NCBI GenBank assembly: GCA_025602915.1
Contig: JAHLJZ010000108.1
Coordinates: 1 to 64,000, forward strand
DNA from: Paraphysoderma sedebokerense
Taxonomy: Eukaryota; Blastocladiomycota; Physodermatomycetes; Physodermatales; Physodermataceae
Length of the DNA stretch: 64,000 bases
Reading direction: 5' to 3'
The translations under genes were made by a program, and so were the position numbers. The notes below the pieces were generated by a model that was not told the DNA's origin, searched no databases, and saw only the letters and a program-made list of their open reading frames with translations. Shown one piece after another: positions 1 to 64,000 of this stretch. Position 1 is the stretch's first letter. Every line of letters starts with the position of its first letter.

Positions 1-1105
1 ACGATTTTTGTGTACCTATTTTGGCCAATCCTGATATCGTGGAAGAGTATTCTCAGAATATTGTGGAGACTTTACACGAAAAAAATCTACTGCTGTAAGT
101 TGTTATTTCCGATTCCAACTTTGGTCAGTTAATGTGATTGGATAAGATTTTAATAACGACTCTTGATTCCAAATTGAATAGTCTTGGAGAAGATCGATAC
201 CTTACGACCTTAATGCTCAAATCTTTTCCGAAACGGAAAATGATTTACGTTCCTTCCGCAGTCTGTAAAACCGAAGTTCCTACATCCTTTTCTGTTCTCC
301 TTTCCCAACGTCGCCGATGGATCAACTCTACAATCCATAACCTACTCGAACTCATCCTGGTCCCCGATCTTTGTGGTATTTTCTGCTGTTCAATGCAATT
401 TGTTATATTTTTGGAATTGTTGGGAACAATCGTGATGCCTAGTTCATTGTTATTCTTGTTGTACTTAATTGTGAGAGCTGCTATGGGTGACCCTAATTCT
501 GTTGTACCCTTATTGTTTATGTTGGCTATCTTCTTTTTGAATGCTATTTTGATTTTATTCACGACGAGGAAAATGGTTTACGGTTTGTTGCATTCTTCCT
601 AGTTGATCCTTTTTTTGGTTGCTTGATGCTAACATTTTGTTTATTCAAATCCAAGTAATGTGGATGTTGGTCTACATTGCAGCTATCCCCATATGGAATT
701 TCGTTTTACCTGTTTATGCCGTACGTATTTATTTTGACCAATGCTCATTCAACATTGATGATTAACAATTCCACACAATATTTAGTTCTGGCGGTTTGAT
801 GATTTCTCGTGGGGCAAAACACGACAGATTGCAGGTGCAGACACTGGACACGGTTCTTCGGGTAAGATTCTTCTTTTGTCAACTCTCCATAATGTTTACA
901 ACCCCATACTTATCCATCTCTCTCTTTTTTTATTTTGTTTTTTGTATTCACGCAACCAGACGAAGGTGGACGGTTCGATCCCTCTAAAATTCCTATGAAA
1001 CGATTTATAGAATGGCAAAAGGAAAGAGCGATACGATTTGAACATTACAAACGACAACAGCAAGTGATGTCTGTTTACCCTCCACCTGGTCCTTATTACG
1101 GGTGA
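1..1105 (+). CDS. Chitin synthase, class IV/CHS3-type, 3' part (5' end outside window)
   Basis: This is the C-terminal part of a membrane chitin synthase, which polymerises UDP-GlcNAc into cell-wall chitin at the plasma membrane. Exons by my reading are 1-94, 182-582, 656-720, 786-861 and 960-1105. Across the first junction the frame reads [18 protein letters not shown], then [15 protein letters not shown], then [18 protein letters not shown]. The QRRRW motif, the GEDRY motif and the preceding region are diagnostic of processive family 2 glycosyltransferases of the Chs3 type. Two or three hydrophobic segments follow, then the family-typical segment [22 protein letters not shown]. The protein ends about 35 residues after a [10 protein letters not shown] linker. 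Splice joins restore the family sequence exactly, so the exon model is secure. The catalytic centre and N-terminus lie upstream of the window. Class IV is inferred from similarity remembered, not from a tree. Confidence 0.93.
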
Positions 1106-2094
1106 TGTGTTTATTTTAGGATCAACTTGGTTGATTTTTATTGGATTAATGTTAGGATGGTTTGTGACTATATAAAAACTAAATTAGTTCGTTTCTATGA
1201 AGTATGCGTGTTTGTTACTTATTAAGTGTATATCAATCGGGAAATTTATTGCCGGCTATGAAGAGGAAGAATATGTGTAGATACGTGCCTAAGCATGTTC
1301 GATTCGTATATATAATAGATTATTTGTGACATTGTGACTAAATTAGGACAATAAAAATTATAGCATAAAAATTGTTGCGCCGATCTCTGAACTCTGAAGC
1401 TGTCCGAGATTCCGAATTATCCGGAATGAATTCGATTGGATTTGCCAGTTGCCACGGCTATGTACAGTCTCAACATACCATCATCTTAATACTGCTGATG
1501 AAGTCGTAAAGTCCTTGACTGCGATATCTTGGTAGTTGCTAACACGACTGTTGGTGTACCACTTTAATTACACTGACGGGTTGTTCTGAATGTGTACCGC
1601 AATAATATTTGATGGCGCCAACGGCAACTGCCAAGTTGTGTTCCACTTATTCCACTTCATTCATATTCCATTGCCGCATGATATGATATTTTTGAAGGTC
1701 AACACACTCACAGCAGTCTCACAGCCGCAGGACAAAGACCACAGTCTCGCAGGTCTCTCATAATGCATGATTTCTTTGATTTGTCACGCTCTCTAGAGTC
1801 TAGAGGAGAGAACATGAACTCGTGTCTTGTGCTATTCCTTAGCATTATTTGCGTTTTATCAAAGTCCTTCCAAGTCTCATCAAAAAATTGCATAGAATTT
1901 CGGCTGGAAAACTGTTTAACCGTGTTGTCGTTAAAAAAAGTGCCACAACGCTATAACAATAAAGAAAGGTAAGACTGTGAGATACAATGACAAGTATCCG
2001 AAATTTCTAACTGACGAAGTGCATATTTGCTGGGTCTCGTACGGCCTGGTGATTTTGACTGATATTAAACTATTTCCTGCTACTTACATAGAAA
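1106..2094. other. Intergenic region
   Basis: It holds the 3' UTR of the chitin synthase gene, with an AATAAAA-like polyadenylation signal near 1350, and presumably the promoter of the next gene. Short open frames on both strands around 1708-1972 overlap each other antisense and show no family resemblance. I see no RNA gene or repeat here. Confidence 0.5.
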
Positions 2095-5000
2095 ATGGAA
2101 AGCATAGAGGAGTTGATTAAGCAAAGCAGGGGCGTCCTCGGATTACTGGAGAGATGCCAGCCTTTTTTGCAGTCTTCAAAATCTAGGTCTGAATATTGTG
2201 AAGATTCTGCAAAACCTATGCGAAGATCTATAGGTACATTACAAATTCTCTCGAATCATGTGCGTCGTCGTCGGATTAGCTGACGATACACGGTTTTTAA
2301 ACAATTTAAAGATATTCTCGAAGAAATCAAAAAAAAAAAATTTGTAATTAATATTGCATTCTTCTCGACAAAACCCGGTGTTGGTAAATCCTTCATCATT
2401 AATGCGCTTACCACAAACCAAAGTGGGGCTCCCGCTACATCCTCAAGCCAGATGGGCGGAAATGGTGTAACCAGTATTCCTACACGCTACCGCTACGGGA
2501 AAACGAAAAGATACACCCGCTATTACCTTGATAAAGAGCAAATAGAGGAACGCATTTCATTGTATCGGAAATACCACAGTGAATTAGATTTGAGTTATCA
2601 GGAAAAATACAGCTCTGGGCCTTTGCAACAAGATTTAACTTCAGATTTGTTGGATTCAGAGGATTTCTTTCTTCAGGTACAAAATATTCAGAAAAAAACC
2701 AGTCACACAGATCAGTTCTTCACGCTATATGATGAAGTAATCTATCCCTTTCCTTTGATGGAGGAAGCAGATATGAAATATTCATTGCTTGATGTGAGTT
2801 GCATTTATTATGAGGGAAGTACTCGAGTAGGGGATTCATCTAACCGCCTTATAATCCAGCTTCCAGGCTACAGAGATGGAAAGTCCGAGTTCCGATTTTG
2901 TCAGCTCTATGCGTGTTTAAAGTATTGTGATATTCACACAGTTGCCGGAATAGCATATGGTACCGCCGGCCGTGGACGACCTGAACCGGCAGACCTTCAG
3001 TTATTACTTGCTCTACATTGTTTCGAATCACAATTTACCGCAACTCCTCATCCCCCGAACTACATGCATTTATTAAACACAATTAATAACAATGAAGATG
3101 ATTACAATGAAGAGAGATTAAAAGAATTAATCAATGATGCGTTGGTCGACGTATTTGGTTTGGCCACTCAACAGACTGAAAAAGTAAACTCCAATGATAT
3201 TGATGAAATTGCAACTCGAGCCAACAGAAACCTTGCTGCTCTTGAGAATCGCTACAGCCTATACCAGAATATATTGGAGCATAGTATGGCTCATGTCTTT
3301 TATAAAGTCGACAACGCACCCAACGCAGATCATGTCGAAAGATGGAATAACTCAGTCTGTAAACAAACTATTCAGCACTTACGACATGGTGATAACTGAC
3401 ACTTACGCCTAGGTCATATCAGACATAAAGGGATACGTTGCCGAAACCCAACAACAGATCTTGTGCCATCAAGCCCTGGTAATCTTGAGTGAGCTTTCAG
3501 TCCCTTTGAAGTATCGAGTGAAGACGGGAAATACCTCTCTTGAGAAGAAAATGAAGGCCCGTATGAAGCATTTTACGAATTTAGTAATACTGCAAAAAAA
3601 AGGAATTACCGGAAAGCTTAAGGAAATTATGGATTCATCAAAAGATGAATATGATACAGAGACTGGTGATGACACTGCCGCTTTCAACACACTCTATAAT
3701 CTGATAACACATTTAATGGTAGACATTACTGAGAGTTTGGCCAAGGTAACTGCAGATTCTATAATACATTTTTTGCTGATATTTACTTTTACTTGTTTGT
3801 TAGGACATTCGATCCAATGGCTCCAACAAATTTCAGCAGTCTAAAGAGTTTATTGAAAATCATTACCTATCGGAAGAGTGTATAACAAAACTTAAAAATT
3901 ATGTTATGTCCGGAAAACCGATTAGTGATCCTGCAACATCGGTTTTGTATATTCAGCATGCGATAACTCAACTGATGGATTATGTGCAGAGAGAGTATCG
4001 GGCTTGGCTTGATAGCGAAGAATTTGGAAATAATTCACCCCGATTTTTGGAAATTGAATGCAACAATGTCAAAATCCGGGAGAAATGTCAAAAACTTCTC
4101 GATGATTTTATTGACCGCATGCGGGATCTTCATCCATACAATGTCAACACAGAATCAGAGGAAAATGCCGACAGGTTATCAGAAATACTCAAAGAACTCC
4201 GAAATTACTTCCGAGAGAAACTAAAAATTAGGTTAGTTTATTCTATTATGACTGGGATATTTTGTTAGTTATATAACCTACTACAGGAACTCATTAATTC
4301 AAGCGGAACGCAAAGACGAGGAAATTAAAATCACGACTCATCCATTACCCACACCTAAAAGATTCAATGGGAGATATGTAATTCCAGAGTCGGTATTGCT
4401 TATGCAGACTTACTACAGACAGATGTTGAACTAATCTTTCCATTCTTTTGATTATATGGATATGTACCACCCCCCCCCCCCCCCCCCCCCTCCCGACAGA
4501 GGTGATAACTACGCAAAGCTTGAAGACTGTAAAAAATTTGTTCAAATCTTTAAGCATAACACATTCGCCACCCTACAGCGGCGTGAGCGGAAGGTTATTC
4601 CTGTGATACCAGAAATTCCCAACAAATGGTTTAATGAACTTCCGGCAGACGTCAAAGGTAGTACCATAATATTGACTTGCAATAAGAATTATAGGCACAA
4701 GAAGTGCATCGGAATCACATTTGCCGACACTAGTTTAAATGACAATAAGCTGAGACCTTTCCGTGAAGTCCCCAAAAATGGTCAAAACATTTTGAAAAAC
4801 ATTCCTCCTGTCTTCATTCCAACTTATGTACGTATTTCGCTGCTTTCTACTTTAATTTCATGCAATTGACATATTGTATTCATATCAAGCCCCGTCAAGC
4901 CCAGGGAGAAAGCAGCTCCCAGATAGAAGAAATCATCCCTCACATTGAATATCTAGAGAATTTACGTTCCCTTAACACCTCAATTAAAGAGCAAGAAATC

Positions 5001-6413
5001 GAACAGATCACTTTTCTGGTATTTGAAGATGATAAAGAACATAACAGACTCAAAAATTATCACCGTAAATACGGTAATATACCGAATGTCTATTTTCTTG
5101 TCCTTGAGCATGACATTTTCAACTTGAACACCGTGTGTAATATGGGGATTGGCAGAAAACGAACATTTATTCAAGTGGCCGCAGAATATTTCAAATTTCC
5201 TTTGTAAGTGTATATATTCTTTCGTGACATTTTATTTTTAGCCAATTCCGCGCTAACAGTAAACCATTCCCTGGCATGTAAATATAGCTTCGCAGTAATC
5301 GATGATGACATCGGCCGGTATGAAGAATTTTCCCCGAAACACCATCAAAACATTTTCGATGAATACACAACATTCCGTTCTCTTGCTTTCCTGCGAAAAT
5401 CACTTCTCACGGAAATGTTCCCATTGAATAACGAGGAATTAAAAAGATTCAAACTACTGTTGTCATCCGAAGTGTTGAAGTTCGCGTTGTCAAGTGGGCT
5501 GTCAGAGGAAGAAATGGAATGCAAATCCGAACAAATATCAGCAAAGATTGTCAGTTATGTCGAAGGAATGCAAGCTGATGCTGAAACACGTCCTGTGATT
5601 GCGTGGGAGATGTTAAAATATCTCTCAATTGACCCAGAAATAGCTTCGTTAGCGTCAAGCAAAGAGAAAACTCTACTTAGCGCATTGAAGAAAAAATTCA
5701 ATTTGTTTAAAAGTTGTGATCATATCGGGACAGCTGCATTGGTTAACAGAGCAAGTACAGCCTACGCGACTTTGTATAGGAGACTACAAAATTTTCAAAA
5801 AACGACCCATTACATCAGCTCTATGATTTATCAGGTATCTAAATATCTATTGTTCAATTTGCTACATAATCCGTGCTAACCAAGGCTACAGTGTGTGATG
5901 TACCATACAGACGCCATCAAGGGCTTGTATCATGTAGATCAAGATGTTTTCTTCAATGAAGAATGTTTGTCTCATCAAGACCGAGCCCAACTAATGAAAC
6001 AAACAAAAGGTCCTGACGACGCCAATGGTCAAGCATTAATGAAGCTCGGTTATAAGCACGAAGACAAGTATCATCATCGTCAACTCTTGTTGCATGGCGT
6101 GACTGGCTTTCAAGTATATTGGTACAATATCGAAAACAATAAGGAAGAATCATTGGTCAACGGAAATGCCAATAGTTACTCTCTGGTTCATGGCCAGGCA
6201 ATTGAAGCCACTACTAATGGTCATTCCAATGCCAAAAGTCAAACTACTGTTCCTGGTCAATCAACCGCCCGGTCAGAAACCAGTGGTTTAGGCGAGAATG
6301 GTGTGCATTTTCAATTCATACATACACAATTTACTCTTTTTTCTCAATTGTGTATTTTTTCAGCTGATTCTAGGAAACGGAAACGAAGAGAGAGTAATGA
6401 TGAAGCGCAATAG
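2095..6413 (+). CDS. GTPase-glycosyltransferase fusion protein, copy A (dynamin-type G domain + TAGT/GREB1-like GT-A domain)
   Basis: Eleven exons: 2095-2233, 2312-2793, 2860-3354, 3413-3745, 3804-4231, 4287-4388, 4500-4827, 4890-5203, 5288-5834, 5892-6300 and 6364-6413. They sum to 3,627 nt (1,208 aa) in frame. Residues 1-56 form a charged helical leader. FFSTKPGVGKS (about 63-73) is a P-loop with K72, GVTSIPTRYRYG (about 98-109) resembles a dynamin/SLIP-GC G2 region, and DLPG starts at D207, split exactly by intron 2. A helical middle (about 300-630) contains DYVQREYRAW. From about residue 762 the chain reads PPVFIPTYPR, then VFEDD, GIGRKR and FAVIDDDIG (DDD at 878-880), the layout of a GT-A nucleotide-sugar transferase and closest in my memory to TET/JBP-associated glycosyltransferases. 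The tail has KRKRR. G4 is unclear (YKVD is a candidate). Substrate unknown; nuclear location is inferred only. The neighbouring gene is a paralogue. Confidence 0.72.
4470..4490 (+). repeat. Homopolymer of 21 C within an intron
   Basis: An uninterrupted run of 21 C sits in the last 30 bases of intron 6 of copy A, where a pyrimidine tract is expected, and ends ten bases from the CAG acceptor at 4497-4499. Copy B has an ordinary T-rich tract at the same intron. The exact length may be affected by sequencing error. Confidence 0.85.
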
Positions 6414-7262
6414 CCCGGGCCATACTAGCGTAATTGATTATGGACATTACTGCTCGTTCCGTTCACTTTGGTTTATACTGAAAGCGACATAATAATTGCA
6501 ATATTATTAATTCTGTATATTTTTAGCGTTGAAAATAATGAGTTCGATTTTCTGGTGTTACTTAGAGAACATCAATTAGCAGATTATTGTGGGTTTCCGA
6601 GAGAGTGTGTGACATATAATAGCGCCTCATTGTTTGTATCGTATAGATCAGTAAAATGTTCGTTACCAGATATGTGTGCAGGTTAAGCCAGAATTTAGGA
6701 ATTCTATTCACATTTGCTAGATCAACTCAAGATGGGATTGCTGTCCCTGCAGAAGCTTAGACTGTAGAGTCAGTGTTGAGGGTGCCATAACAACAGGGAT
6801 TATTACTAGTTGTAACGTCCACGTCCGTGAATGTTTTGTATAACTCGAATGATTGATGGAATTATTGTAGATATTTATCTCGCATCCTCACCTTGGTGTA
6901 TCTTCTCGTACGAAATATCCTTCAACCTGTCGCATCCGGGCCAAAACCATCACAAATTTCCTTTGCTCATCCATTTTTATTTTTACCATATACAAATTTA
7001 TTTCTCATTTCAGTGAATTGGTGGTCAAGGTTACTATTAAGACCAACTTTCTACCCACGACTACAGTTTCACTGCAGTAAAAATTCCACTCGTTGAAAAC
7101 TCCTTCAACGCGCTTCAAGAATAGCAAACTTAACTAATATTTATTTTTAACGCTTAATCGACACAGCGGGTGGGTATCATTAATAATACAAAAGCAGAAG
7201 CAAATATGCTCAAATGACATATGTTTCTTTATTGTAAAGACTGCAGTAGCGAGTAATTAAAT
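6414..7262. other. Intergenic region between the two fusion genes
   Basis: AT-rich sequence holding the 3' end of copy A and the upstream region of copy B. I found no coding frame with family resemblance, no structural RNA and no convincing terminal repeats that would explain the duplication. Confidence 0.5.
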
Positions 7263-10200
7263 ATGCAAAATATAGCCGACGTGGTTCAACAGAGCAAGGA
7301 GGTGCTCCAGTTATTGGACACATGCAGACCGTATTTACGAAGAACGCAATCAAGACTTGAATATTGTCAGAAATCTGCAGAATCTTTGAGACGTTGCTGC
7401 GGTTTGTTCAAATATCTTGGATATACTTTGATGTCAAACTCTCTTATGATACATTTTCGTTTAAATAATTTGTAGAGATTTTGAATGAAATCCAAGAAAA
7501 CAAATTTGAAATCAACATTGCATTCTTCTCCACGAAACCCGGGGTCGGGAAATCTTACATCATTAATTCACTTACGACAAACATTGATGGAGTGCCCGCC
7601 AAATCTTCCAGCGCGATGGAAGGAGAAGGCGTGACGAATATACCAACACGTTATCGTTATGGTCGCAAGAAACAATACATACGACATTATCTTAATAAAG
7701 AGCAGCTAGATGAGCGCATTTCTCTATATCCGGAATATCATTCGAGAAGCGATTTCGATATAAGCTTTCAGCAACACTTTTCTAATGGACCTGTGAGAAA
7801 AGATATTACCGCGGAACTCTCCAACACGGAAGATTTCTTTACACAAGTGAAGTCGGTCCAAGAGAATACGTCTTTCACGGAACTATTTTATATACTGTAT
7901 GATGAGATAATCTACCCTTTCCGCTTGATAGAGACAGCAGCCCTGAAATATTCTTTGCTTGATGTGAGTTGTAGCTTTAAATTGTGTTGATTGCTTGGAT
8001 AGAATCCACCTAACAACCAGCGTTAAACAGCTTCCGGGATATAGAGATGGCAAGTTTGACTTCCGATTTTGTCAGCTTTATGCATGTTTAAGGTATTGCA
8101 ATATTCATTCTATTGCCGGAATATCAAATGGAATTGCCGGTCGCGGCCGACCTGAGCTATCAGACCTTCAATTATTAGTCGCTTTACGTTGTTTTGAATC
8201 AAATAGTAACAGCAATATGCCTCCGCCAAATTATATGCATTTATTAAATTCTAATATGATTAGTGAAGAGGGTTACAATGAACAGACACTGGACAGTTTG
8301 GTCAACGAAGCCTTCCTTGAGGCATTTGGCTTGGTTGAGCAACAAAATGAAATTAGAAATTCTCAAAGTGAGTATGACGAAATTACGGTTCGAGCGAATC
8401 GAAGCTTGGCTGGTCTTGAAAATCGTTATAGCCTTTATCAACGTATTGTGAACCACAACACTGTTCATGTATTCTATAAAGCCAATCATACCACCTTGGA
8501 TCATATTCAAAAATGGAATGACTTCGTAAGTCTCATCTGTGAATTCTAGAAATACTGTTTTTGCTGACTCGGAATTTTAGGCTATTGGAAAGCTCAAGAA
8601 ACTCCTTGCTGAATCTCAAGAACAGATATTGTGTCATCAAGCTTTGATGATCTTGGCAGAACTTTCAGTTCCTCTGGATAATCGGCTGAAGGCTGCAAAC
8701 ATGTCCGAGAGAAGATTGAGGCAAGTGATGGAGCAATTTAACGAAATAATCACGCTCCAAAGGTCTCGTATCGCTGAAAAGCTAGATGAGATCATCGAGT
8801 TATCGATAGATGAATATGAATCAGAGACTGGGGATGACACTGCCGTTTTGATCAGACTCTACGACTCGCTATCATTTTTCATGGTAGAAATAGTAGAAGA
8901 ACTTGCCAAAGTAACTAGAACTCACTTCTGTGATATATACTGTACTTGTTGTTGACTTTTTTGTTAGTGCATTAACTCAGAAGGTGTGCGGCCCACGGTC
9001 CCACTGCATGCCGAATTTGTGAAGCAGCATTATTTATCAAGACACTGTAAAGCGTATCTTCGAGATTCTATGCTACTCGGAAAATCGGTAGTTGTTGCTG
9101 CACCAACATCAGCTCACTACATTCTACAAACAATAATCCAATTAACAGATTATGTAGAACGGGAATATCGAGTCTGGTATGATGACAGAATTCGTCAGAA
9201 TGGTTCATCAAAATTTTTGCAGATGCGATGTCAAAATGTTCGTACAAAATGTGAGCAGCTACTTAATGATTTTATCAGTCGGATGCAAGACCTTCATCCA
9301 TTTAATATTAACACTGAAGTGGACGATACCGCCCAACAATTGGCCAAACAAGTCGAAGAACTTCAACAATGCTTCTGGAGCAGACTTAGAATCAAGTTGG
9401 TATTTGTGACTTTAGAGGCAATTGCATCTGACACTAATAAAATGAGCAGAAATGCGCTACCTCTCACAGGACCCAAAGACGAAAATATCAATATCAATAC
9501 GCGTCCATTACCAACCCCAAAAAGATATCACGGCGTATTTTCAATTCCTGAGTTAGTGCCCTCCCAATCCCTTGTTCAGTAAACGTTGCTCTGCATATTG
9601 ACATTCTCTCTCTTTATTCGAATATCGCAAAAGTGGGCATCGATATGAATCACTACAAGACTGTGCACGATTTGTTCGTACCTTTAATCACAATAAATTC
9701 ATTACCCTACAACGCCGAGAGCGAGAACCAATTCCCGTCATCAGAGAGGACAACGAAGTATGGTTCCGTACCCTCCCGCAAGACATTCAACGCAACACAA
9801 TAGTTATGATCTGCGGGAAAAAGCATAGGGAAGAGAGGATAGTAGGGATCTCATTTCTTGAAAATACATCGTGGGACAACATCTTGAAACCTTTCCAAGA
9901 AATCCCTAAAGACAGCCAGGAACTATTGAGGAACATTCCCCCTGTATTCATTCCGACTTACGTTGGTATTTCCCTTGCTATGTCATTCTTTTATGCAAGT
10001 GGTCTTACATCAAGACGTTTACTATAGCCGCGAAATGCTACACTTACAGGCAGCTCTCAAACCATTGAAGAAGAAATCCCTCACATTGAATATCTGGAGG
10101 CTTTGCGCTGTCTCGATACTTCAAAAGACGGCATTCATCGAATCGTTTTCGTGGTTTTTGAAGATGATAAAGATCATAAACGGTTGCAAAAATATCATCG

Positions 10201-11526
10201 GAAATACGGCACAATACCGAACGTATATTTCATTGTGATTGAGCATGATTTATTCAATTTAAATACTGTGCGCAATATGGGAATCGGCAGAAAACGAACA
10301 TTCATTCAACTGGCGGCGGAATATTTCAAATTTCCATTGTAAGTATACCTTTTCAACTCCTTGTTAGGGAATCCGAGCTTACACGCAAAAACTCTTTTCT
10401 TACCCTGCTATACAGCTTTGCAGTGATAGATGATGATATCGGCAGGTGCGAGGAATTTTCACCAATACATCATCAAAGTATTCACGACGAATATACATGG
10501 TTTCGTTCACTCAGTTTCCTACGCAAATTATTACTTAACGAGATGTTCTCCATAGATACTGAAGAATTGAGAAAGTTTAAGAGACTATTGTCAGCAGAGG
10601 TGACGAAATTCGCATTGAATGCCAGAGTTGACATTGCTATGATAGAGCCAAAACTTGATAAAATATCGGAAACAATTGTCGAATACGCGGAAAGAATGGA
10701 AGCTGATACAGAAAGGCGCCCAATAGTTGCATGGGAGATGATGTATTATCTATCGAGTGACCCAGATGTAGCTTCTTTAGCCCGGGGGCAACCGACTGGA
10801 AAGACTCTGGCTTCCGTGTTAAAACAGAAATTCAATTTGTTCAAATACTGTGATCATATTGGGACAGCTGCATTGGTTAAGCGATCAGGTACTGCGTACG
10901 CATCAATGTTTAGACGCCTACAAAATTTTCAAAAAACGACGCATTTTATCAGCTCTATGATTTATCAGGTAACTATTAATCAATTGTCCAACGAGTTACA
11001 TTACATACACTAATGCATGCTACAGTTTGTGATGTACTACAGTGATGCCGTCAAGGGGTTGTATCATGTAGATCCCGACGTTTTCTTCAATGAAGACAGT
11101 TTGTCACATCAAGACCGAACCCAACTAATGAAAGATTCAAAGGGTCCAGATGACGCCAACGGTCAGATACTGATGAAGCTTGGTTATAAGCACGAAGACA
11201 AGTATCATCATCGTCAACTATTGCTGCACGGTGTAACTGGATTTCAGGTATACTGGTACAGCATACAAGATAATGAAGAAGAATCTCTGGTGAATGGAAA
11301 TGCGAATAGTTTTTCCGCGATTCGTGGGCAAACTGAAGCTTTACAGTCCGGCGATTCTGGGAGAAGCCCTAATGAAGCAACTGGTAGGCATAAATATTCT
11401 TTTAAGCTACATGTTATGCAATTTCTCACCCTCAATTTTAAAGCTGGATCGCTAAAACGACCACGAAATGACAGTAGTGGGGAATCTCAGTCTCCGAAGC
11501 CAGTCCGCGACAATCGCATTCTTTAA
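7263..11526 (+). CDS. GTPase-glycosyltransferase fusion protein, copy B (paralogue of copy A)
   Basis: Eleven exons at matching positions: 7263-7401, 7476-7963, 8031-8525, 8581-8910, 8968-9395, 9450-9551, 9634-9961, 10028-10338, 10416-10968, 11026-11383 and 11444-11526. They sum to 3,615 nt (1,204 aa). Exons 1, 3, 5, 6 and 7 have the same length as in copy A. The same landmarks are present: FFSTKPGVGKS with K72, GVTNIPTRYRYG, DLPGYRDG at D209 across the exon 2/3 join, FIPTYPR at about 767, VFEDD, NMGIGRKR and FAVIDDDIG with DDD at 878-880. The possible G4 stretch is YKAN here rather than YKVD, so guanine recognition by a standard NKxD/TKxD is doubtful. The C-terminal tail has KRPR followed by SPKP. 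Divergence from copy A is substantial in the helical middle and the tail but low in the glycosyltransferase core, which argues for selection on that core. Function is inferred from domains only. Confidence 0.72.
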
Positions 11527-11926
11527 TTCTGACAGTCTTTATTGTTTCAATCCTTAAAGTTTAACTGAAAGTTCTACAGTGGCAAAATTGAACTTTTAAT
11601 GCGTGAAGCATCAGTTTTTCTCTTTCAATTTTAATAGTTAATTCATTATATCCTTCTCTGATGGTATTGTCAATTATAGTCAGTGAACTTTAATCATGCA
11701 ACATTTGCTATTTTTGTGTCTGACCATAATAAATACAACAGAAAATAATAAAGATATTTCGCTTATCAAAGCCACATACTGTAGTATAATTATTAAATAA
11801 ATTCGCTGTATATCATTCATCACGTGATTACTCTAAATATTGCCAGAGTGGCAATTTCTCGCTCAAATTCAAAAATTCCTCTTTTCATCGTCTTTGCTTT
11901 CATCTTATCATTTATACTATTTCATT
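11527..11926. other. Intergenic region, 3' UTR of copy B and VID27 promoter
   Basis: Contains several AATAAA-like signals (for example near 11729-11760 and 11795) that could end the copy B transcript. A T-rich stretch precedes the VID27 start. No other feature is seen. Confidence 0.5.
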
Positions 11927-14351
11927 ATGTTTGTGCTAAAGTCAATTGGGGGCCTTATATGGGGCTCACAATCCTCTCCAGATCTCATCAAGGTTCCCTC
12001 CGGCCAGCTCAACATCATTCGATTCAATTCAGTCAAGAGCCCGAGAGAATGCATCCTGCCCGAGTGTTCCGCTACTATCAGACGAACTCCCCATGATTTT
12101 CAATACCAACTTATCGTCACTCGTGTGGTCGATGAAGACGATAATGTAGAGGACGAAGAGTTGGACTCAGAAGAATACATCTTCTTGATCGACGAGTGCA
12201 TGAAGTTCTCGAAAGGACAACACGAAAACCTAACGTCGTTCAAATGGGTCGGCCCTTCATCTAGTGCAGACGAAATGTTTGAATTCGTCTGCGACCAATC
12301 TATCACAGCTGCCACGGCAAACACCTTTGAGAGAACTTTGTTGGAGTGTATGTACCAGAGAAAGTATCGTCGAACCCACGAGAATGCTGCAGACGAGGAA
12401 ATCTATGCCTTGGCCGTCCCTTCTCCTAATTTCAAGTCTCCTACGGCTGCTTCTGCAGGTAACAACGTTCCCAGTGGAAAAGGAAGAGTTATTCGATCGA
12501 GTGAACCTCAAACCCCTACTCCGTCCGCTCGACAGACCTCTTCAAAACAGTCCACTCCTTCGGCTACGCCAACATCTTCGAATACAACGAACGGAGCAGA
12601 GACTACAGTTCTCCCTACGGCCCAGAATCTTCCGTCTGGCGATACCTTGTTGACTTGTAATGCAGAATTTTATTTGTTTGATGCCAATTCGAAAACATTT
12701 ATCATTCAAAACCCTACTATCGCTGTCACCATTACCCAAGCTGCTCCCTTTGTGTATTGGCTGTCGTTGGCGTCCAGTGGCAATATGATTCACTGCCAAA
12801 AGATTGAACCTTTGATGAATCCATTTTTCGAAGATCAACATAAAGCGTTCATTTGGAATTACTACGACGATGCTGGTCGAGTGTTTTCACTGTCCTTAAA
12901 ATTCTCGGACAGTCAAAATTACGAAAGTTTTAAACAACGTCAGAATGAATGCTTGTTCGAAGTAATGAACCAGGAAAGCTTCTCCAAATTGAAAGAAGAT
13001 GATCAAAGCTATGTTATGAAGGGTGTTTATAGCGAGGATGTTGAAATGGAGGACGCAGAAAGACTGGATGACGACGAAGAACAATCCGACGAAAACGTGT
13101 CCGAGGAAGAAGATGAAGAAGAGTACTATTCTGATTCCGAAACAGAAGGACCTAAGGGTTCATCTAAAAACTCGCTCCTCGATATTTCACATTTGCATCA
13201 TCGATCATTCGTCGTCAGAGGAGACAAAATTGGTGTTTTTAAACAAACTCCGTCGTCTCTCGAATTCAAAACTACTATTAACACACCCTTTTCGCCATCC
13301 AAAACTCTTCTTCATAATACCGATCAATCGCTTGTCCTCATGAATCCCAACGACCAACATACTCTATCTCATATGGATCTTGAAACCGGAAAGATTGTGT
13401 CAAATTGGCAAGTCCACGATGTTGTTCCCGTAACTGATATCGTCCATGACGCCAAATTCTCGAACGAGACTGGTAATCAAACATTTATCGGGCTTTCTGA
13501 TAATCAAATCTTCCGTATCGATCCTAGACAGAAGGAAAATAAATTGAAAGAATCCGAATGGAAAACCTATGCTTCGAAAGTTGGTTTCAATTGTGGCTCT
13601 ACAAATGAAAAAGGGGAATTGGTAGTTGGTGACGCCAAAGGAGAATTACGATTCTTTAACAAGCTCGGTATCAGGGCAAAGACCAATCTGCCGGGATTAG
13701 GCGGTAAGTTGACACAAACTATATTTCTCTACGTACAAATGATTTATATTAATCATCTCTCATTTGCTGCCGTTAGATCCGATCATTGGTATCGATGTCA
13801 CTTCGTCCGGTCATTATGTTATCGCCACCTGCAAGACATATCTGCTGCTTGTATCAACCCTTCATCCAGACTCGTCAACCTCTGCTTTCACTAAAGCTTT
13901 CCCAAAAGCCGAGAAGCCAGCCCCTATTCGTCTTCAGCTCAAACCGCACCATTTAGCTCTCCTTCAGTGCCCTCTCAGTTTCACCCCAGCCATTTTCAAC
14001 TCGTCACCAAGTACCCAAGAAACTTCTATCGTCACATCCACCGGTCCGTATGTCATCACATGGAACTTAACAAGTATTGAGAAAGGTAGACTATACGACT
14101 ACAGTATCAAAAAGTATCCTGAACGTGTTGTCATGGATCGATTTGGATCAACTCTTGGAGGATCATTAAGCAGTGGTGCAGGCAAAGCGAGTGTCGGTGG
14201 TAAAAAAGTGGATACTCAACCTATTGTTGTCGCTTTGGAAAATGATGTCAAAATGATTAGAAGAGGTGATTTAAAAGCTGTCGAAAAAGTTGTAGGTACT
14301 CCAGTAAGGGGAAGGGTCAAAGGAAATGGTGTTGTGAATTCACCTTGGTAG
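11927..14351 (+). CDS. VID27: VID27 family protein, full-length copy
   Basis: Two exons, 11927-13703 and 13777-14351, give 783 aa, the usual size of VID27. I chose the ATG at 11927 because the product then begins MFVLKSIGGLIWG and runs into IKVPSGQL and ECSATIRRT, the conserved VID27 start. The longer open frame upstream is AT-rich 5' leader. The order is an N-terminal domain (about 1-180), a Ser/Thr/Pro linker (about 185-245), a PH-like middle domain with AEFYLFDANSKTF (about 245-370), an acidic stretch (about 375-415), and a C-terminal WD40-like propeller with SLLDISHLHHRSF, DDQHTLSHMDLETGK and GPYVITWNL. In yeast the family was named for vacuolar import and degradation of fructose-1,6-bisphosphatase; the protein is cytosolic and its biochemistry is poorly known. 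It is followed in tandem by a shorter paralogue. Confidence 0.92.
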
Positions 14352-15300
14352 AATCTTTACAAGGGTTTTTGTCATTTTCAACTTTCACGCCTTATCTGCT
14401 TGGAATGGACAAAATCTTGGTTTGATCGAAAACAAATTATTTGCGGTTTTAATGTCAGTGCCACTATGTACTTTTATCAAATTGTGTAGTCGTGTTTACC
14501 ATTGTTGTCAACTTGATCTGATCGTGTATGGAATAACGTTAATATCAATAAATGTGTCCAATTGAAGTTAATCAAATGATGTTGAGAATGTGTCGTGCTC
14601 AATCCTGCTTAGCTGACTAATGAATAGGAACGACTTACACAATTACAGTGACACCGTCTACAAGAATATGTCGGAGTATCGGTAACTTAATTATTATTGA
14701 TATCCGAATCATACATAAGTCATATATAAATCGGATGATGTATGATGATTGAAATATAAGCTAATCACATGATCATATCTGAATCCAAATACTTTAAAAA
14801 TGGTGAATATCCATGCAAAAGAAATTGTATATCGCGAGAAGAAAAAAATGATGTTGTGATGGCGCTAATTTTATCAAGAAATTTTGTATCTTCATTTTTT
14901 ATCGATAATAATAACAATGGAAAGTTATTTACAGTATCACTCATGGTTCCTTTTACACTCACTAGCAATGCAGAGGATTGAAGATAATCTAGTGTATAAA
15001 GTGAAACCTAGGTTTCAAGGTGATGTGCTCCCTCATAATTTTAAATATATCAATAATAGAAACCGCATCTTGAATTTAATTCTGGAACAGAAGAATATTT
15101 CTATCATTTTCGTAACATTCGTACATTTCTTTGAGGAAAAATCTATCAAGCCGCAAGTTAATTAGTTGTTACATATTGTGGAGGACTTCTTTAGAAGGCT
15201 TCTCGACCGCGAAATTTAGTAACTCCTAACGCATATAGCAACACACCGAGAGAATTGGCACTACAGGAGGAAAAGCATTTTTTTTTACGGAATTTTGTAA
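14352..15300. other. Intergenic region between VID27 copies
   Basis: I searched this stretch for the missing N-terminal domain of the second VID27 copy and saw no trace of it. It carries AT-rich sequence with short overlapping frames without resemblance to known families. A GTAAGT at about 15297 followed by a TTTCAG at about 15354 could be an intron at the 5' end of the next gene. Confidence 0.5.
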
Positions 15301-17186
15301 GTGGTCTTGCTCCATCCGTTCATTATTACAGTGACGTTGACAATGAATGTGTTTCAGTCAAATGCTGGCTCTACCAGAGGCACATCAACGGCGACATCGT
15401 CGCAAAAATCTAGGGCACATACTGATGGTCTTCCAGTGGTCCCTCAACTTCCCAAGGGCGAGTCTTTGCTGAAATACTTGGTGGAATTTTATGTATTTGA
15501 TGACAATTCCATAAAGTTTGATTTACGCAACCGTTCCGTCGTTGCAACTATCACGAAAACAGCTCAGTTTGTGTATTGGCTTGCATTATCGTCCGACGAT
15601 AAAACGATTTATTGCCAAAAAATTGAGCCACATATGAATCCCTGGTTTGATGATAAACAGATGAAATTTTCTTGGAACTATAGCGACGGTGAATGTGTGT
15701 TTTCATTTTATTTGAAATTTTTGGACCGTCGAAGCTACGATAGTTTCAAAAACCAACAGAGTGAGTGCATGTTCGAAGTGATGAACCGGGAAGTCTTCTC
15801 TAAAATTTCAGCCGACGATCAAAGCTATGTTATGAGGGGAGTTTACAGCGAAGATGTAGAGATGGAGGACGCAATTTATGGAGAAGAAAACGAAGAATTT
15901 ACAGAGGAATATGCGTCTGAAGAAGATGGAGAGGAACATGAGGAATGTTACTCCGGCTCTGAAGACGATGAAGACACAAGTCCGTCTGGCGTAAATACTT
16001 CGAAAAATTCGCTCCTTGATATTTCTCATCTACACGATCGATCATTTATTGTACGAGGGGACAAAATCGGTGTCTTTAAGCAAACCCCCTCCACCATTAA
16101 ATTCCAAACTACAATCAACGCGCCATTTTCTCCATCCAAAACACTTCTTCATAAAACTGATCGATCACTTGTTTTGATGAATGCTGATGATCAACACACA
16201 CTATCTTACTTAGATATTGAAACCGGAAAGGTTGTGTCGAATTGGCAAGTTCATGATGAAGTCCCTGTGACTGATATCATACATGATGCCAAATTCTCGA
16301 ATGAGAGCACCGAGGAAACATTCATCGGGTTATGCGACAATCAAATTTTTCGTATCGATCCAAGACAAGAGAATAATAAGTTGAAAGAAACAGAATGGAA
16401 GACGTATGCCTCTAAAGTGAATTTTAGTTGTGGCTCTACAACTGAAAAAGGCGAATTGGTTATTGGTAGCACCAAGGGAGAATTGCGATTCTTTAATAAG
16501 ATTGGCATGAACGCAAAAACACTTTTGCCAGGGTTAGGAGGTAGGTCAATTTTCATTTTATTGTTGAAGATTAGCATATATAACATATGAGCACCTGTTG
16601 ATGTTCATTAGATCCCATCATTGGTATCGATTCCACAGCATCGGGCCATTACGTTGTCGCAACCTGCAAAACGTATCTTCTACTTGTGTCAACTCTTCAT
16701 CCAGATGAATCCACCTCAGCTTTCAAAAAAGCCTTTCCAAAAGCCGAGAAGCCGGCCCCTATTCGCCTTCAACTCAAATCTCACCATGTCGCTCTCCTTC
16801 AATGCCCTCTCAGTTTCACGCCTGCCATTTTTAACTCTTCGCGTGACTCCAAAGAGACTTCAATCGTTACATCAACTGGTCCCTATGTCATCACTTGGAA
16901 CTTAACAAGTATTGAGAAAGGTAGACTGCACGACTATAGTATCAAAAAGTATCCTGAGCGCGTTGTCATGGATCGATTCGGTTCAACACTCGGGGGTTCT
17001 TTGAGCAGTGGTGCAGGTAAGGCGAGTGTTAGTAGCAAAAAATTAGATGCACAACCTATCATTGTGGCTTTGGAGAACGATGTAACGATGGTAAGAACTG
17101 GTGATTTGAAAGCTGTGGAAAAAGTCATTGGTACGCCAGCCAAAGGAAAGGTCAAAGAAAATGGTGTCGTGAATTCACCATTTTAG
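15301..17186 (+). CDS. VID27 paralogue lacking the N-terminal domain
   Basis: Exons 15301-16540 and 16612-17186 (about 604 aa) share the single intron, at the same codon (GLGG/DPIIGID), with the full copy next door. The product starts in the Ser/Thr linker and keeps the PH-like middle domain (VEFYVFDDNS), the acidic stretch and the whole propeller ending VVNSPF. The first 200 or so residues of VID27, including the PSGQL start, are absent. The true start is uncertain: ATG at 15301 or 15340, or an upstream exon, since TTTCAG at about 15354 is a good acceptor and GTAAGT at about 15297 a good donor. The intact frame and many synonymous differences from the first copy suggest an expressed, constrained gene and not a fresh fragment. 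Confidence 0.8.
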
Positions 17187-17423
17187 TATCGAAGTAGTTT
17201 TCACCAATGTTTGTTCATTGAAACTATTATATTTATGTCTCTTACACTTCCGAAAATTGCATGGAGCTGATTTCTATTAAACTATCTCTTGGAAAATGGA
17301 TGGATTATAAAATGATAGCAATAAACTCAATGAATTTCAAATTATTCGCAGGTGGAGCCTCATTGATTCATGTCGCCGTACATAGCCAATTATTCTCAAT
17401 TATACTGGATGCTGTCTTCTCTT

Positions 17424-17975
17424 CTATGCAGTTACTGAAACCTGTCTCCTATCAGAGCATGTAATTCTTACAGTATTGTCACTTCTCTCGTATAGATTAA
17501 AGCAAAAAAGCAACAGAAAAGGTAATGGTCTGTTGATGTGCCGAAAACGGATAAGCTCTGAGGTAATAATGGGAATGACAACCCAAACACCGAACAATAT
17601 CAACCGCATCATGATTTGTCTCTGATACAATTTAAAATCATGAAACGTTTTGCAATCATTCAAGAATCTTATTTGTCTCCATGTCATAAACCCTAATGTA
17701 AGAAGTAAAAGTGCGTTTACCACAATGAGGATAATCGTTTTCGTTTGTTCTACCACACAAGCAGATTCTTCGTTCTCAGGTTCTTCGTATCCGCAGATTA
17801 CTTGATAGTTGAGGTTACCGAGATAGTAAAAATACCCGAAGATATCAATCCAGTTTGACCTCTTGAGGTTTTTTATGGTTGCGGGTACGTCGATTTCGAC
17901 AGTTTCTGGAGACTGATTTTTTGGTTTTTCTGGCTGCGTTAGGGATTTGTCTATATTATTCAGCATGTCTCTCAA
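17424..17975 (-). CDS. Hypothetical small multi-pass membrane protein
   Basis: A 183-codon open frame, convergent with the VID27 paralogue. The first 65 residues are charged and Pro/Ser-containing. Hydrophobic segments follow at about 82-104 (IILIVVNALLLLTLGF) and 122-141 (LILFGVWVVIPIITS), with a possible third at about 150-160. I do not recognise the family. The C-terminal 20 residues could be intron read-through. Start choice is the first ATG; MLNNID three codons later is equally possible. Confidence 0.5.
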   Translation of the reverse strand: MRDMLNNIDKSLTQPEKPKNQSPETVEIDVPATIKNLKRSNWIDIFGYFYYLGNLNYQVICGYEEPENEESACVVEQTKTIILIVVNALLLLTLGFMTWRQIRFLNDCKTFHDFKLYQRQIMMRLILFGVWVVIPIITSELIRFRHINRPLPFLLLFCFNLYERSDNTVRITCSDRRQVSVTA

Positions 17976-18703
17976 ATCTCTTTGTTAGAATACAGGCACT
18001 CAAATAGTTTTTCTCTAGTTCCCTAAAATTGTCGATCAGAAAGTTCAAAATTTGCAGTCGATCGCCTGGACCGTCTGGGCCGGCTATCCTTCCCCGTTCA
18101 TTTCACCCGCTATATTATGGAAATAAAGACTGTTCAAATTTTTTGCAATCAATTGAATTCAAACTTAAGTAATCGGCAATCGGGTTGAATTATGAAGCAT
18201 GCAGATGCCAGCAACTCATTTCCCTGGTGCAGTCATTAAATGATGATGTGATTCTAAGATTCAGCATTGACTTGATAATAACTTTAAACTCATATTATTC
18301 AAGTACACTACATGTGTTCATAATGTAGATCAGAACAAAAAACCCATTCTGGAAAGGCAAAGACCATATGACAAGCGCAGAGTTTTCCTTCATGAGCTAC
18401 ACAGAAAGTATCGCTGACAAAGTACCGCTCACTAATGCAGCCTTCCATTATACCATATTCTCTACACATGGTCTCACCTTGTTGGTTACATTTTGATGAT
18501 CGCTCGCTTGTTCCGTCCAGTCATGAAGAGGCGCATTCAGACAAATAGCCACAAAATGACGCGCAGAGGTTGTCGCAGACAAGGCTTTATTCTGCAATCA
18601 GAAGATTCGATGCCGGAATCTCAAAGTGAGATTTCTTCCAAAATAGACCAGCAGTCTCAAATATTGGTTAAAACATATTGGTGATTCTAATGTTCGAAAT
18701 GAC
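17976..18703. other. Intergenic region upstream of the lipase array
   Basis: Shared upstream region for the minus-strand membrane protein and the first lipase. A 63-codon basic open frame at 18493-18684 lacks support. I see no RNA gene or repeat. Confidence 0.45.
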
Positions 18704-19752
18704 ATGTTGTTCTCGCTCGGTCGACTTCTGTTAGCTATTATTATCATCCTTCCTGTTCACCTAAAATATACCCTGTCAACTCCTCTTGGTTACGCCGGCA
18801 AAAATAGTGCCTTGAATAGCAAAGAGACTAAGACTCAGTCAGAATTGGTGTCTTTGTCGGACGATAACGCTATTATAGTGAGAGCAAAATATTTCGGTAA
18901 TTATGCTACAAATTGCTACTGGTATGTTTCATTTATATCTCGCATTGAGAAAGGTTATTTGACTGACATTTTAACCCGCTCAAATGATATTGTAGCCCAA
19001 AGCAAGTATTGCAATCATTTAATTGTGCGACTTGTCGACCATCGTTATCATCGAACGAGATGGTGCAAGTCTTCGAAAATACAACAATGAATACCTTGTC
19101 TTACGTTCGTTACGATTCGAATCAAAATTCAATAGTAGTAGCTTACCGTGGCACCGTAAACCAAATGAACTGGGAACAAAACTTGAGATTCAATCCCATG
19201 ACGTATAAATTCTTAAGTGGCGACAACAGTCCGGATATTCCGGATCAAGCAAGAGTACATCAAGGTTTCTACGAGTTATTTGATGCAACCAAGGCAGAAC
19301 TTACTACAGTTGTAACAAATCTATGGAGAGAGAAAAGTGCTGCCAGCAATAATTCGACGTTGCCGTTAAGGTTGATAGTTGTTGGGCATAGTATGGGTGG
19401 AGCATTGGCTGGATTTTCAGCTTTACATCTCCAACGAACCCTGAATCTGAGTCGATCCCAAATAGAAGTCTATACCTACAATCAGCCACGCAACGGAAAT
19501 GATGATTTTGTAAATTTTTATGACGCTAGGATACCGACTTACCGAATTGTGAACGGAGATGACCCTGTGGTGCATGTACCGCCCAGATTTGTGTTCTTCA
19601 CCCACTACGGGTCGGAGATATTCATTGACCTGGATGGGCAAATATATCAATGTCCCGAAAAAGAAGACGGTCGATGTGGACAAAGATTTAGTAACTTTAA
19701 TCCTCTTCGGCATAGTCTTGTACTTGGCATGGAACTAGCAAGATGTAGGTAG
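18704..19752 (+). CDS. Secreted class 3 lipase 1
   Basis: Exons 18704-18921 and 18996-19752 encode 324 aa. A signal peptide (MLFSLGRLLLAIIIILPVH) is followed by a propeptide-like stretch. The first intron interrupts the codon for the Cys of NCYCP, the start of the alpha/beta-hydrolase core of the Rhizomucor-type (fungal lipase 3, PF01764) fold. A CxxC (NCATC) follows. Catalytic Ser is S205 in VVGHSMGGA; the acid is in NGDDPVVHVP; the C-terminal His is probably in RHSLVLG. HYGSEIF and a Cys pair (QCPEKEDGRC) match the paralogues. It lacks the second intron that lipases 2-4 have, as does lipase 5, so 1 and 5 form one structural class. It is expected to hydrolyse extracellular acylglycerols. I saw no TATA-like box close to the start. 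Confidence 0.9.
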
Positions 19753-20235
19753 TGAGAACATGCAGGTCCTCAATCTCTCGAACGCCATAGATGTTGTTAA
19801 TTTAATGTAAGCACTGTAATGTAATATAATATAATAATCATTGTTCGCATCATTTTCAGTCTGTACAGTTTTTATGCAAAATATCCATTGTAGGAGAAAT
19901 AAATATCGCACATGATTGGATTTCATAGTCATTTAGGCGCCGTTCTTTCAACCACAATTGAGAATCGATTCGGGCCGTTTCAAACTCAATGGCCACTCAG
20001 CCGAATTTGGCGCAATGCCCGAGGTTTGAGCCAATACGACCTATTCTTAGCACTAGCTAAAAAATATCAGACATAATCTACCGTTAATGAATCTTATTCT
20101 ATGATTATGCGCAATTTGTCGCTAGTTTGTTTTCGCTTTTCTCGAAGGGCCAATGTCCTCTGTTTCCTGAAATGCATATATAAGTAGCTGTTAAGTACCT
20201 GAATGCATTACGAAATCCATCAAAAAAGGTTCAAT
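19753..20235. other. Intergenic region between lipases 1 and 2
   Basis: Contains the 3' UTR of lipase 1 (AATAAATA near 19897) and the promoter of lipase 2. No further gene is visible. Confidence 0.5.
20177..20184 (+). promoter_or_regulatory. TATA box of lipase 2
   Basis: TATATAAG lies 59 bp before the chosen ATG at 20236. Similar boxes precede lipases 3, 4 and 5, so a shared promoter type is likely. Confidence 0.55.
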
Positions 20236-21315
20236 ATGTGGAGTTTTTATGTTGTGATTCTTTTCATGTGTTTACTACATCTTACCTACGGACACCCGTT
20301 AGATACAGGAATAACCCCAGCGGCAGTAAGAGACCCAGTACTGCTATCGAATGATTCACAAGTCCTCCAGGACGCACGATTTTACTCGAAATATGCTGCA
20401 AGCTCTTACTGGTACGCTGAATTTGATATAATTACGGCCTTTGTGTAGCTGAACTCTAAGCATCTCAAATTTTTATAGTCCCTCCCAGTCAATTGTGCCA
20501 TCTTATAACTGTTCCATTTGCCAACCTGCTATTCAGGCGCCTGGCGATGTTGTGAAGGTAATACAGAACGACACAACGGCAACTTTCGGTTTCTTAAGAT
20601 TGGACTCTTCTCAAAATGCTATCATCGTTTCTTTTCGTGGCTCTAAATCCGGTACAAATTGGCTTAATAATATTCGACTTTCTCAAATATCATACAACCA
20701 GCAGTACACAGCGACAACTCCTTCCGCCATGCCCGCAGAGTCCAAAGTTCATAATGGAATGTGGGATACTTTTAGCTCCATTAAAGACGATTTAGGGAAA
20801 TCGGTACAAGAATTTCTCTCGCGGCCCCAGGCAGTTAATGGATCGCCTACTCAAAAGCCAAGGGAGATTGTGTTAGTAGGCCACAGTCTTGGTGGTTCAT
20901 TGGCAACTTTTGCGGCAATGCATTTGAGAATGGCTCTAAATATACCAAAGGAACAAATTCGAGTGATAACATATAATCAACCGAGAGTTGGGAATTCAGC
21001 GTTTGCCGATTTTTACGATTCAATGGTACCAAATACTCTTCGAGTCGTTAATGGCAATGATGTTTTCACTAAGTTGGTCAGCATTTCCTTTCCGCTGAAG
21101 AGTTGTCCTTGTCTGTTAACTGACCAGCATATTTGTTACAGCCGGCAATGATATCAGATTACATACATTTTGGGTCTGAAATATACACTGATCTTGACGA
21201 CAAAACGTACCAATGCTTTGAAAGAGAGGACAAAAGATGTAGCCTGAAGTTCTACGCATTTGACATTGATAAGCATTTTTCTGCTATTAATCAGACATTT
21301 AAGTGCTCGGACTAA
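20236..21315 (+). CDS. Secreted class 3 lipase 2
   Basis: Exons 20236-20411, 20479-21076 and 21142-21315 encode 315 aa. I chose the ATG at 20236 over 20203 because it puts the hydrophobic signal peptide (WSFYVVILFMCLLHLTYG) at the N-terminus as in the paralogues. The mature part runs SSYCPSQSIVPSYNCSIC, GFLRLDSSQN, VSFRGSK, VGHSLGGS with catalytic S195, YNQPRVGN and VVNGNDVFTK with the catalytic Asp. Exon 3 gives HFGSEIYTDLD, the Cys pair (QCFEREDKRC) and a final DIDKHFS with the probable catalytic His. Part of exon 2 is nearly identical at the DNA level to lipase 4, which suggests recent gene conversion or duplication. Confidence 0.9.
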
Positions 21316-22018
21316 AAAATTTAAAGCTTTAACCAAATATAGTGTTGTATAAATGGTATATAAGCTCTGACAGAGCTTTAACCAAACGTTGTATCATAAA
21401 TCTCTTTATATTCTGTTAGGTTTCAACTGATCTCAAGATTTTCCACTTATGATGAAGCAATATAAACAAACCATGTATTAAAAATATTGTGCAGCCGCCA
21501 ACGGCAATCCTGTAAATTTGCTGGGAAAACACTTGGAATGAATCTCAGTTCTGTCTGTCATACGGATCTACGGGCATATTTTACGATTGACTCAAGTTTT
21601 CACTACGACCAACCGAAAGGCGATAAATCTACAATAAAGCACAATCTCTGGCAATAAACGTTAAAATGTTCTTATTCCTTCATCGGGCACATGTGAAGAC
21701 CGAATGGGGCTGTATTTCCGCCATACAATCAATTAGATACAACAAGCTTCGGGCTATTTTAACCTATTTCGCGCAGTCGCGCGTGTAAAAAACTAATACC
21801 GCCGACCACCAATTTTGTTCCAATCACTTGAGTATATGAAGTATTGAGCAAAAAGACAAAACTATACTCCGTAAATCAATTGCATTCTATTTTTTAGTGC
21901 AATTTATCGGTTATCAATTCCATCGCTTATTTACATCGTCCAGATTAAACCGATCTCGTAAGTATGTACATATAAGTAACCGAGACGAATTGGCAGATTT
22001 CAATCCATAAAGTACGAA
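21316..22018. other. Intergenic region between lipases 2 and 3
   Basis: AT-rich. It carries a locally repeated phrase near 21324-21385 (AGCTTTAACCAAA twice, about 45 bp apart) in the 3' region of lipase 2. No coding signal is seen. Confidence 0.5.
21971..21976 (+). promoter_or_regulatory. TATA-like box of lipase 3
   Basis: TATAAG within ACATATAAGTAACC lies 48 bp before the ATG at 22019. The flank resembles that of the lipase 2 box (ATATATAAGTAGC). Confidence 0.5.
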
Positions 22019-23118
22019 ATGCCGAAGATTAGCTTGTTGTGGATTGCGATTATTTGTCTCACCTTTCCGTCATATACTGTGTACGGTAGACCGTTCAATC
22101 CTTTTGGGGCTCCAGCAGCAGAAAAAGAGCCGGCACTGTTATCCGAAGACTCTCCAGTCTTAAAGGACATCAAGTTCTACTTACCATATGCGGCTAGCTC
22201 TTACTGGTACAATTGTTGCTGTGTCTAGAATCTTGAACACCTGTATAATCCTAACTCTTATAACTTTTAATGTAGCCCCGTTCAATCAATTGTTCCATCT
22301 TACACTTGCTCAAGCTGCCGCCCTGCTATTCAGGGCGCCCAGGATATGGTTAAAGCAATCCAGAATGAAAGAACAGATACTTTCGCATTCATACGTTTGG
22401 ACTCGTCACGGAATACTATTACCGTCTCTTTTCGTGGTTCCAAAACCGGTGTCAATTGGTTTAACAATGTTCGATTCAACCCAATTTCGTATACCCGGCA
22501 ATACTCTACCATCAATACAACTACGGTTCCACCAAATGCCGCTGTCCATAATGGAATGTGGGATACTTTCAATTCTATAAAAGATGAATTGGGGCAATCA
22601 GTACAGGAATATCTTTCACGTCCACGTGATAGCAATGGATCCTCCCAGAACTCAACACAGATAGTGTTAGTAGGCCATAGTCTTGGTGGTGCGTTGGCTA
22701 CTTTGGGTGGTCTGCATTTACGAATGGCGTTGAATTTACCAAAGGAACAAGTTCGGGTGATAACGTATAATCAGCCGAGAGTGGGGAACTCGGGGTTCGC
22801 CGACTTTTACGATTCAATGGTACCAAACACTCTTCGAGTAGTCAATAGTAATGATGTCGTACCTAAAGTGGTAAGCATTCCTTCTCACTGATGATTCTAT
22901 GATTATACACCCAGTATTAAACTGATTAAAATCTTCTTTAGCCAACTAGGGTTGCACAGTATGTACATATCGGATCTGAAGTATACACAGATATTGATGG
23001 AAAAGTATACCAATGTTTTCAAAGAGAGGATCCAAAGTGCAGCGTAAAATTTTTGAATTTTGATGTCGCTAAACATACGATTCTCTTTGATCAAACGTTT
23101 GGGAATTGCTCAGGTTAA
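22019..23118 (+). CDS. Secreted class 3 lipase 3
   Basis: Exons 22019-22206, 22276-22870 and 22942-23118 encode 319 aa. The signal peptide is MPKISLLWIAIICLTFPSY. The core has SSYCPVQSIVPSYTCSSC, FIRLDSSRN, VSFRGSKTG, VGHSLGGA with S198, YNQPRVGNSGF and VVNSNDVVPK. Exon 3 gives HIGSEVYTDID, the Cys pair (QCFQREDPKC) and DVAKHTILFDQTFGNC with the probable catalytic His. Both introns lie at the same codons as in lipases 2 and 4. All parts of the triad are intact, so an active secreted acylglycerol hydrolase is expected. Confidence 0.9.
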
Positions 23119-23936
23119 GTGAGTGCTCTTTGTAGAATGCATTACTGGGATTTCCTGCCCGAAATATCTGTAGACAATGTAAATACAAAGCAAAAGTAAA
23201 GAATACATTTAATTAAGCGATCAGTATTTTTTGCTTGTTTATCATATTTTTGTACACAACTGGAATTATTGACAGGTTCAAACACAGATGATCAAGTTTG
23301 AATTCAACCGCAAAAACCACTTAGTATAATTACTACATAGTTTGCGTACATATTCTTGGCTGAAAGATGAGAATCCGGGATTGTCATTGGTTTATCATGC
23401 AAAACTCCTTATTTTATGCACCGATTCATCCGAGAAAAATGTCAAAATGGCATACCTGAATATGTAATGGCAATAATTATACTATCTTTTAATGCCACCA
23501 TTCAAAATTAATGAGAAAGCTCAAGAAGGGCAGGCTCAATGCGACGGAATCAAAGATAAGCCACCTGTAATTTGGTTCTTTATAAGTAGACGCATCGGAA
23601 GCAATGAATGCAGCAGGATTTTGGGTCGGAGAGAAGATGTTCACAGAAGTCTTCCAAACTTGACAACTTCCACATAAACCAGAGTTAAAATATTCAAATA
23701 TATGTAATCTGTTCCTCAGAAATAATATTGTAGCAGACAATAGAGCGATAGCTTTAAAGGAAAGAGGAATGTGTTTATTTGAAGCTTTTAACACGAAGTA
23801 TGCGTTGCGTATATGTGGCATCGCACTGGCATCTACATTAAATTTCAGCTATTAACACTGTTCTGGCAGTACATAAATATAAATGCTACCAAATGGCCCT
23901 GTATGTCAAAAATTATCCTGAAACCATAACATACTG
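23119..23936. other. Intergenic region between lipases 3 and 4
   Basis: The longest gap in the lipase array. Open frames on both strands at 23489-23821 overlap and show no resemblance to lipase or other families. An ATAAATATAAAT stretch at about 23873-23884 may be the TATA element of lipase 4. Confidence 0.5.
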
Positions 23937-25036
23937 ATGAATTACTTGTGGATAGTCCTGCCTTTCCATTTCTTGTACCTGGCATTCACTGTCTACGGAC
24001 ACCCTTTGGACATTTTGCCACGAGCGGCGCCACTGGAGCCACTACAGTTATCAGAGAATTCGCAGGTCTTGCAAGATGTGAAGTTTTATTTACCATATGC
24101 TGCTAGCTCTTACTGGTATGGAATACAGTTGATTTGCTTATTTTCATGAATGTAAGCTGATTTTCGTCGCCATAACTTTAGCCCTTTGCCATCTCTTGTC
24201 CCGTCGTTTAGCTGCTCCATTTGCAGACCAGCCGCTCAAGTGCCCGACGATGTAGTTACAGCGATAGAAAGCGACAAGACCGATACATTTGGTTTCGTAA
24301 GATTAGATAATTCCCGCAATACTGTCGTCGTCTCTTTTCGTGGTTCCAAAACCGAAATCAATTGGGCAAAGCAGTTTCAATTTATTCAGAAATCATATAA
24401 CGATCAGTATCCGCCCGAAATATCATCCGCTATTCCTTCAGATTCAAAAATTCATAGCGGAATGTGGGATACTTTCGAATCAATAAAAGACGAGTTGGCA
24501 AAATCGGTACAACAATCCCTCTTACGCACTCAGGCAGTCAATGGATCGCCTACTCCAACTCCGAGAGAAATTGTACTGGTAGGGCACAGTCTTGGTGGTT
24601 CGTTGGCAATTTTTGCGGCGATGCATTTGAGAATGGCTCTAAATATACCGAAGGAACAAATTCGGGTGATAACATATAATCAACCGAGAGTTGGGAATTC
24701 AGCATTTGCCGATTTTTACGATTCAATGGTACCGAACACTATAAGAGTTGTTAATGAAAACGATGGCGTACCTACCCTTGTAAGTCTGCATATTAAATTG
24801 TCAACATTCTATTCAAGTTACTCTCCTACATTCAGCTGATCAAACTTTTCTTGCAGCCGCCTATCTTCGTCAATTATCTACACGTTGGGTCAGAGATATC
24901 TATTAATCTTGACGGAACCGTGAACCAGTTCTTTGGAAAAGAAAACACAAAAGAGAAAATACCAAATCTTCTAGAATCTGATTTTAAACGACACAATGTT
25001 ATTTTTGATCAAACATTTGGAAATTGCCAGGGCTGA
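23937..25036 (+). CDS. Secreted class 3 lipase 4
   Basis: Exons 23937-24115, 24182-24779 and 24857-25036 encode 318 aa. A signal peptide (NYLWIVLPFHFLYLAFTVYG) is followed by SSYCPLPSLVPSFSCSIC, FVRLDNSRN, VSFRGSK, VGHSLGGS with S196, YNQPRVGNSAF and VVNENDGVPT. Exon 3 keeps HVGSEISINLD and the KRHNVIFDQTFGNC end with the probable catalytic His. It has lost the Cys pair found at the equivalent place in the other four lipases (QFFGKENTKE instead of QCF...C). The Ser and its flanks, together with about 150 bp downstream, closely match lipase 2. Confidence 0.9.
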
Positions 25037-25164
25037 ATTAGTATCGCCCTATGTAAATTAACATGTAAAATAGCACATATAACTTATATATTAGATATCC
25101 AACATACTTTATAAGTCATGGGTATGGAATCGTTGGAGGCAATAAATCATGCAATCTTTATTCA

Positions 25165-25345
25165 AACAACTGGCTCGTACTGGAAACTGTTCGTGCTCAA
25201 TAAGCAAACCTCCGAATAAAATATCCTAGTGATGCGGTACAGTCATGGGGACAACCGACGTCAATGAACAGACATTTGCAGACTTTGGAAACTCAACGGT
25301 CCCAAATTATTTAGAATCTTTAATGCAGACGAAAATATTCCTCTT
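25165..25345 (+). pseudogene. Decayed class 3 lipase relic
   Basis: The DNA around 25170-25215 resembles the exon 1 end and exon 2 start of the lipases: CTGGCTCGTACTGGA matches the SSYW/C codons and the next bases read NCSCSISKPP, like NCSICQPA. About 50 bp on, CAACCGA and then CATTTGCAGA...CTCAACGGTCCCAAA align with the region that encodes QPRVGNSAFADFYDSMVPN in lipases 2-4. The catalytic Ser region between them is mostly missing and the frame is closed by stops. It is the remnant of a sixth array member, aligned by eye only. Confidence 0.6.
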
Positions 25346-25635
25346 AATTATAATTTTCTGTTTGTGATCGTTTCGGTTTATGATTGTTCACTTCCTCTCT
25401 ACTGCCAAGTATTCATACGGGCAAGAATAATTGATTGAAGAGGCAATTGACGGATCATTAATAATTACTACAATTCACCCCCTCCTTTGTTAGCTTCGGG
25501 CATAATACACCCGAAACAAATGTTGGAAGGTAAACCTATCGGGTCGGCTTCCTTTGAATGTTTCAACACGACGATGCCGGTTTGCACCGCAGCACAGCGT
25601 GTCGAAGTGGAAAAAAATCTGAGCCCGAACTTCGG

Positions 25636-25642
25636 TATAAAA
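25636..25642 (+). promoter_or_regulatory. TATA box of lipase 5
   Basis: TATAAAA lies 91 bp before the ATG at 25727. Confidence 0.5.
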
Positions 25643-25726
25643 TCCTTTGGAAAGGTTTTTTGAATTGCAATTTGATTATGCTGAAGATACTGATTACAGG
25701 CTTTAAGATTATGTCATTTCGATAAA

Positions 25727-26816
25727 ATGATGGTTGTTCGCATATTTTATGTTTTGATTGTCCTCGTTACTGCTGCTTATTGTTTACGAGATCCGTACAC
25801 CAACTCCACTATCACTGACGCTGCCAGCTACATTCTCAATCCAAATATTACGTACGAGATCTTGGAAAAGACTCATGTAGTGGTCGATGAAGCCAAAGAG
25901 ATCATGAATTACGCCGCAGTGTCGTATTGGTTTGTATTCTGTTTTCACTGATGTACAGTCATAAGTCTGTCAGGCAAATTATTAACGACGCCGCTTTGTT
26001 TCGTCCAGTCCACCGCAAGTTATCAAACTTTTCAAGTGCAAAATATGTCACCCTCGACTCTCAGCTAAAGATTACCTCCACATAATTCGAAACGATTCAA
26101 TGAGCGTCCTCGCTTTCATTCGATACGATGCTAATCTCAATGACCTGATAGTTTCATTCCGCGGAACGGTGAACGATCAGAATTGGAAACAAAATCTACA
26201 AGTTAAATTAGTGAAATATGAGCCTCTGGAGTTATCGAAAGCAGGATCGAATACGTCGGAAGAACATCAGCATGCTCCGAAAGATGCAAAAGTTCATGTC
26301 GGATATTGGAAGGCTTTCGTTAGTATCCGACAATCTTTAGTTGATTCGATGGAGAAAATATGGGCCGAGAAGAAGAATGTGAGTCATGCAAAACCGCTGC
26401 AATTAAGGTTAACAGGTCACAGTTATGGTGGAGCATTAGCAGGGTTAGGGGCATTACAATTACAGTCGGTTTTAAACTTGACGAGAGAACAAATTCTTGT
26501 TTATACTATTAATCAGCCTCGAGTGGGGAATGAGGAATTCGTTGAATTCTACGATTCTAGAATCCCTACTTTTAGAATAGTCCATGGAAATGATGCAGTA
26601 TCCAAGTTACCCCCGGAAACGCTTGGGTATGTTCATTATGGCTCCGAAGTGTTTGACGATTTGAATGGTACCGTACACTTTTGTAAAAGTGGTATGGACA
26701 AACGGTGCAGTAGAAAGTATTATAGTTATAGCGGTATAGGAGGAAGACACAATCGAGCTTTAAATATGAATATGACGAGATGCGGCGGAAACTGGGGAAA
26801 GGTTGCTCAGTGGTAA
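25727..26816 (+). CDS. Secreted class 3 lipase 5
   Basis: Exons 25727-25929 and 26009-26816 encode 336 aa. A signal peptide (MVVRIFYVLIVLVTAAYC) is followed by a longer propeptide with N-glycosylation sites (NST, NIT). The core has SYCPPQVIKLFKCKIC, FIRYDANLND, VSFRGTVND, TGHSYGGA with S206, INQPRVGN and VHGNDAVSK. HYGSEVFDDLN, a Cys pair and RHNRALNM end the chain. It shares the single-intron structure and the FRGTVNxxNWxQNL phrase with lipase 1. The tail after the catalytic His is longer, ending in a Gly/Trp-containing stretch. The GHSYGG elbow differs from the GHSLGG of the middle three and may affect specificity. Confidence 0.9.
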
Positions 26817-27065
26817 TCCGAAATTACTTTTTTGAAAATGATTGTACCTATATGTAAATATATTATTAATACGAAGAATCCCTAATAATGTTAGAAGAAT
26901 ATAAATGTAATTCTTAATAAAGTTAGAAGAATATAGCTGTGAGACGAATCCACGCCTTCGCGATCGATCACCGCACAATGCGTATTGCTCGCTTGACGAT
27001 TTGACATTTCTCTCACGACCATTAAGAACGACATAAAGGATTAATCTATTTATAATTTCATTGAT

Positions 27066-27654
27066 ATGCCTCACGCAACCATAACATCGAATGAAGATAT
27101 TTTTCTTACCTCCAGCCCTACTACTCAAATATCTGAATTATACGAAGATCCGGACCCAAGAACCGTCTCCTATCGCACCTTCGAAGATGCAATCCGAATG
27201 GTGGAGTCGAACTCATCATCAAATGCATCAGATAATAATTCCTTGTTAACTATAGTCGGATATATACTTCCTGAAGAAAATGTTGTATTAGAAATGGTGG
27301 ATGATTTGACAATTGGCAACATCGGAATGAAGTTTATGTGGAGGTAGGATTCATTTCCCCTGGCGTCTGGACTTATTTCTCCTGCCTTTTTCAGAATTTG
27401 AAGTGTTGTGATGCATTCCTGATGTTTTAATTATTCTACATAGACCCAAGATTCATCCGGTCAATGTCCAATTCACTTGCAAACTGACTGGTCATGTCGT
27501 TTCTTCACCATCATCGTCTGATCAATCGTCAACGGACAATCGTGTCACCCCGCAACTCAAATCACTAAAGCTGCCACCAACAATGGCAAAGACAGAGGAA
27601 CCTTTAATTCTGAAAGATGATTATATATTTGTTGTCTGTGGAGTTGAATTGTAG
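27066..27654 (+). CDS. Hypothetical protein
   Basis: Two exons, 27066-27343 and 27444-27654, give 162 aa in frame. The stretch LLTIVGYILPEENVVLEMVDDLTIGNIG followed by NVQFTCKLTGHVV and ILKDDYIFVVCGVEL looks like alternating beta strands, with a Ser-rich loop between. An OB- or PH-like small beta domain is possible, but I recognise no family. A GTAGG at the stop leaves open a further 3' exon. It lies between lipase 5 and PEX11 with no evident link to either. Confidence 0.5.
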
Positions 27655-28316
27655 GTTTTTGTTTGATCTTTCGGTTGATATTACAGCTTCCACGATGGAG
27701 TGATTACTTCATGCTGACAATCCTTTTCAATGCAGCATAACTTATAGTGACAGGAGAAGAACACAGATATCAACCTCTTCGGCTGAATAGATTGAAGAAG
27801 GCTGCGACGAGGCACTATGTACTTTCTATTTATAAGGGGGTACTACTTTATGAATACTACATAAGGCGTGGATAGAGCATGCACTAGAGATCAATTAATA
27901 TAATATCTTTTTTCAAACAATCAAATTTTGCATCGATAATCGCACATCTCCTATTCATCTATTCTGGGCTTCACAGTTTTGTGAGAAGTTATTAATACTG
28001 TACATTCTCCATTGTGCTGCGAGCCATCAATGCTTGATCGAGTTGCGTTACAGGATCATCGCCACATTCATTAAACATGATTTAAAGTCGACTGTATAAT
28101 TCACAACATTCTGTCAACCTTTTGAAATTTAATTTCTTTATATCTTTAATTGTGCAAATTCGTGTGATTTCAGACGGAATTCATTTTCGCAATGGTGAAC
28201 GGATGAACGTGTGAACCAGGCCACAAATTCCCTTTTTCGTACTTTGGCAAAACTATCGTCAATCGGTCCATGGCATTATAAATCTAAAAGAACAAAGGGA
28301 AAGTGAAAAAGCAGCA
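27655..28316. other. Intergenic region upstream of PEX11
   Basis: Holds the 3' end of the hypothetical gene and the PEX11 promoter. No other coding or RNA signal is visible. Confidence 0.5.
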
Positions 28317-29223
28317 ATGCCGTCCAACAAAGTGGTGAAACCGAGGATAACTCCGAGATTTTTGAGCTTTATCTCATCGGTATCCGGCACGGATAAGGTT
28401 TGTGTTGAAAGTCTCAACTCACGACGACCTTGAATCATGTTGGTTGGAACTATATTGACTTTTGTGTCTCTTGTGGTTTCGATATTGCGTAGGCGTTTCG
28501 AACAATTATCTACGTTTGCAAGATTCTAGTATGGTATATCGATAGAACCAAAGGACCGAAAGATCCGTTATTGACCCGTATCGTAAATTTGACCACTCCA
28601 CTGGCAGATACCCGAATGGTAAATATAGCAGACCTTTATCGTCCTGCTCACACAAAGTTTATTATTCAGACATTTGACCCTTATATACTCTGTAGGTATT
28701 GCGTCTGTTTGGAACGATAGCGTCACTAGAATACCTTTTACATCCTTCTGATCAAAAAGATCCTCTACTCAGGATGGTGGAACATTTACAGAATGCGTCC
28801 ATGATGATTTATTATCCTTTTGAAGTAGTGTACTGGCTAGCTATTCACAAAGTGATTGAAGTCAAAGATGCTGATCAATGGAGTAGATGGAGTTGTCAAG
28901 CTTGGGGTGCTTGGATTGGGTTAGAACTGTTTGTGTTATGGGACAAGTTTTCAAAGTTGAAGGAAAAGATGAGAATCGCCAACAAAGAGTTGAAAGTATG
29001 TAAAGATACCGACAAGAAAGGTGAGCTAACTAAGAGTTTGGAGGAAATGAAGAACCAAGAAGATGACCTCATGTTGAGGGTTGTGTCGAACGTTGGAGAT
29101 TTGCCTTTGGCTATTCATTGGAGTTTGAAGAGTTATCCTCTTCCTGCTGTTTGGGTTGGTGTATTTGGAACGATATCATCGATTGCCGGAAATTATCTCA
29201 AATGGAAATATACGAGCGGATAG
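28317..29223 (+). CDS. PEX11: Peroxisomal membrane protein PEX11
   Basis: Three exons, 28317-28397, 28494-28619 and 28696-29223, give 244 aa. PEX11 proteins elongate the peroxisomal membrane and recruit the fission machinery. Landmarks are an early RTIIYVCKILVWYID helix, then VLRLFGTIASLEYLLHPS, ASMMIYYPFEVVYWLAIHKVI, and a W-rich helix (WSRWSCQAWGAWIGLELF). A charged coiled stretch (about 148-190) and the C-terminal LPLAIHWSL and VWVGVFGTISSIAGNYLKWK helix complete the family layout. Length matches the usual 230-260 aa. All introns fall between complete codons. Peroxisomes handle fatty-acid oxidation, so proximity to the lipase array is suggestive, but fungal gene order gives no proof of a link. 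Confidence 0.88.
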
Positions 29224-29548
29224 TCATTGGTGTCGAACTAGGAAACCGTCCAATGCTTTGTGGTAGATTGGTAATGGGGATGTTTCAAGTCGAATGCTGT
29301 ATTTAAATCATAGGTCATCTCTTTACCTCCTTCGATCTACATATATTTTGTTTGTTGTGCCTGATAGAATTTGATATAAATAAATTTAGAAAGAAAAAAA
29401 TATAATTCTTGATTGCATTTATGAACAGTTGAAACTTTCGCGCTTTCCTCGACAACAATCAATACATACATTCTTGGAAAGAGTTGTCGCTTCTTTCCAG
29501 CAATAGCTTAAGCTAATTGATTTCATCTGCATAATAACAATTCTGCGT
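29224..29548. other. Intergenic region, PEX11 3' UTR
   Basis: Contains ATAAATAAATTT near 29378, a likely polyadenylation signal, and the upstream region of the next gene. Nothing else is seen. Confidence 0.5.
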
Positions 29549-32500
29549 ATGATGCCGTCCACCGTCCCATTCTGGCCTACTCCAATGTCTGTTCTTTTGC
29601 CTGATAAACGGATAGTCAAAACCTATCAGTCTGCCGCTGCCGCAAAACGAAAAGAAGCCATCCAAAAAACAATCTCCAGAAGAAAGAAACATATATCTAA
29701 ATCAAATCAAAGCAGGTCTAAAAGACCCCCATTAACAACGGCCATCCATCATCGTCAAGAAAGTGAAAAGACGGATCGACAAGACCCCAAGCACAAAGAA
29801 TCAGTGGTCGACTGCACAAAATCGAAGGGTTATCTTCATCGGTTAAACCACAATTCTAGTCCAGTGCACAAAAGTAAGTAATGGAAGATAGTTTGGATGC
29901 TATCCATTCTTCATCTCACTTGCGATTTTTCATGTATTAGGTCCTACCAGAAGATATTCAGCCACCAGATCCAAACTATTTGTAAATCTAGCTCATTCAG
30001 ACTATGATTTCTCAACATCAGAACATAAGTATTCAGCTTCAAAGAGAAAAGGAAACCCAATAACGAAGTCAAAAGTATCATCGAAGCAATCTGATCAACA
30101 AGAGTCAACTTCTGTGTTTGATTTCCTTTCTATGGTGAATGATCCAACTCCAAAGAAGAGCGATCCCAATTCAAATACAAAGTCAATTGGTCAAACAACA
30201 CAGAAGACTAAGGACACAGACAGTGTACATTACCGACGCAAATGTTCTCGAATAGAAAAACCTGTTACAAGGCTAACCTTGAAGAAATCCCCAATTCGAG
30301 CTCCCCGTCAATCCCGGATTTCAAGGGTCACACCCATATCGTCATCCAAACCGAGTTTGTCCAACTGCTTACTCTCACATCTCGATGCGAAAAAAACTGT
30401 GGGTGTGTTAACAATGTTGGGGCCAGCTGGGTCTCTCTTTAACCACACATCTGCCGCGGATCAAGCTGTCTCGTTGGGGCAATTCTATAATGGGTCAGAT
30501 TCCGTAGAACTTGCCGAACAAAGTGATGCTGTAACCGATAGTATTATCAAAGAATGCTCTAGTCCGGCTCTTGTCTCAAAGAATGACATACTGAATTTAG
30601 ATTTGGAGTTTGACATCGACGATGAGCCTATTACACATGTGCATTTACAGAATTTGAATGACTTTCAATCATGGAAGGCAGATCAGATGAAGAAGGTGAA
30701 GGGGAAGTGTGATGTGCAACTGTATTCTGAACCGACGACGAATGAATACGCAATTGTCGATGAAGTGCCGAAAACCAAGCACAGGGATCAGCTTCAACAG
30801 AGAATGCCTGCTCAGAGCACAAAAGGTCTAAAAAGACGACATGAGACAACTACGAGAGCTAGCAAGGATACTTCAGTTGCTACCAAAGACAACAATTCAA
30901 CGACGCAATTGCCAAATGAGAAATTGTAAGTGTAACTAAGAGAACTCTATTGCCGAGTACACCATTAAACCCCTTCCTTCCCAAATCAGACAATCGGGTT
31001 CGCCACTCAAGAACCAATATACCAACTCTGACTTCGCCGAAAAGACACTCTCTTCGTTCTATCCAGTGCCTACCACCAAAGCAAAAACTTCCGAACTACA
31101 CGAAAAAGACAGACTCCGCTCCAGAATTCCAGTCAAGCGTCGCGTGATTTCGTTCAAAAAGTTAGATGGCGAACCGCCAGCCTATCGTGCCACTTGGAGT
31201 GATGATGACCACTCGTCTAGGGATGTCTTCCCACCAAAACGTAAAGCCAGGAACACAAAAGTTGTAAATAGGTCTTTTACCACGATTCGAAGAGGGTTTT
31301 CTGAATTGTCGAAACAACGTTGTTCTGAAGCAGCTGAGCAGTTTGAATATACTAACTTTTATATTACTGAGGATTCAAAGTCACAAAAGATAAAAGACAG
31401 CGAAATTAAGGCTAACGTTCGTTCAACGAAAACCTCCAACCAACCTGGCAACAATGGTAACTCGATTCCTCATTTTAAGCATAGCAGAGTTCTGAAGCTG
31501 AAATATTTGATTTGTATTATTGTTATTGTTGTAGCCATCTCAAGGAAAAAGTCGCTTCGGCGACGAACTACCTTGAATTTCAGCAATGCCGGGAGATCTC
31601 CCTCACCATTGCATCGTCAGAACCCTCTTTCGAGAGCCCCGACCTTGGGTTCTGCCGATTCTACGTCTCCACTGAACCGGACTATGACGGCCTCCGCCTC
31701 CGTACTTGTTGATAAGACTAATCATGGAAATCAATCGTCTCAACTATCTGTTGATTTGATATCCGATATCGACGAAGATTATGAATACTGTGACGAGAAC
31801 GGTGACTGCATGGATGCTGAATTAACAAGAAAACCTTCACTTCCGCTGATCCAGAGGAAACCGACAATACCATTATCACAACTCCCGATTCCACTTCTAC
31901 CGTCCTTGCCGACTCTTCCTTCGTCACAAAACCAATCTGTGTGCGGCAAACAACTGAGAAATGGTTGTCAATCCAACCGTTCTAATTCGTACATTTTGCC
32001 TGACACATGTAGGCACGAAGAAACCTCCAGTGATAGAAGCGAAGCAAACAAACTTGATCTGGAATTATCGTATAAAGTGAAGGCTAATCAGAAATGTTTA
32101 GATACTTCTATTAACGATTTGCCATCCGGTGCTAAAACCGATCAAACTTGTGGAATTGCACTGGCCGAAAAAATGGAAAAAGTAAAACCGTCGCTAAAAA
32201 GGACTGATACCTTGGGACAGGGCCTTAATGTTCAACCGAGCGAAGCCTGGGCTGAACCGCTATCGACAGGCCTCACTGTAGCCGTGGGGCCAACTCATAA
32301 ACTTACAGACTTTGCAACGTCGTTTCTTTCCAAATCGTTTAAAATTGTGAACGAAAGACTCCCGAAGTCACCAACTCAACCTCGCTCGCCTGACGCATCC
32401 GTTAGGCAACCAAGAGAATCAATTTTTGCAAGCCGCACTGACCCAAAGAAATCTAAGCAGCTTTCAGAAAGACAATCTCGCAAAGGTCATGATGATGGGC

Positions 32501-32955
32501 CCGCTATATCAACCAATCTTCGTCGTACTTGCTCTATCAAGAGATCAATGAAATCCGCTAGAACCAAAAACGTTATTGCGCCAAGTCGCAGAAAGACATT
32601 GACACTAACTTCCAATTCCAAGTCATTTCTTGAATTTGACATCGGCAAATGTAATCATAGCAATCACCGGAATCACACTCAATTAGATAAATCTGCCGCT
32701 GGTGCCGAAGTCGATCGCTTACACAGAACTAAAGCGGTCACGCTTTACGTGAGAAAGGACCATGGTACAGGTTGTACCAAGAAACCCGATGGTCATCGAA
32801 GACTCGCCACAGACCACGTAAGTATTCAAAGGGATCGTGATGTAGATTTAGCGAATGAAAATGTGACTCTGTCCAAGAGAACAGGCAAGCATGGATTGAA
32901 TGCGGAGCAATCTTTCGATGAGTTTATGGATTTCGAGTTGGTCGGTTGGAATTAA
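29549..32955 (+). CDS. Long basic, low-complexity protein of unknown function
   Basis: Four exons, 29549-29873, 29941-30925, 30990-31456 and 31535-32955, give 1,065 aa in frame. The chain is rich in Ser, Lys, Arg and Thr and looks mostly disordered. Basic clusters such as ISRRKKHIS, FPPKRKAR, RKKSLRRR and CSIKRSMKS suggest nuclear localisation or nucleic-acid contact. Short ordered-looking motifs are VFDFLSMV (about residue 165), DLDLEFDIDDEPI, HLQNLNDFQSWKADQMKKVK, ISDIDEDYEYCDENGDCMD and a C-terminal QSFDEFMDFELVGWN. Intron 3 (31457-31534) is 78 bp with no stop; read through it would create a false transmembrane segment. I recognise no family. Confidence 0.7.
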
Positions 32956-33357
32956 GTTTTAACCACTACTTACGGGTTTAACAATTCCCAGGGATTATCA
33001 TCAATTGTTAACCAATTGGGATTGTTCTGAGTGGAGTACACACCAATGTTAAAAGTCTCATTTCATTCAGTATTCCATGTTATATGAATCTACTAATTAT
33101 TAGCAGTAGCGAGATTAGTTCCTTTCAGTACAATTGACTGAATGATTACATCGATTACATTGAAGTTGTAGAATATGTTGTTTGTCTCGAATTGCTTCTT
33201 GTACCATGTGACATGACCAGAATGTGACAAGTGCTGTTGCGGAACTATGATTCTTTCGAAAATCAATGTATTGCAGAATAAAATATAATATGATCCAACC
33301 CAAAAAATTTCAATAATATCCCTACAAATTAGGTACTAATGATGACTACATTGTTGT
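32956..33357. other. Convergent intergenic region
   Basis: Lies between the 3' ends of the basic protein gene and the aconitase gene. AT-rich, no gene seen. Confidence 0.5.
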
Positions 33358-36346
33358 CTAAAATTTTAATTCCCCATTTTTACTCTTTTCGGCAATCACA
33401 TTCAAGGCACTTCCGTATTTAAACCATTCCACCTGATCCTCACTCATGGTATGATTACAATCTACAACCAACTTTTCTGCAGTCTCTTCATCAGTGAATA
33501 CCAGCTTGACTTCTCCTTTTCCATTATTTTCGACCATCTCTTTCAATCCCACGGTAGACACAGTCATTGTACTTTTGATTTTATCGTAGTCTTCTGGATT
33601 CGCGAATGTTAGAGGAAGGATACCTTGCTTTTTGAGATTGGTTTCGTGGATACGAGCAAATGATTTGGAGAGAATTAATAAACCGCCCAAGAAGCGGGGT
33701 TGGAGTGCCGCATGTTCACGAGCTGAACCTTCACCGTAGTTGTGCTGTTTATGATAGATGAAGAACAGTGGTTGTGAATGCGGTCAGCATAGACTGTGGA
33801 AAGGTTGAAGATCAAACAAGACATACGTCAGCAATCACCATCCATGGCATATTTTGTGCTTTATAATATTTGGCAACATTTGGAATCGTATCGATCTGGT
33901 ACAGTAAGAATTGTGAGACAGGTTCATTTCTTCTTCAAGCAACTTGGGGAGATGCTAGAACGGAAACACAAACCTCTCCGGTGACAAGATTCTTGGTTTT
34001 TCCAATTTCATTTTCACCAAGATCAGCATTCAATGCTCCAATCAGAGTATTCTTACTGATATTCTCTAAATGTCCTTTGTACTTCAACCATTTGCCGGCA
34101 GCAGAAATGTGATCTGTTGTACATTTTCCTTTAACTTTAGCTAACACCTTCAATCCATCCATTTCTTTACCGTCCCATGAATTCCAGTTATAAATAGGTT
34201 GCAGACGCTGGCTTGTTTCGGCAATTTGGATTTGCACGTCGGGTTGGGGTGGGGTAATGGAAGGAGGGTCGTACTTGGATTCTCCCTTGGCGAATCCAGC
34301 TGCTGGGAGTTCATGTGATGTGGGTGGGGAGAATTTGAATGGTTTTCCAGAGGAAGTGGTAATAGTGTCGGTTATGGGATTGAACGAAAGAGAACCTCCA
34401 AAAGCCATGGCTGTGACGATTTCGGGGGAGGCGAGGAAATTCATGGTGTTGGGGTTTCCGTCGTTGCGTGAAGCAAAGTTACGGTTAAATGAGGAGAGAA
34501 TAGTGTTGGTTTGTTTGGTAGATGACGGCAAATCAGTCCTGTTCCACTGTTATAGACCGATAAAAGGTTAATTTACAACCATCAAAATCAATCGGACTGA
34601 AAGAGGTAGCGTACCTGTCCGATGCAAGGTCCACAAGCATTCGCCAAAACTTCTGCGCCGGCATTTTCGAATTCGCCTATTAACCCATCTCGTTCAATCG
34701 TGGCTCGAATCTGTTCGGAACCTGGGGTTACCAAAAATTCAGATTTTGGCGTCAACCCAGCGTCACGAGCTTGCTTGACGAGCGATACTGCTTTTGTCCT
34801 ATTGATGATTGAGTTAAGAACAATTTTTCCAAACAATGGCCTGGAGCAGATGTGGAAAATAATTACATGTCTTCATATGAACTGTTGGTACAACTTCCAA
34901 TAAGACCAACTCGAATTTGATCATCCCAACCTTCCTTCTTAGCGACAGTTCCGATTTGCGACACAGGAATACTTCTGTCTGGTGTAAATGGCCCATTCAA
35001 CCTCGGTTCCAATTTTGTTAAGTCAATTTCGATAACTCTATCGTAGTACTTATCTGGTTGTGAGAGCACCGCGGAATCGGCATGCAAGAGGGAGGAAGTG
35101 TGATTTGGCTTGGGGAAAAGATCTTCGAGAAGGTTTGCAAGGCGAGATCTATGAGTCGCTTTGAGGTAAGCTGATGTAGCTTGAGTATAGGGGAATAAAG
35201 ATGTGGTAGCTCCGATCTACAACATCGTCAGTTTACAAATTCATAGATCATGGCTGGATGATTTTAACTTACCTCAGCACCCATATTACAAACAGTAGCC
35301 ATACCGGTGGCCGAGAGACTTTCGACTCCTTCACCAAAATATTCCATAATGTGACCAGTTCCACCTCTTACAGTTAACAATCCAGCCAAATAAAGTATAA
35401 TGTCTTTGGGGGAGGTCCAGCCAGATAGACGACCTTTAAGATGTACACCTGTAATCTTGGGTGCTTTCAATTCCCAAGGAATATGGCACATTGCATCGAC
35501 AGCGTCGGCTCCACCGACACCAATTGCAATCATGTTCAAACCACCTGAATTAGAAAGTCAGATGAGAGGGCATATTCAGCGATTCCAAAGGAATGGTGAA
35601 GAGTTTAGCGACATACCGGCATTAGGAGTGTGGGAATCAGTTCCTAACATAAGTGCACCAGGAGTGGCATAGTTTTCCAATACAATCTGATGAATAATTC
35701 CAGCCCCAGGGTTCCAGAATTGAATACCGTATTTCTTTGAAGCAGACTCAAGAAATTCGTAGATTTCAGAATTAGTCGCCCAGGATGCCTTCACATTTTC
35801 GTCGGCTAGTTTTTCGGATTTGCCTTTTGAACTCGTATCAGCTTCGACGAGATGGTCACAATGAATACTTGTTGGAACGGCTGACTGTGGAAGATTTGCC
35901 AACATGAATTGAAGGATGGCGGTTTGAGCAGATGCATCTGTCAGAGAGACGATATAGTAAGAAATAAATGCAGTAATATAAGGTAGAGTACAACAATAAA
36001 AAAGCCTACCTTGCATAGCTACTCTATCGGGTCTCAACTTTAAATATGACTCGCCCCGAACAGGATTCGCTGCATCAGGTCTATCCAGATGAGAATATAG
36101 GATTTTTTCCGCTAATGTTAACGGTCTATCTAACTTCTTCTTTACGATACTAAGATTCTCAATAAGTTTTGTGTAATTTGGAATCATAACATGGCGGGCC
36201 GGTTCATTAGGGTCCGACGAGGTCAACTGGATCGATTTTGGAGTTGGATGAATAGAAGACGACGAAATTTTTGCATAATTCCTGCTTGATAAATAGAAAG
36301 CGCCTCTCCTCAGAGAGATTGATCTCTGCACTGAGGTGATATACAT
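33358..36346 (-). CDS. Mitochondrial aconitate hydratase (aconitase family)
   Basis: Eight exons on the minus strand: 36346-36010, 35937-35617, 35544-35273, 35216-34867, 34798-34615, 34546-33974, 33895-33827 and 33744-33358. They sum to 830 aa. An Arg/Ser-rich presequence without acidic residues fits mitochondrial import. The enzyme interconverts citrate and isocitrate through a [4Fe-4S] cluster; ligands are C419 (GSCTNSS), C482 and C485 (ACGPCIGQ), with the family's spacing. Other marks are [64 protein letters not shown] and a C-terminal [10 protein letters not shown]. Exon 7 is only 69 bp and would be missed by a simple frame search. Fungi often have two mitochondrial aconitases, one acting in lysine synthesis; WNRTDLP in place of the usual WDRxDVKKG makes me unsure which this is. 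Confidence 0.95.
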
Positions 36347-36612
36347 TCTTTTGATATAAAATGTAGTCGAATGGGTTGTAATTCTAAAAATAGACGATTT
36401 AAAGAATTCGGAAATTTTTGTTTACGGGACGCGCAACGCAAAAACGATCAGCGATGCGATAATCAGATGGAAATAAATTAATGCTGCAAAATTATTCAAA
36501 ATTATTTTTAAATAAATAAAATTTCATATTACGATAGGGGAATACATGATTTGAATAAATTACAATGATATATGATATCTACAATTGCGCACATTATGTG
36601 GTATTTTCCGCT

Positions 36613-37713
36613 TTACTCCAACTGTCTCCAAGATCTCTTTTGTCTCATTTGTCGACGAATAGCTACAGCAAGAACGAGAAGCACAGCAACGCCTGCGATG
36701 GAAACGCTTGTCGTTAAAACTGCCATAACTCTATTGTCGCTTTCAACACTACCATTCTCAACTGTCAATGGGAACGATGGCGCGAGCAAATAATTTCCAA
36801 CTGCCGATTGCAAAAATACACGGTAATCGCCTGGTTCTGATAATTCAACACCCAATCCAATAAATGATGATTTAACGGAAGGAAGCTCTGTATGTTGGCA
36901 AGGAAGTTTGTCAACATTTTCCGCAATCTGATACCCGTGGACATGCTTGACGACTGATAAGTCCGACTTGACGATAGTAACATGAGCATCGTTTTCGAGG
37001 AATTTTTTTATTTCATCGACAGGTTTCGGTTCTCCGCCGGATTTAGTGAAATATTGAAACTTCAAAAAGTTGCACTCATTTTTGACAAACTTCTTTTGCT
37101 CCCGAATAGTGATGGCATCCACCCTAAAAAGCGAAGGATTGGGTTGAGCGGAAACATTAGCTAGCTCAGAGTATACAAGGGGGTCAACATGTACATCGTT
37201 TGCTTGAAGTGGAAGGCCGACCAAATGCATCGTCGGATCGTTGGCCGGAATAGGCGGCGCGGGAGAGTTACCGGTGACTGTGAATTTGACCAATTTTTCA
37301 ACCATAGCGGAATGCTCTCCACTTGGCATTTGATGGCCAGCATGATTCATTGTCTCAGGGTTCGGTAAAAAGTCGAAGCCAACAGCATATTTTCCAGAAA
37401 ACGGCAACTTTAATTTCAATTTGAACTCTGCGGTACTATCCTGAATTTGAGCAAAGTCTTCGGGGTGAATATGCAACAGAGTCGACAACGACTCATGCGC
37501 AAAAACGACATGAATTTTTCGACCAGAGGCAATCTTTAAGTCGGACCACTTTTGAGGAACATCTTTCTTCAGAATAGTGACTGTAACATTTGTCTCTTTG
37601 TTTGCGTCGACACTCTCTGGGTTCAGTTTGACGCTAAAGTCGCTGGCCATTTGACCTAGGGATATCGTCGCGGTCTGCAAAAGCAACAGAAGGAGGACAG
37701 CAGTTTTCAACAT
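36613..37713 (-). CDS. Secreted/membrane-anchored His-rich protein with two CopC/YtkA-like beta domains
   Basis: A single 366-codon exon. A signal peptide (MLKTAVLLLLLLQTATISLG) leads to an outer region of about 310 residues, a TM helix at about 335-356 (VSIAGVAVLLVLAVAI) and a short basic tail (RRQMRQKRSW). The outer part seems to have two related units. The first has KIHVVFAHESLSTLLHIHPEDF followed by FSGKYAVGFDFLP and an NHAGHQMPSGEHS cluster; the second has DAHVTIVKSDLSVVKHVHGY followed by GDYRVFLQ. The HV..V..DLS...H.H pattern with a later GxYxVF strand resembles bacterial periplasmic beta-sandwich proteins of the YtkA/CopC kind, so metal binding by the His clusters is plausible. The family call is from motif memory. 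Divergent from the membrane-protein array. Confidence 0.7.
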   Translation of the reverse strand: MLKTAVLLLLLLQTATISLGQMASDFSVKLNPESVDANKETNVTVTILKKDVPQKWSDLKIASGRKIHVVFAHESLSTLLHIHPEDFAQIQDSTAEFKLKLKLPFSGKYAVGFDFLPNPETMNHAGHQMPSGEHSAMVEKLVKFTVTGNSPAPPIPANDPTMHLVGLPLQANDVHVDPLVYSELANVSAQPNPSLFRVDAITIREQKKFVKNECNFLKFQYFTKSGGEPKPVDEIKKFLENDAHVTIVKSDLSVVKHVHGYQIAENVDKLPCQHTELPSVKSSFIGLGVELSEPGDYRVFLQSAVGNYLLAPSFPLTVENGSVESDNRVMAVLTTSVSIAGVAVLLVLAVAIRRQMRQKRSWRQLE

Positions 37714-38756
37714 GTTGGGGCTTCCGAATATTAATCAGGACGACGGGTGATATCAGGCTCCTACTTATTCGGATGTTTAAAGAGAACTTTCTGTACATAT
37801 AGCGGGGTAACTGTCTCCATTTGAGCCTCGTATCGTGGACTGCAACGATAATGTGCCCGTTCTGGGCTCGCTCTGGCGCACTGCGAGGCTTGTCACCGGA
37901 TTTTCATTGTTTTCATTTTATCGAGCTGTGACCTCTTGGGGTGTAAACTAGCGTCACAAACTGTTAGCATTCATTATTGTGCGGTCTGTTATCTATTCAT
38001 AACGGAATCTAGCGATGAACCGTATTTTGTATGCGCATGGGGCACTACTATGCGCAGCTGATCTGACCAAGCGAAATCAACACAGTGATAATTGCTTTGA
38101 TTGATGCTAATTGTCACTGAACAAAATTGCAGATGCATGAAGATATCTCACTTAACATATTCAGTCTGCAAAATGGCAGTTCGCAATCCCCACAGTCCCG
38201 CATTAAAAGCAACACTTGAATCGTAGTAATTAATGTAGTTCTCTTCAATTATGATATTACGCGAAGCTATTTAAAAAAGTATTGTTGTTGCTTTCATATG
38301 ACATAGTTCAAATATTACGTTAAACCGCCATTATCATACATATTATTTTACGTCGCTATCCATAAATATCAATTTTCAACCAAGAACCTTCATTTTCAAT
38401 ATCTATAATGAGTCTGGATAATATAATTATCCGACTGCGCTGAGCATGTCTTTAGTAAGATGGTAGAGCGTGAAGTACAAGCTATTTAGTGCTGAGGTGG
38501 AGATGAAAAAGATGATGATATCACAATCATATTGTGTATTTAAATGAAATTGGCCATATATTGACTGCATGCGCTCTATTGAAAGCCATTTCCAGTTAGC
38601 GGCTGGGGTGTAACCCGCGATTGAATTGGGCGCCCAATGAATCTGCGTATCGGCAGCAAGCGAGAAAATGCTGTCTGATAAGAACCGAGAAGAACTTTGC
38701 CGTCCCTTCAACCCACCCTCTAATTTTAAATTATACCAGGAATTCAATATAGTAGA
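37714..38756. other. Divergent intergenic region
   Basis: The common upstream region of the His-rich anchored protein (minus) and the first gene of the membrane-protein array (plus). A phrase TATGCGCA occurs twice near 38030 and 38050. No coding frame with support is present. Confidence 0.5.
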
Positions 38757-39884
38757 ATGAAGTTATTATTACTGCTCCTATTGACACTCCTTGCCATCGC
38801 CCCTTTCTGCGATGCGCAGAACCCGAAAAAGGAGCCAAACCCTCCAACTGCTACTGACGGTCGAAATGATAATCCCGCCAATGCCAAGAAGAAATCCCAG
38901 GACTCGCAAAGTACGTTATCAGAGTCAAGTTCTTCACAAAGTAGTCTATCACCAACAAACGCTCCATCATCAGGACTTCCATCTCTTCCGGGCGCATTAA
39001 CACCGACTGTCGTTCCGACACCTTCGGCAAGCCCTAATTTTCTGTCTGCAATCATAGACCCACTGAGAGGTTTGGTACCAGCATCATCTACTTCGTCAAG
39101 ATTGTCTCAGTCGCTTCCGACATCAGCTTCAGTTGCAACAGGCATCACTTCCGCCTCAACTCAAACTATATCATTGTCTACCTCGACAACCACTGTGACC
39201 AGCACTAGACCTACGCCAGTAGCTGCTCCGAACAATAACGAAACTCCAAGGCCGGACGTATCTGAATCAAATTCTGCCCCAACAAAACCTGAAGCCGAGC
39301 AGTCTCGGTCGTCTACTACGTCATCTGCCTCTGGTTCGATGTCGTCTGGAGGTATTGTCGCTGTTGTTGGCGGTGGTTTGGTGGGACTGTTTGCATTAGT
39401 AGCTCTAGCAGTCACGCATCGCCGAAGAAGATTGGCAAAAGAGAATCAAGTCTGGCCAAATTCAATGCCAAAAGTGGACCATTCAGAGAAACCATTGCCT
39501 CCAGTCAAGGAATTCCCGGACTTTATCATTGAAACCCTTCCCCGCGAAGATTTCGATACCCATGCAGAAGCAGATAGCGCAGACTCATTTGGCAATCAAC
39601 CTTTTAGGATGACTCCATCAATGTATGTTTCAAAGCAAGTTGCGATTGAAAACATCGATCAGTACAACCAAGATAACGTTGATTATTCGAACACCCCTTA
39701 CAACCAAAATACCATTGACTACTCGAAATCCCCTCTTTCACCTAGGCAGGATACTGGGATGGCGGAGGTCGAGGTAAAACAAGTCGATGCATTGTCACTT
39801 CCGAGGGTGTTCCATGCTCATCATAGACCTCAGTCATGTACAGTGGACATTGTTGAAGTCGAACCGAATCTTTCGAATTCGTAA
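38757..39884 (+). CDS. Single-pass membrane protein 1 of array (mucin-like, signal peptide)
   Basis: An intronless gene of 375 codons. A signal peptide (MKLLLLLLLTLLAIAPFCDA) precedes a Ser/Thr/Pro-rich outer region (about 21-198) suited to heavy O-mannosylation. The TM helix is at about 201-221 (IVAVVGGGLVGLFALVALAV), stopped by HRRRR. The cytosolic tail of about 150 residues has KPLPPVKEFPDF, an acidic patch, a local repeat (DNVDYSNTPYNQN and NTIDYSKSP) and SPRQDTGMAEV. The topology resembles fungal wall-stress sensors (Wsc/Mid2 type) but no Cys-rich WSC domain is present. Function unknown; role at the cell surface inferred from topology. Confidence 0.75.
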   Translation: MKLLLLLLLTLLAIAPFCDAQNPKKEPNPPTATDGRNDNPANAKKKSQDSQSTLSESSSSQSSLSPTNAPSSGLPSLPGALTPTVVPTPSASPNFLSAIIDPLRGLVPASSTSSRLSQSLPTSASVATGITSASTQTISLSTSTTTVTSTRPTPVAAPNNNETPRPDVSESNSAPTKPEAEQSRSSTTSSASGSMSSGGIVAVVGGGLVGLFALVALAVTHRRRRLAKENQVWPNSMPKVDHSEKPLPPVKEFPDFIIETLPREDFDTHAEADSADSFGNQPFRMTPSMYVSKQVAIENIDQYNQDNVDYSNTPYNQNTIDYSKSPLSPRQDTGMAEVEVKQVDALSLPRVFHAHHRPQSCTVDIVEVEPNLSNS

Positions 39885-40684
39885 AAGTAATATTTTGGTT
39901 GTTCAATATCATGGCACACGTATTGCAATGGAAAAAAGTTTTTTTGATTTAGTTTAATCTAAAATTGCGGACGTACCCTGTCTCCAGTCTGTATATAAAA
40001 TCTATTAATGCCTGTAAAAAATCGTTGTTCAAAATCTGTGATTAATGAATTATATACGAATGAAACAGTTTTAGTCATTTCAAACATGAAGAGGCAAACC
40101 GGACTCACTGTTCGGCCTTGCCGATGAGAGCATAGAATCGGACTAAACATTATCATAAGTCGTTGGTGCAGTGGATGAGAAGAGGTTGATTGGTAGAAGC
40201 GGACATCATTCTGGGTGAAACCAATAAATAACCCAAAAGTTTACGTCGATAATGTAACGAAACAAAGTACATTGTTTGCACCATATAAACTCCGGTGCAA
40301 TCAACCGTTCATCCATCGGATCAACAGAGGTACCTTAGAGAACCAAACGACACATATTTCGCCTGTGCTACGGGATTCTCAATGTCTTATCAGCGCATGC
40401 AAGATGACCCAGTTACTATTGTTGACTGGAACAAACCAAATTGAAGCGCTTTGAAATTAATTTTACATTTCCTAAGCATTTCAGTATCGGACCAGTCGCA
40501 ACGGTACGTTGTGTACTGCCCATGGAATTTGTATCACCTAAAATTAATAACCGTGAGATTGAAGCCATTATAACCAATCACGGAACGCGGCCGAGTTGTA
40601 TTGTCCGCCTTTCAGTACGTTAGGAATTCCGTTTTAAAAAGGCGACGGATACAACCTTGCGAAATTGTAACAACGATTGCGAGA
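39885..40684. other. Intergenic region between array members 1 and 2
   Basis: Short frames on both strands overlap and lack support. A CATATAAACTCC motif near 40280 is TATA-like but about 400 bp from the next start. Confidence 0.45.
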
Positions 40685-41823
40685 ATGAAATTGTTCCATG
40701 TTTATCTCGTTTTTGTGGTGCTCTTAATTTTCTTCAGTGACTGCAATGGACAAGAGCCCGACGAAATTGAAATTCCCGATGGTCCCAAAGCTCCAAAGAA
40801 AGGTTTAAAAAGGCTACTCAGATCAGTGACGGAAAAAGTCCCAAAGGGCGTTAAAGCCGCAAAAGGTGCGAAATCTGCAAAGACTGGCAAGCTAGTAGAA
40901 TCGCCCTTTTTAACTGATAATAATCCGAAACCTTCACCGACAACAGATGTTCCAATTGTTGCTGATCAAATAAAGGCTGCGGACAATAGTCAACCTACCG
41001 CTGCTTCGTCGCAAGATTCTCCTAAATCATCAACTCCAAATGCCCAGGATGTAATACCACCACCATCAAACCCGGCTCCGAGAAATAACCAAGTAAGTGA
41101 TCGAATTTCTTCCCGTTTAGGTGTTGTGCCACTCTTCTACATTCACTGACCCGATTTCGAACCCTGCCACAGCCTGATGTAAACGGCCAGAATGGTCAGA
41201 ATGGTCAAAATCCGGGCGAACAGATTACATCGCAATCTGAGCCAACCAACAACCCTCCTCTCGGAACCTCAAATCCAGCTCAACCTGAATCGAGCAACCC
41301 TGGGAATCCTGGGGATAACCCTGGAACTCCTGCAAGTGGAGACGCTGGTGCTTTGCCCACCGCGCAGAACGAAGCGAAAACTCCTCAAGCTGTTTCAACA
41401 AAGCTCCCAGAAGACACTGCAGGGGGAGCTAAGGAAATCCCAGATTTTTCGATACAACCTGGACCTAAGAATTCAAATATTTCGGTTATCGTCGTGGCAG
41501 TGAGTTTGGTTGGTCTGGTTGGCATACTCGGTGGAGCGTTTCTCTTTAATCGCAGACGAAAAAGAGCACAAATCATTGGAATTGAAGCTGCAGACGCAAA
41601 AATCGATGCGATAGTCCATCCGGAATCAGATTTCGTGTCAAAAAGCATTAAACATCAACCAGACGAGTTTGGTACTCTTCCGCGGCGTCAGGATACCGTT
41701 TCAAACCCTGTCCGAGACTTACAAAATCTCTTGGAACTTACTCATGAAGCCATGAGACCAAGATATCCAGACCAGACGGCAATAAATATAGGGGAACCTC
41801 GAGCAGTAGGGGAGGATCGCTGA
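40685..41823 (+). CDS. Single-pass membrane protein 2 of array (Lys-rich and Gly/Pro/Asn repeat region)
   Basis: Exons 40685-41092 and 41173-41823 give 352 aa. I took the ATG at 40685 because it begins a clear signal peptide (MKLFHVYLVFVVLLIFFSDC); the frame opens further upstream without support. After cleavage comes an acidic stretch, then a strongly cationic segment with KKGLKRLLRSV and KGVKAAKGAKSAKTGK. A Ser/Pro linker and a short collagen-like repeat (NGQNGQNGQNPG, then NPGNPGDNPGTP) follow. The TM helix is at about 231-253 (VIVVAVSLVGLVGILGGAFLF), stopped by NRRRKR. The tail ends with LQNLLELTHEAMRPRY. Family unknown. Confidence 0.72.
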
Positions 41824-42343
41824 CAAGGTTTTTATTGATTAAGCATAAGATTAACAATTTATGACTAGTCGTCCTTATAGATATGAAATAGTAGACTTTC
41901 CGTTTTTTAGACTGTACCATTAAATAAAGATAGAATATACAAGAGTTTGTGAAGCATGAGTGGCAAGCATAAATTGCACAGAAATAATTTTATCTGATAT
42001 GCTTGATATCATTTGTTCCCCGGATTATTGGAATCATTGCGGAAAACCCACGATTGGTACCTTTGTAGATAGCAATGCTCAAAGTGAACCACATTTGGTA
42101 CCATCCAAAACTAGAAAAGCCATCAACATTGCTGCTCATTGTATGGAGGGACGAATCACATTGTCAGTGGTACTGAACCGCACTGTGCTAATGTGCGCAA
42201 GAATTGGACATCGATATCCAAGCCGAATGAGGCTTGCCAATATTGAAGCCACAAGCAAGATTTTAAATCCATCGCAGTATTTTTTAAAGTCATTCATTCC
42301 CCCGCAAAGGAGTTTCTATAGTCGAAATTCTGCTGCTTCTGTT
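41824..42343. other. Intergenic region between array members 2 and 3
   Basis: The frame of member 3 stays open from 41960 upstream of its signal peptide, but those codons look non-coding. Nothing else is seen. Confidence 0.45.
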
Positions 42344-43298
42344 ATGAATTTGTCACTATTTGTCTGTCTAATAATATACATATCATCGACTTTGGCATCA
42401 CCCGCCGGTTACGGAACAGAAGCACCCAGCTATCCATCTTACGGTTCAAGACGACCTCAGCAAGAGTCTGGTAAGTTTGAAGTTTTCGGTCAACATAAGG
42501 CTCTATTTGAGATATAAATATTATTTTTTGTAAATAGCACCCGCAATACCCGCAACTCTACCGGCCGCAGATCCCGCTAGTACCTCCCCAGTCTCCTCAA
42601 CGACCATTCCAACAACTTTTTCTATGTCAGCCACATCTTCACCGCTTCCTACGGTAACAAGGAGTGCCACTTCTAGGTCTCCGACATCAACTTCAACATC
42701 CTCTGGCGCCGGTTTGGCAACCCAGACCCCAGGCGGCGATGATGACTCGTTATTTCCTGGATTCGGGGATTTTCTCTCAGGCGCCGGTGGTGGTCTACCG
42801 TCTGGTGGTTCTTCAAACTTACCCTCGACCGGCGCGGGATTAGGTAGCTCGAATTCAACCGCTACAAAAGCATCGGTGACCGTTGGAATTGGAATTGGAG
42901 TGGCGATTGCAGCAGTCGCTGCCGCTTTTGGTTTGTATGTGATGGTTAAAAAACTACGGGCGAAGCCAGAAGAAGATTCCCTTGAAGAAGCAAAAAGTAC
43001 AAGGAATTCTATGCTTTCCACAGAACCTGTGATTCCCTCAAAAGAGTTTACTGTCCTTACGGCCGACAGACCTATGAGCATACTTCCTGCCCCGGTCGCG
43101 CTTCCATCTACGCCAATGCCAAGTGATCCTATCGGCACAGCCACGGTGCGTAATATCTATTCACCGCGAGATGATGATGAGGTGACTGTTCAAATTGGAG
43201 ATGTCATTGAGATTTTCAGACGATACGATGACGGATGGGTGTATGGAAGAAATACGAGAACAAATCAGTCGGGCGTCTTGCCCGAAATGATTCTATAA
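42344..43298 (+). CDS. Single-pass membrane protein 3 of array with C-terminal SH3 domain
   Basis: Exons 42344-42470 and 42538-43298 give 295 aa. The start at 42344 gives a signal peptide (MNLSLFVCLIIYISSTLA). The outer region is Ser/Thr/Pro- then Gly/Ser-rich, with an FPGFGDFLSGAGGG loop. A TM helix (VGIGIGVAIAAVAAAFGLYVMV) is stopped by KKLRAK. The cytosolic tail ends in an SH3 domain, residues about 242-295: TVRNIYSPRDDDEVTV is the ALYDY-like start, then GDVIEIFRRYDDGWVYG and a final GVLPEMIL (usual form G.hP.nyV). This one-TM-plus-SH3 layout recalls yeast Fus1; Sho1 has four TMs. The SH3 may bind PxxP partners. It is the only array member with a recognisable folded domain. Confidence 0.82.
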
Positions 43299-43762
43299 GG
43301 TCACTGCAAAGCTTGTCAATATTTAAATGTACATATGCGTAATAATAATGTAATACAACTTAGTGATTCTAAATCTGCTAAGGCAAGACCCAACCTAACG
43401 GTTAGGCGCATGACCATTCATCACCACAATTAATCAAACAACCATTCATATCTGCCTGACTGCGATGCTGCCTTTTAGTTTCTCAAACGCCCGCAAAGTC
43501 ATGATAACGACCAAGGGCAAAAGGCGCTCTTTAATTGTTGGGTGTGTCATACATAATTCTTTGGCTTCTTGTAATTCATTAACTTTGAGACGCGCACTAT
43601 TCTCCAGCCTCTTCGCGAGCAATGCTATGCAACCTCGTTGGCCATCACAAATCGGCGCGATACTGAAAGCGGATAAAGTTCCTATTTGGAAAATTCAAAA
43701 TCAAATCGTTTCCCAGGAATTTCCGCAAGATTCTACAAATTTTCAAACGTCCCATCAACATT
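43299..43762. other. Intergenic region between array members 3 and 4
   Basis: A frame at 43465-43899 runs over the start of member 4 in another frame and is taken as a shadow. No RNA gene identified. Confidence 0.45.
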
Positions 43763-44797
43763 ATGGAAGCCGAAAACCTGATAGATCGAATACGGGAAAG
43801 GCGAAGGCTAAGAGACGGCCTGACAACCACGTCCGCCACTTCAATTACCAGTATATCGAACTCCATAAGCAGAACGAGCATAGGCATAACTACAAGTAAT
43901 GCTTTATTCATTACATTACCATCTCCGATAATTCCTCCACCCCCTGCAGTAATTGCTCCACCGATACTACCTCCTCCAGAATTATCGCTGACTGCTCCAC
44001 CTTCGTCTACTGTTGTCAGCCCAAGTTCCTCGGTCAGTCTCGTAACTACAACGTCATCAAGTCAATTGACATCAATAGCTTCAAGTTCGGCAGTTTCATC
44101 TTCTTCATTTGCTACTTCTACATCTGCGACAACTGTTTCACCGACTGAGGTTCCAAACCCTCCTCCGCCATCGCCACCTCCCGAGGGAAATGTAGGAGCA
44201 CCTAGTCCTCAGCCATCAAGGGCTCCCAACAACGGCCAGAGTGCATCCAATGAGTCCATATCAAATTCCCCATCAAGATTAGATGAATCAACTATATCTA
44301 CAGAACCGTACATTATCATTGGCGTAATATTCGGTCTAATATTTGTAGGCATGTTCGGCCTCATATATCGCCATAAAAGAAGAGCTCGCAATGCAGTCGT
44401 CAATCCTTCCCCGAGTTTACCTTTGACACCGAATGAACCTGTGTTCAAATTTAATCAAAGCCCTCCAGAAGACAAACGACTACCTTTAACCGCACGAAAT
44501 CTGTCACCCAGAGATTCGATGTCATCGTTCGGCGATACCGAAAGTACTTACACATTAGCTGCCGGTCGTGAATCAGTACAGTCGAATCGTCAGAGTAGCG
44601 TGGAAGCCGTGCATAATTCTTCAATTGAGAGAAGTACAGATGCAAACTTGAACTCGTATATGACTTGGGAATCGAGTGAACCTGGAATAGATGATCAAAG
44701 TATATATGCACAGAGACAGGAAGTTATCATTATGATGCAGAATCCAGAGACAGCTGATACTCGAGAAACAATGATTCGTCCGGAGACTATGATTTAG
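43763..44797 (+). CDS. Single-pass membrane protein 4 of array (motif subfamily)
   Basis: An intronless 344-codon gene. It begins MEAENLIDRIRERRRLRD, charged and without a signal peptide, and closely like the starts of members 6 and 7. A Ser/Thr/Pro-rich region with poly-Pro patches leads to a juxtamembrane GAPSPQPSRAPNNGQSASNES, shared with member 6. The TM helix (about 184-205, YIIIGVIFGLIFVGMFGLIY) is stopped by RHKRRAR. The cytosolic tail has PRDSMSSFGDTESTYTL and ends with RQEVIIMMQNPETADTRE. The sharp conservation of these tail motifs amid low-complexity sequence suggests they are binding or phosphorylation sites. Family unknown. Confidence 0.75.
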   Translation: MEAENLIDRIRERRRLRDGLTTTSATSITSISNSISRTSIGITTSNALFITLPSPIIPPPPAVIAPPILPPPELSLTAPPSSTVVSPSSSVSLVTTTSSSQLTSIASSSAVSSSSFATSTSATTVSPTEVPNPPPPSPPPEGNVGAPSPQPSRAPNNGQSASNESISNSPSRLDESTISTEPYIIIGVIFGLIFVGMFGLIYRHKRRARNAVVNPSPSLPLTPNEPVFKFNQSPPEDKRLPLTARNLSPRDSMSSFGDTESTYTLAAGRESVQSNRQSSVEAVHNSSIERSTDANLNSYMTWESSEPGIDDQSIYAQRQEVIIMMQNPETADTRETMIRPETMI

Positions 44798-45700
44798 GGG
44801 ATCTACCAAAAACAACAATTAGAATGGTGGCAGAGATGATTATCTTTAAATTTCAAAATGTAAATATTTGTTAAATAATCTTGTTATATCTTGAATCCCC
44901 GTCGTTTTGTGCTAATGTGAATAATATCATCTGTATATTTATACTTCGGATATAATGAAAACTTGCTTTGAAGGCTGTAATTTCTTGCGCAATAACCCTG
45001 TAGCACGTTGATCAGACCCAGAATCGGACAAAGGCTTGATAGGTGTTATGATTTCTACAAAAACAGTCCCTATTATACTGACTAATGAATATCCGTATTC
45101 TTTCCACAACTCCATGTTGCAACGGTAATTTTTAATTTCCGGCTGACGGTGGGATGCAGAGGTTGTAGGTGAGATGCAGAAGGCTGGACTATTCACCCTG
45201 GAAATATTGTTGAAGGATTTCAGGCTACTATACAAGCACCAAATAAGATATATCCAAGTTAACATATCAGCATGAAATTATACATGGTTATTCTTTTAGG
45301 CTCTCAGACATTTAATAATCTCAGCTCAAACTCGTTGATCAATAATTGTAAATGTTGTTCCCACAGTCTCGATGTATCTACGATATCAACCAATGTCTGG
45401 ATCTCTGGTGAATACAATGTATTTTTTGGTATTACTATTATTATTATGACGCCTAAAAAGTCATTGATGCAATCTAGAATTAGGCGTTCTGCAATTGTTT
45501 TATGTATCGCATTTCCTTGCTTCCCTAAAATCATTAACCTTTGAACACGTATAATGATCCAGCCTTGGCTGCCCTTTGCGTTTTAACCTCGTTTGACATC
45601 CCAATGAAAAGTATAAAACTTAACCGACATCTCACAACATTCACCCAGTAATTTGGTCTCGACTGATTAAAAATTGTTTTAAAAACAGTATACATATTAT
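44798..45700. other. Intergenic region between array members 4 and 5
   Basis: Two minus-strand frames (45534-45304 and 45265-44939) cover much of it but do not join into a convincing gene. I treat the region as non-coding. Confidence 0.4.
45612..45618 (+). promoter_or_regulatory. TATA box of array member 5
   Basis: TATAAAA lies 89 bp before the ATG at 45701. Confidence 0.5.
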
Positions 45701-46873
45701 ATGAAAGACGAAAACCCCTTATATCGGCGGAAAGGGCGACGGCTGCTTAAAAGGCAGTTTCCCCCACGTCCGAATATTCCTCAGTTTCCGGCATTTCCGC
45801 CACGTCCGAATTTCCCTCAATTCCGTCCAATTCCTCCATTTCCTCCATTCCCCCCAGGTCGTTCATTCCCGCCATTACCTCCAGGTCGTCAATTTCCCCC
45901 AATTAATCGGCCTCGTCCTGTTCGCCCAGTTAATCCGCCTCGTCAAATTCAACCACCACCAGTTCCACCACCACCTCCTGTCCAATCACCTCCGAATACT
46001 CCACGTTCTCCTGTCATCACAGCGCCAATATTTACTACCCCTCCGGCCGTTCCTGACCCTATAATTTCTCCTCCTCCAAATATCCTCCCTCCACCTGCCT
46101 TGATCGCCTTCCCAATTGAAGCATCTCCGACCTTATCTGTAATTGTAACCTCGTCGATAAACCTCGTCATCACGACATCAACTCAAGCGTCCGAGCAGGC
46201 AACGGCAATATCAAAAATTTCCTTCATCTCTTCTTCTACTTCCTTAGCTACCTCTATTCCTTCGACAGTCATACTGCCGACTGCGCTGCCAAAGTCATCA
46301 ACAGAGTCTTCAACTCAACCGAATTCGGACGATTCGGATTTTTCAGCACAGCCGTATATAATAATTGGCGTAGTTTCTGCGCTTATGTGTATAGCTATAG
46401 TAGGTTTATTTTATCGATATAAACGAAAATCTTTAGCCGCAGTCAACCCTTCTTTGGGTTTATCGACGAAACGTGAAAAGACGTCAAATTCATTTAACCA
46501 AAGTCCTGCTCGACGTTACATAGCGTCTACAGTATATTCACAGAACAGTTCGCACAGAGATTCCGTGTCATCCTTCAAGGATACAAAAAATAGTTGGAGC
46601 GAAGGATCAGCTTCTTCGAATCATCATAGCAGTAACTCAAAATTGCCCGGTTCGACTATAAAGGAAGTTTCTCAACGAGATTTGAATTCTTTCTCTACCT
46701 TGAAATCGACTGAAGATGGATCAGACATTTTTGATGGATTCTCTCGAAGACAAGAAATTTTAATATTTATGCAGTGTCCCACAACAGCAAATAGTCGACA
46801 AACGATAGCGCGTCCAAGGGAATTGATATTGCACTCGCTCGCCAGACCGCAATTATCGAACAATCAGGACTGA
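45701..46873 (+). CDS. Single-pass membrane protein 5 of array (proline-rich)
   Basis: An intronless 390-codon gene. The first 20 residues are basic (DENPLYRRKGRRLLKRQ) with no signal peptide. Residues about 20-115 form a Pro/Phe/Arg-rich repeat built on FPPRPNxPQF and PPGRxFPPxP units, then PPP stretches with many PxxP. The TM helix (YIIIGVVSALMCIAIVGLFY, about 224-243) is stopped by RYKRK. The tail has HRDSVSSFKDTKNSW and near the end RRQEILIFMQCPTTANSRQT, matching the shared motifs of members 4, 6 and 7. If the N-terminal part faces the cytosol the PxxP units could bind the SH3 domain of member 3; positive charge after the TM argues against that orientation. Confidence 0.72.
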   Translation: MKDENPLYRRKGRRLLKRQFPPRPNIPQFPAFPPRPNFPQFRPIPPFPPFPPGRSFPPLPPGRQFPPINRPRPVRPVNPPRQIQPPPVPPPPPVQSPPNTPRSPVITAPIFTTPPAVPDPIISPPPNILPPPALIAFPIEASPTLSVIVTSSINLVITTSTQASEQATAISKISFISSSTSLATSIPSTVILPTALPKSSTESSTQPNSDDSDFSAQPYIIIGVVSALMCIAIVGLFYRYKRKSLAAVNPSLGLSTKREKTSNSFNQSPARRYIASTVYSQNSSHRDSVSSFKDTKNSWSEGSASSNHHSSNSKLPGSTIKEVSQRDLNSFSTLKSTEDGSDIFDGFSRRQEILIFMQCPTTANSRQTIARPRELILHSLARPQLSNNQD

Positions 46874-47685
46874 AATATCTCCCTAACTTTCTCAAAAACC
46901 AAGTAATTATTCACATTAAGACATTTAAACATTGTATATATGTAAAATATTCATTATTATTAATGTAGATAATATCACCTGAATCTCAAATTGTCATGAA
47001 TGTAAATAAATCGGAAAAAAATTGTCAAAACCTTGATGGGTTATCTTCCACAGTTTGCGATTTGTTAGCATTCTATCTCGCTCCTAAATTTTGGTTCGAA
47101 ATGTGTCTCATGTTCCTTGATGGACTTCGGCAATGTCTATGATTGTTTTATTTACCAAGAAGCTACAGCGGTAATCATTGTCATGTGTCATGTATTTGGT
47201 GTTCACTATATTAATCAATTCGTACAGATGGAAATCTGCATACTGGATAGTATATAAAACTACCTTCGAAAGCTCTTTTATCATTCTATGTTCAAAATAT
47301 TCAAAACTGATTATAAATTTAGAATATGTATTTTAATACTGTTAAGATTACAAATACAATCAGCACATGGCGCCTCCAACTTTAAACATTCCAAGTTCTC
47401 TTCCATGTAGCGCTTCTAATATTTAGAATTATCATTGCCACCAAAGACAATAGACGACCTCTTACTTTGTGTACTACAACAAAAAACTTGTTTCGCGCAA
47501 TTCATTGACAGCTTGAACACGTCAAGCTAAAAGCCTCAAGGCGACCAACACTAAAGCCAGTTTTCAGTCTGTGTAAATATAAAAATGGTCCGAGGAAGAA
47601 GTTGTAATCCCGCTTTTTGGAGGATTAGAGCACAGATTCTCCCTTATATTTTGTTTCTTTCATTCAGATATACCGACATTGCAAA
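46874..47685. other. Intergenic region between array members 5 and 6
   Basis: AT-rich with no supported frame. AATATAAAAA at about 47576 may serve as the TATA element of member 6, 110 bp before its ATG. TTCATTCAG at about 47668 is a good acceptor and could end a 5' UTR intron. Confidence 0.45.
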
Positions 47686-48867
47686 ATGGATGCGGAATCC
47701 CTTTTAGATCGAATTCAGAAAAAGACGCAATTAAAAGGCAAGCAGTCGGACACAACGGAAGTGCTTCAGAACATACCACCAATACCACCTATTGCTCCCA
47801 TTGCTCCAATTGCTCCTATACCAGCCATACCAGCCATGCCTCCAGTTACACCAATTCCCTCTATTGCATCAATCCTTTCTGAAATTGCTCTTAATAATCC
47901 AGTTGTTCAAAATCCACAGTTTCCACCGAGTCCACCAACTCCACCGACTCCACCGACCCCGCCTATGCCGAAAACTCCGCCAATGATTCGACTACCTGCA
48001 GAAAAACAACCCATTGTTAAGATGCCCTCACCACCGAAGAAAGCTGATCCTTCGATTGATCCACCTCTTCCGAAATTTCCCTCGCCTCCCGAGGCAGTCG
48101 TCCCACCGATACAGCCATCCCCCGAATTATCTCTTACTATCCAACCTTCATCTTCCACGAATCCGACTTCCTCGGTTACTCTTGAGCCTACAACATCATC
48201 ATCCTCAAGTACCTCAAGTGCTTCCGTAACTACATCTGACGGTCCGATTCCTTCTGCAAGTATATTGCCGACTGAACCACCGAACGGAGGAAACTTAGGG
48301 GCACCGACACCTCAACCCTCATTGGCGCCAAACAGCGGCCAGAGTTCATCCAATGAGTCGATTTCTACCTCCCCAAAAGAATCGCAGATAACAACGGAAT
48401 CCCTTATTATTAGTATATTTTCAGGGCTTATTCTTCTAGCAATTTGTGTTCTAATGTATCGGTATCAGCGGAAAAAGCGCTCGACTGTCAGTCCTATTTC
48501 CCGGACTCTACCTCCAAGACCGAATGAGCAAATCGATAAAATTAGCCAAAGCCTCGTCGAGAATAAAGATATCCCGCTTAACCAGTCCGCCAGAGATTCC
48601 TTGTCCTCCTTTGGTGGCAACGAAAGTCGTTATACCCTATCTACAGGCATTGAATCCACTTACTCCAATCAGCGCAGGAACTCATATTATACTTCATCTA
48701 ATACAGACGACAATACTGATAGTAGATTATATTCATATTCGACTGGGGTATCAAGTGAACTTTACGATGGACACACTCAACGGCAAGAAGTTATAATATA
48801 CATGCAATATCCTGAGACATCACGTACGCGAGAGACGATAATACGTCCGGGAAATGGATTTATTTAA
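47686..48867 (+). CDS. Single-pass membrane protein 6 of array (motif subfamily)
   Basis: An intronless 393-codon gene. It begins MDAESLLDRIQKKTQLKG, like members 4 and 7, with no signal peptide. Pro-rich repeats follow (APIAPIAPIPAIPAMPP; PPTPPTPPTPPMPKTPP), then a Ser/Thr region and the juxtamembrane GAPTPQPSLAPNSGQSSSNES shared with member 4. The TM helix (about 245-264, LIISIFSGLILLAICVLMY) is stopped by RYQRKKR. The tail has ISQSLVENKD, ARDSLSSFGGNESRYTLSTG and a terminal RQEVIIYMQYPETSRTRE. The SQSLVEN phrase recurs in member 9. Codon-level repeats in the Pro-rich part suggest expansion by replication slippage. Confidence 0.75.
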   Translation: MDAESLLDRIQKKTQLKGKQSDTTEVLQNIPPIPPIAPIAPIAPIPAIPAMPPVTPIPSIASILSEIALNNPVVQNPQFPPSPPTPPTPPTPPMPKTPPMIRLPAEKQPIVKMPSPPKKADPSIDPPLPKFPSPPEAVVPPIQPSPELSLTIQPSSSTNPTSSVTLEPTTSSSSSTSSASVTTSDGPIPSASILPTEPPNGGNLGAPTPQPSLAPNSGQSSSNESISTSPKESQITTESLIISIFSGLILLAICVLMYRYQRKKRSTVSPISRTLPPRPNEQIDKISQSLVENKDIPLNQSARDSLSSFGGNESRYTLSTGIESTYSNQRRNSYYTSSNTDDNTDSRLYSYSTGVSSELYDGHTQRQEVIIYMQYPETSRTRETIIRPGNGFI

Positions 48868-49623
48868 GGGTGTTAGACGGAAATTGTATATAACTTATTT
48901 TATAGTGTATAATAAAAAGCTGCACCATTTTGTGTACTTTGCCACCTTAACTTCACTCTAGGTATTCTGTAGACAATCTTGCAATCCAAGCCAGTACGTA
49001 TGAATATATCAGAAGCCGGATAAACAAATACAGCTTCGACGGACTGCACAAATGATTTTGTTCCATGAGTACTTCCATCTTCTTGTAAATCGGGGCCTTT
49101 GGCGCTTGGACTTAATATATAGCAAATATATTTCGAGTTCATCATAAGTAATCTAAAGATAACCCATACATAAAATTAACAACTTTGGTGCCAGTGTGTT
49201 CTATAAATATATCAAATGATTGCGTCAAGCAATTGCAATGAAGGTGTATTTAAAGCTAATGCTTAGATGATTTCTAACCACTATCAATTTAAACTTCAAA
49301 CAATCCGGCTTTGCCTGGGAGTAAAGTAGCGCATAGCATCTTAGGGCCCAATTGTCCATGAAATCATGATCACGATCAAGAGTACATGAATTTTGACAAT
49401 CTTTGAGGTATGGCAAATACTTACGTGGGTTCTGGTAATACATTGACCTCCATGCGCGTACAATGCTACCAGCCTCAAGGGGACCAATGCTTTGTAAGTC
49501 TGTAGTCTTGCTAAACATAATAAAAACAAGCGGTTAGACGATAGAGGTCTTTTATATATTTTCTGGGCGCAATAAATGTAACCTTCAACCCTTTCTCGAC
49601 ACTAGAATTTTGACATCGCAATA
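48868..49623. other. Intergenic region between array members 6 and 7
   Basis: Minus-strand frames at 49518-49225 and 49145-48900 could belong to a small divergent gene, but I found no consistent splice model or family, so it is left unannotated. TATATATT at 49553-49560 lies about 70 bp before member 7 and may be its TATA element. Confidence 0.4.
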
Positions 49624-50610
49624 ATGGAAGCCGGAGACCTCTCAAATCGGATACGTCAAAATAGACAACTCCGAGAATTGCAGACGAAACCTATTCAACC
49701 ACTTCCGAATGTACAATTACCGAGTATACCACAGAACCCCATAATTCAACCACTTCCAAATCTAAAAGTTCCTTCAGTCCGACCATTTCCAAATACACCG
49801 CAATTACCGGATATAAATGTCCCCAGAATCCAACCATTTCCGAATAGAGCTGTTCTTCCTACACAGATTGCAACACCGATTCCGCCGAATTTATTGGTCA
49901 GTTTTCAACCTACACCATCGTTTGAGAGTCAATTGTCAGCCAGCGTCGATATCACAAAAGCGTTTAGTCAAACGACGACAGCACCCTCTAGTTCAAACAT
50001 TGTTCCGGTTTCGACGACAACCATACAACCCGCGGAAGGAATTTCCGGCCTCAACCCACAACCGCCAGAGGAGGTCCACCATGGACAAAACTCCTCAAAC
50101 GAGTCAATGCCGACATCTCAACCAATACCGGAAGATTCAAAAGCATCAACGGACCCATATGTTATTGTCGGTATAATTGTTGGAGTCCTTTGCGTGACAT
50201 TAATTGGTTTCATTTATCTTCGTAAGCGAAAGTTAATGTTCTCTACCAAAATTTCTGCTTTTTCCTCATCTTCGACAAAAGTTAATCCTATCAGTAAAAG
50301 TCATAGTTCTGCCCGAAGTACCGATACAGATTTAAATGTCCGGGATCCATCGTTCACACATTCATTATCGTCCTTCGGAAAGACCGAAAGCAGTTATTCA
50401 ATAGGTCTACGTCATGATGCAGCTTATTCATATTGCCGGAGCTCGGGAGTACCCAATTCATGGACAGACAGAAGTAGCGAGTCACGGCCATATTCTGACT
50501 CAACATGGGGATCAAGTGAAGATGGAGGAAGCGACCTTGATGGTTCCTCAAAGAGACAGGAGGTCATCATATACATGCAGTATCCAGAGACGGCAGTGCT
50601 GAAACGATAG
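49624..50610 (+). CDS. Single-pass membrane protein 7 of array (motif subfamily)
   Basis: An intronless 328-codon gene. It begins MEAGDLSNRIRQNRQLREL, like members 4 and 6. A run of degenerate repeats (IQPLPN, IQPLPN, VRPFPN, IQPFPN with intervening LP/VP) fills about residues 24-77. A Ser/Thr linker and HHGQNSSNES lead to the TM helix (about 178-198, YVIVGIIVGVLCVTLIGFIY) stopped by LRKRK. The tail has HSLSSFGKTESSYS and ends in RQEVIIYMQYPETA. The last residues (VLKR) replace the TRETIIRP ending of members 4 and 6. Confidence 0.75.
   Translation: MEAGDLSNRIRQNRQLRELQTKPIQPLPNVQLPSIPQNPIIQPLPNLKVPSVRPFPNTPQLPDINVPRIQPFPNRAVLPTQIATPIPPNLLVSFQPTPSFESQLSASVDITKAFSQTTTAPSSSNIVPVSTTTIQPAEGISGLNPQPPEEVHHGQNSSNESMPTSQPIPEDSKASTDPYVIVGIIVGVLCVTLIGFIYLRKRKLMFSTKISAFSSSSTKVNPISKSHSSARSTDTDLNVRDPSFTHSLSSFGKTESSYSIGLRHDAAYSYCRSSGVPNSWTDRSSESRPYSDSTWGSSEDGGSDLDGSSKRQEVIIYMQYPETAVLKR
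49692..49847 (+). repeat. Degenerate PLPN/PFPN coding repeat
   Basis: Four units with the core ATTCAACCACTTCCGAAT or a near copy encode I/V-Q/R-P-L/F-P-N, spaced by 15-18 codons within member 7. Two units share ATTCAACCACTTCC exactly. Confidence 0.6.
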
Positions 50611-51478
50611 TACTTCAGGGGAAAAAGAATTGTGGTGTGGACGAAAACCAACGAGCTATTTAAAGGGAAGGGATCTATGAACTTGGTCACTAGTTTCTAA
50701 AAAGCATTTATATACCTGTTCAGTGATTATGTATAATATATTAAGTGTATATATTTTTGGCATATGCCGCCATGTCACCTGTACCATAGTTGTAATATTA
50801 ATTCAAATTTCGATATTATGTTGACCACACTATGTTTATTCAGACGCACTTAAAGAGATTCCTATTTGTACTATTTACACTGACAATCAATGATATGTTG
50901 CTGGTAGTATTCATTATCTAAGCGTAAACTCATTAATTATCAGCTCATTTATTGTCGGTCTAAGCTTCTATGATGTTAACTGACGACCTCTCGCAGGACA
51001 AAGTACATGCGTTTAATCGCCATTGTCTTAATCCGCAAACTATTGATTATAAATTTTCTCTATAGTGTTGTAAGCTTAGGTGCCTCTATGAAATTAAACA
51101 ATACGATACGAAGTTGGAGCTACGGATCGGTCAAATTTTCCGGCGCTGTCAATAGAATTGTGTAACTAAGCCCAAAGTATTCCTCAACTCGTGGATTGGT
51201 TGACAATCCAAGTTTTGGACAACTTATTATTCGTCAGCCTTCGGAACCACATAAAGTGATGCTGGTTGTGACAGGAACAATTGCCACCAGCCTTGATTAA
51301 CGCGAGGGAGTGGCAATTCCCTCCTCAAAGATTTCAGTCTGCTTAGAAAGTGCATAAGAGATTGAATCTTTTCTTTAAGGATCTGAAAATTGAAAGTTTG
51401 AAAAGTCAAAGTATATAAGAAGGTGCGCCTAGTAATTTCCGATATTTTCTGCGCTTGTGAATCTCCGAACCCTTCGAC
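50611..51478. other. Intergenic region between array members 7 and 8
   Basis: AT-rich, with no supported coding frame on either strand. The only recognisable element is the TATA box listed next. Confidence 0.5.
51413..51420 (+). promoter_or_regulatory. TATA box of array member 8
   Basis: TATATAAG lies 66 bp before the ATG at 51479, the best-placed canonical box in the array. Confidence 0.6.
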
Positions 51479-52354
51479 ATGGCCATACTTTCAAATATCG
51501 CGGAAGGCATAAAAGCCATCGGCAATCCCCTGACGAACTTACTCCCTTCCGCCCCAACAACTTCTGCCTCTATAACTTCTTCCACAATTCTCCCGACATC
51601 TGCCATTGATCCCGTAGTAACATCAAGTGGGGTTATCAGTCCAACTCCGTCCGGCGTCCCAACATCTGTAGTAGTACCGCCACTGACCAATGCAAATCAA
51701 TCACCCGCTCCAATTCCATCAAACTCGAACGAAAATTTGGACTCAGCTGTACCTGTAACTTCAACAGCGCAGCCAAAGCCAAAAGATTATACCCATATAC
51801 CATTTATTTTTGTCGGTGTTTTTCTCGGCATTGCCATAATTGGCTGTCTATACATTTACCGACGACGAAAACGAAATGTCAATGCCAGAGTTACGACACC
51901 AGCCGCAAAACCAAAATCCTCATCCAGAGCCAGTATTTTACCGGTTAACACAACGATTAATTTACATGCGTTTAATGGCTCGAATGAAATTTCTGCGAGG
52001 TCGCCTTCACCGTCATGGAGAAATGCCGCATCAATTATTCGTTCCCATCGCTCAAGAACTCTTTCAAAAATAACAAGCCAATTCTCTAAAAGGGATTCTT
52101 CTATCACTTCATTTGGTACAATTAGTGAATTCGATCATGAAGTTAATGATGTCCAATTAAACGTTTCAAGCGTCGCGCTGGAAAATCGACAGCACCAGGT
52201 GGATGGCAGTCCGAGTGCACACCTTGGCCAATCTTTGGAAAATGCTGAAACACAGAATGACACATTCGAAAGTAAACTCAAATTGGATAATTGGGTGCTT
52301 TCTGAAGATGGAAAATCTCGACCCACTAGTGGTTTGCCTGTGAATTATTTCTGA
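51479..52354 (+). CDS. Single-pass membrane protein 8 of array
   Basis: An intronless 291-codon gene. It begins MAILSNIAEGIKAIGNPLTNLL, an amphipathic-looking stretch and not a clear signal peptide. A Ser/Thr/Pro region of about 80 residues leads to a TM helix (about 107-126, IPFIFVGVFLGIAIIGCLYIY) stopped by RRRKR. The tail has KRDSSITSFGTISEF, the counterpart of RDSxSSFG, but it lacks the RQEVIIYMQ ending and finishes SGLPVNYF. Arg/Ser-rich stretches (SPSPSW, IIRSHRSRTLSKI) could be kinase sites. It is a more distant member of the family. Confidence 0.7.
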   Translation: MAILSNIAEGIKAIGNPLTNLLPSAPTTSASITSSTILPTSAIDPVVTSSGVISPTPSGVPTSVVVPPLTNANQSPAPIPSNSNENLDSAVPVTSTAQPKPKDYTHIPFIFVGVFLGIAIIGCLYIYRRRKRNVNARVTTPAAKPKSSSRASILPVNTTINLHAFNGSNEISARSPSPSWRNAASIIRSHRSRTLSKITSQFSKRDSSITSFGTISEFDHEVNDVQLNVSSVALENRQHQVDGSPSAHLGQSLENAETQNDTFESKLKLDNWVLSEDGKSRPTSGLPVNYF

Positions 52355-52855
52355 GTATGTGAATGATTTGTAACTGGCTAGAATGTGGCTTTTGTTACCT
52401 GTACATATCGCAGTAGTTGATTATCTTTGAAAAATCATCCCGAGATTTAAATGAATAACAATGGCTTGTTTAATATAATTTCATAAAAATAATGGCAAGT
52501 GCTGCTCCCGCCACGATTAAAATCAGAGTAACGGCCCGGTCCCTCTTTTGCTGATTAGCCACAACTCGCAGTATAAATTACATCAAACTGATTTGTTTCC
52601 ACGTCAAGGTGAGCACAATTGTGTTCTAATGATGACACTTATTGATAAACAATACTAAGCCTGCTTGACAGAGCTGGGTTGGGTTAGACTTCCAAGTGGC
52701 CCATGTAATGATTTTAACGGCTGCAGCCACGCCGCGTTAAAGTCTGTATCGAGCCTTATATTAAGAGGAATGAGAATCCATAAAACATCAATAGTCTGCA
52801 CTGAATCTTCATTATACCAGAGAAGTTGTATCGTTAAGAACTTATCGGTTGCAAA
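52355..52855. other. Intergenic region between array members 8 and 9
   Basis: A TATAAAT at 52572-52578 lies about 280 bp before member 9. Small frames on both strands are unsupported. Confidence 0.45.
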
Positions 52856-53533
52856 ATGACGCTGCCATCTATCCCTCAATTAATTGATAGCATTCAAAAG
52901 ATTATTCCCGCTTCTTTAACACTTAATTCGACACGGAATTCTTCGACATCACCGAATGTAATTACCCGACCGACATTACCACCCACCAATGGTATTCAGA
53001 ACCCGATAGTCTCTAACCCACAGGTAAATTCGACCATTGGAGCTGTTCCGGCGACTACGAATTCTTCATCGGCAGCCGTCACACCGACGACGACATCTGA
53101 CCCGCCCATTGCACCTTTTATTATCTCCGGTGTCCTTTCTGGAATATTGGTCTTGGCCGTACTCGGGTTGCTATACTACCATTACAAGCGAAAACCAGGA
53201 AGTACAAATAGAAAGTCAACTTCCTTCTTCCCGCCTCACTCTATCTTTGGAAAAGCAAGTCAAAATGACACTTCCGTAACCATCCCTTCATTTGTATCGC
53301 CTAACCACGACAAGACGTTTCCCAACTTTGAGAGTGGGTCAGTCGGATCAACAAAAGAGTCCATCGCAGGTTCAAGACGGGATAGCATGTTTTCCTTTGC
53401 GTCTTCAGATATCAGTGAAGTGGTAGTGGAAGTGAGAGAATCAAATCGCCATGATGAAATCAATGATCGAATGAGTCAGTCGCTCGTCGAAAACAGGGGG
53501 GAACAAATCGTATTGACAATCAATGGAGATTAA
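52856..53533 (+). CDS. Single-pass membrane protein 9 of array
   Basis: An intronless 225-codon gene, the shortest of the array. It begins MTLPSIPQLIDSIQKIIP, like member 8 with an amphipathic start. The outer part has several N-glycosylation sites (NST, NSS) and Thr/Pro runs. The TM helix (about 87-108, FIISGVLSGILVLAVLGLLYY) is stopped by HYKRK. The tail has RRDSMFSFASSDISEV, then MSQSLVENRGEQIVLTIN, in which SQSLVEN matches member 6 and EQIVLTIN resembles the QEVIIYMQ ending. It therefore looks like a shortened member that keeps all the tail signals. Confidence 0.72.
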   Translation: MTLPSIPQLIDSIQKIIPASLTLNSTRNSSTSPNVITRPTLPPTNGIQNPIVSNPQVNSTIGAVPATTNSSSAAVTPTTTSDPPIAPFIISGVLSGILVLAVLGLLYYHYKRKPGSTNRKSTSFFPPHSIFGKASQNDTSVTIPSFVSPNHDKTFPNFESGSVGSTKESIAGSRRDSMFSFASSDISEVVVEVRESNRHDEINDRMSQSLVENRGEQIVLTINGD

Positions 53534-54176
53534 ACCAGAATATCTGATATCTAAAGCAAGATATCACAATGAGTACTATAGAATACTTGTTTAAAAGCCA
53601 AAAAAAGGATGTTGCATTTCAACAGGTACAAAATGAAGTAATGATAATGCTTTGGCCATCGGTGACGCAGAGCTGGATCTCTGCCAAAGCCTTAATCGCC
53701 AGGAACATTGAAGTGTTGCATAATTGTTATATATCCATAAATCTGTAACATAATAATGTAGTATAATGTACTTACAATATCCATTATGAAGTGTATATAA
53801 ATTATCTGATTAAGAGAGAAAAAGTGAAAACTCAATATATCTCTTTGATTGTGCGAGCTAAATAACTATCGAGAGGAATTTCATTCTGCTTTCTAACGCT
53901 TCAGGCAGAGTAGTACTAACAGTAATTGGCATTTTTTGATCATGCAGGTAATGACAGCATATATAGGATACCTTTCAATACAGTTCATTTTTATCACCGA
54001 CATAATTATATAAACTACCACAGTCCTATTTCTTACGACGTAATATCTACATGTGAGGTGTGTTTGGCTATATTGACTTTTTCTACATCGTATTTTCTAC
54101 ATCAACTGAGACAATGAGAAAGGGAACACGGAAAATGTAACGATAAAATGCATATTCACACAAGGAAGAGATCAAG
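53534..54176. other. Convergent intergenic region
   Basis: Separates the end of the membrane-protein array from the minus-strand POLD4 gene. AT-rich, no gene seen. Confidence 0.5.
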
Positions 54177-55160
54177 TTAGATCAAATCTTTGTAACCCCA
54201 GAAAACGCATTCTCTGACTTCATCAATTTCGCTCCCTAACTTACTACTCACAACAATGCCAACATCTGTTGGAGGATCCAGTCCCATTGAGATAGCTCGT
54301 TTGTATCGATCTAACCTAGTTAATCCGATGGTCGGGCCAAATTTCATGTCGAGATCGAATTGTCGGAGGGTTTCAAGTGTGCCTTGAAGTTTGTCGGGTG
54401 AGAGAAGGGCTACATTTTTTCAGATAGAAAAGAGTAATTAGGGAGTATACATGAAATGAAAATAGTTAGTGATACAATTGAGTGTAAAACAGATTATTTT
54501 CTATGTCTATGAATTCTCAAATGAGAAATCACTGCCACTTAAACTCCCGCGCCGAATTCACATTCATATCGACAAGGGTTAAAGTAACAACTCAACATCG
54601 CAGCAAACAGCAAGCAAAGAAATCTAAATCAGATACAAACCTATTGCTTGCTCTTCTATTTCGAGATCCATTTTATTCGGCACAGATTCTTCACTAATGT
54701 CGTCAACTCTGTGTCCAAGTTCATTGCGAACCCCTATCACGAATTCTGTTTCCATTTCCGTTTCTTCCATATCTTCAGCGTCGTCTTTGAAATCTAATAG
54801 TATAGTTTTACTAATTCTCATAGTCTCAGGACTTTCAACTTCTACAATTCGCTTTGCAGCAGGCGTACACGGAGCTTGTAATTCATTTTGCTCGATATCG
54901 AGTTCACTATTCATCTCGAGCACATTATCCTTTGCTTCATCCGAGTCGAGAGAACCGCTGTCGTGATGGAGTTTCGCCTTTTTCGAATTTGGCGGTGATT
55001 GAAAGAATCCATCTAGTTTTGTTTGATTGTAGAATGAAGATATGTTGGTTGACTTTTGTTGAGATTTTGAACTGTTGAAGGGGTTGGGCGACGCCGACGA
55101 AGCTGAAGACTGGGAATTCGACGAGGACGATTTTCTTTTTGGTTTCTGCTTAGGCGGCAT
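54177..55160 (-). CDS. POLD4: DNA polymerase delta subunit 4 (POLD4/Cdm1)
   Basis: Two exons, 55160-54641 and 54409-54177, give 250 aa. The small fourth subunit stabilises polymerase delta and links it to PCNA at the replication fork. The conserved C-terminal domain is on exon 2: LRQFDLDMKFGPTIGLTRLDRYKRAISMGLDPP, followed by the VFWGY end. Residues 46-53 (QTKLDGFF) are a perfect PIP box (QxxLxxFF) for PCNA binding, following a basic leader (PPKQKPKRK). Between them lies an acidic, Ser-rich linker of about 110 residues, which makes the protein longer than human p12 (107 aa) and closer in layout to fission-yeast Cdm1. The second exon is too short and intron-flanked to show as a long frame. Confidence 0.88.
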
Positions 55161-55387
55161 GGTTTTTCTTGCACTAGATTAATCGTTGTTTTCTTTTGTT
55201 GTATCTTTTTCTTCGATGTGAATAAATGTTCGAAATTCCCTCTTTCAAGGAGACAGGAATTCCGCTTGTGAACCATTCTGTGAACGAGTGAACCGAATCA
55301 GTGGAAACTATCAAACATGAATTTTCTCTAGAAAAAATGATTTTTGAGGTTTATTTTATTAAAACACTTTTATATATTATCCTCTGA

Positions 55388-57028
55388 TTAATATTGAACG
55401 CTGAATCCGTATTCTCTCAGCTTGTCACAACTATCTAATTTCATTTCCATCGCCTCTTTCCATTTTTGTTCATCCCTCTGTCCAAAGAACCATCCTCCTC
55501 TAGCTTGATTCAATTTCCTTTGCTTAAGGTCCACTTCTGCTCTACATTTCCCACTTAACCTTGTGAAAAACGTATTCTCGACTTTATCTTCCAGCTCGAC
55601 CATATACGAATCTGCATTATAAGAGGCTACAAAACTCGAATACGATTTCGGGTTGACGTAGTACGGAATGCGATGTGATCGGGTTTGCAAAGAAGTTGAA
55701 TAATAGGTTGACTTGCTCAGTGAAAAATCTGGGAGAGTGTACGAAGGCGAAAACAAGGTATTGAGAATGGATATGGCAAACAGAAGGAAAAGAGGGAACA
55801 ATTGGATGTACGGTGATATGTTGAAAGTGGTTTCGTGGTGTTGTTGATGCGATCGGTTTCGGGGATGATGAAATCGAGTTCGGGTCCGGGGTGTATGGAA
55901 TTGAGCTCGAAAGCCTTGAATGAGGGAAGGCGATTAGTACATAAATACATTGTTTGACGACAGCAAGATACACAAAAACTCACCAGGTCCGCCCAGGTCT
56001 CCAAAAAACATTCGAAATAATTCTTCTGGGTCTATTTCTCCCTCAAAAGCTTCACCGTGGAATCTTTGCGACCTAAAGCCAGACATTGACGGACCGGCGG
56101 CTGATCTTGAGTCCGGATCAAATCCATACTGATCATACTGCCTTCTTTTATCTTCGTCCCCTAATATTGCGAAAGCTTTGCTAACGGCTGTATAGTTTTA
56201 ATGAAAAATGTATATATTAGGAAAAGTCGACACACAAAAAGCATATACACCTAGGGAAAACGTTGCGGAAAAAGAGTCGAAAGCGAATGGTCCTAGTACC
56301 TTTGAAGGCTTAAAAATGTAATATAAACAACGAAATCCAATTAGTCTACAGTAATAAAGGGCAATACAAGCATGGTACAGCCGACATACCTTCATCAGCG
56401 CCCGGGGCGGAATTCTTGTCGGGATGTAACTGCAGAGCAAGCTAAGCAATATAGTTTTGGAGCAATTTCACAACGGAAATGTTAAATAGTCAACATCAAT
56501 TCAAGAACAATCAAAGATTAAGCCTCCTTCCCCAAGACAACTTTCTCAATTCAAGATCATATAAACTGAAAACCGAACCTTTCGATATGCTTTTTTAATT
56601 TCCGACTCCGATGCCGATTTCTCTAGCCCCAAAACAGCATAATAATCACTTGCATTCCTTTGCTTTATCTCTTTGACAGATGCTGCTTGTTCCGGTGTGA
56701 AATCTCTAGTCTGCCGCCCTTGATTATGGTCTCTTGAAGATGTTGTGGCCGAACTGTCGGAGGAAGGTTTTCGTCTGTTTCTCGGTTGAGTATGAGACGT
56801 AGAGGATGATGACGAGGATGCGGACGGTTTCGGGGAGGATGATGAGGAAGAATTTGAAGAGGATTGTGATTGTGATGAGAGTAAAGAGAGCAGTTTTTCT
56901 GCTTCGGGAGTTTGATGTAGAGATATTGATTTCTTGACGAATTTGATTGCTTTAGGGATATTGCCGTCCTGGTAAGCAGCTTTAGCGATATCGAGAGACC
57001 GCAGAGCCTCGTCCTTATTGATGACCAT
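55388..57028 (-). CDS. ER-membrane J-protein, DNAJB12/DNAJB14 type
   Basis: Five exons: 57028-56579, 56441-56390, 56308-56300 (9 nt), 56187-55984 and 55914-55388, giving 413 aa. It starts NKDEALRSLDIAKAAYQDGNIPKAIKFVKKS, the N-terminal helix typical of DNAJB12/14. A Ser-rich linker follows, then FTPEQAASVKEIKQR and the J domain (about 134-198) with HPD at 156-158 and DEDKRRQYDQYG. The G/F-like part has EIDPEELFRMFFGDLGG. A TM helix (about 275-293) precedes the DUF1977-like lumenal domain ending CDKLREYGFSVQY. The family recruits Hsp70 to the ER surface for degradation of misfolded membrane proteins. It is divergent from SPF1. Confidence 0.9.
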
Positions 57029-57553
57029 GACTGTGTGTCGATATAAACAACAGATGTGTCTTTCTGCTTTATATTTTTTTGGAAAAGAAAGATGGAATTT
57101 GAGAATTGGACGAGAGAGGGAACGCTCTTGTTTAATTGAGGCGAGAAACGAACAAAATTCAACGACGAGAATTATTATTATTTTTATCATTGCTATCATT
57201 GCTCTTTAAATTTATTTTAGTTCTTACCAATTTAATGAGATATACACTTTATACAATAAAATATAAAGTTTGTTTGAACATTTCTGATTAAGAGACATTT
57301 ATCGATGTATGAATCAATTCAAATAATAATGAGAAATTATGTACTTCGGCCAAATAATTACAGATAATGCAACAGATTAGAACAGCAATTATGGGATTAT
57401 TGCCAGTATTTTCTTCATAGTTGGCGCTCTAGAAACGAATGAGGAATGTTTTTTTTCTTTGTTGATTTTTGATTCCCTTTCCCGGTCGTTTGTTCAAATT
57501 TCCATTCCCGCAATTCCCGCATCATTTAAAACAAAAAGAAGAAATAGACGGAC
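57029..57553. promoter_or_regulatory. Divergent promoter region between the ER J-protein and SPF1
   Basis: The 525 bp between two start codons facing away from each other must hold both promoters. It is AT-rich (for example 57170-57370), with no obvious TATA box near either start. Shared regulation is inferred from arrangement only. Confidence 0.45.
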
Positions 57554-60500
57554 ATGTCTTCGGCTAAATTCAGTCAGAGAAACAGGTTTGAAGTCTGATA
57601 ATGGATATGTCAGAGTTATAGGTTTATACTAAATGTTCCTCACTTCACCATTATATTCAGACTCGTCCAGTCAAAGTCAATTCTCGCTTCTTCGCTACAT
57701 TCGCAATTACCGACACAACTTCATCTCTACGCTCTTCCATTCTCATCCTTCTATATCCTCTGGACATATGTGTATCTCTCGCATTACGATGTGTACTTGG
57801 GCTCGCAGGAATTCACCTCCCTCTCCTTGATCCTCCTCGTCAGCGCAAACGCTTTGGTGTTCTTGCTCGGGCAATGGAGTGTAACCATAAAAGCTTGGAT
57901 GACTTGTATGAAAGTATGGAAATCGTTAATTGTCTGACGCCATATTTTCTGGATGCATCCATACTGATTCTTTGTCGCTCTGTTAGACGAGTGATCCGTT
58001 CAAGGCCACTCATATTCGGGTCATTCCAACAGAACACCGAGGCTCTGGCGAATTATGTCCATTAATGAAAGCCAAGGTTGGTTTTTGTCTAATTTTATGA
58101 TACATGGGACAATTGTTGGAGGTAAATATGTCTAATCCTTTCTCTCTTTCTCAGGTCACGCAAATCGAGGGTAAAGCACGGAAGAACGAAACCCAAATCT
58201 ACTTTATCTTCCAAAAGAAAAAGTACATTTACAACTCCGACAAGAAATACTTTTTGAAAATCACCTACCCAACTTCTATTCCGTTTTCTCACTTTAAATC
58301 TTCAAAGGGTCATGAATCTAAAGACAAAGTACAATCGCAAATGCAGGAATATGGGAAAAACATATTTGATATCCCTATCCCGACTTTCATGGGTTTATTT
58401 AAAGAGCACGTAGTTGCTCCATTCTTTGTATTTCAACTGTTTTGCGTTGGATTGTGGTTTATGGATGAATACTGGTATTACTCCCTTTTCACCTTGTTTA
58501 TGTTGTTGGCCTTTGAATCGACCGTGGTCACACAGGTACGTAGATTCGTTTTCCACATTGGCCAATTGATGGCAATTTGCTAACATTGATGGTAAAAAGC
58601 GTCTGCGAACACTTCAAGAATTCCGAAACATGTCTCAAAAACCGTACAGCATCCATGTTTACAGAGAAAAGAGATGGATACCTGTGATGACAGATGATCT
58701 CATTCCTGGTGACATTATCAGCATCGGTAAGCCCCTCAATTGTTATCGCGGCTGTATTTCGTCTTCGGTTCGGTTCTAACTCAAATCTTTCCCCACACAG
58801 TCCGCTCAAAGGAAGACTCCCCGGTCCCTTGTGATATTCTCATCCTTAACGGGTCGTGTATTGTCAACGAAGCTATGCTCAGTGGGGAATCCACACCGCT
58901 GATCAAAGAATCCATCACTCTTCGCGATTCGAATGATTTATTCGATATAAATGGAGGTGACAAAGGAAACGTGTTATTCGGAGGAACAAAAGTCTTGCAA
59001 GTTTCGATCGGTAACGGGGAGGATGAAGATGATGGTGCAGAGGGTGATGGTAATAAGCAATTGGATCCACAAAATGAAGTACCGAATCCCCCAGATGGTG
59101 GTTGTAAGGGATATGTATTGCGTACTGGCTTTGGAACCTCTCAGGTATTTGCTTTTGATATCCCATTGCCCGCAGTTAAGCCGGTTTAACTAAACTGTGA
59201 ATTTTGTCAAATAAGGGCAAACTTGTTCGATTGATGGTCTATGGAACGGAGAGAGTCAGTGCCAATAATTTTGAATCCTTCATATTTATTCTATTTTTAT
59301 TAGTTTTCGCTATTTCAGCCTCGGCTTATGTCTGGATTGAAGGTTCATATGCCATCTTGATCTCTTCAGCGTCAAACTTTCTCTAATCCTACCCAAATTT
59401 ATCAAACAGGCTCCAAAGATCCGAACCGCAAAAAATCAAAATTAATATTGGACTGTATCTTAATCATTACGTCGGTTGTGCCACCGGAATTACCTATGGA
59501 GCTATCGATGGCAGTAAATACCAGTTTGATTGCTTTGTCTAAATTGGGTTAGTATGTGCACCATTCGATGTGCCTACTTTGCCTTCTCGCTTTATATTCG
59601 TTGATAATGGTAATAACATTAAGATATCCTCTTTTAGCGATCTATTGTACGGAGCCATTTAGAATTCCGTTTGCCGGAAAAATTGACATTTGTTGCTTTG
59701 ATAAAACTGGAACTCTGACTGGAGAAGATTTAGTCGTCGAAGGGGTAGCTGGGCTGAGGTAGTTACTCGTTACCTGATTTAGTTTTATAAGAGGCTAATG
59801 ATGTTAAAAAAACAATCTATCTCAGTAGCTCCGACATGACCGCCCTTCACCATCCTACGCAACTACCACTCTCAACCACCCTCACTCTTGCTTCAGCTCA
59901 AGCTTTAGTTAAATTGGAAGATAACATGATTGTTGGAGATCCCATGGAGAGGGCTACATTGGAAGCGGTCGGTTTCGAAATCGGTGCAGGAGATGTTGCC
60001 AAACCCAAACACGATTTCGTACCATATTCTTCTTCTGCCAATTCTAAAGCATCACAACAATCGAATGCTCCAAACAAAAATTTGCCAGCAAACTTGTCAA
60101 TTAAAATCATCCGAAAATTTCAATTCTCTTCAGCTTTGAAACGAATGTCTACCATTGCTCATATCACCGCCTCCTCGCCGTCACTTAACGAATGGGTCGC
60201 CTCAGTTAAAGGCGCTCCTGAAACCATTAAAGAGATGTTGAAACAAGATGGAATACCGAAGGGATATGACGAGACTTACAAATGGTTTGCGAGAAAGGGA
60301 AGCAGAGTTTTGGCTTTGGGATGGAAAAAGATGGACGGAAAGATGAATGCACATAAAGTATGAATCTAAGTACTCTGGTTGTCGTATTATCGTTAACCGA
60401 CATTCGATTTTGTGCATAGGTTAATGAGTTATCACGAGACCAAGTTGAATCTGATCTCAATTTTGCTGGATTCTTGGTTTTTCATTGCCCGTTAAAAGCG

Positions 60501-62820
60501 GATTCAGCCGATGCTTTGATTGAGTTGAATCAGGCTTCTCATAGAGTATGTTACTAATATTCTTTCAGCTATTGATGGGCAATTTTTTCTTTATTCTCTG
60601 CTTTCGTGCTAACTGTTATTCATGGGTTTGGTTAGACTGTTATGATTACCGGCGATAACGCATTAACTGCATGTCACGTAGCCAAGCAAGTGGAAATTGT
60701 TAACAAAGACGTGTTGATTTTGGATGTTCGCGACAATGGTATGTTTCGTCTACGTTATCGATTTCTTCCTTATTTTCGTAACAATACATTTCATTTGCTT
60801 TACGCTATTGATCAGAGTTATCATTTCAATCCATCGATGAATCCGTCACTATACCCTTTTCCGACCTTTTGATCTCATCCTCACCATCGTCAAAGGATTA
60901 TGATCTCGATTTAGATAAACTGGAGAAGTACGATTTGTGCGTCACAGGTAAGGCATTGGCTGCTGTGATTGCACTGGCTGGAAGCGGGACCGACAGGGTC
61001 GGCGCAAGTGGAAGTGGAAGTAGATTGGTTAGAGAAATAGTGAGGAGTGTGTGGGTTTGGGCTAGAGTGAGTCCCACTCAGAAAGTTTGTGATTTCATTG
61101 GTTTCTTTAGCTGATTAGTTCTTATATGTTAACACGTGTGCTCGCATTCTTCAGGAATTTATTCTCACTACTCTCAAATCATCCGGTTATACAACTCTCA
61201 TGGTCGGTGATGGAACCAATGATGTTGGTGCTCTAAAGCAAGCCCATATCGGAGTCGCATTATTAGATGGCAATCCGCAAGACTTGGAAAAAATTGCAAT
61301 TCACGGACGAATCAAAAGAATGCAGGAGATGTACGAGAAACAAAAGGCTATGGCTATTAAATGGAATATGCCGGTGCCAGAGATGCCTCGAATATTGAAG
61401 GAATTTGAGGAGAAGAAGAAGAAAGGTGGTAAAGAGAAGAAAGAAGTGAGTAAAAAGGAAGAGAAGAAAGTTGAAAATAAACCGTTGTCGCCATTGGAAG
61501 AAAAAAAGAAGAAAGCTGCTGAACAACAGGTTTGTTTGTCATTTCTAGTTTATTTCGGCCCTGAATTTGCTCTGTCGCTGTATTTGTGGGTAACATAATT
61601 TCGGTTATATAGGCTGCGATGGCTCAAAAAATGATGGAGGCATTAGGTGACATTGACGATGAACCCCCGGTTTTGAAATTTGGCGACGCTAGTATTGCTG
61701 CTCCGTTTACCTCTAAATTATCTACTGTCAAATCAAGTACGTCACTCTACAGTTTCTTCATTAACCTAAATCAGTGAATTAACTCATGCTTCCTCACTGA
61801 AACCTTCCAGTCACCAACATCATCAAACAAGGTCGCTGTACTCTAGTAACAACGATTCAAATGTACAAGATTTTAGCATTAAATTGCTTAATTTCGGCTT
61901 ATAGTATGAGTGTGTTATATCTTGATGGAATGAAATGGGGCGATTGGCAAATGACTATTCAGGGAATGTTAATCGCAGTGTGCTTCCTCTGTATCTCAAG
62001 AGGCCAGGTAAATCCATCCCGTTTATGTCGTTGTGTGCAGGTTATTGATTAACTTTCTTTATTTATCAGCCTCTTCACAAGCTATCAAAAGAACGACCCC
62101 TACCTAATATTTTCAATCTATATATATTTTTGTCCGTTCTTGGTCAATTCGCCATTCACTGTATTTCGTTAATATATGTGACAATGGAATGTAAGCGGCA
62201 TACTGGGTACGATTTTTCCGACTTTTAATGTTGCATTATTAAAGATGCGTTGTTCTGACTCAATAATTTGGAATAGGGAGCTAGAAATTGATTATGAAGG
62301 CGACAGAGAATTTGAACCGAACTTATTGAATAGTGGAGTGTATTTGTTATCGTTGTCTATGCAAGTTTCTACTTTTGCAATCAACTACCAGGTAGGCAAT
62401 CTTTAGATTCGTTCATTCATCATGGTTTGTTGAGAAAAAGTAACTAATTGTTGGATTTTTTTAGGGTCGCCCATTCCGTGAGAGTTTGACAGAGAATACA
62501 GCCTTATACCGAGGATTGGCAATGGTCGGTGGGATTGCTTTTACGGCTGCATTAGAGACATTTAAAGATTTGAATGAATGGCTTCAGTTAGTACCATTCC
62601 CGGAAGATGTAAGTCGTTAATTACTTTTGTTGGCATTTCATTGGCTTCTACGACTTATGTGTACTAAATTTGTCGTTTTCATTAGTTCTGGTGGAAGCTA
62701 ACAGGCGCTATGATTTTTGACTTTGGCGGAGCATGGTTATTTGATGTGGTTACGAAGAAACTGTTTGCTAACGCAAAACCCAAAAAAGGGTTGAAGTTGG
62801 ATCCAGAATTCTATCAATAA
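57554..62820 (+). CDS. SPF1: ER P5A-type ATPase SPF1 (ATP13A1 homologue)
   Basis: By my joins, twenty exons give 1,288 aa; the first is 57554-57585 and the last 62686-62820. P5A ATPases sit in the ER membrane and remove mis-inserted or mistargeted TM helices, with effects on ER lipids and glycosylation. Landmarks in order: [31 protein letters not shown], then the IPGD and ESTPL actuator motifs (ML-SGES), [13 protein letters not shown] (about 476-488), [15 protein letters not shown] with phosphorylated D519, [50 protein letters not shown] and a Lys/Glu-rich insert (about 940-1000). The C-terminal TM bundle has [15 protein letters not shown] and [16 protein letters not shown] is the P5 signature. 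Several exons are under 130 bp; intron density far exceeds that of the nearby surface-protein array. Confidence 0.95.
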
Positions 62821-63736
62821 TTTTAAATTTTTGTGAAGGATTATTTGTGAAGAATAATGAATTTATAGATTTGAATGGCCATCTTGTGTATTGATGTCAC
62901 ATATAATTAATTCAAAGAGAGAATCAGGGTTGCACCCCCACAATCAATTTTTCACATTATTATTCTGGGCTCAACTATACTATGTGCGATTTATCATTCC
63001 AAATTCAGTATTGGCAGAATTCTCCATCCATGGGAATCAGAACATAGCTTGTAATGTCAGTAAACCTGGAACCGACATTATCTTGCGACTCCTTTCTTCT
63101 CCTGATTTTTCACTGCGATCTGCTTGTCGGCAGTATTGCGCATTCAGTTACTGCTCTGTCTCGTCAGACGAGGAATCACTCACTTTATTACACTTATAAC
63201 AGCATTCGAGTTAACCATCCGTTCGTTCTCCATGGAGGACTAACGGATACTTCTCAGGTAACATAATGTGCTCTGCCGATTGTCACAATTCAACCGTAAT
63301 TGGATCACCAACCTGAGATAAGCTCTGTCCGTTGCTTCTCGGTTCAACGCGAAGCCCTGAGTTGAAATCTGCTTATTTTGGTTGCCATTATGATAGTTTG
63401 AGCTTAATTCAATCGAAGTTGTATAACTGCGCACCATATAATCATGTACAATGTATCGATATTAACACATTGTGTTCCGCAGTCTGAAAGAAACATATTT
63501 TGCGTCTAATCCACAACATTCATATTTGAAATTCATGAATTGAACCATTAAATGGATTGACTACGCACTTGAATATTATAATAACTATATTTAGGCTTCT
63601 GAATTTAACTTAGGAGCTCATTTTAGACACACCATGAGGACTTCTTTTCATTTAACAATATCCTCTATTTTGTCTGCGAATTTGCATAAATAAGAGAGTG
63701 GGCCGGATCGGGATTGGCAATTCAGTAAAACGAAAC
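62821..63736. other. Intergenic region at right end
   Basis: Contains the SPF1 3' UTR and the upstream region of the next gene. Frames at 62891-63437 overlap on both strands and have no support. Confidence 0.45.
63686..63694 (+). promoter_or_regulatory. TATA-like element of the last gene
   Basis: ATAAATAAG lies about 45 bp before the ATG at 63737, similar in place to the boxes of the lipase genes. Confidence 0.4.
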
Positions 63737-64000
63737 ATGCATTCCATCAACTGTTACTTCTTTATTGTCGTTGCTATATTTCATTCGCTTCAACTGCAAC
63801 CCATCTCTTTCGCACTTCCATCTCATAGTTGGTTAGACAAGCGGCAACTTCGGGTCAGGTCAACCCAAGAAAAATTGAATGAAACATCACAGAACATCAC
63901 ATTTTCCGGTGATTATACTTTCATACACGTTAATTGTTGTCATAATATCGGAACTAACTTTGTATTTCTGTTTATGCAATTTCTAGAATTTCCAAACGAC
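63737..64000 (+). CDS. Secreted protein, 5' part (3' end outside window)
   Basis: The ATG at 63737 opens a frame that begins MHSINCYFFIVVAIFHSLQL, a plausible signal peptide, followed by SFALPSHSWLDKRQLRV; the DKRQ could be a Kex2-type site (KR). The frame stays open to the window end, but a GTGATT donor at about 63909 and a TTTCTAG acceptor ending at about 63986 suggest an intron, so the mature start may be only about 57 codons. Not recognised. Confidence 0.45.
   Translation, partial: MHSINCYFFIVVAIFHSLQLQPISFALPSHSWLDKRQLRVRSTQEKLNETSQNITFSGDYTFIHVNCCHNIGTNFVFLFMQFLEFPND

Follow-up and report, generated by a model that had tools for sequence, protein, structure and literature searches.

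The alga-infecting fungus Paraphysoderma sedebokerense carries a small protein family that unites a GTPase-like domain with a TAGT-like sugar transferase, and judged from sequence this architecture is a new domain combination within a known enzyme superfamily (TAGT). Two of the genes lie in the window analysed here, that is, the first 64,000 nucleotides of contig JAHLJZ010000108.1. An earlier note on this DNA had proposed a tandem gene pair with one protein of about 1,200 aa each, and our splice models bore this out on the + strand, with every motif that had been quoted in place in both spliced models (Table 1). The proposed order within one protein, GTPase-like domain and then TAGT-like transferase, was likewise supported by profile matches, by a second locus and by the deposited model of gene 2. 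We put a probability of roughly one half on the reading that the product of each gene is a single intracellular protein, whose N-terminal P-loop GTPase-like domain, not assignable to a recognised family, controls, together with a probably helical region behind it, a C-terminal glycosyltransferase of the TAGT superfamily. In agreement with the claim that no such fusion had been described, none of this architecture was found in the literature among the matches listed; the 2013 study that reportedly defined TAGT may already note it.

Table 1. Coordinates of the two tandem genes and their parts within the window
Feature	Position	Strand	Remarks
Gene 1	2095..6413	+	11 exons, 1,220 aa, own splice model; deposited split as P0004 + P0002
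Gene 1 GTPase-like region (exons 1-3)	2095..3354	+	GVGKS 2377-2391, TSIPTRYRYG 2470-2499, DLPG 2791-2868 across intron 2
Gene 1 joining region (exons 4-5)	3413..4231	+	contains intron 4 (3746-3803); assumed helical from its likeness to gene 2
Gene 1 transferase (residues 771-1165)	4795..6182	+	IPPVFIPTYPR 4801-4895, FEDD 5022-5033, GIGRKR 5145-5162, FAVIDDDIG 5289-5315, GYKHEDKY 6048-6071
Gene 1 C-terminal basic cluster RKRKR	6372..6386	+	possible nuclear localisation signal; similar ARKRKR in C170 fragment
Gene 2	7263..11526	+	11 exons, 1,214 aa, own splice model; deposited single, P0001, 1,204 aa
Gene 2 GTPase-like region (exons 1-3)	7263..8525	+	GVGKS 7541-7555, TNIPTRYRYG 7634-7663, DLPG 7961-8039 across intron 2
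Gene 2 joining region (exons 4-5)	8581..9399	+	mostly helical in very-low-confidence model; dN/dS about 0.33, residues 376-650
Gene 2 transferase (residues 771-1165)	9932..11316	+	IPPVFIPTYPR 9935-10033, FEDD 10157-10168, GIGRKR 10280-10297, FAVIDDDIG 10417-10443, GYKHEDKY 11182-11205
Gene 2 C-terminal basic cluster KRPR	11455..11466	+	possible nuclear localisation signal

Intron phases were identical between genes 1 and 2 at nine of ten positions, and the GTPase-like and transferase parts are separated by nothing but introns of 51-84 bases. The deposited protein P0001 (BKA69DRAFT_1101415) equals our gene-2 model, except that it is without residue 628 and carries one residue in place of 662-671. 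Gene 1 was deposited as two proteins because intron 4 was retained: P0004 (BKA69DRAFT_1101403, 515 aa) follows residues 1-483 and then runs into this intron, and P0002 (BKA69DRAFT_76469, 691 aa) covers residues 518-1220, minus 12 residues at the intron-6 junction. Two separate genes per copy, the outcome that the earlier note had set against its own proposal, appear in the deposition of gene 1, whereas gene 2 was deposited as one. At the level of gene models, one polypeptide per gene is well supported by the same domain order at two loci, by the matching introns and by the single deposited model of gene 2.

Outside the window, a copy on contig C51 showed the same domain order and strand and was 35-42% identical, and the joint architecture was found in three copies at two loci. 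A decayed copy is present on contig C170 as a fragment with ARKRKR in its tail. Between genes 1 and 2, dN/dS was about 0.09 for residues 771-905, 0.12 for 1011-1165, 0.21 for 1-375 and 0.33 for 376-650, and by these ratios the pair is under purifying selection, strongest in the transferase. As the selection extends to the catalytic motifs, it suggests that activity has been kept.

The protein searches (7,181, 6,807 and 7,995 candidates scored) returned only the species' own P0001 with P0002 or with P0004; since the C51 copy was not returned, sensitivity or annotation was limiting. With the fungal alignment, 0 of 112 stretches were confirmed in IMG/VR and 0 of 83 in GTDB, and with the transferase core as query, tblastn found two records of a single phage, at E 3, among phage sequences. 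Searches from the phage side were equally negative, with 0 of 4 confirmed in IMG/VR for one phage TAGT, 0 of 24 in GTDB for phage TAGTs and no match in plasmids. In the PDB, sequence searches produced no credible hit (best E 0.11, 0.22 and 0.71), PADLOC gave no match and NCBIfam one sub-threshold match. The exon-wise PF20691 search of the fungus's own genome had 0 matches, even in the window, and as it was blind even to the window genes, further TAGT genes are possible.

The neighbourhoods differ among the three loci: the C51 copy adjoins an ankyrin-repeat ORF, and the decayed C170 copy lies about 1.6 kb from the only PF10117 (McrBC) match in the genome. Of the 24 matches that an AAA_5 search for an McrB partner yielded, with 23 of 78 candidates scored, none lay on C170, and a 426-aa ORF on C170 had no AAA match. 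A mobile-element origin of the copies was dropped, as no transposase was recognised beside them (L011, L012 and L026 read as ORFs, nine scanned). One L011 ORF (727-1506) had a sub-threshold match to the resolvase-type HTH_7 (E 0.076).

For the N-terminal part, the original assignment as a dynamin-type GTPase was not supported. Dynamin_N matched one of the four copies at E 0.11 only, and its 19 matches in the genome were spread over 12 other contigs, which did not include C108, C51 or C170. The segment TKPGVGKS, which had been put forward as a P-loop, is without the first glycine of GxxxxGK[ST], and this pattern matches neither gene; the Walker A motif reads S-[TKR]-x-x-G-[VA]-GKS in all four copies. 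Membership of the dynamin superfamily was dropped, since genes 1 and 2 offered neither a usable Dynamin_N match nor a complete G1 motif. The profiles MMR_HSR1 (best E 0.0089) and RsgA_GTPase (best E 0.012) performed better among the copies, yet were weak as well. The G3 motif DxxG is present as DLPG in both window genes and in the C51 copy. No clear G4 motif was seen by eye. An AlphaFold model of the first 627 residues of gene 2, built on an alignment including four window exons, reached a mean pLDDT of 37.9 and, with regard to the stalk and GED assembly surfaces of dynamins, contained low-confidence helices only.

The transferase was assigned with the help of two profile libraries. Pfam TAGT (PF20691) was the best family for both genes, with whole-protein scores of 25.4 bits for gene 1 (E 1.5e-5) and 27.0 bits for gene 2, below the curated cut-off of 27.5, which was passed only with pieces of gene 2 (28.3 bits, and 30.0 bits for a 299-aa piece). 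The best E value, 6e-7, is around the cut-off, and the match spans profile positions 22-94 of 205. Among the PHROGs, phrog_842 (phage beta-glucosyl-HMC-alpha-glucosyltransferase) was best for P0001 (E 1e-4) and P0002 (E 0.0022). At E up to 1, each of the three copies with a transferase was matched by both profiles (best 6.8e-5 for phrog_842), and no other glycosyltransferase family reached this level in Pfam or PHROGs. None of the ten controls (nine shuffles and one reversal) had a TAGT match. A phage T6 protein of 279 aa, 97.9% identical to the annotated T2 beta-glucosyl-HMC-alpha-glucosyltransferase, matched TAGT with 37.2 bits, and the T2/T6 enzyme is described as a TAGT that acts on DNA (PMC13216743).

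The ordered and spaced motifs IP[ST]xxR, GI[AG]xxR and DD[DT] occurred in 3/3 fungal transferases, in 8/8 phage TAGTs (eight of 13 fetched) and in none of 20,000 gene-2 shuffles, for a pattern that was written after both sequence sets had been seen. DDDIG was kept in all three copies and GYK[HF]EDKY in all four, including the C170 tail. Direct profile proof of kinship with the phage TAGTs failed in both directions and with hhalign. A profile of eight phage TAGTs, with five of ten IMG/VR loci left out, placed gene 1 at rank 18 and gene 2 at rank 85 among 906 mostly shuffled targets, with the C51 copy not listed, and the fungal profile placed the best phage TAGT at rank 32 of 816, with two of the eight not listed. 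Small alignments gave an hhalign probability of 0.6%, though the GIG-R and DDD motifs were paired, and cropped alignments gave 0.0% with unrelated ends aligned. The AlphaFold model of P0002, with P0001 as alignment, had a mean pLDDT of 33.2, and like that of gene 2 it was of too low quality for a fold comparison. Residues 930-980 of gene 1 also gave a sub-threshold match to the death-fold family PYRIN (E 0.024, 15.2 bits vs 22.9).

Short basic clusters at the C-termini of gene 1, gene 2 and the C170 tail suggest a nuclear location. In the mechanism that we propose, nucleotide binding would drive assembly or open the transferase, the DDD motif would handle the metal and the sugar nucleotide, and GYKxEDKY would sit in the acceptor half, while the C-terminal basic cluster would carry the protein to the nucleus. 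By analogy with GREB1, which is reported to O-GlcNAcylate ER-alpha (PMC10908778), a nuclear protein would be at least as likely an acceptor as a DNA base, and under this mechanism the more probable one. The most attractive biological setting may be a role in defence, if the AP-GTPase-GT4 of bacterial conflict systems is taken as a guide.

Several other explanations have to be weighed against this regulated transferase. The deposition of gene 1 as P0004 and P0002 and the C51 copy, whose joining region has two apparent frame breaks, would fit two adjacent genes, one for a GTPase and one for a transferase, that had been joined wrongly. Such an error is highly improbable, however, as splicing intron 4 of gene 1 preserves the frame at the very site at which gene 2 is also spliced and has a single deposited model, the joining region shows 47% identity and a dN/dS of about 0.33, the domain order is kept at the second locus and the parts are divided by the short introns only. 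It is also unlikely that the C-terminal domain merely resembles TAGT and is a different GT-A enzyme, such as one of the broad GT2 type, with IPTxxR and DDD shared through a common fold and not through close kinship. The borderline score with its partial profile coverage and the failed mutual detection with the phage TAGTs would agree with this, as would the report that phage TAGTs themselves cluster beside GT2 (PMC13216743), but the two libraries agree with each other and neither returned a different glycosyltransferase family at E up to 1.

With lower probability than the main reading, the proteins may serve immunity or conflict inside the cell, where nucleotide-dependent assembly on an invader would free the glycosyltransferase as effector, similar to AP-GTPase-GT4 or STAND-GT4. 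Conflict systems are described that use effectors combining a GTPase with a transferase from a different GT family (PMC8195603), and the fungal family was found in one species only in the searches made, is tandemly duplicated and partly decayed, and has copies next to an ankyrin-repeat ORF or an McrBC-type gene. That the GTPase-like region in both window genes is under purifying selection argues against this role, as do the unlike neighbourhoods at the three loci and the proteins themselves, in which no recognition repeats were found; the PYRIN match of gene 1, which would favour it, has no counterpart in gene 2 at E up to 1. DNA hypermodification, in which the transferase, gated by the GTPase-like part, would add sugar to a modified base, for instance an oxidised one, in the DNA of the nucleus or of an invader, appears rather unlikely. 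In its favour are the DNA-directed T2/T6 enzyme within both phrog_842 and TAGT (PMC13216743), 13 matches to PF00145 (DNA cytosine methyltransferase-like genes) on five contigs, the McrBC match near the decayed copy and the basic C-terminal clusters. However, a TAGT can also have protein as its target, which has been reported for GREB1 (PMC10908778), and the TET/JBP hydroxylase profile PF12851 had 0 matches in the genome at E up to 1 in an exon-wise search run without a eukaryotic positive control. With no Tet_JBP gene found, a base-J-like route is doubtful, and TET-coupled modification (base J or 5hmC) was dropped as the leading reading. PF05869 (Dam) had no match either. A nuclear, nucleotide-gated enzyme that sugars DNA and thereby marks or shields self or invading DNA, with the McrBC-type gene for restriction of modified DNA beside one decayed copy, would be a eukaryotic counterpart of phage DNA hypermodification without a TET/JBP step, and we regard it as quite improbable.

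TAGTs are known from phages, in connection with DNA sugars, and from animals (GREB1, a nuclear-receptor cofactor), and kinetoplastids possess the TAGT enzyme of base J. A fungal TAGT branch joined to a GTPase-like switch, as in the reading we prefer, would represent a new mode of control for such an enzyme, and would offer a tractable system in which to study the targets of eukaryotic TAGTs.

Compared with known systems, the fungal proteins share with the dynamin superfamily, and presumably with the nuclear GTPase SLIP-GC (NUGGC), the DLPG motif, a TxIPTR-like segment and perhaps a helical stretch behind the G domain, whereas they differ from the dynamin superfamily in escaping Dynamin_N, in the Walker A motif without its first glycine and in having no clear G4 by eye. 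The base J glucosyltransferase of kinetoplastids is a TAGT-type enzyme in a eukaryotic nucleus and works after a JBP hydroxylase, whereas no Tet_JBP gene was found in the fungal genome. With the phage T2/T6 TAGT, to which both Pfam and PHROGs point, the fungal transferases share the order and spacing of IP[ST]xxR, GI[AG]xxR and DD[DT] and, on visual inspection, an ED-type acidic motif that lies in the second half and has L...G behind it. In contrast to the standalone T6 protein, they add an N-terminal GTPase-like part and a joining part, and they hold about 100 extra residues between the halves of the transferase, while the direct profile comparison was not significant. Like the fungal proteins, GREB1 is large, eukaryotic and equipped with a TAGT-type domain at its C-terminus, but a circularly permuted SFII helicase module has been described in it (PMC6163654), where the fungal proteins have the GTPase-like part and no helicase family among their Pfam matches at E up to 1. 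Finally, AP-GTPase-GT4 also combines a GTPase switch and a glycosyltransferase effector in one system, but there the GTPase is described as Ras-like, accompanied by a COR domain and leucine-rich repeats, and the transferase as a GT4 enzyme of two Rossmann folds (PMC8195603), in place of the TAGT-like domain of the fungal family.

The window belongs to a 27.3 Mb assembly of Paraphysoderma sedebokerense, described as a blastocladialean fungus and a parasite of microalgae, and it contains two tandem genes, each joining an N-terminal GTPase-like part through a joining region to a C-terminal TAGT-like transferase (TAGT, Pfam PF20691, TET/JBP-associated glycosyltransferase). The species assignment comes from a deposited protein of 99% identity together with taxonomy. 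The two genes share 59% identity over 1,194 aligned codons, their introns measure 51-84 bases, and intron phase is the same at 9 of 10 positions. The earlier note had each gene splice to one protein of about 1,200 aa, which was borne out by our splice models and, for gene 2, by a single deposited chain (P0001, 1,204 aa) that matches the model apart from two junctions. Gene 1 was deposited split into P0004 (515 aa) and P0002 (691 aa); the C-terminal end of P0004 is intron 4 sequence, and the frame stays open past this intron if spliced as in gene 2. Because P0001 spans both halves, the gene 1 frame continues with intron 4 spliced, and a third copy on contig C51 keeps the same order, the predicted fusion is taken to be real as gene structure. 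A run of 21 C at 4470-4490, immediately 5' of the exon-7 acceptor of gene 1, could cause variation in assembly or splicing.

Coordinates of the family copies and neighbouring reading frames (window positions unless a contig is named; L011 is a stretch of C51, L012 and L026 are stretches of contig C170, with local coordinates)
Feature	Position	Strand	Description
Gene 1	2095-6413	+	11 exons, 1,220 aa (own splice model)
Gene 2	7263-11526	+	11 exons, 1,214 aa (own splice model)
Third family copy	C51, 117279-121019	minus	same domain order
Fourth copy, decayed	C170		only GTPase-like piece and separate C-terminal piece
McrBC (PF10117, McrC-like) ORF	C170:7056-8405 (L012:557-1906)		449 aa, uninterrupted; E 1.5e-17
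Divergent ORF	L026:5459-6739	minus	426 aa; Walker-like stretches by eye
Ankyrin-repeat ORF	L011:7686-9407 (C51)	minus	573 aa; just upstream of C51 copy, same strand
Vid27-like gene, then second, apparently shorter copy	11837-17186		named by eye
Five tandem lipase-like ORFs (GHSxGG)	18988-26816		named by eye

The C51 copy is 37% identical in the GTPase-like part and 42% in the transferase part, and introns are present at the five positions compared by eye. This copy, possibly a pseudogene, shows two apparent frame breaks, both within the joining region. For the pair of window genes, the Nei-Gojobori dN/dS was about 0.22 overall, with dS near 1-2 making all ratios rough. Along the protein it was about 0.21 at residues 1-375, 0.33 at 376-650, 0.24 at 651-770, 0.09 at 771-905, 0.18 at 906-1010, 0.12 at 1011-1165 and 0.53 in the 38-codon tail. 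The best-kept part is the transferase core.

A TAGT-type transferase in the second half, as proposed earlier, agreed with the profile searches. TAGT was the top Pfam family of both whole proteins (E 1.5e-5, 25.4 bits for gene 1; E 5.1e-6, 27.0 bits for gene 2), below the curated cut-off of 27.5 bits, and a 299-aa piece of gene 2 reached 30.0 bits. All three transferase-bearing copies matched TAGT at E up to 1; none of the ten controls made from a 300-aa gene-2 piece (nine shuffled, one reversed) did. Among PHROGs, phrog_842 (beta-glucosyl-HMC-alpha-glucosyltransferase) ranked top for P0001 and P0002 and was matched by 3/3 copies (best E 6.8e-5). One protein of phage T6, which shares 97.9% identity with the T2 protein carrying this annotation, is itself a TAGT (37.2 bits). 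PMC13216743 is in agreement: it places the T2/T6 enzyme in PF20691 and predicts for it a fold of the GT-A type, adjacent to GT2. The motifs IP[ST]xxR, GI[AG]xxR and DD[DT] occur in identical order in 3/3 family transferases, in 8/8 phage TAGTs tested and in 0/20,000 shuffles. After DDD, the three copies share a block ending GYK[HF]EDKY...LLLHG.GFQVYW, paralleled by eye by the ED...L...G block of phage TAGTs. The TAGT family was reportedly defined in a 2013 paper.

Direct tests of this kinship were negative. A profile built from the eight phage TAGTs was run against 906 targets, of which 903 were shuffled or reversed sequences; gene 1 came 18th and gene 2 85th, and the C51 copy was absent from the match list. 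In reverse, the fungal-family profile placed the top phage TAGT 32nd of 816 targets and did not list two of the eight. Aligning the fungal and phage alignments with hhalign gave a probability of 0.6% with correct motifs paired, and 0.0% with motifs unpaired after cropping. Since the mutual tests and hhalign failed, the putative TAGT kinship is based on motif order and on matches to broad curated profiles, not on mutual detection. Within the transferase insert of gene 1 (residues 930-980, about 5469-5621 as counted from exon 9), a sub-threshold PYRIN match was seen (E 0.024, 15.2 bits against a cut-off of 22.9); gene 2 gave none at E up to 1.

With regard to the N-terminal part, the dynamin-type assignment of the earlier note was not supported. 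Dynamin_N matched one of four copies (E 0.11), and none of its 19 genome matches, on 12 contigs, fell on the three family-carrying contigs; dynamin-like genes are therefore detectable in this assembly, and these genes are not among them. Other Pfam matches among the four copies were weak (MMR_HSR1, best E 0.0089; RsgA_GTPase, best E 0.012). The noted P-loop stood in part, as GKS is preceded by [TKR]xxG[VA] but the first Gly of Walker A is missing. DLPG is kept in the three copies readable there and TxIPTRY in 4/4, and no convincing G4 motif was seen by eye. This part can fairly be called a P-loop GTPase-like domain outside recognised families.

Tandem duplication is common in the window, where the neighbours, by eye, include a chitin-synthase-like end besides the Vid27-like pair and lipase-like genes. 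At 43667-53533, six ORFs for Pro/Ser/Thr-rich proteins were seen by eye; the products appear to cross the membrane once, and at least four have a C-terminal stretch in common. The GC skew is strongly negative at 44-52 kb, coinciding with this run. On C170, the only PF10117 match of the assembly precedes the decayed copy by about 1.6 kb, and the 426-aa ORF of L026 gave no AAA match. Adjoining the decayed GTPase-like piece, a tandem repeat (L012:6404-6888; 57-bp unit, 6.1 copies, 99% matches) continues into a 96-bp unit of 2.1 copies. Profile searches of the assembly returned 13 DNA_methylase matches on 5 contigs, one MT-A70 locus and no Tet_JBP match.

Protein searches and contig scans with family alignments, each of limited sensitivity, revealed no relatives outside P. 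sedebokerense, and no described protein with this architecture was among the literature matches listed. We commit to a reading in which the GTPase-like part would act as a switch controlling a TAGT-superfamily transferase. A nuclear location is probable, since a basic cluster is found near the C terminus in gene 1 (RKRKR) and gene 2 (KRPR) and again in the C170 tail (ARKRKR). Phage TAGTs are described as acting on DNA (PMC13216743), and O-GlcNAcylation of ER-alpha has been reported for GREB1 (PMC10908778); as no hydroxylase was found, a protein acceptor is somewhat likelier than DNA here. A defence role is worth testing, no more, because gene 1 alone has the sub-threshold PYRIN match and conflict proteins joining a GTPase to a glycosyltransferase have been described (PMC8195603). 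In these, the glycosyltransferase belongs to another GT family.
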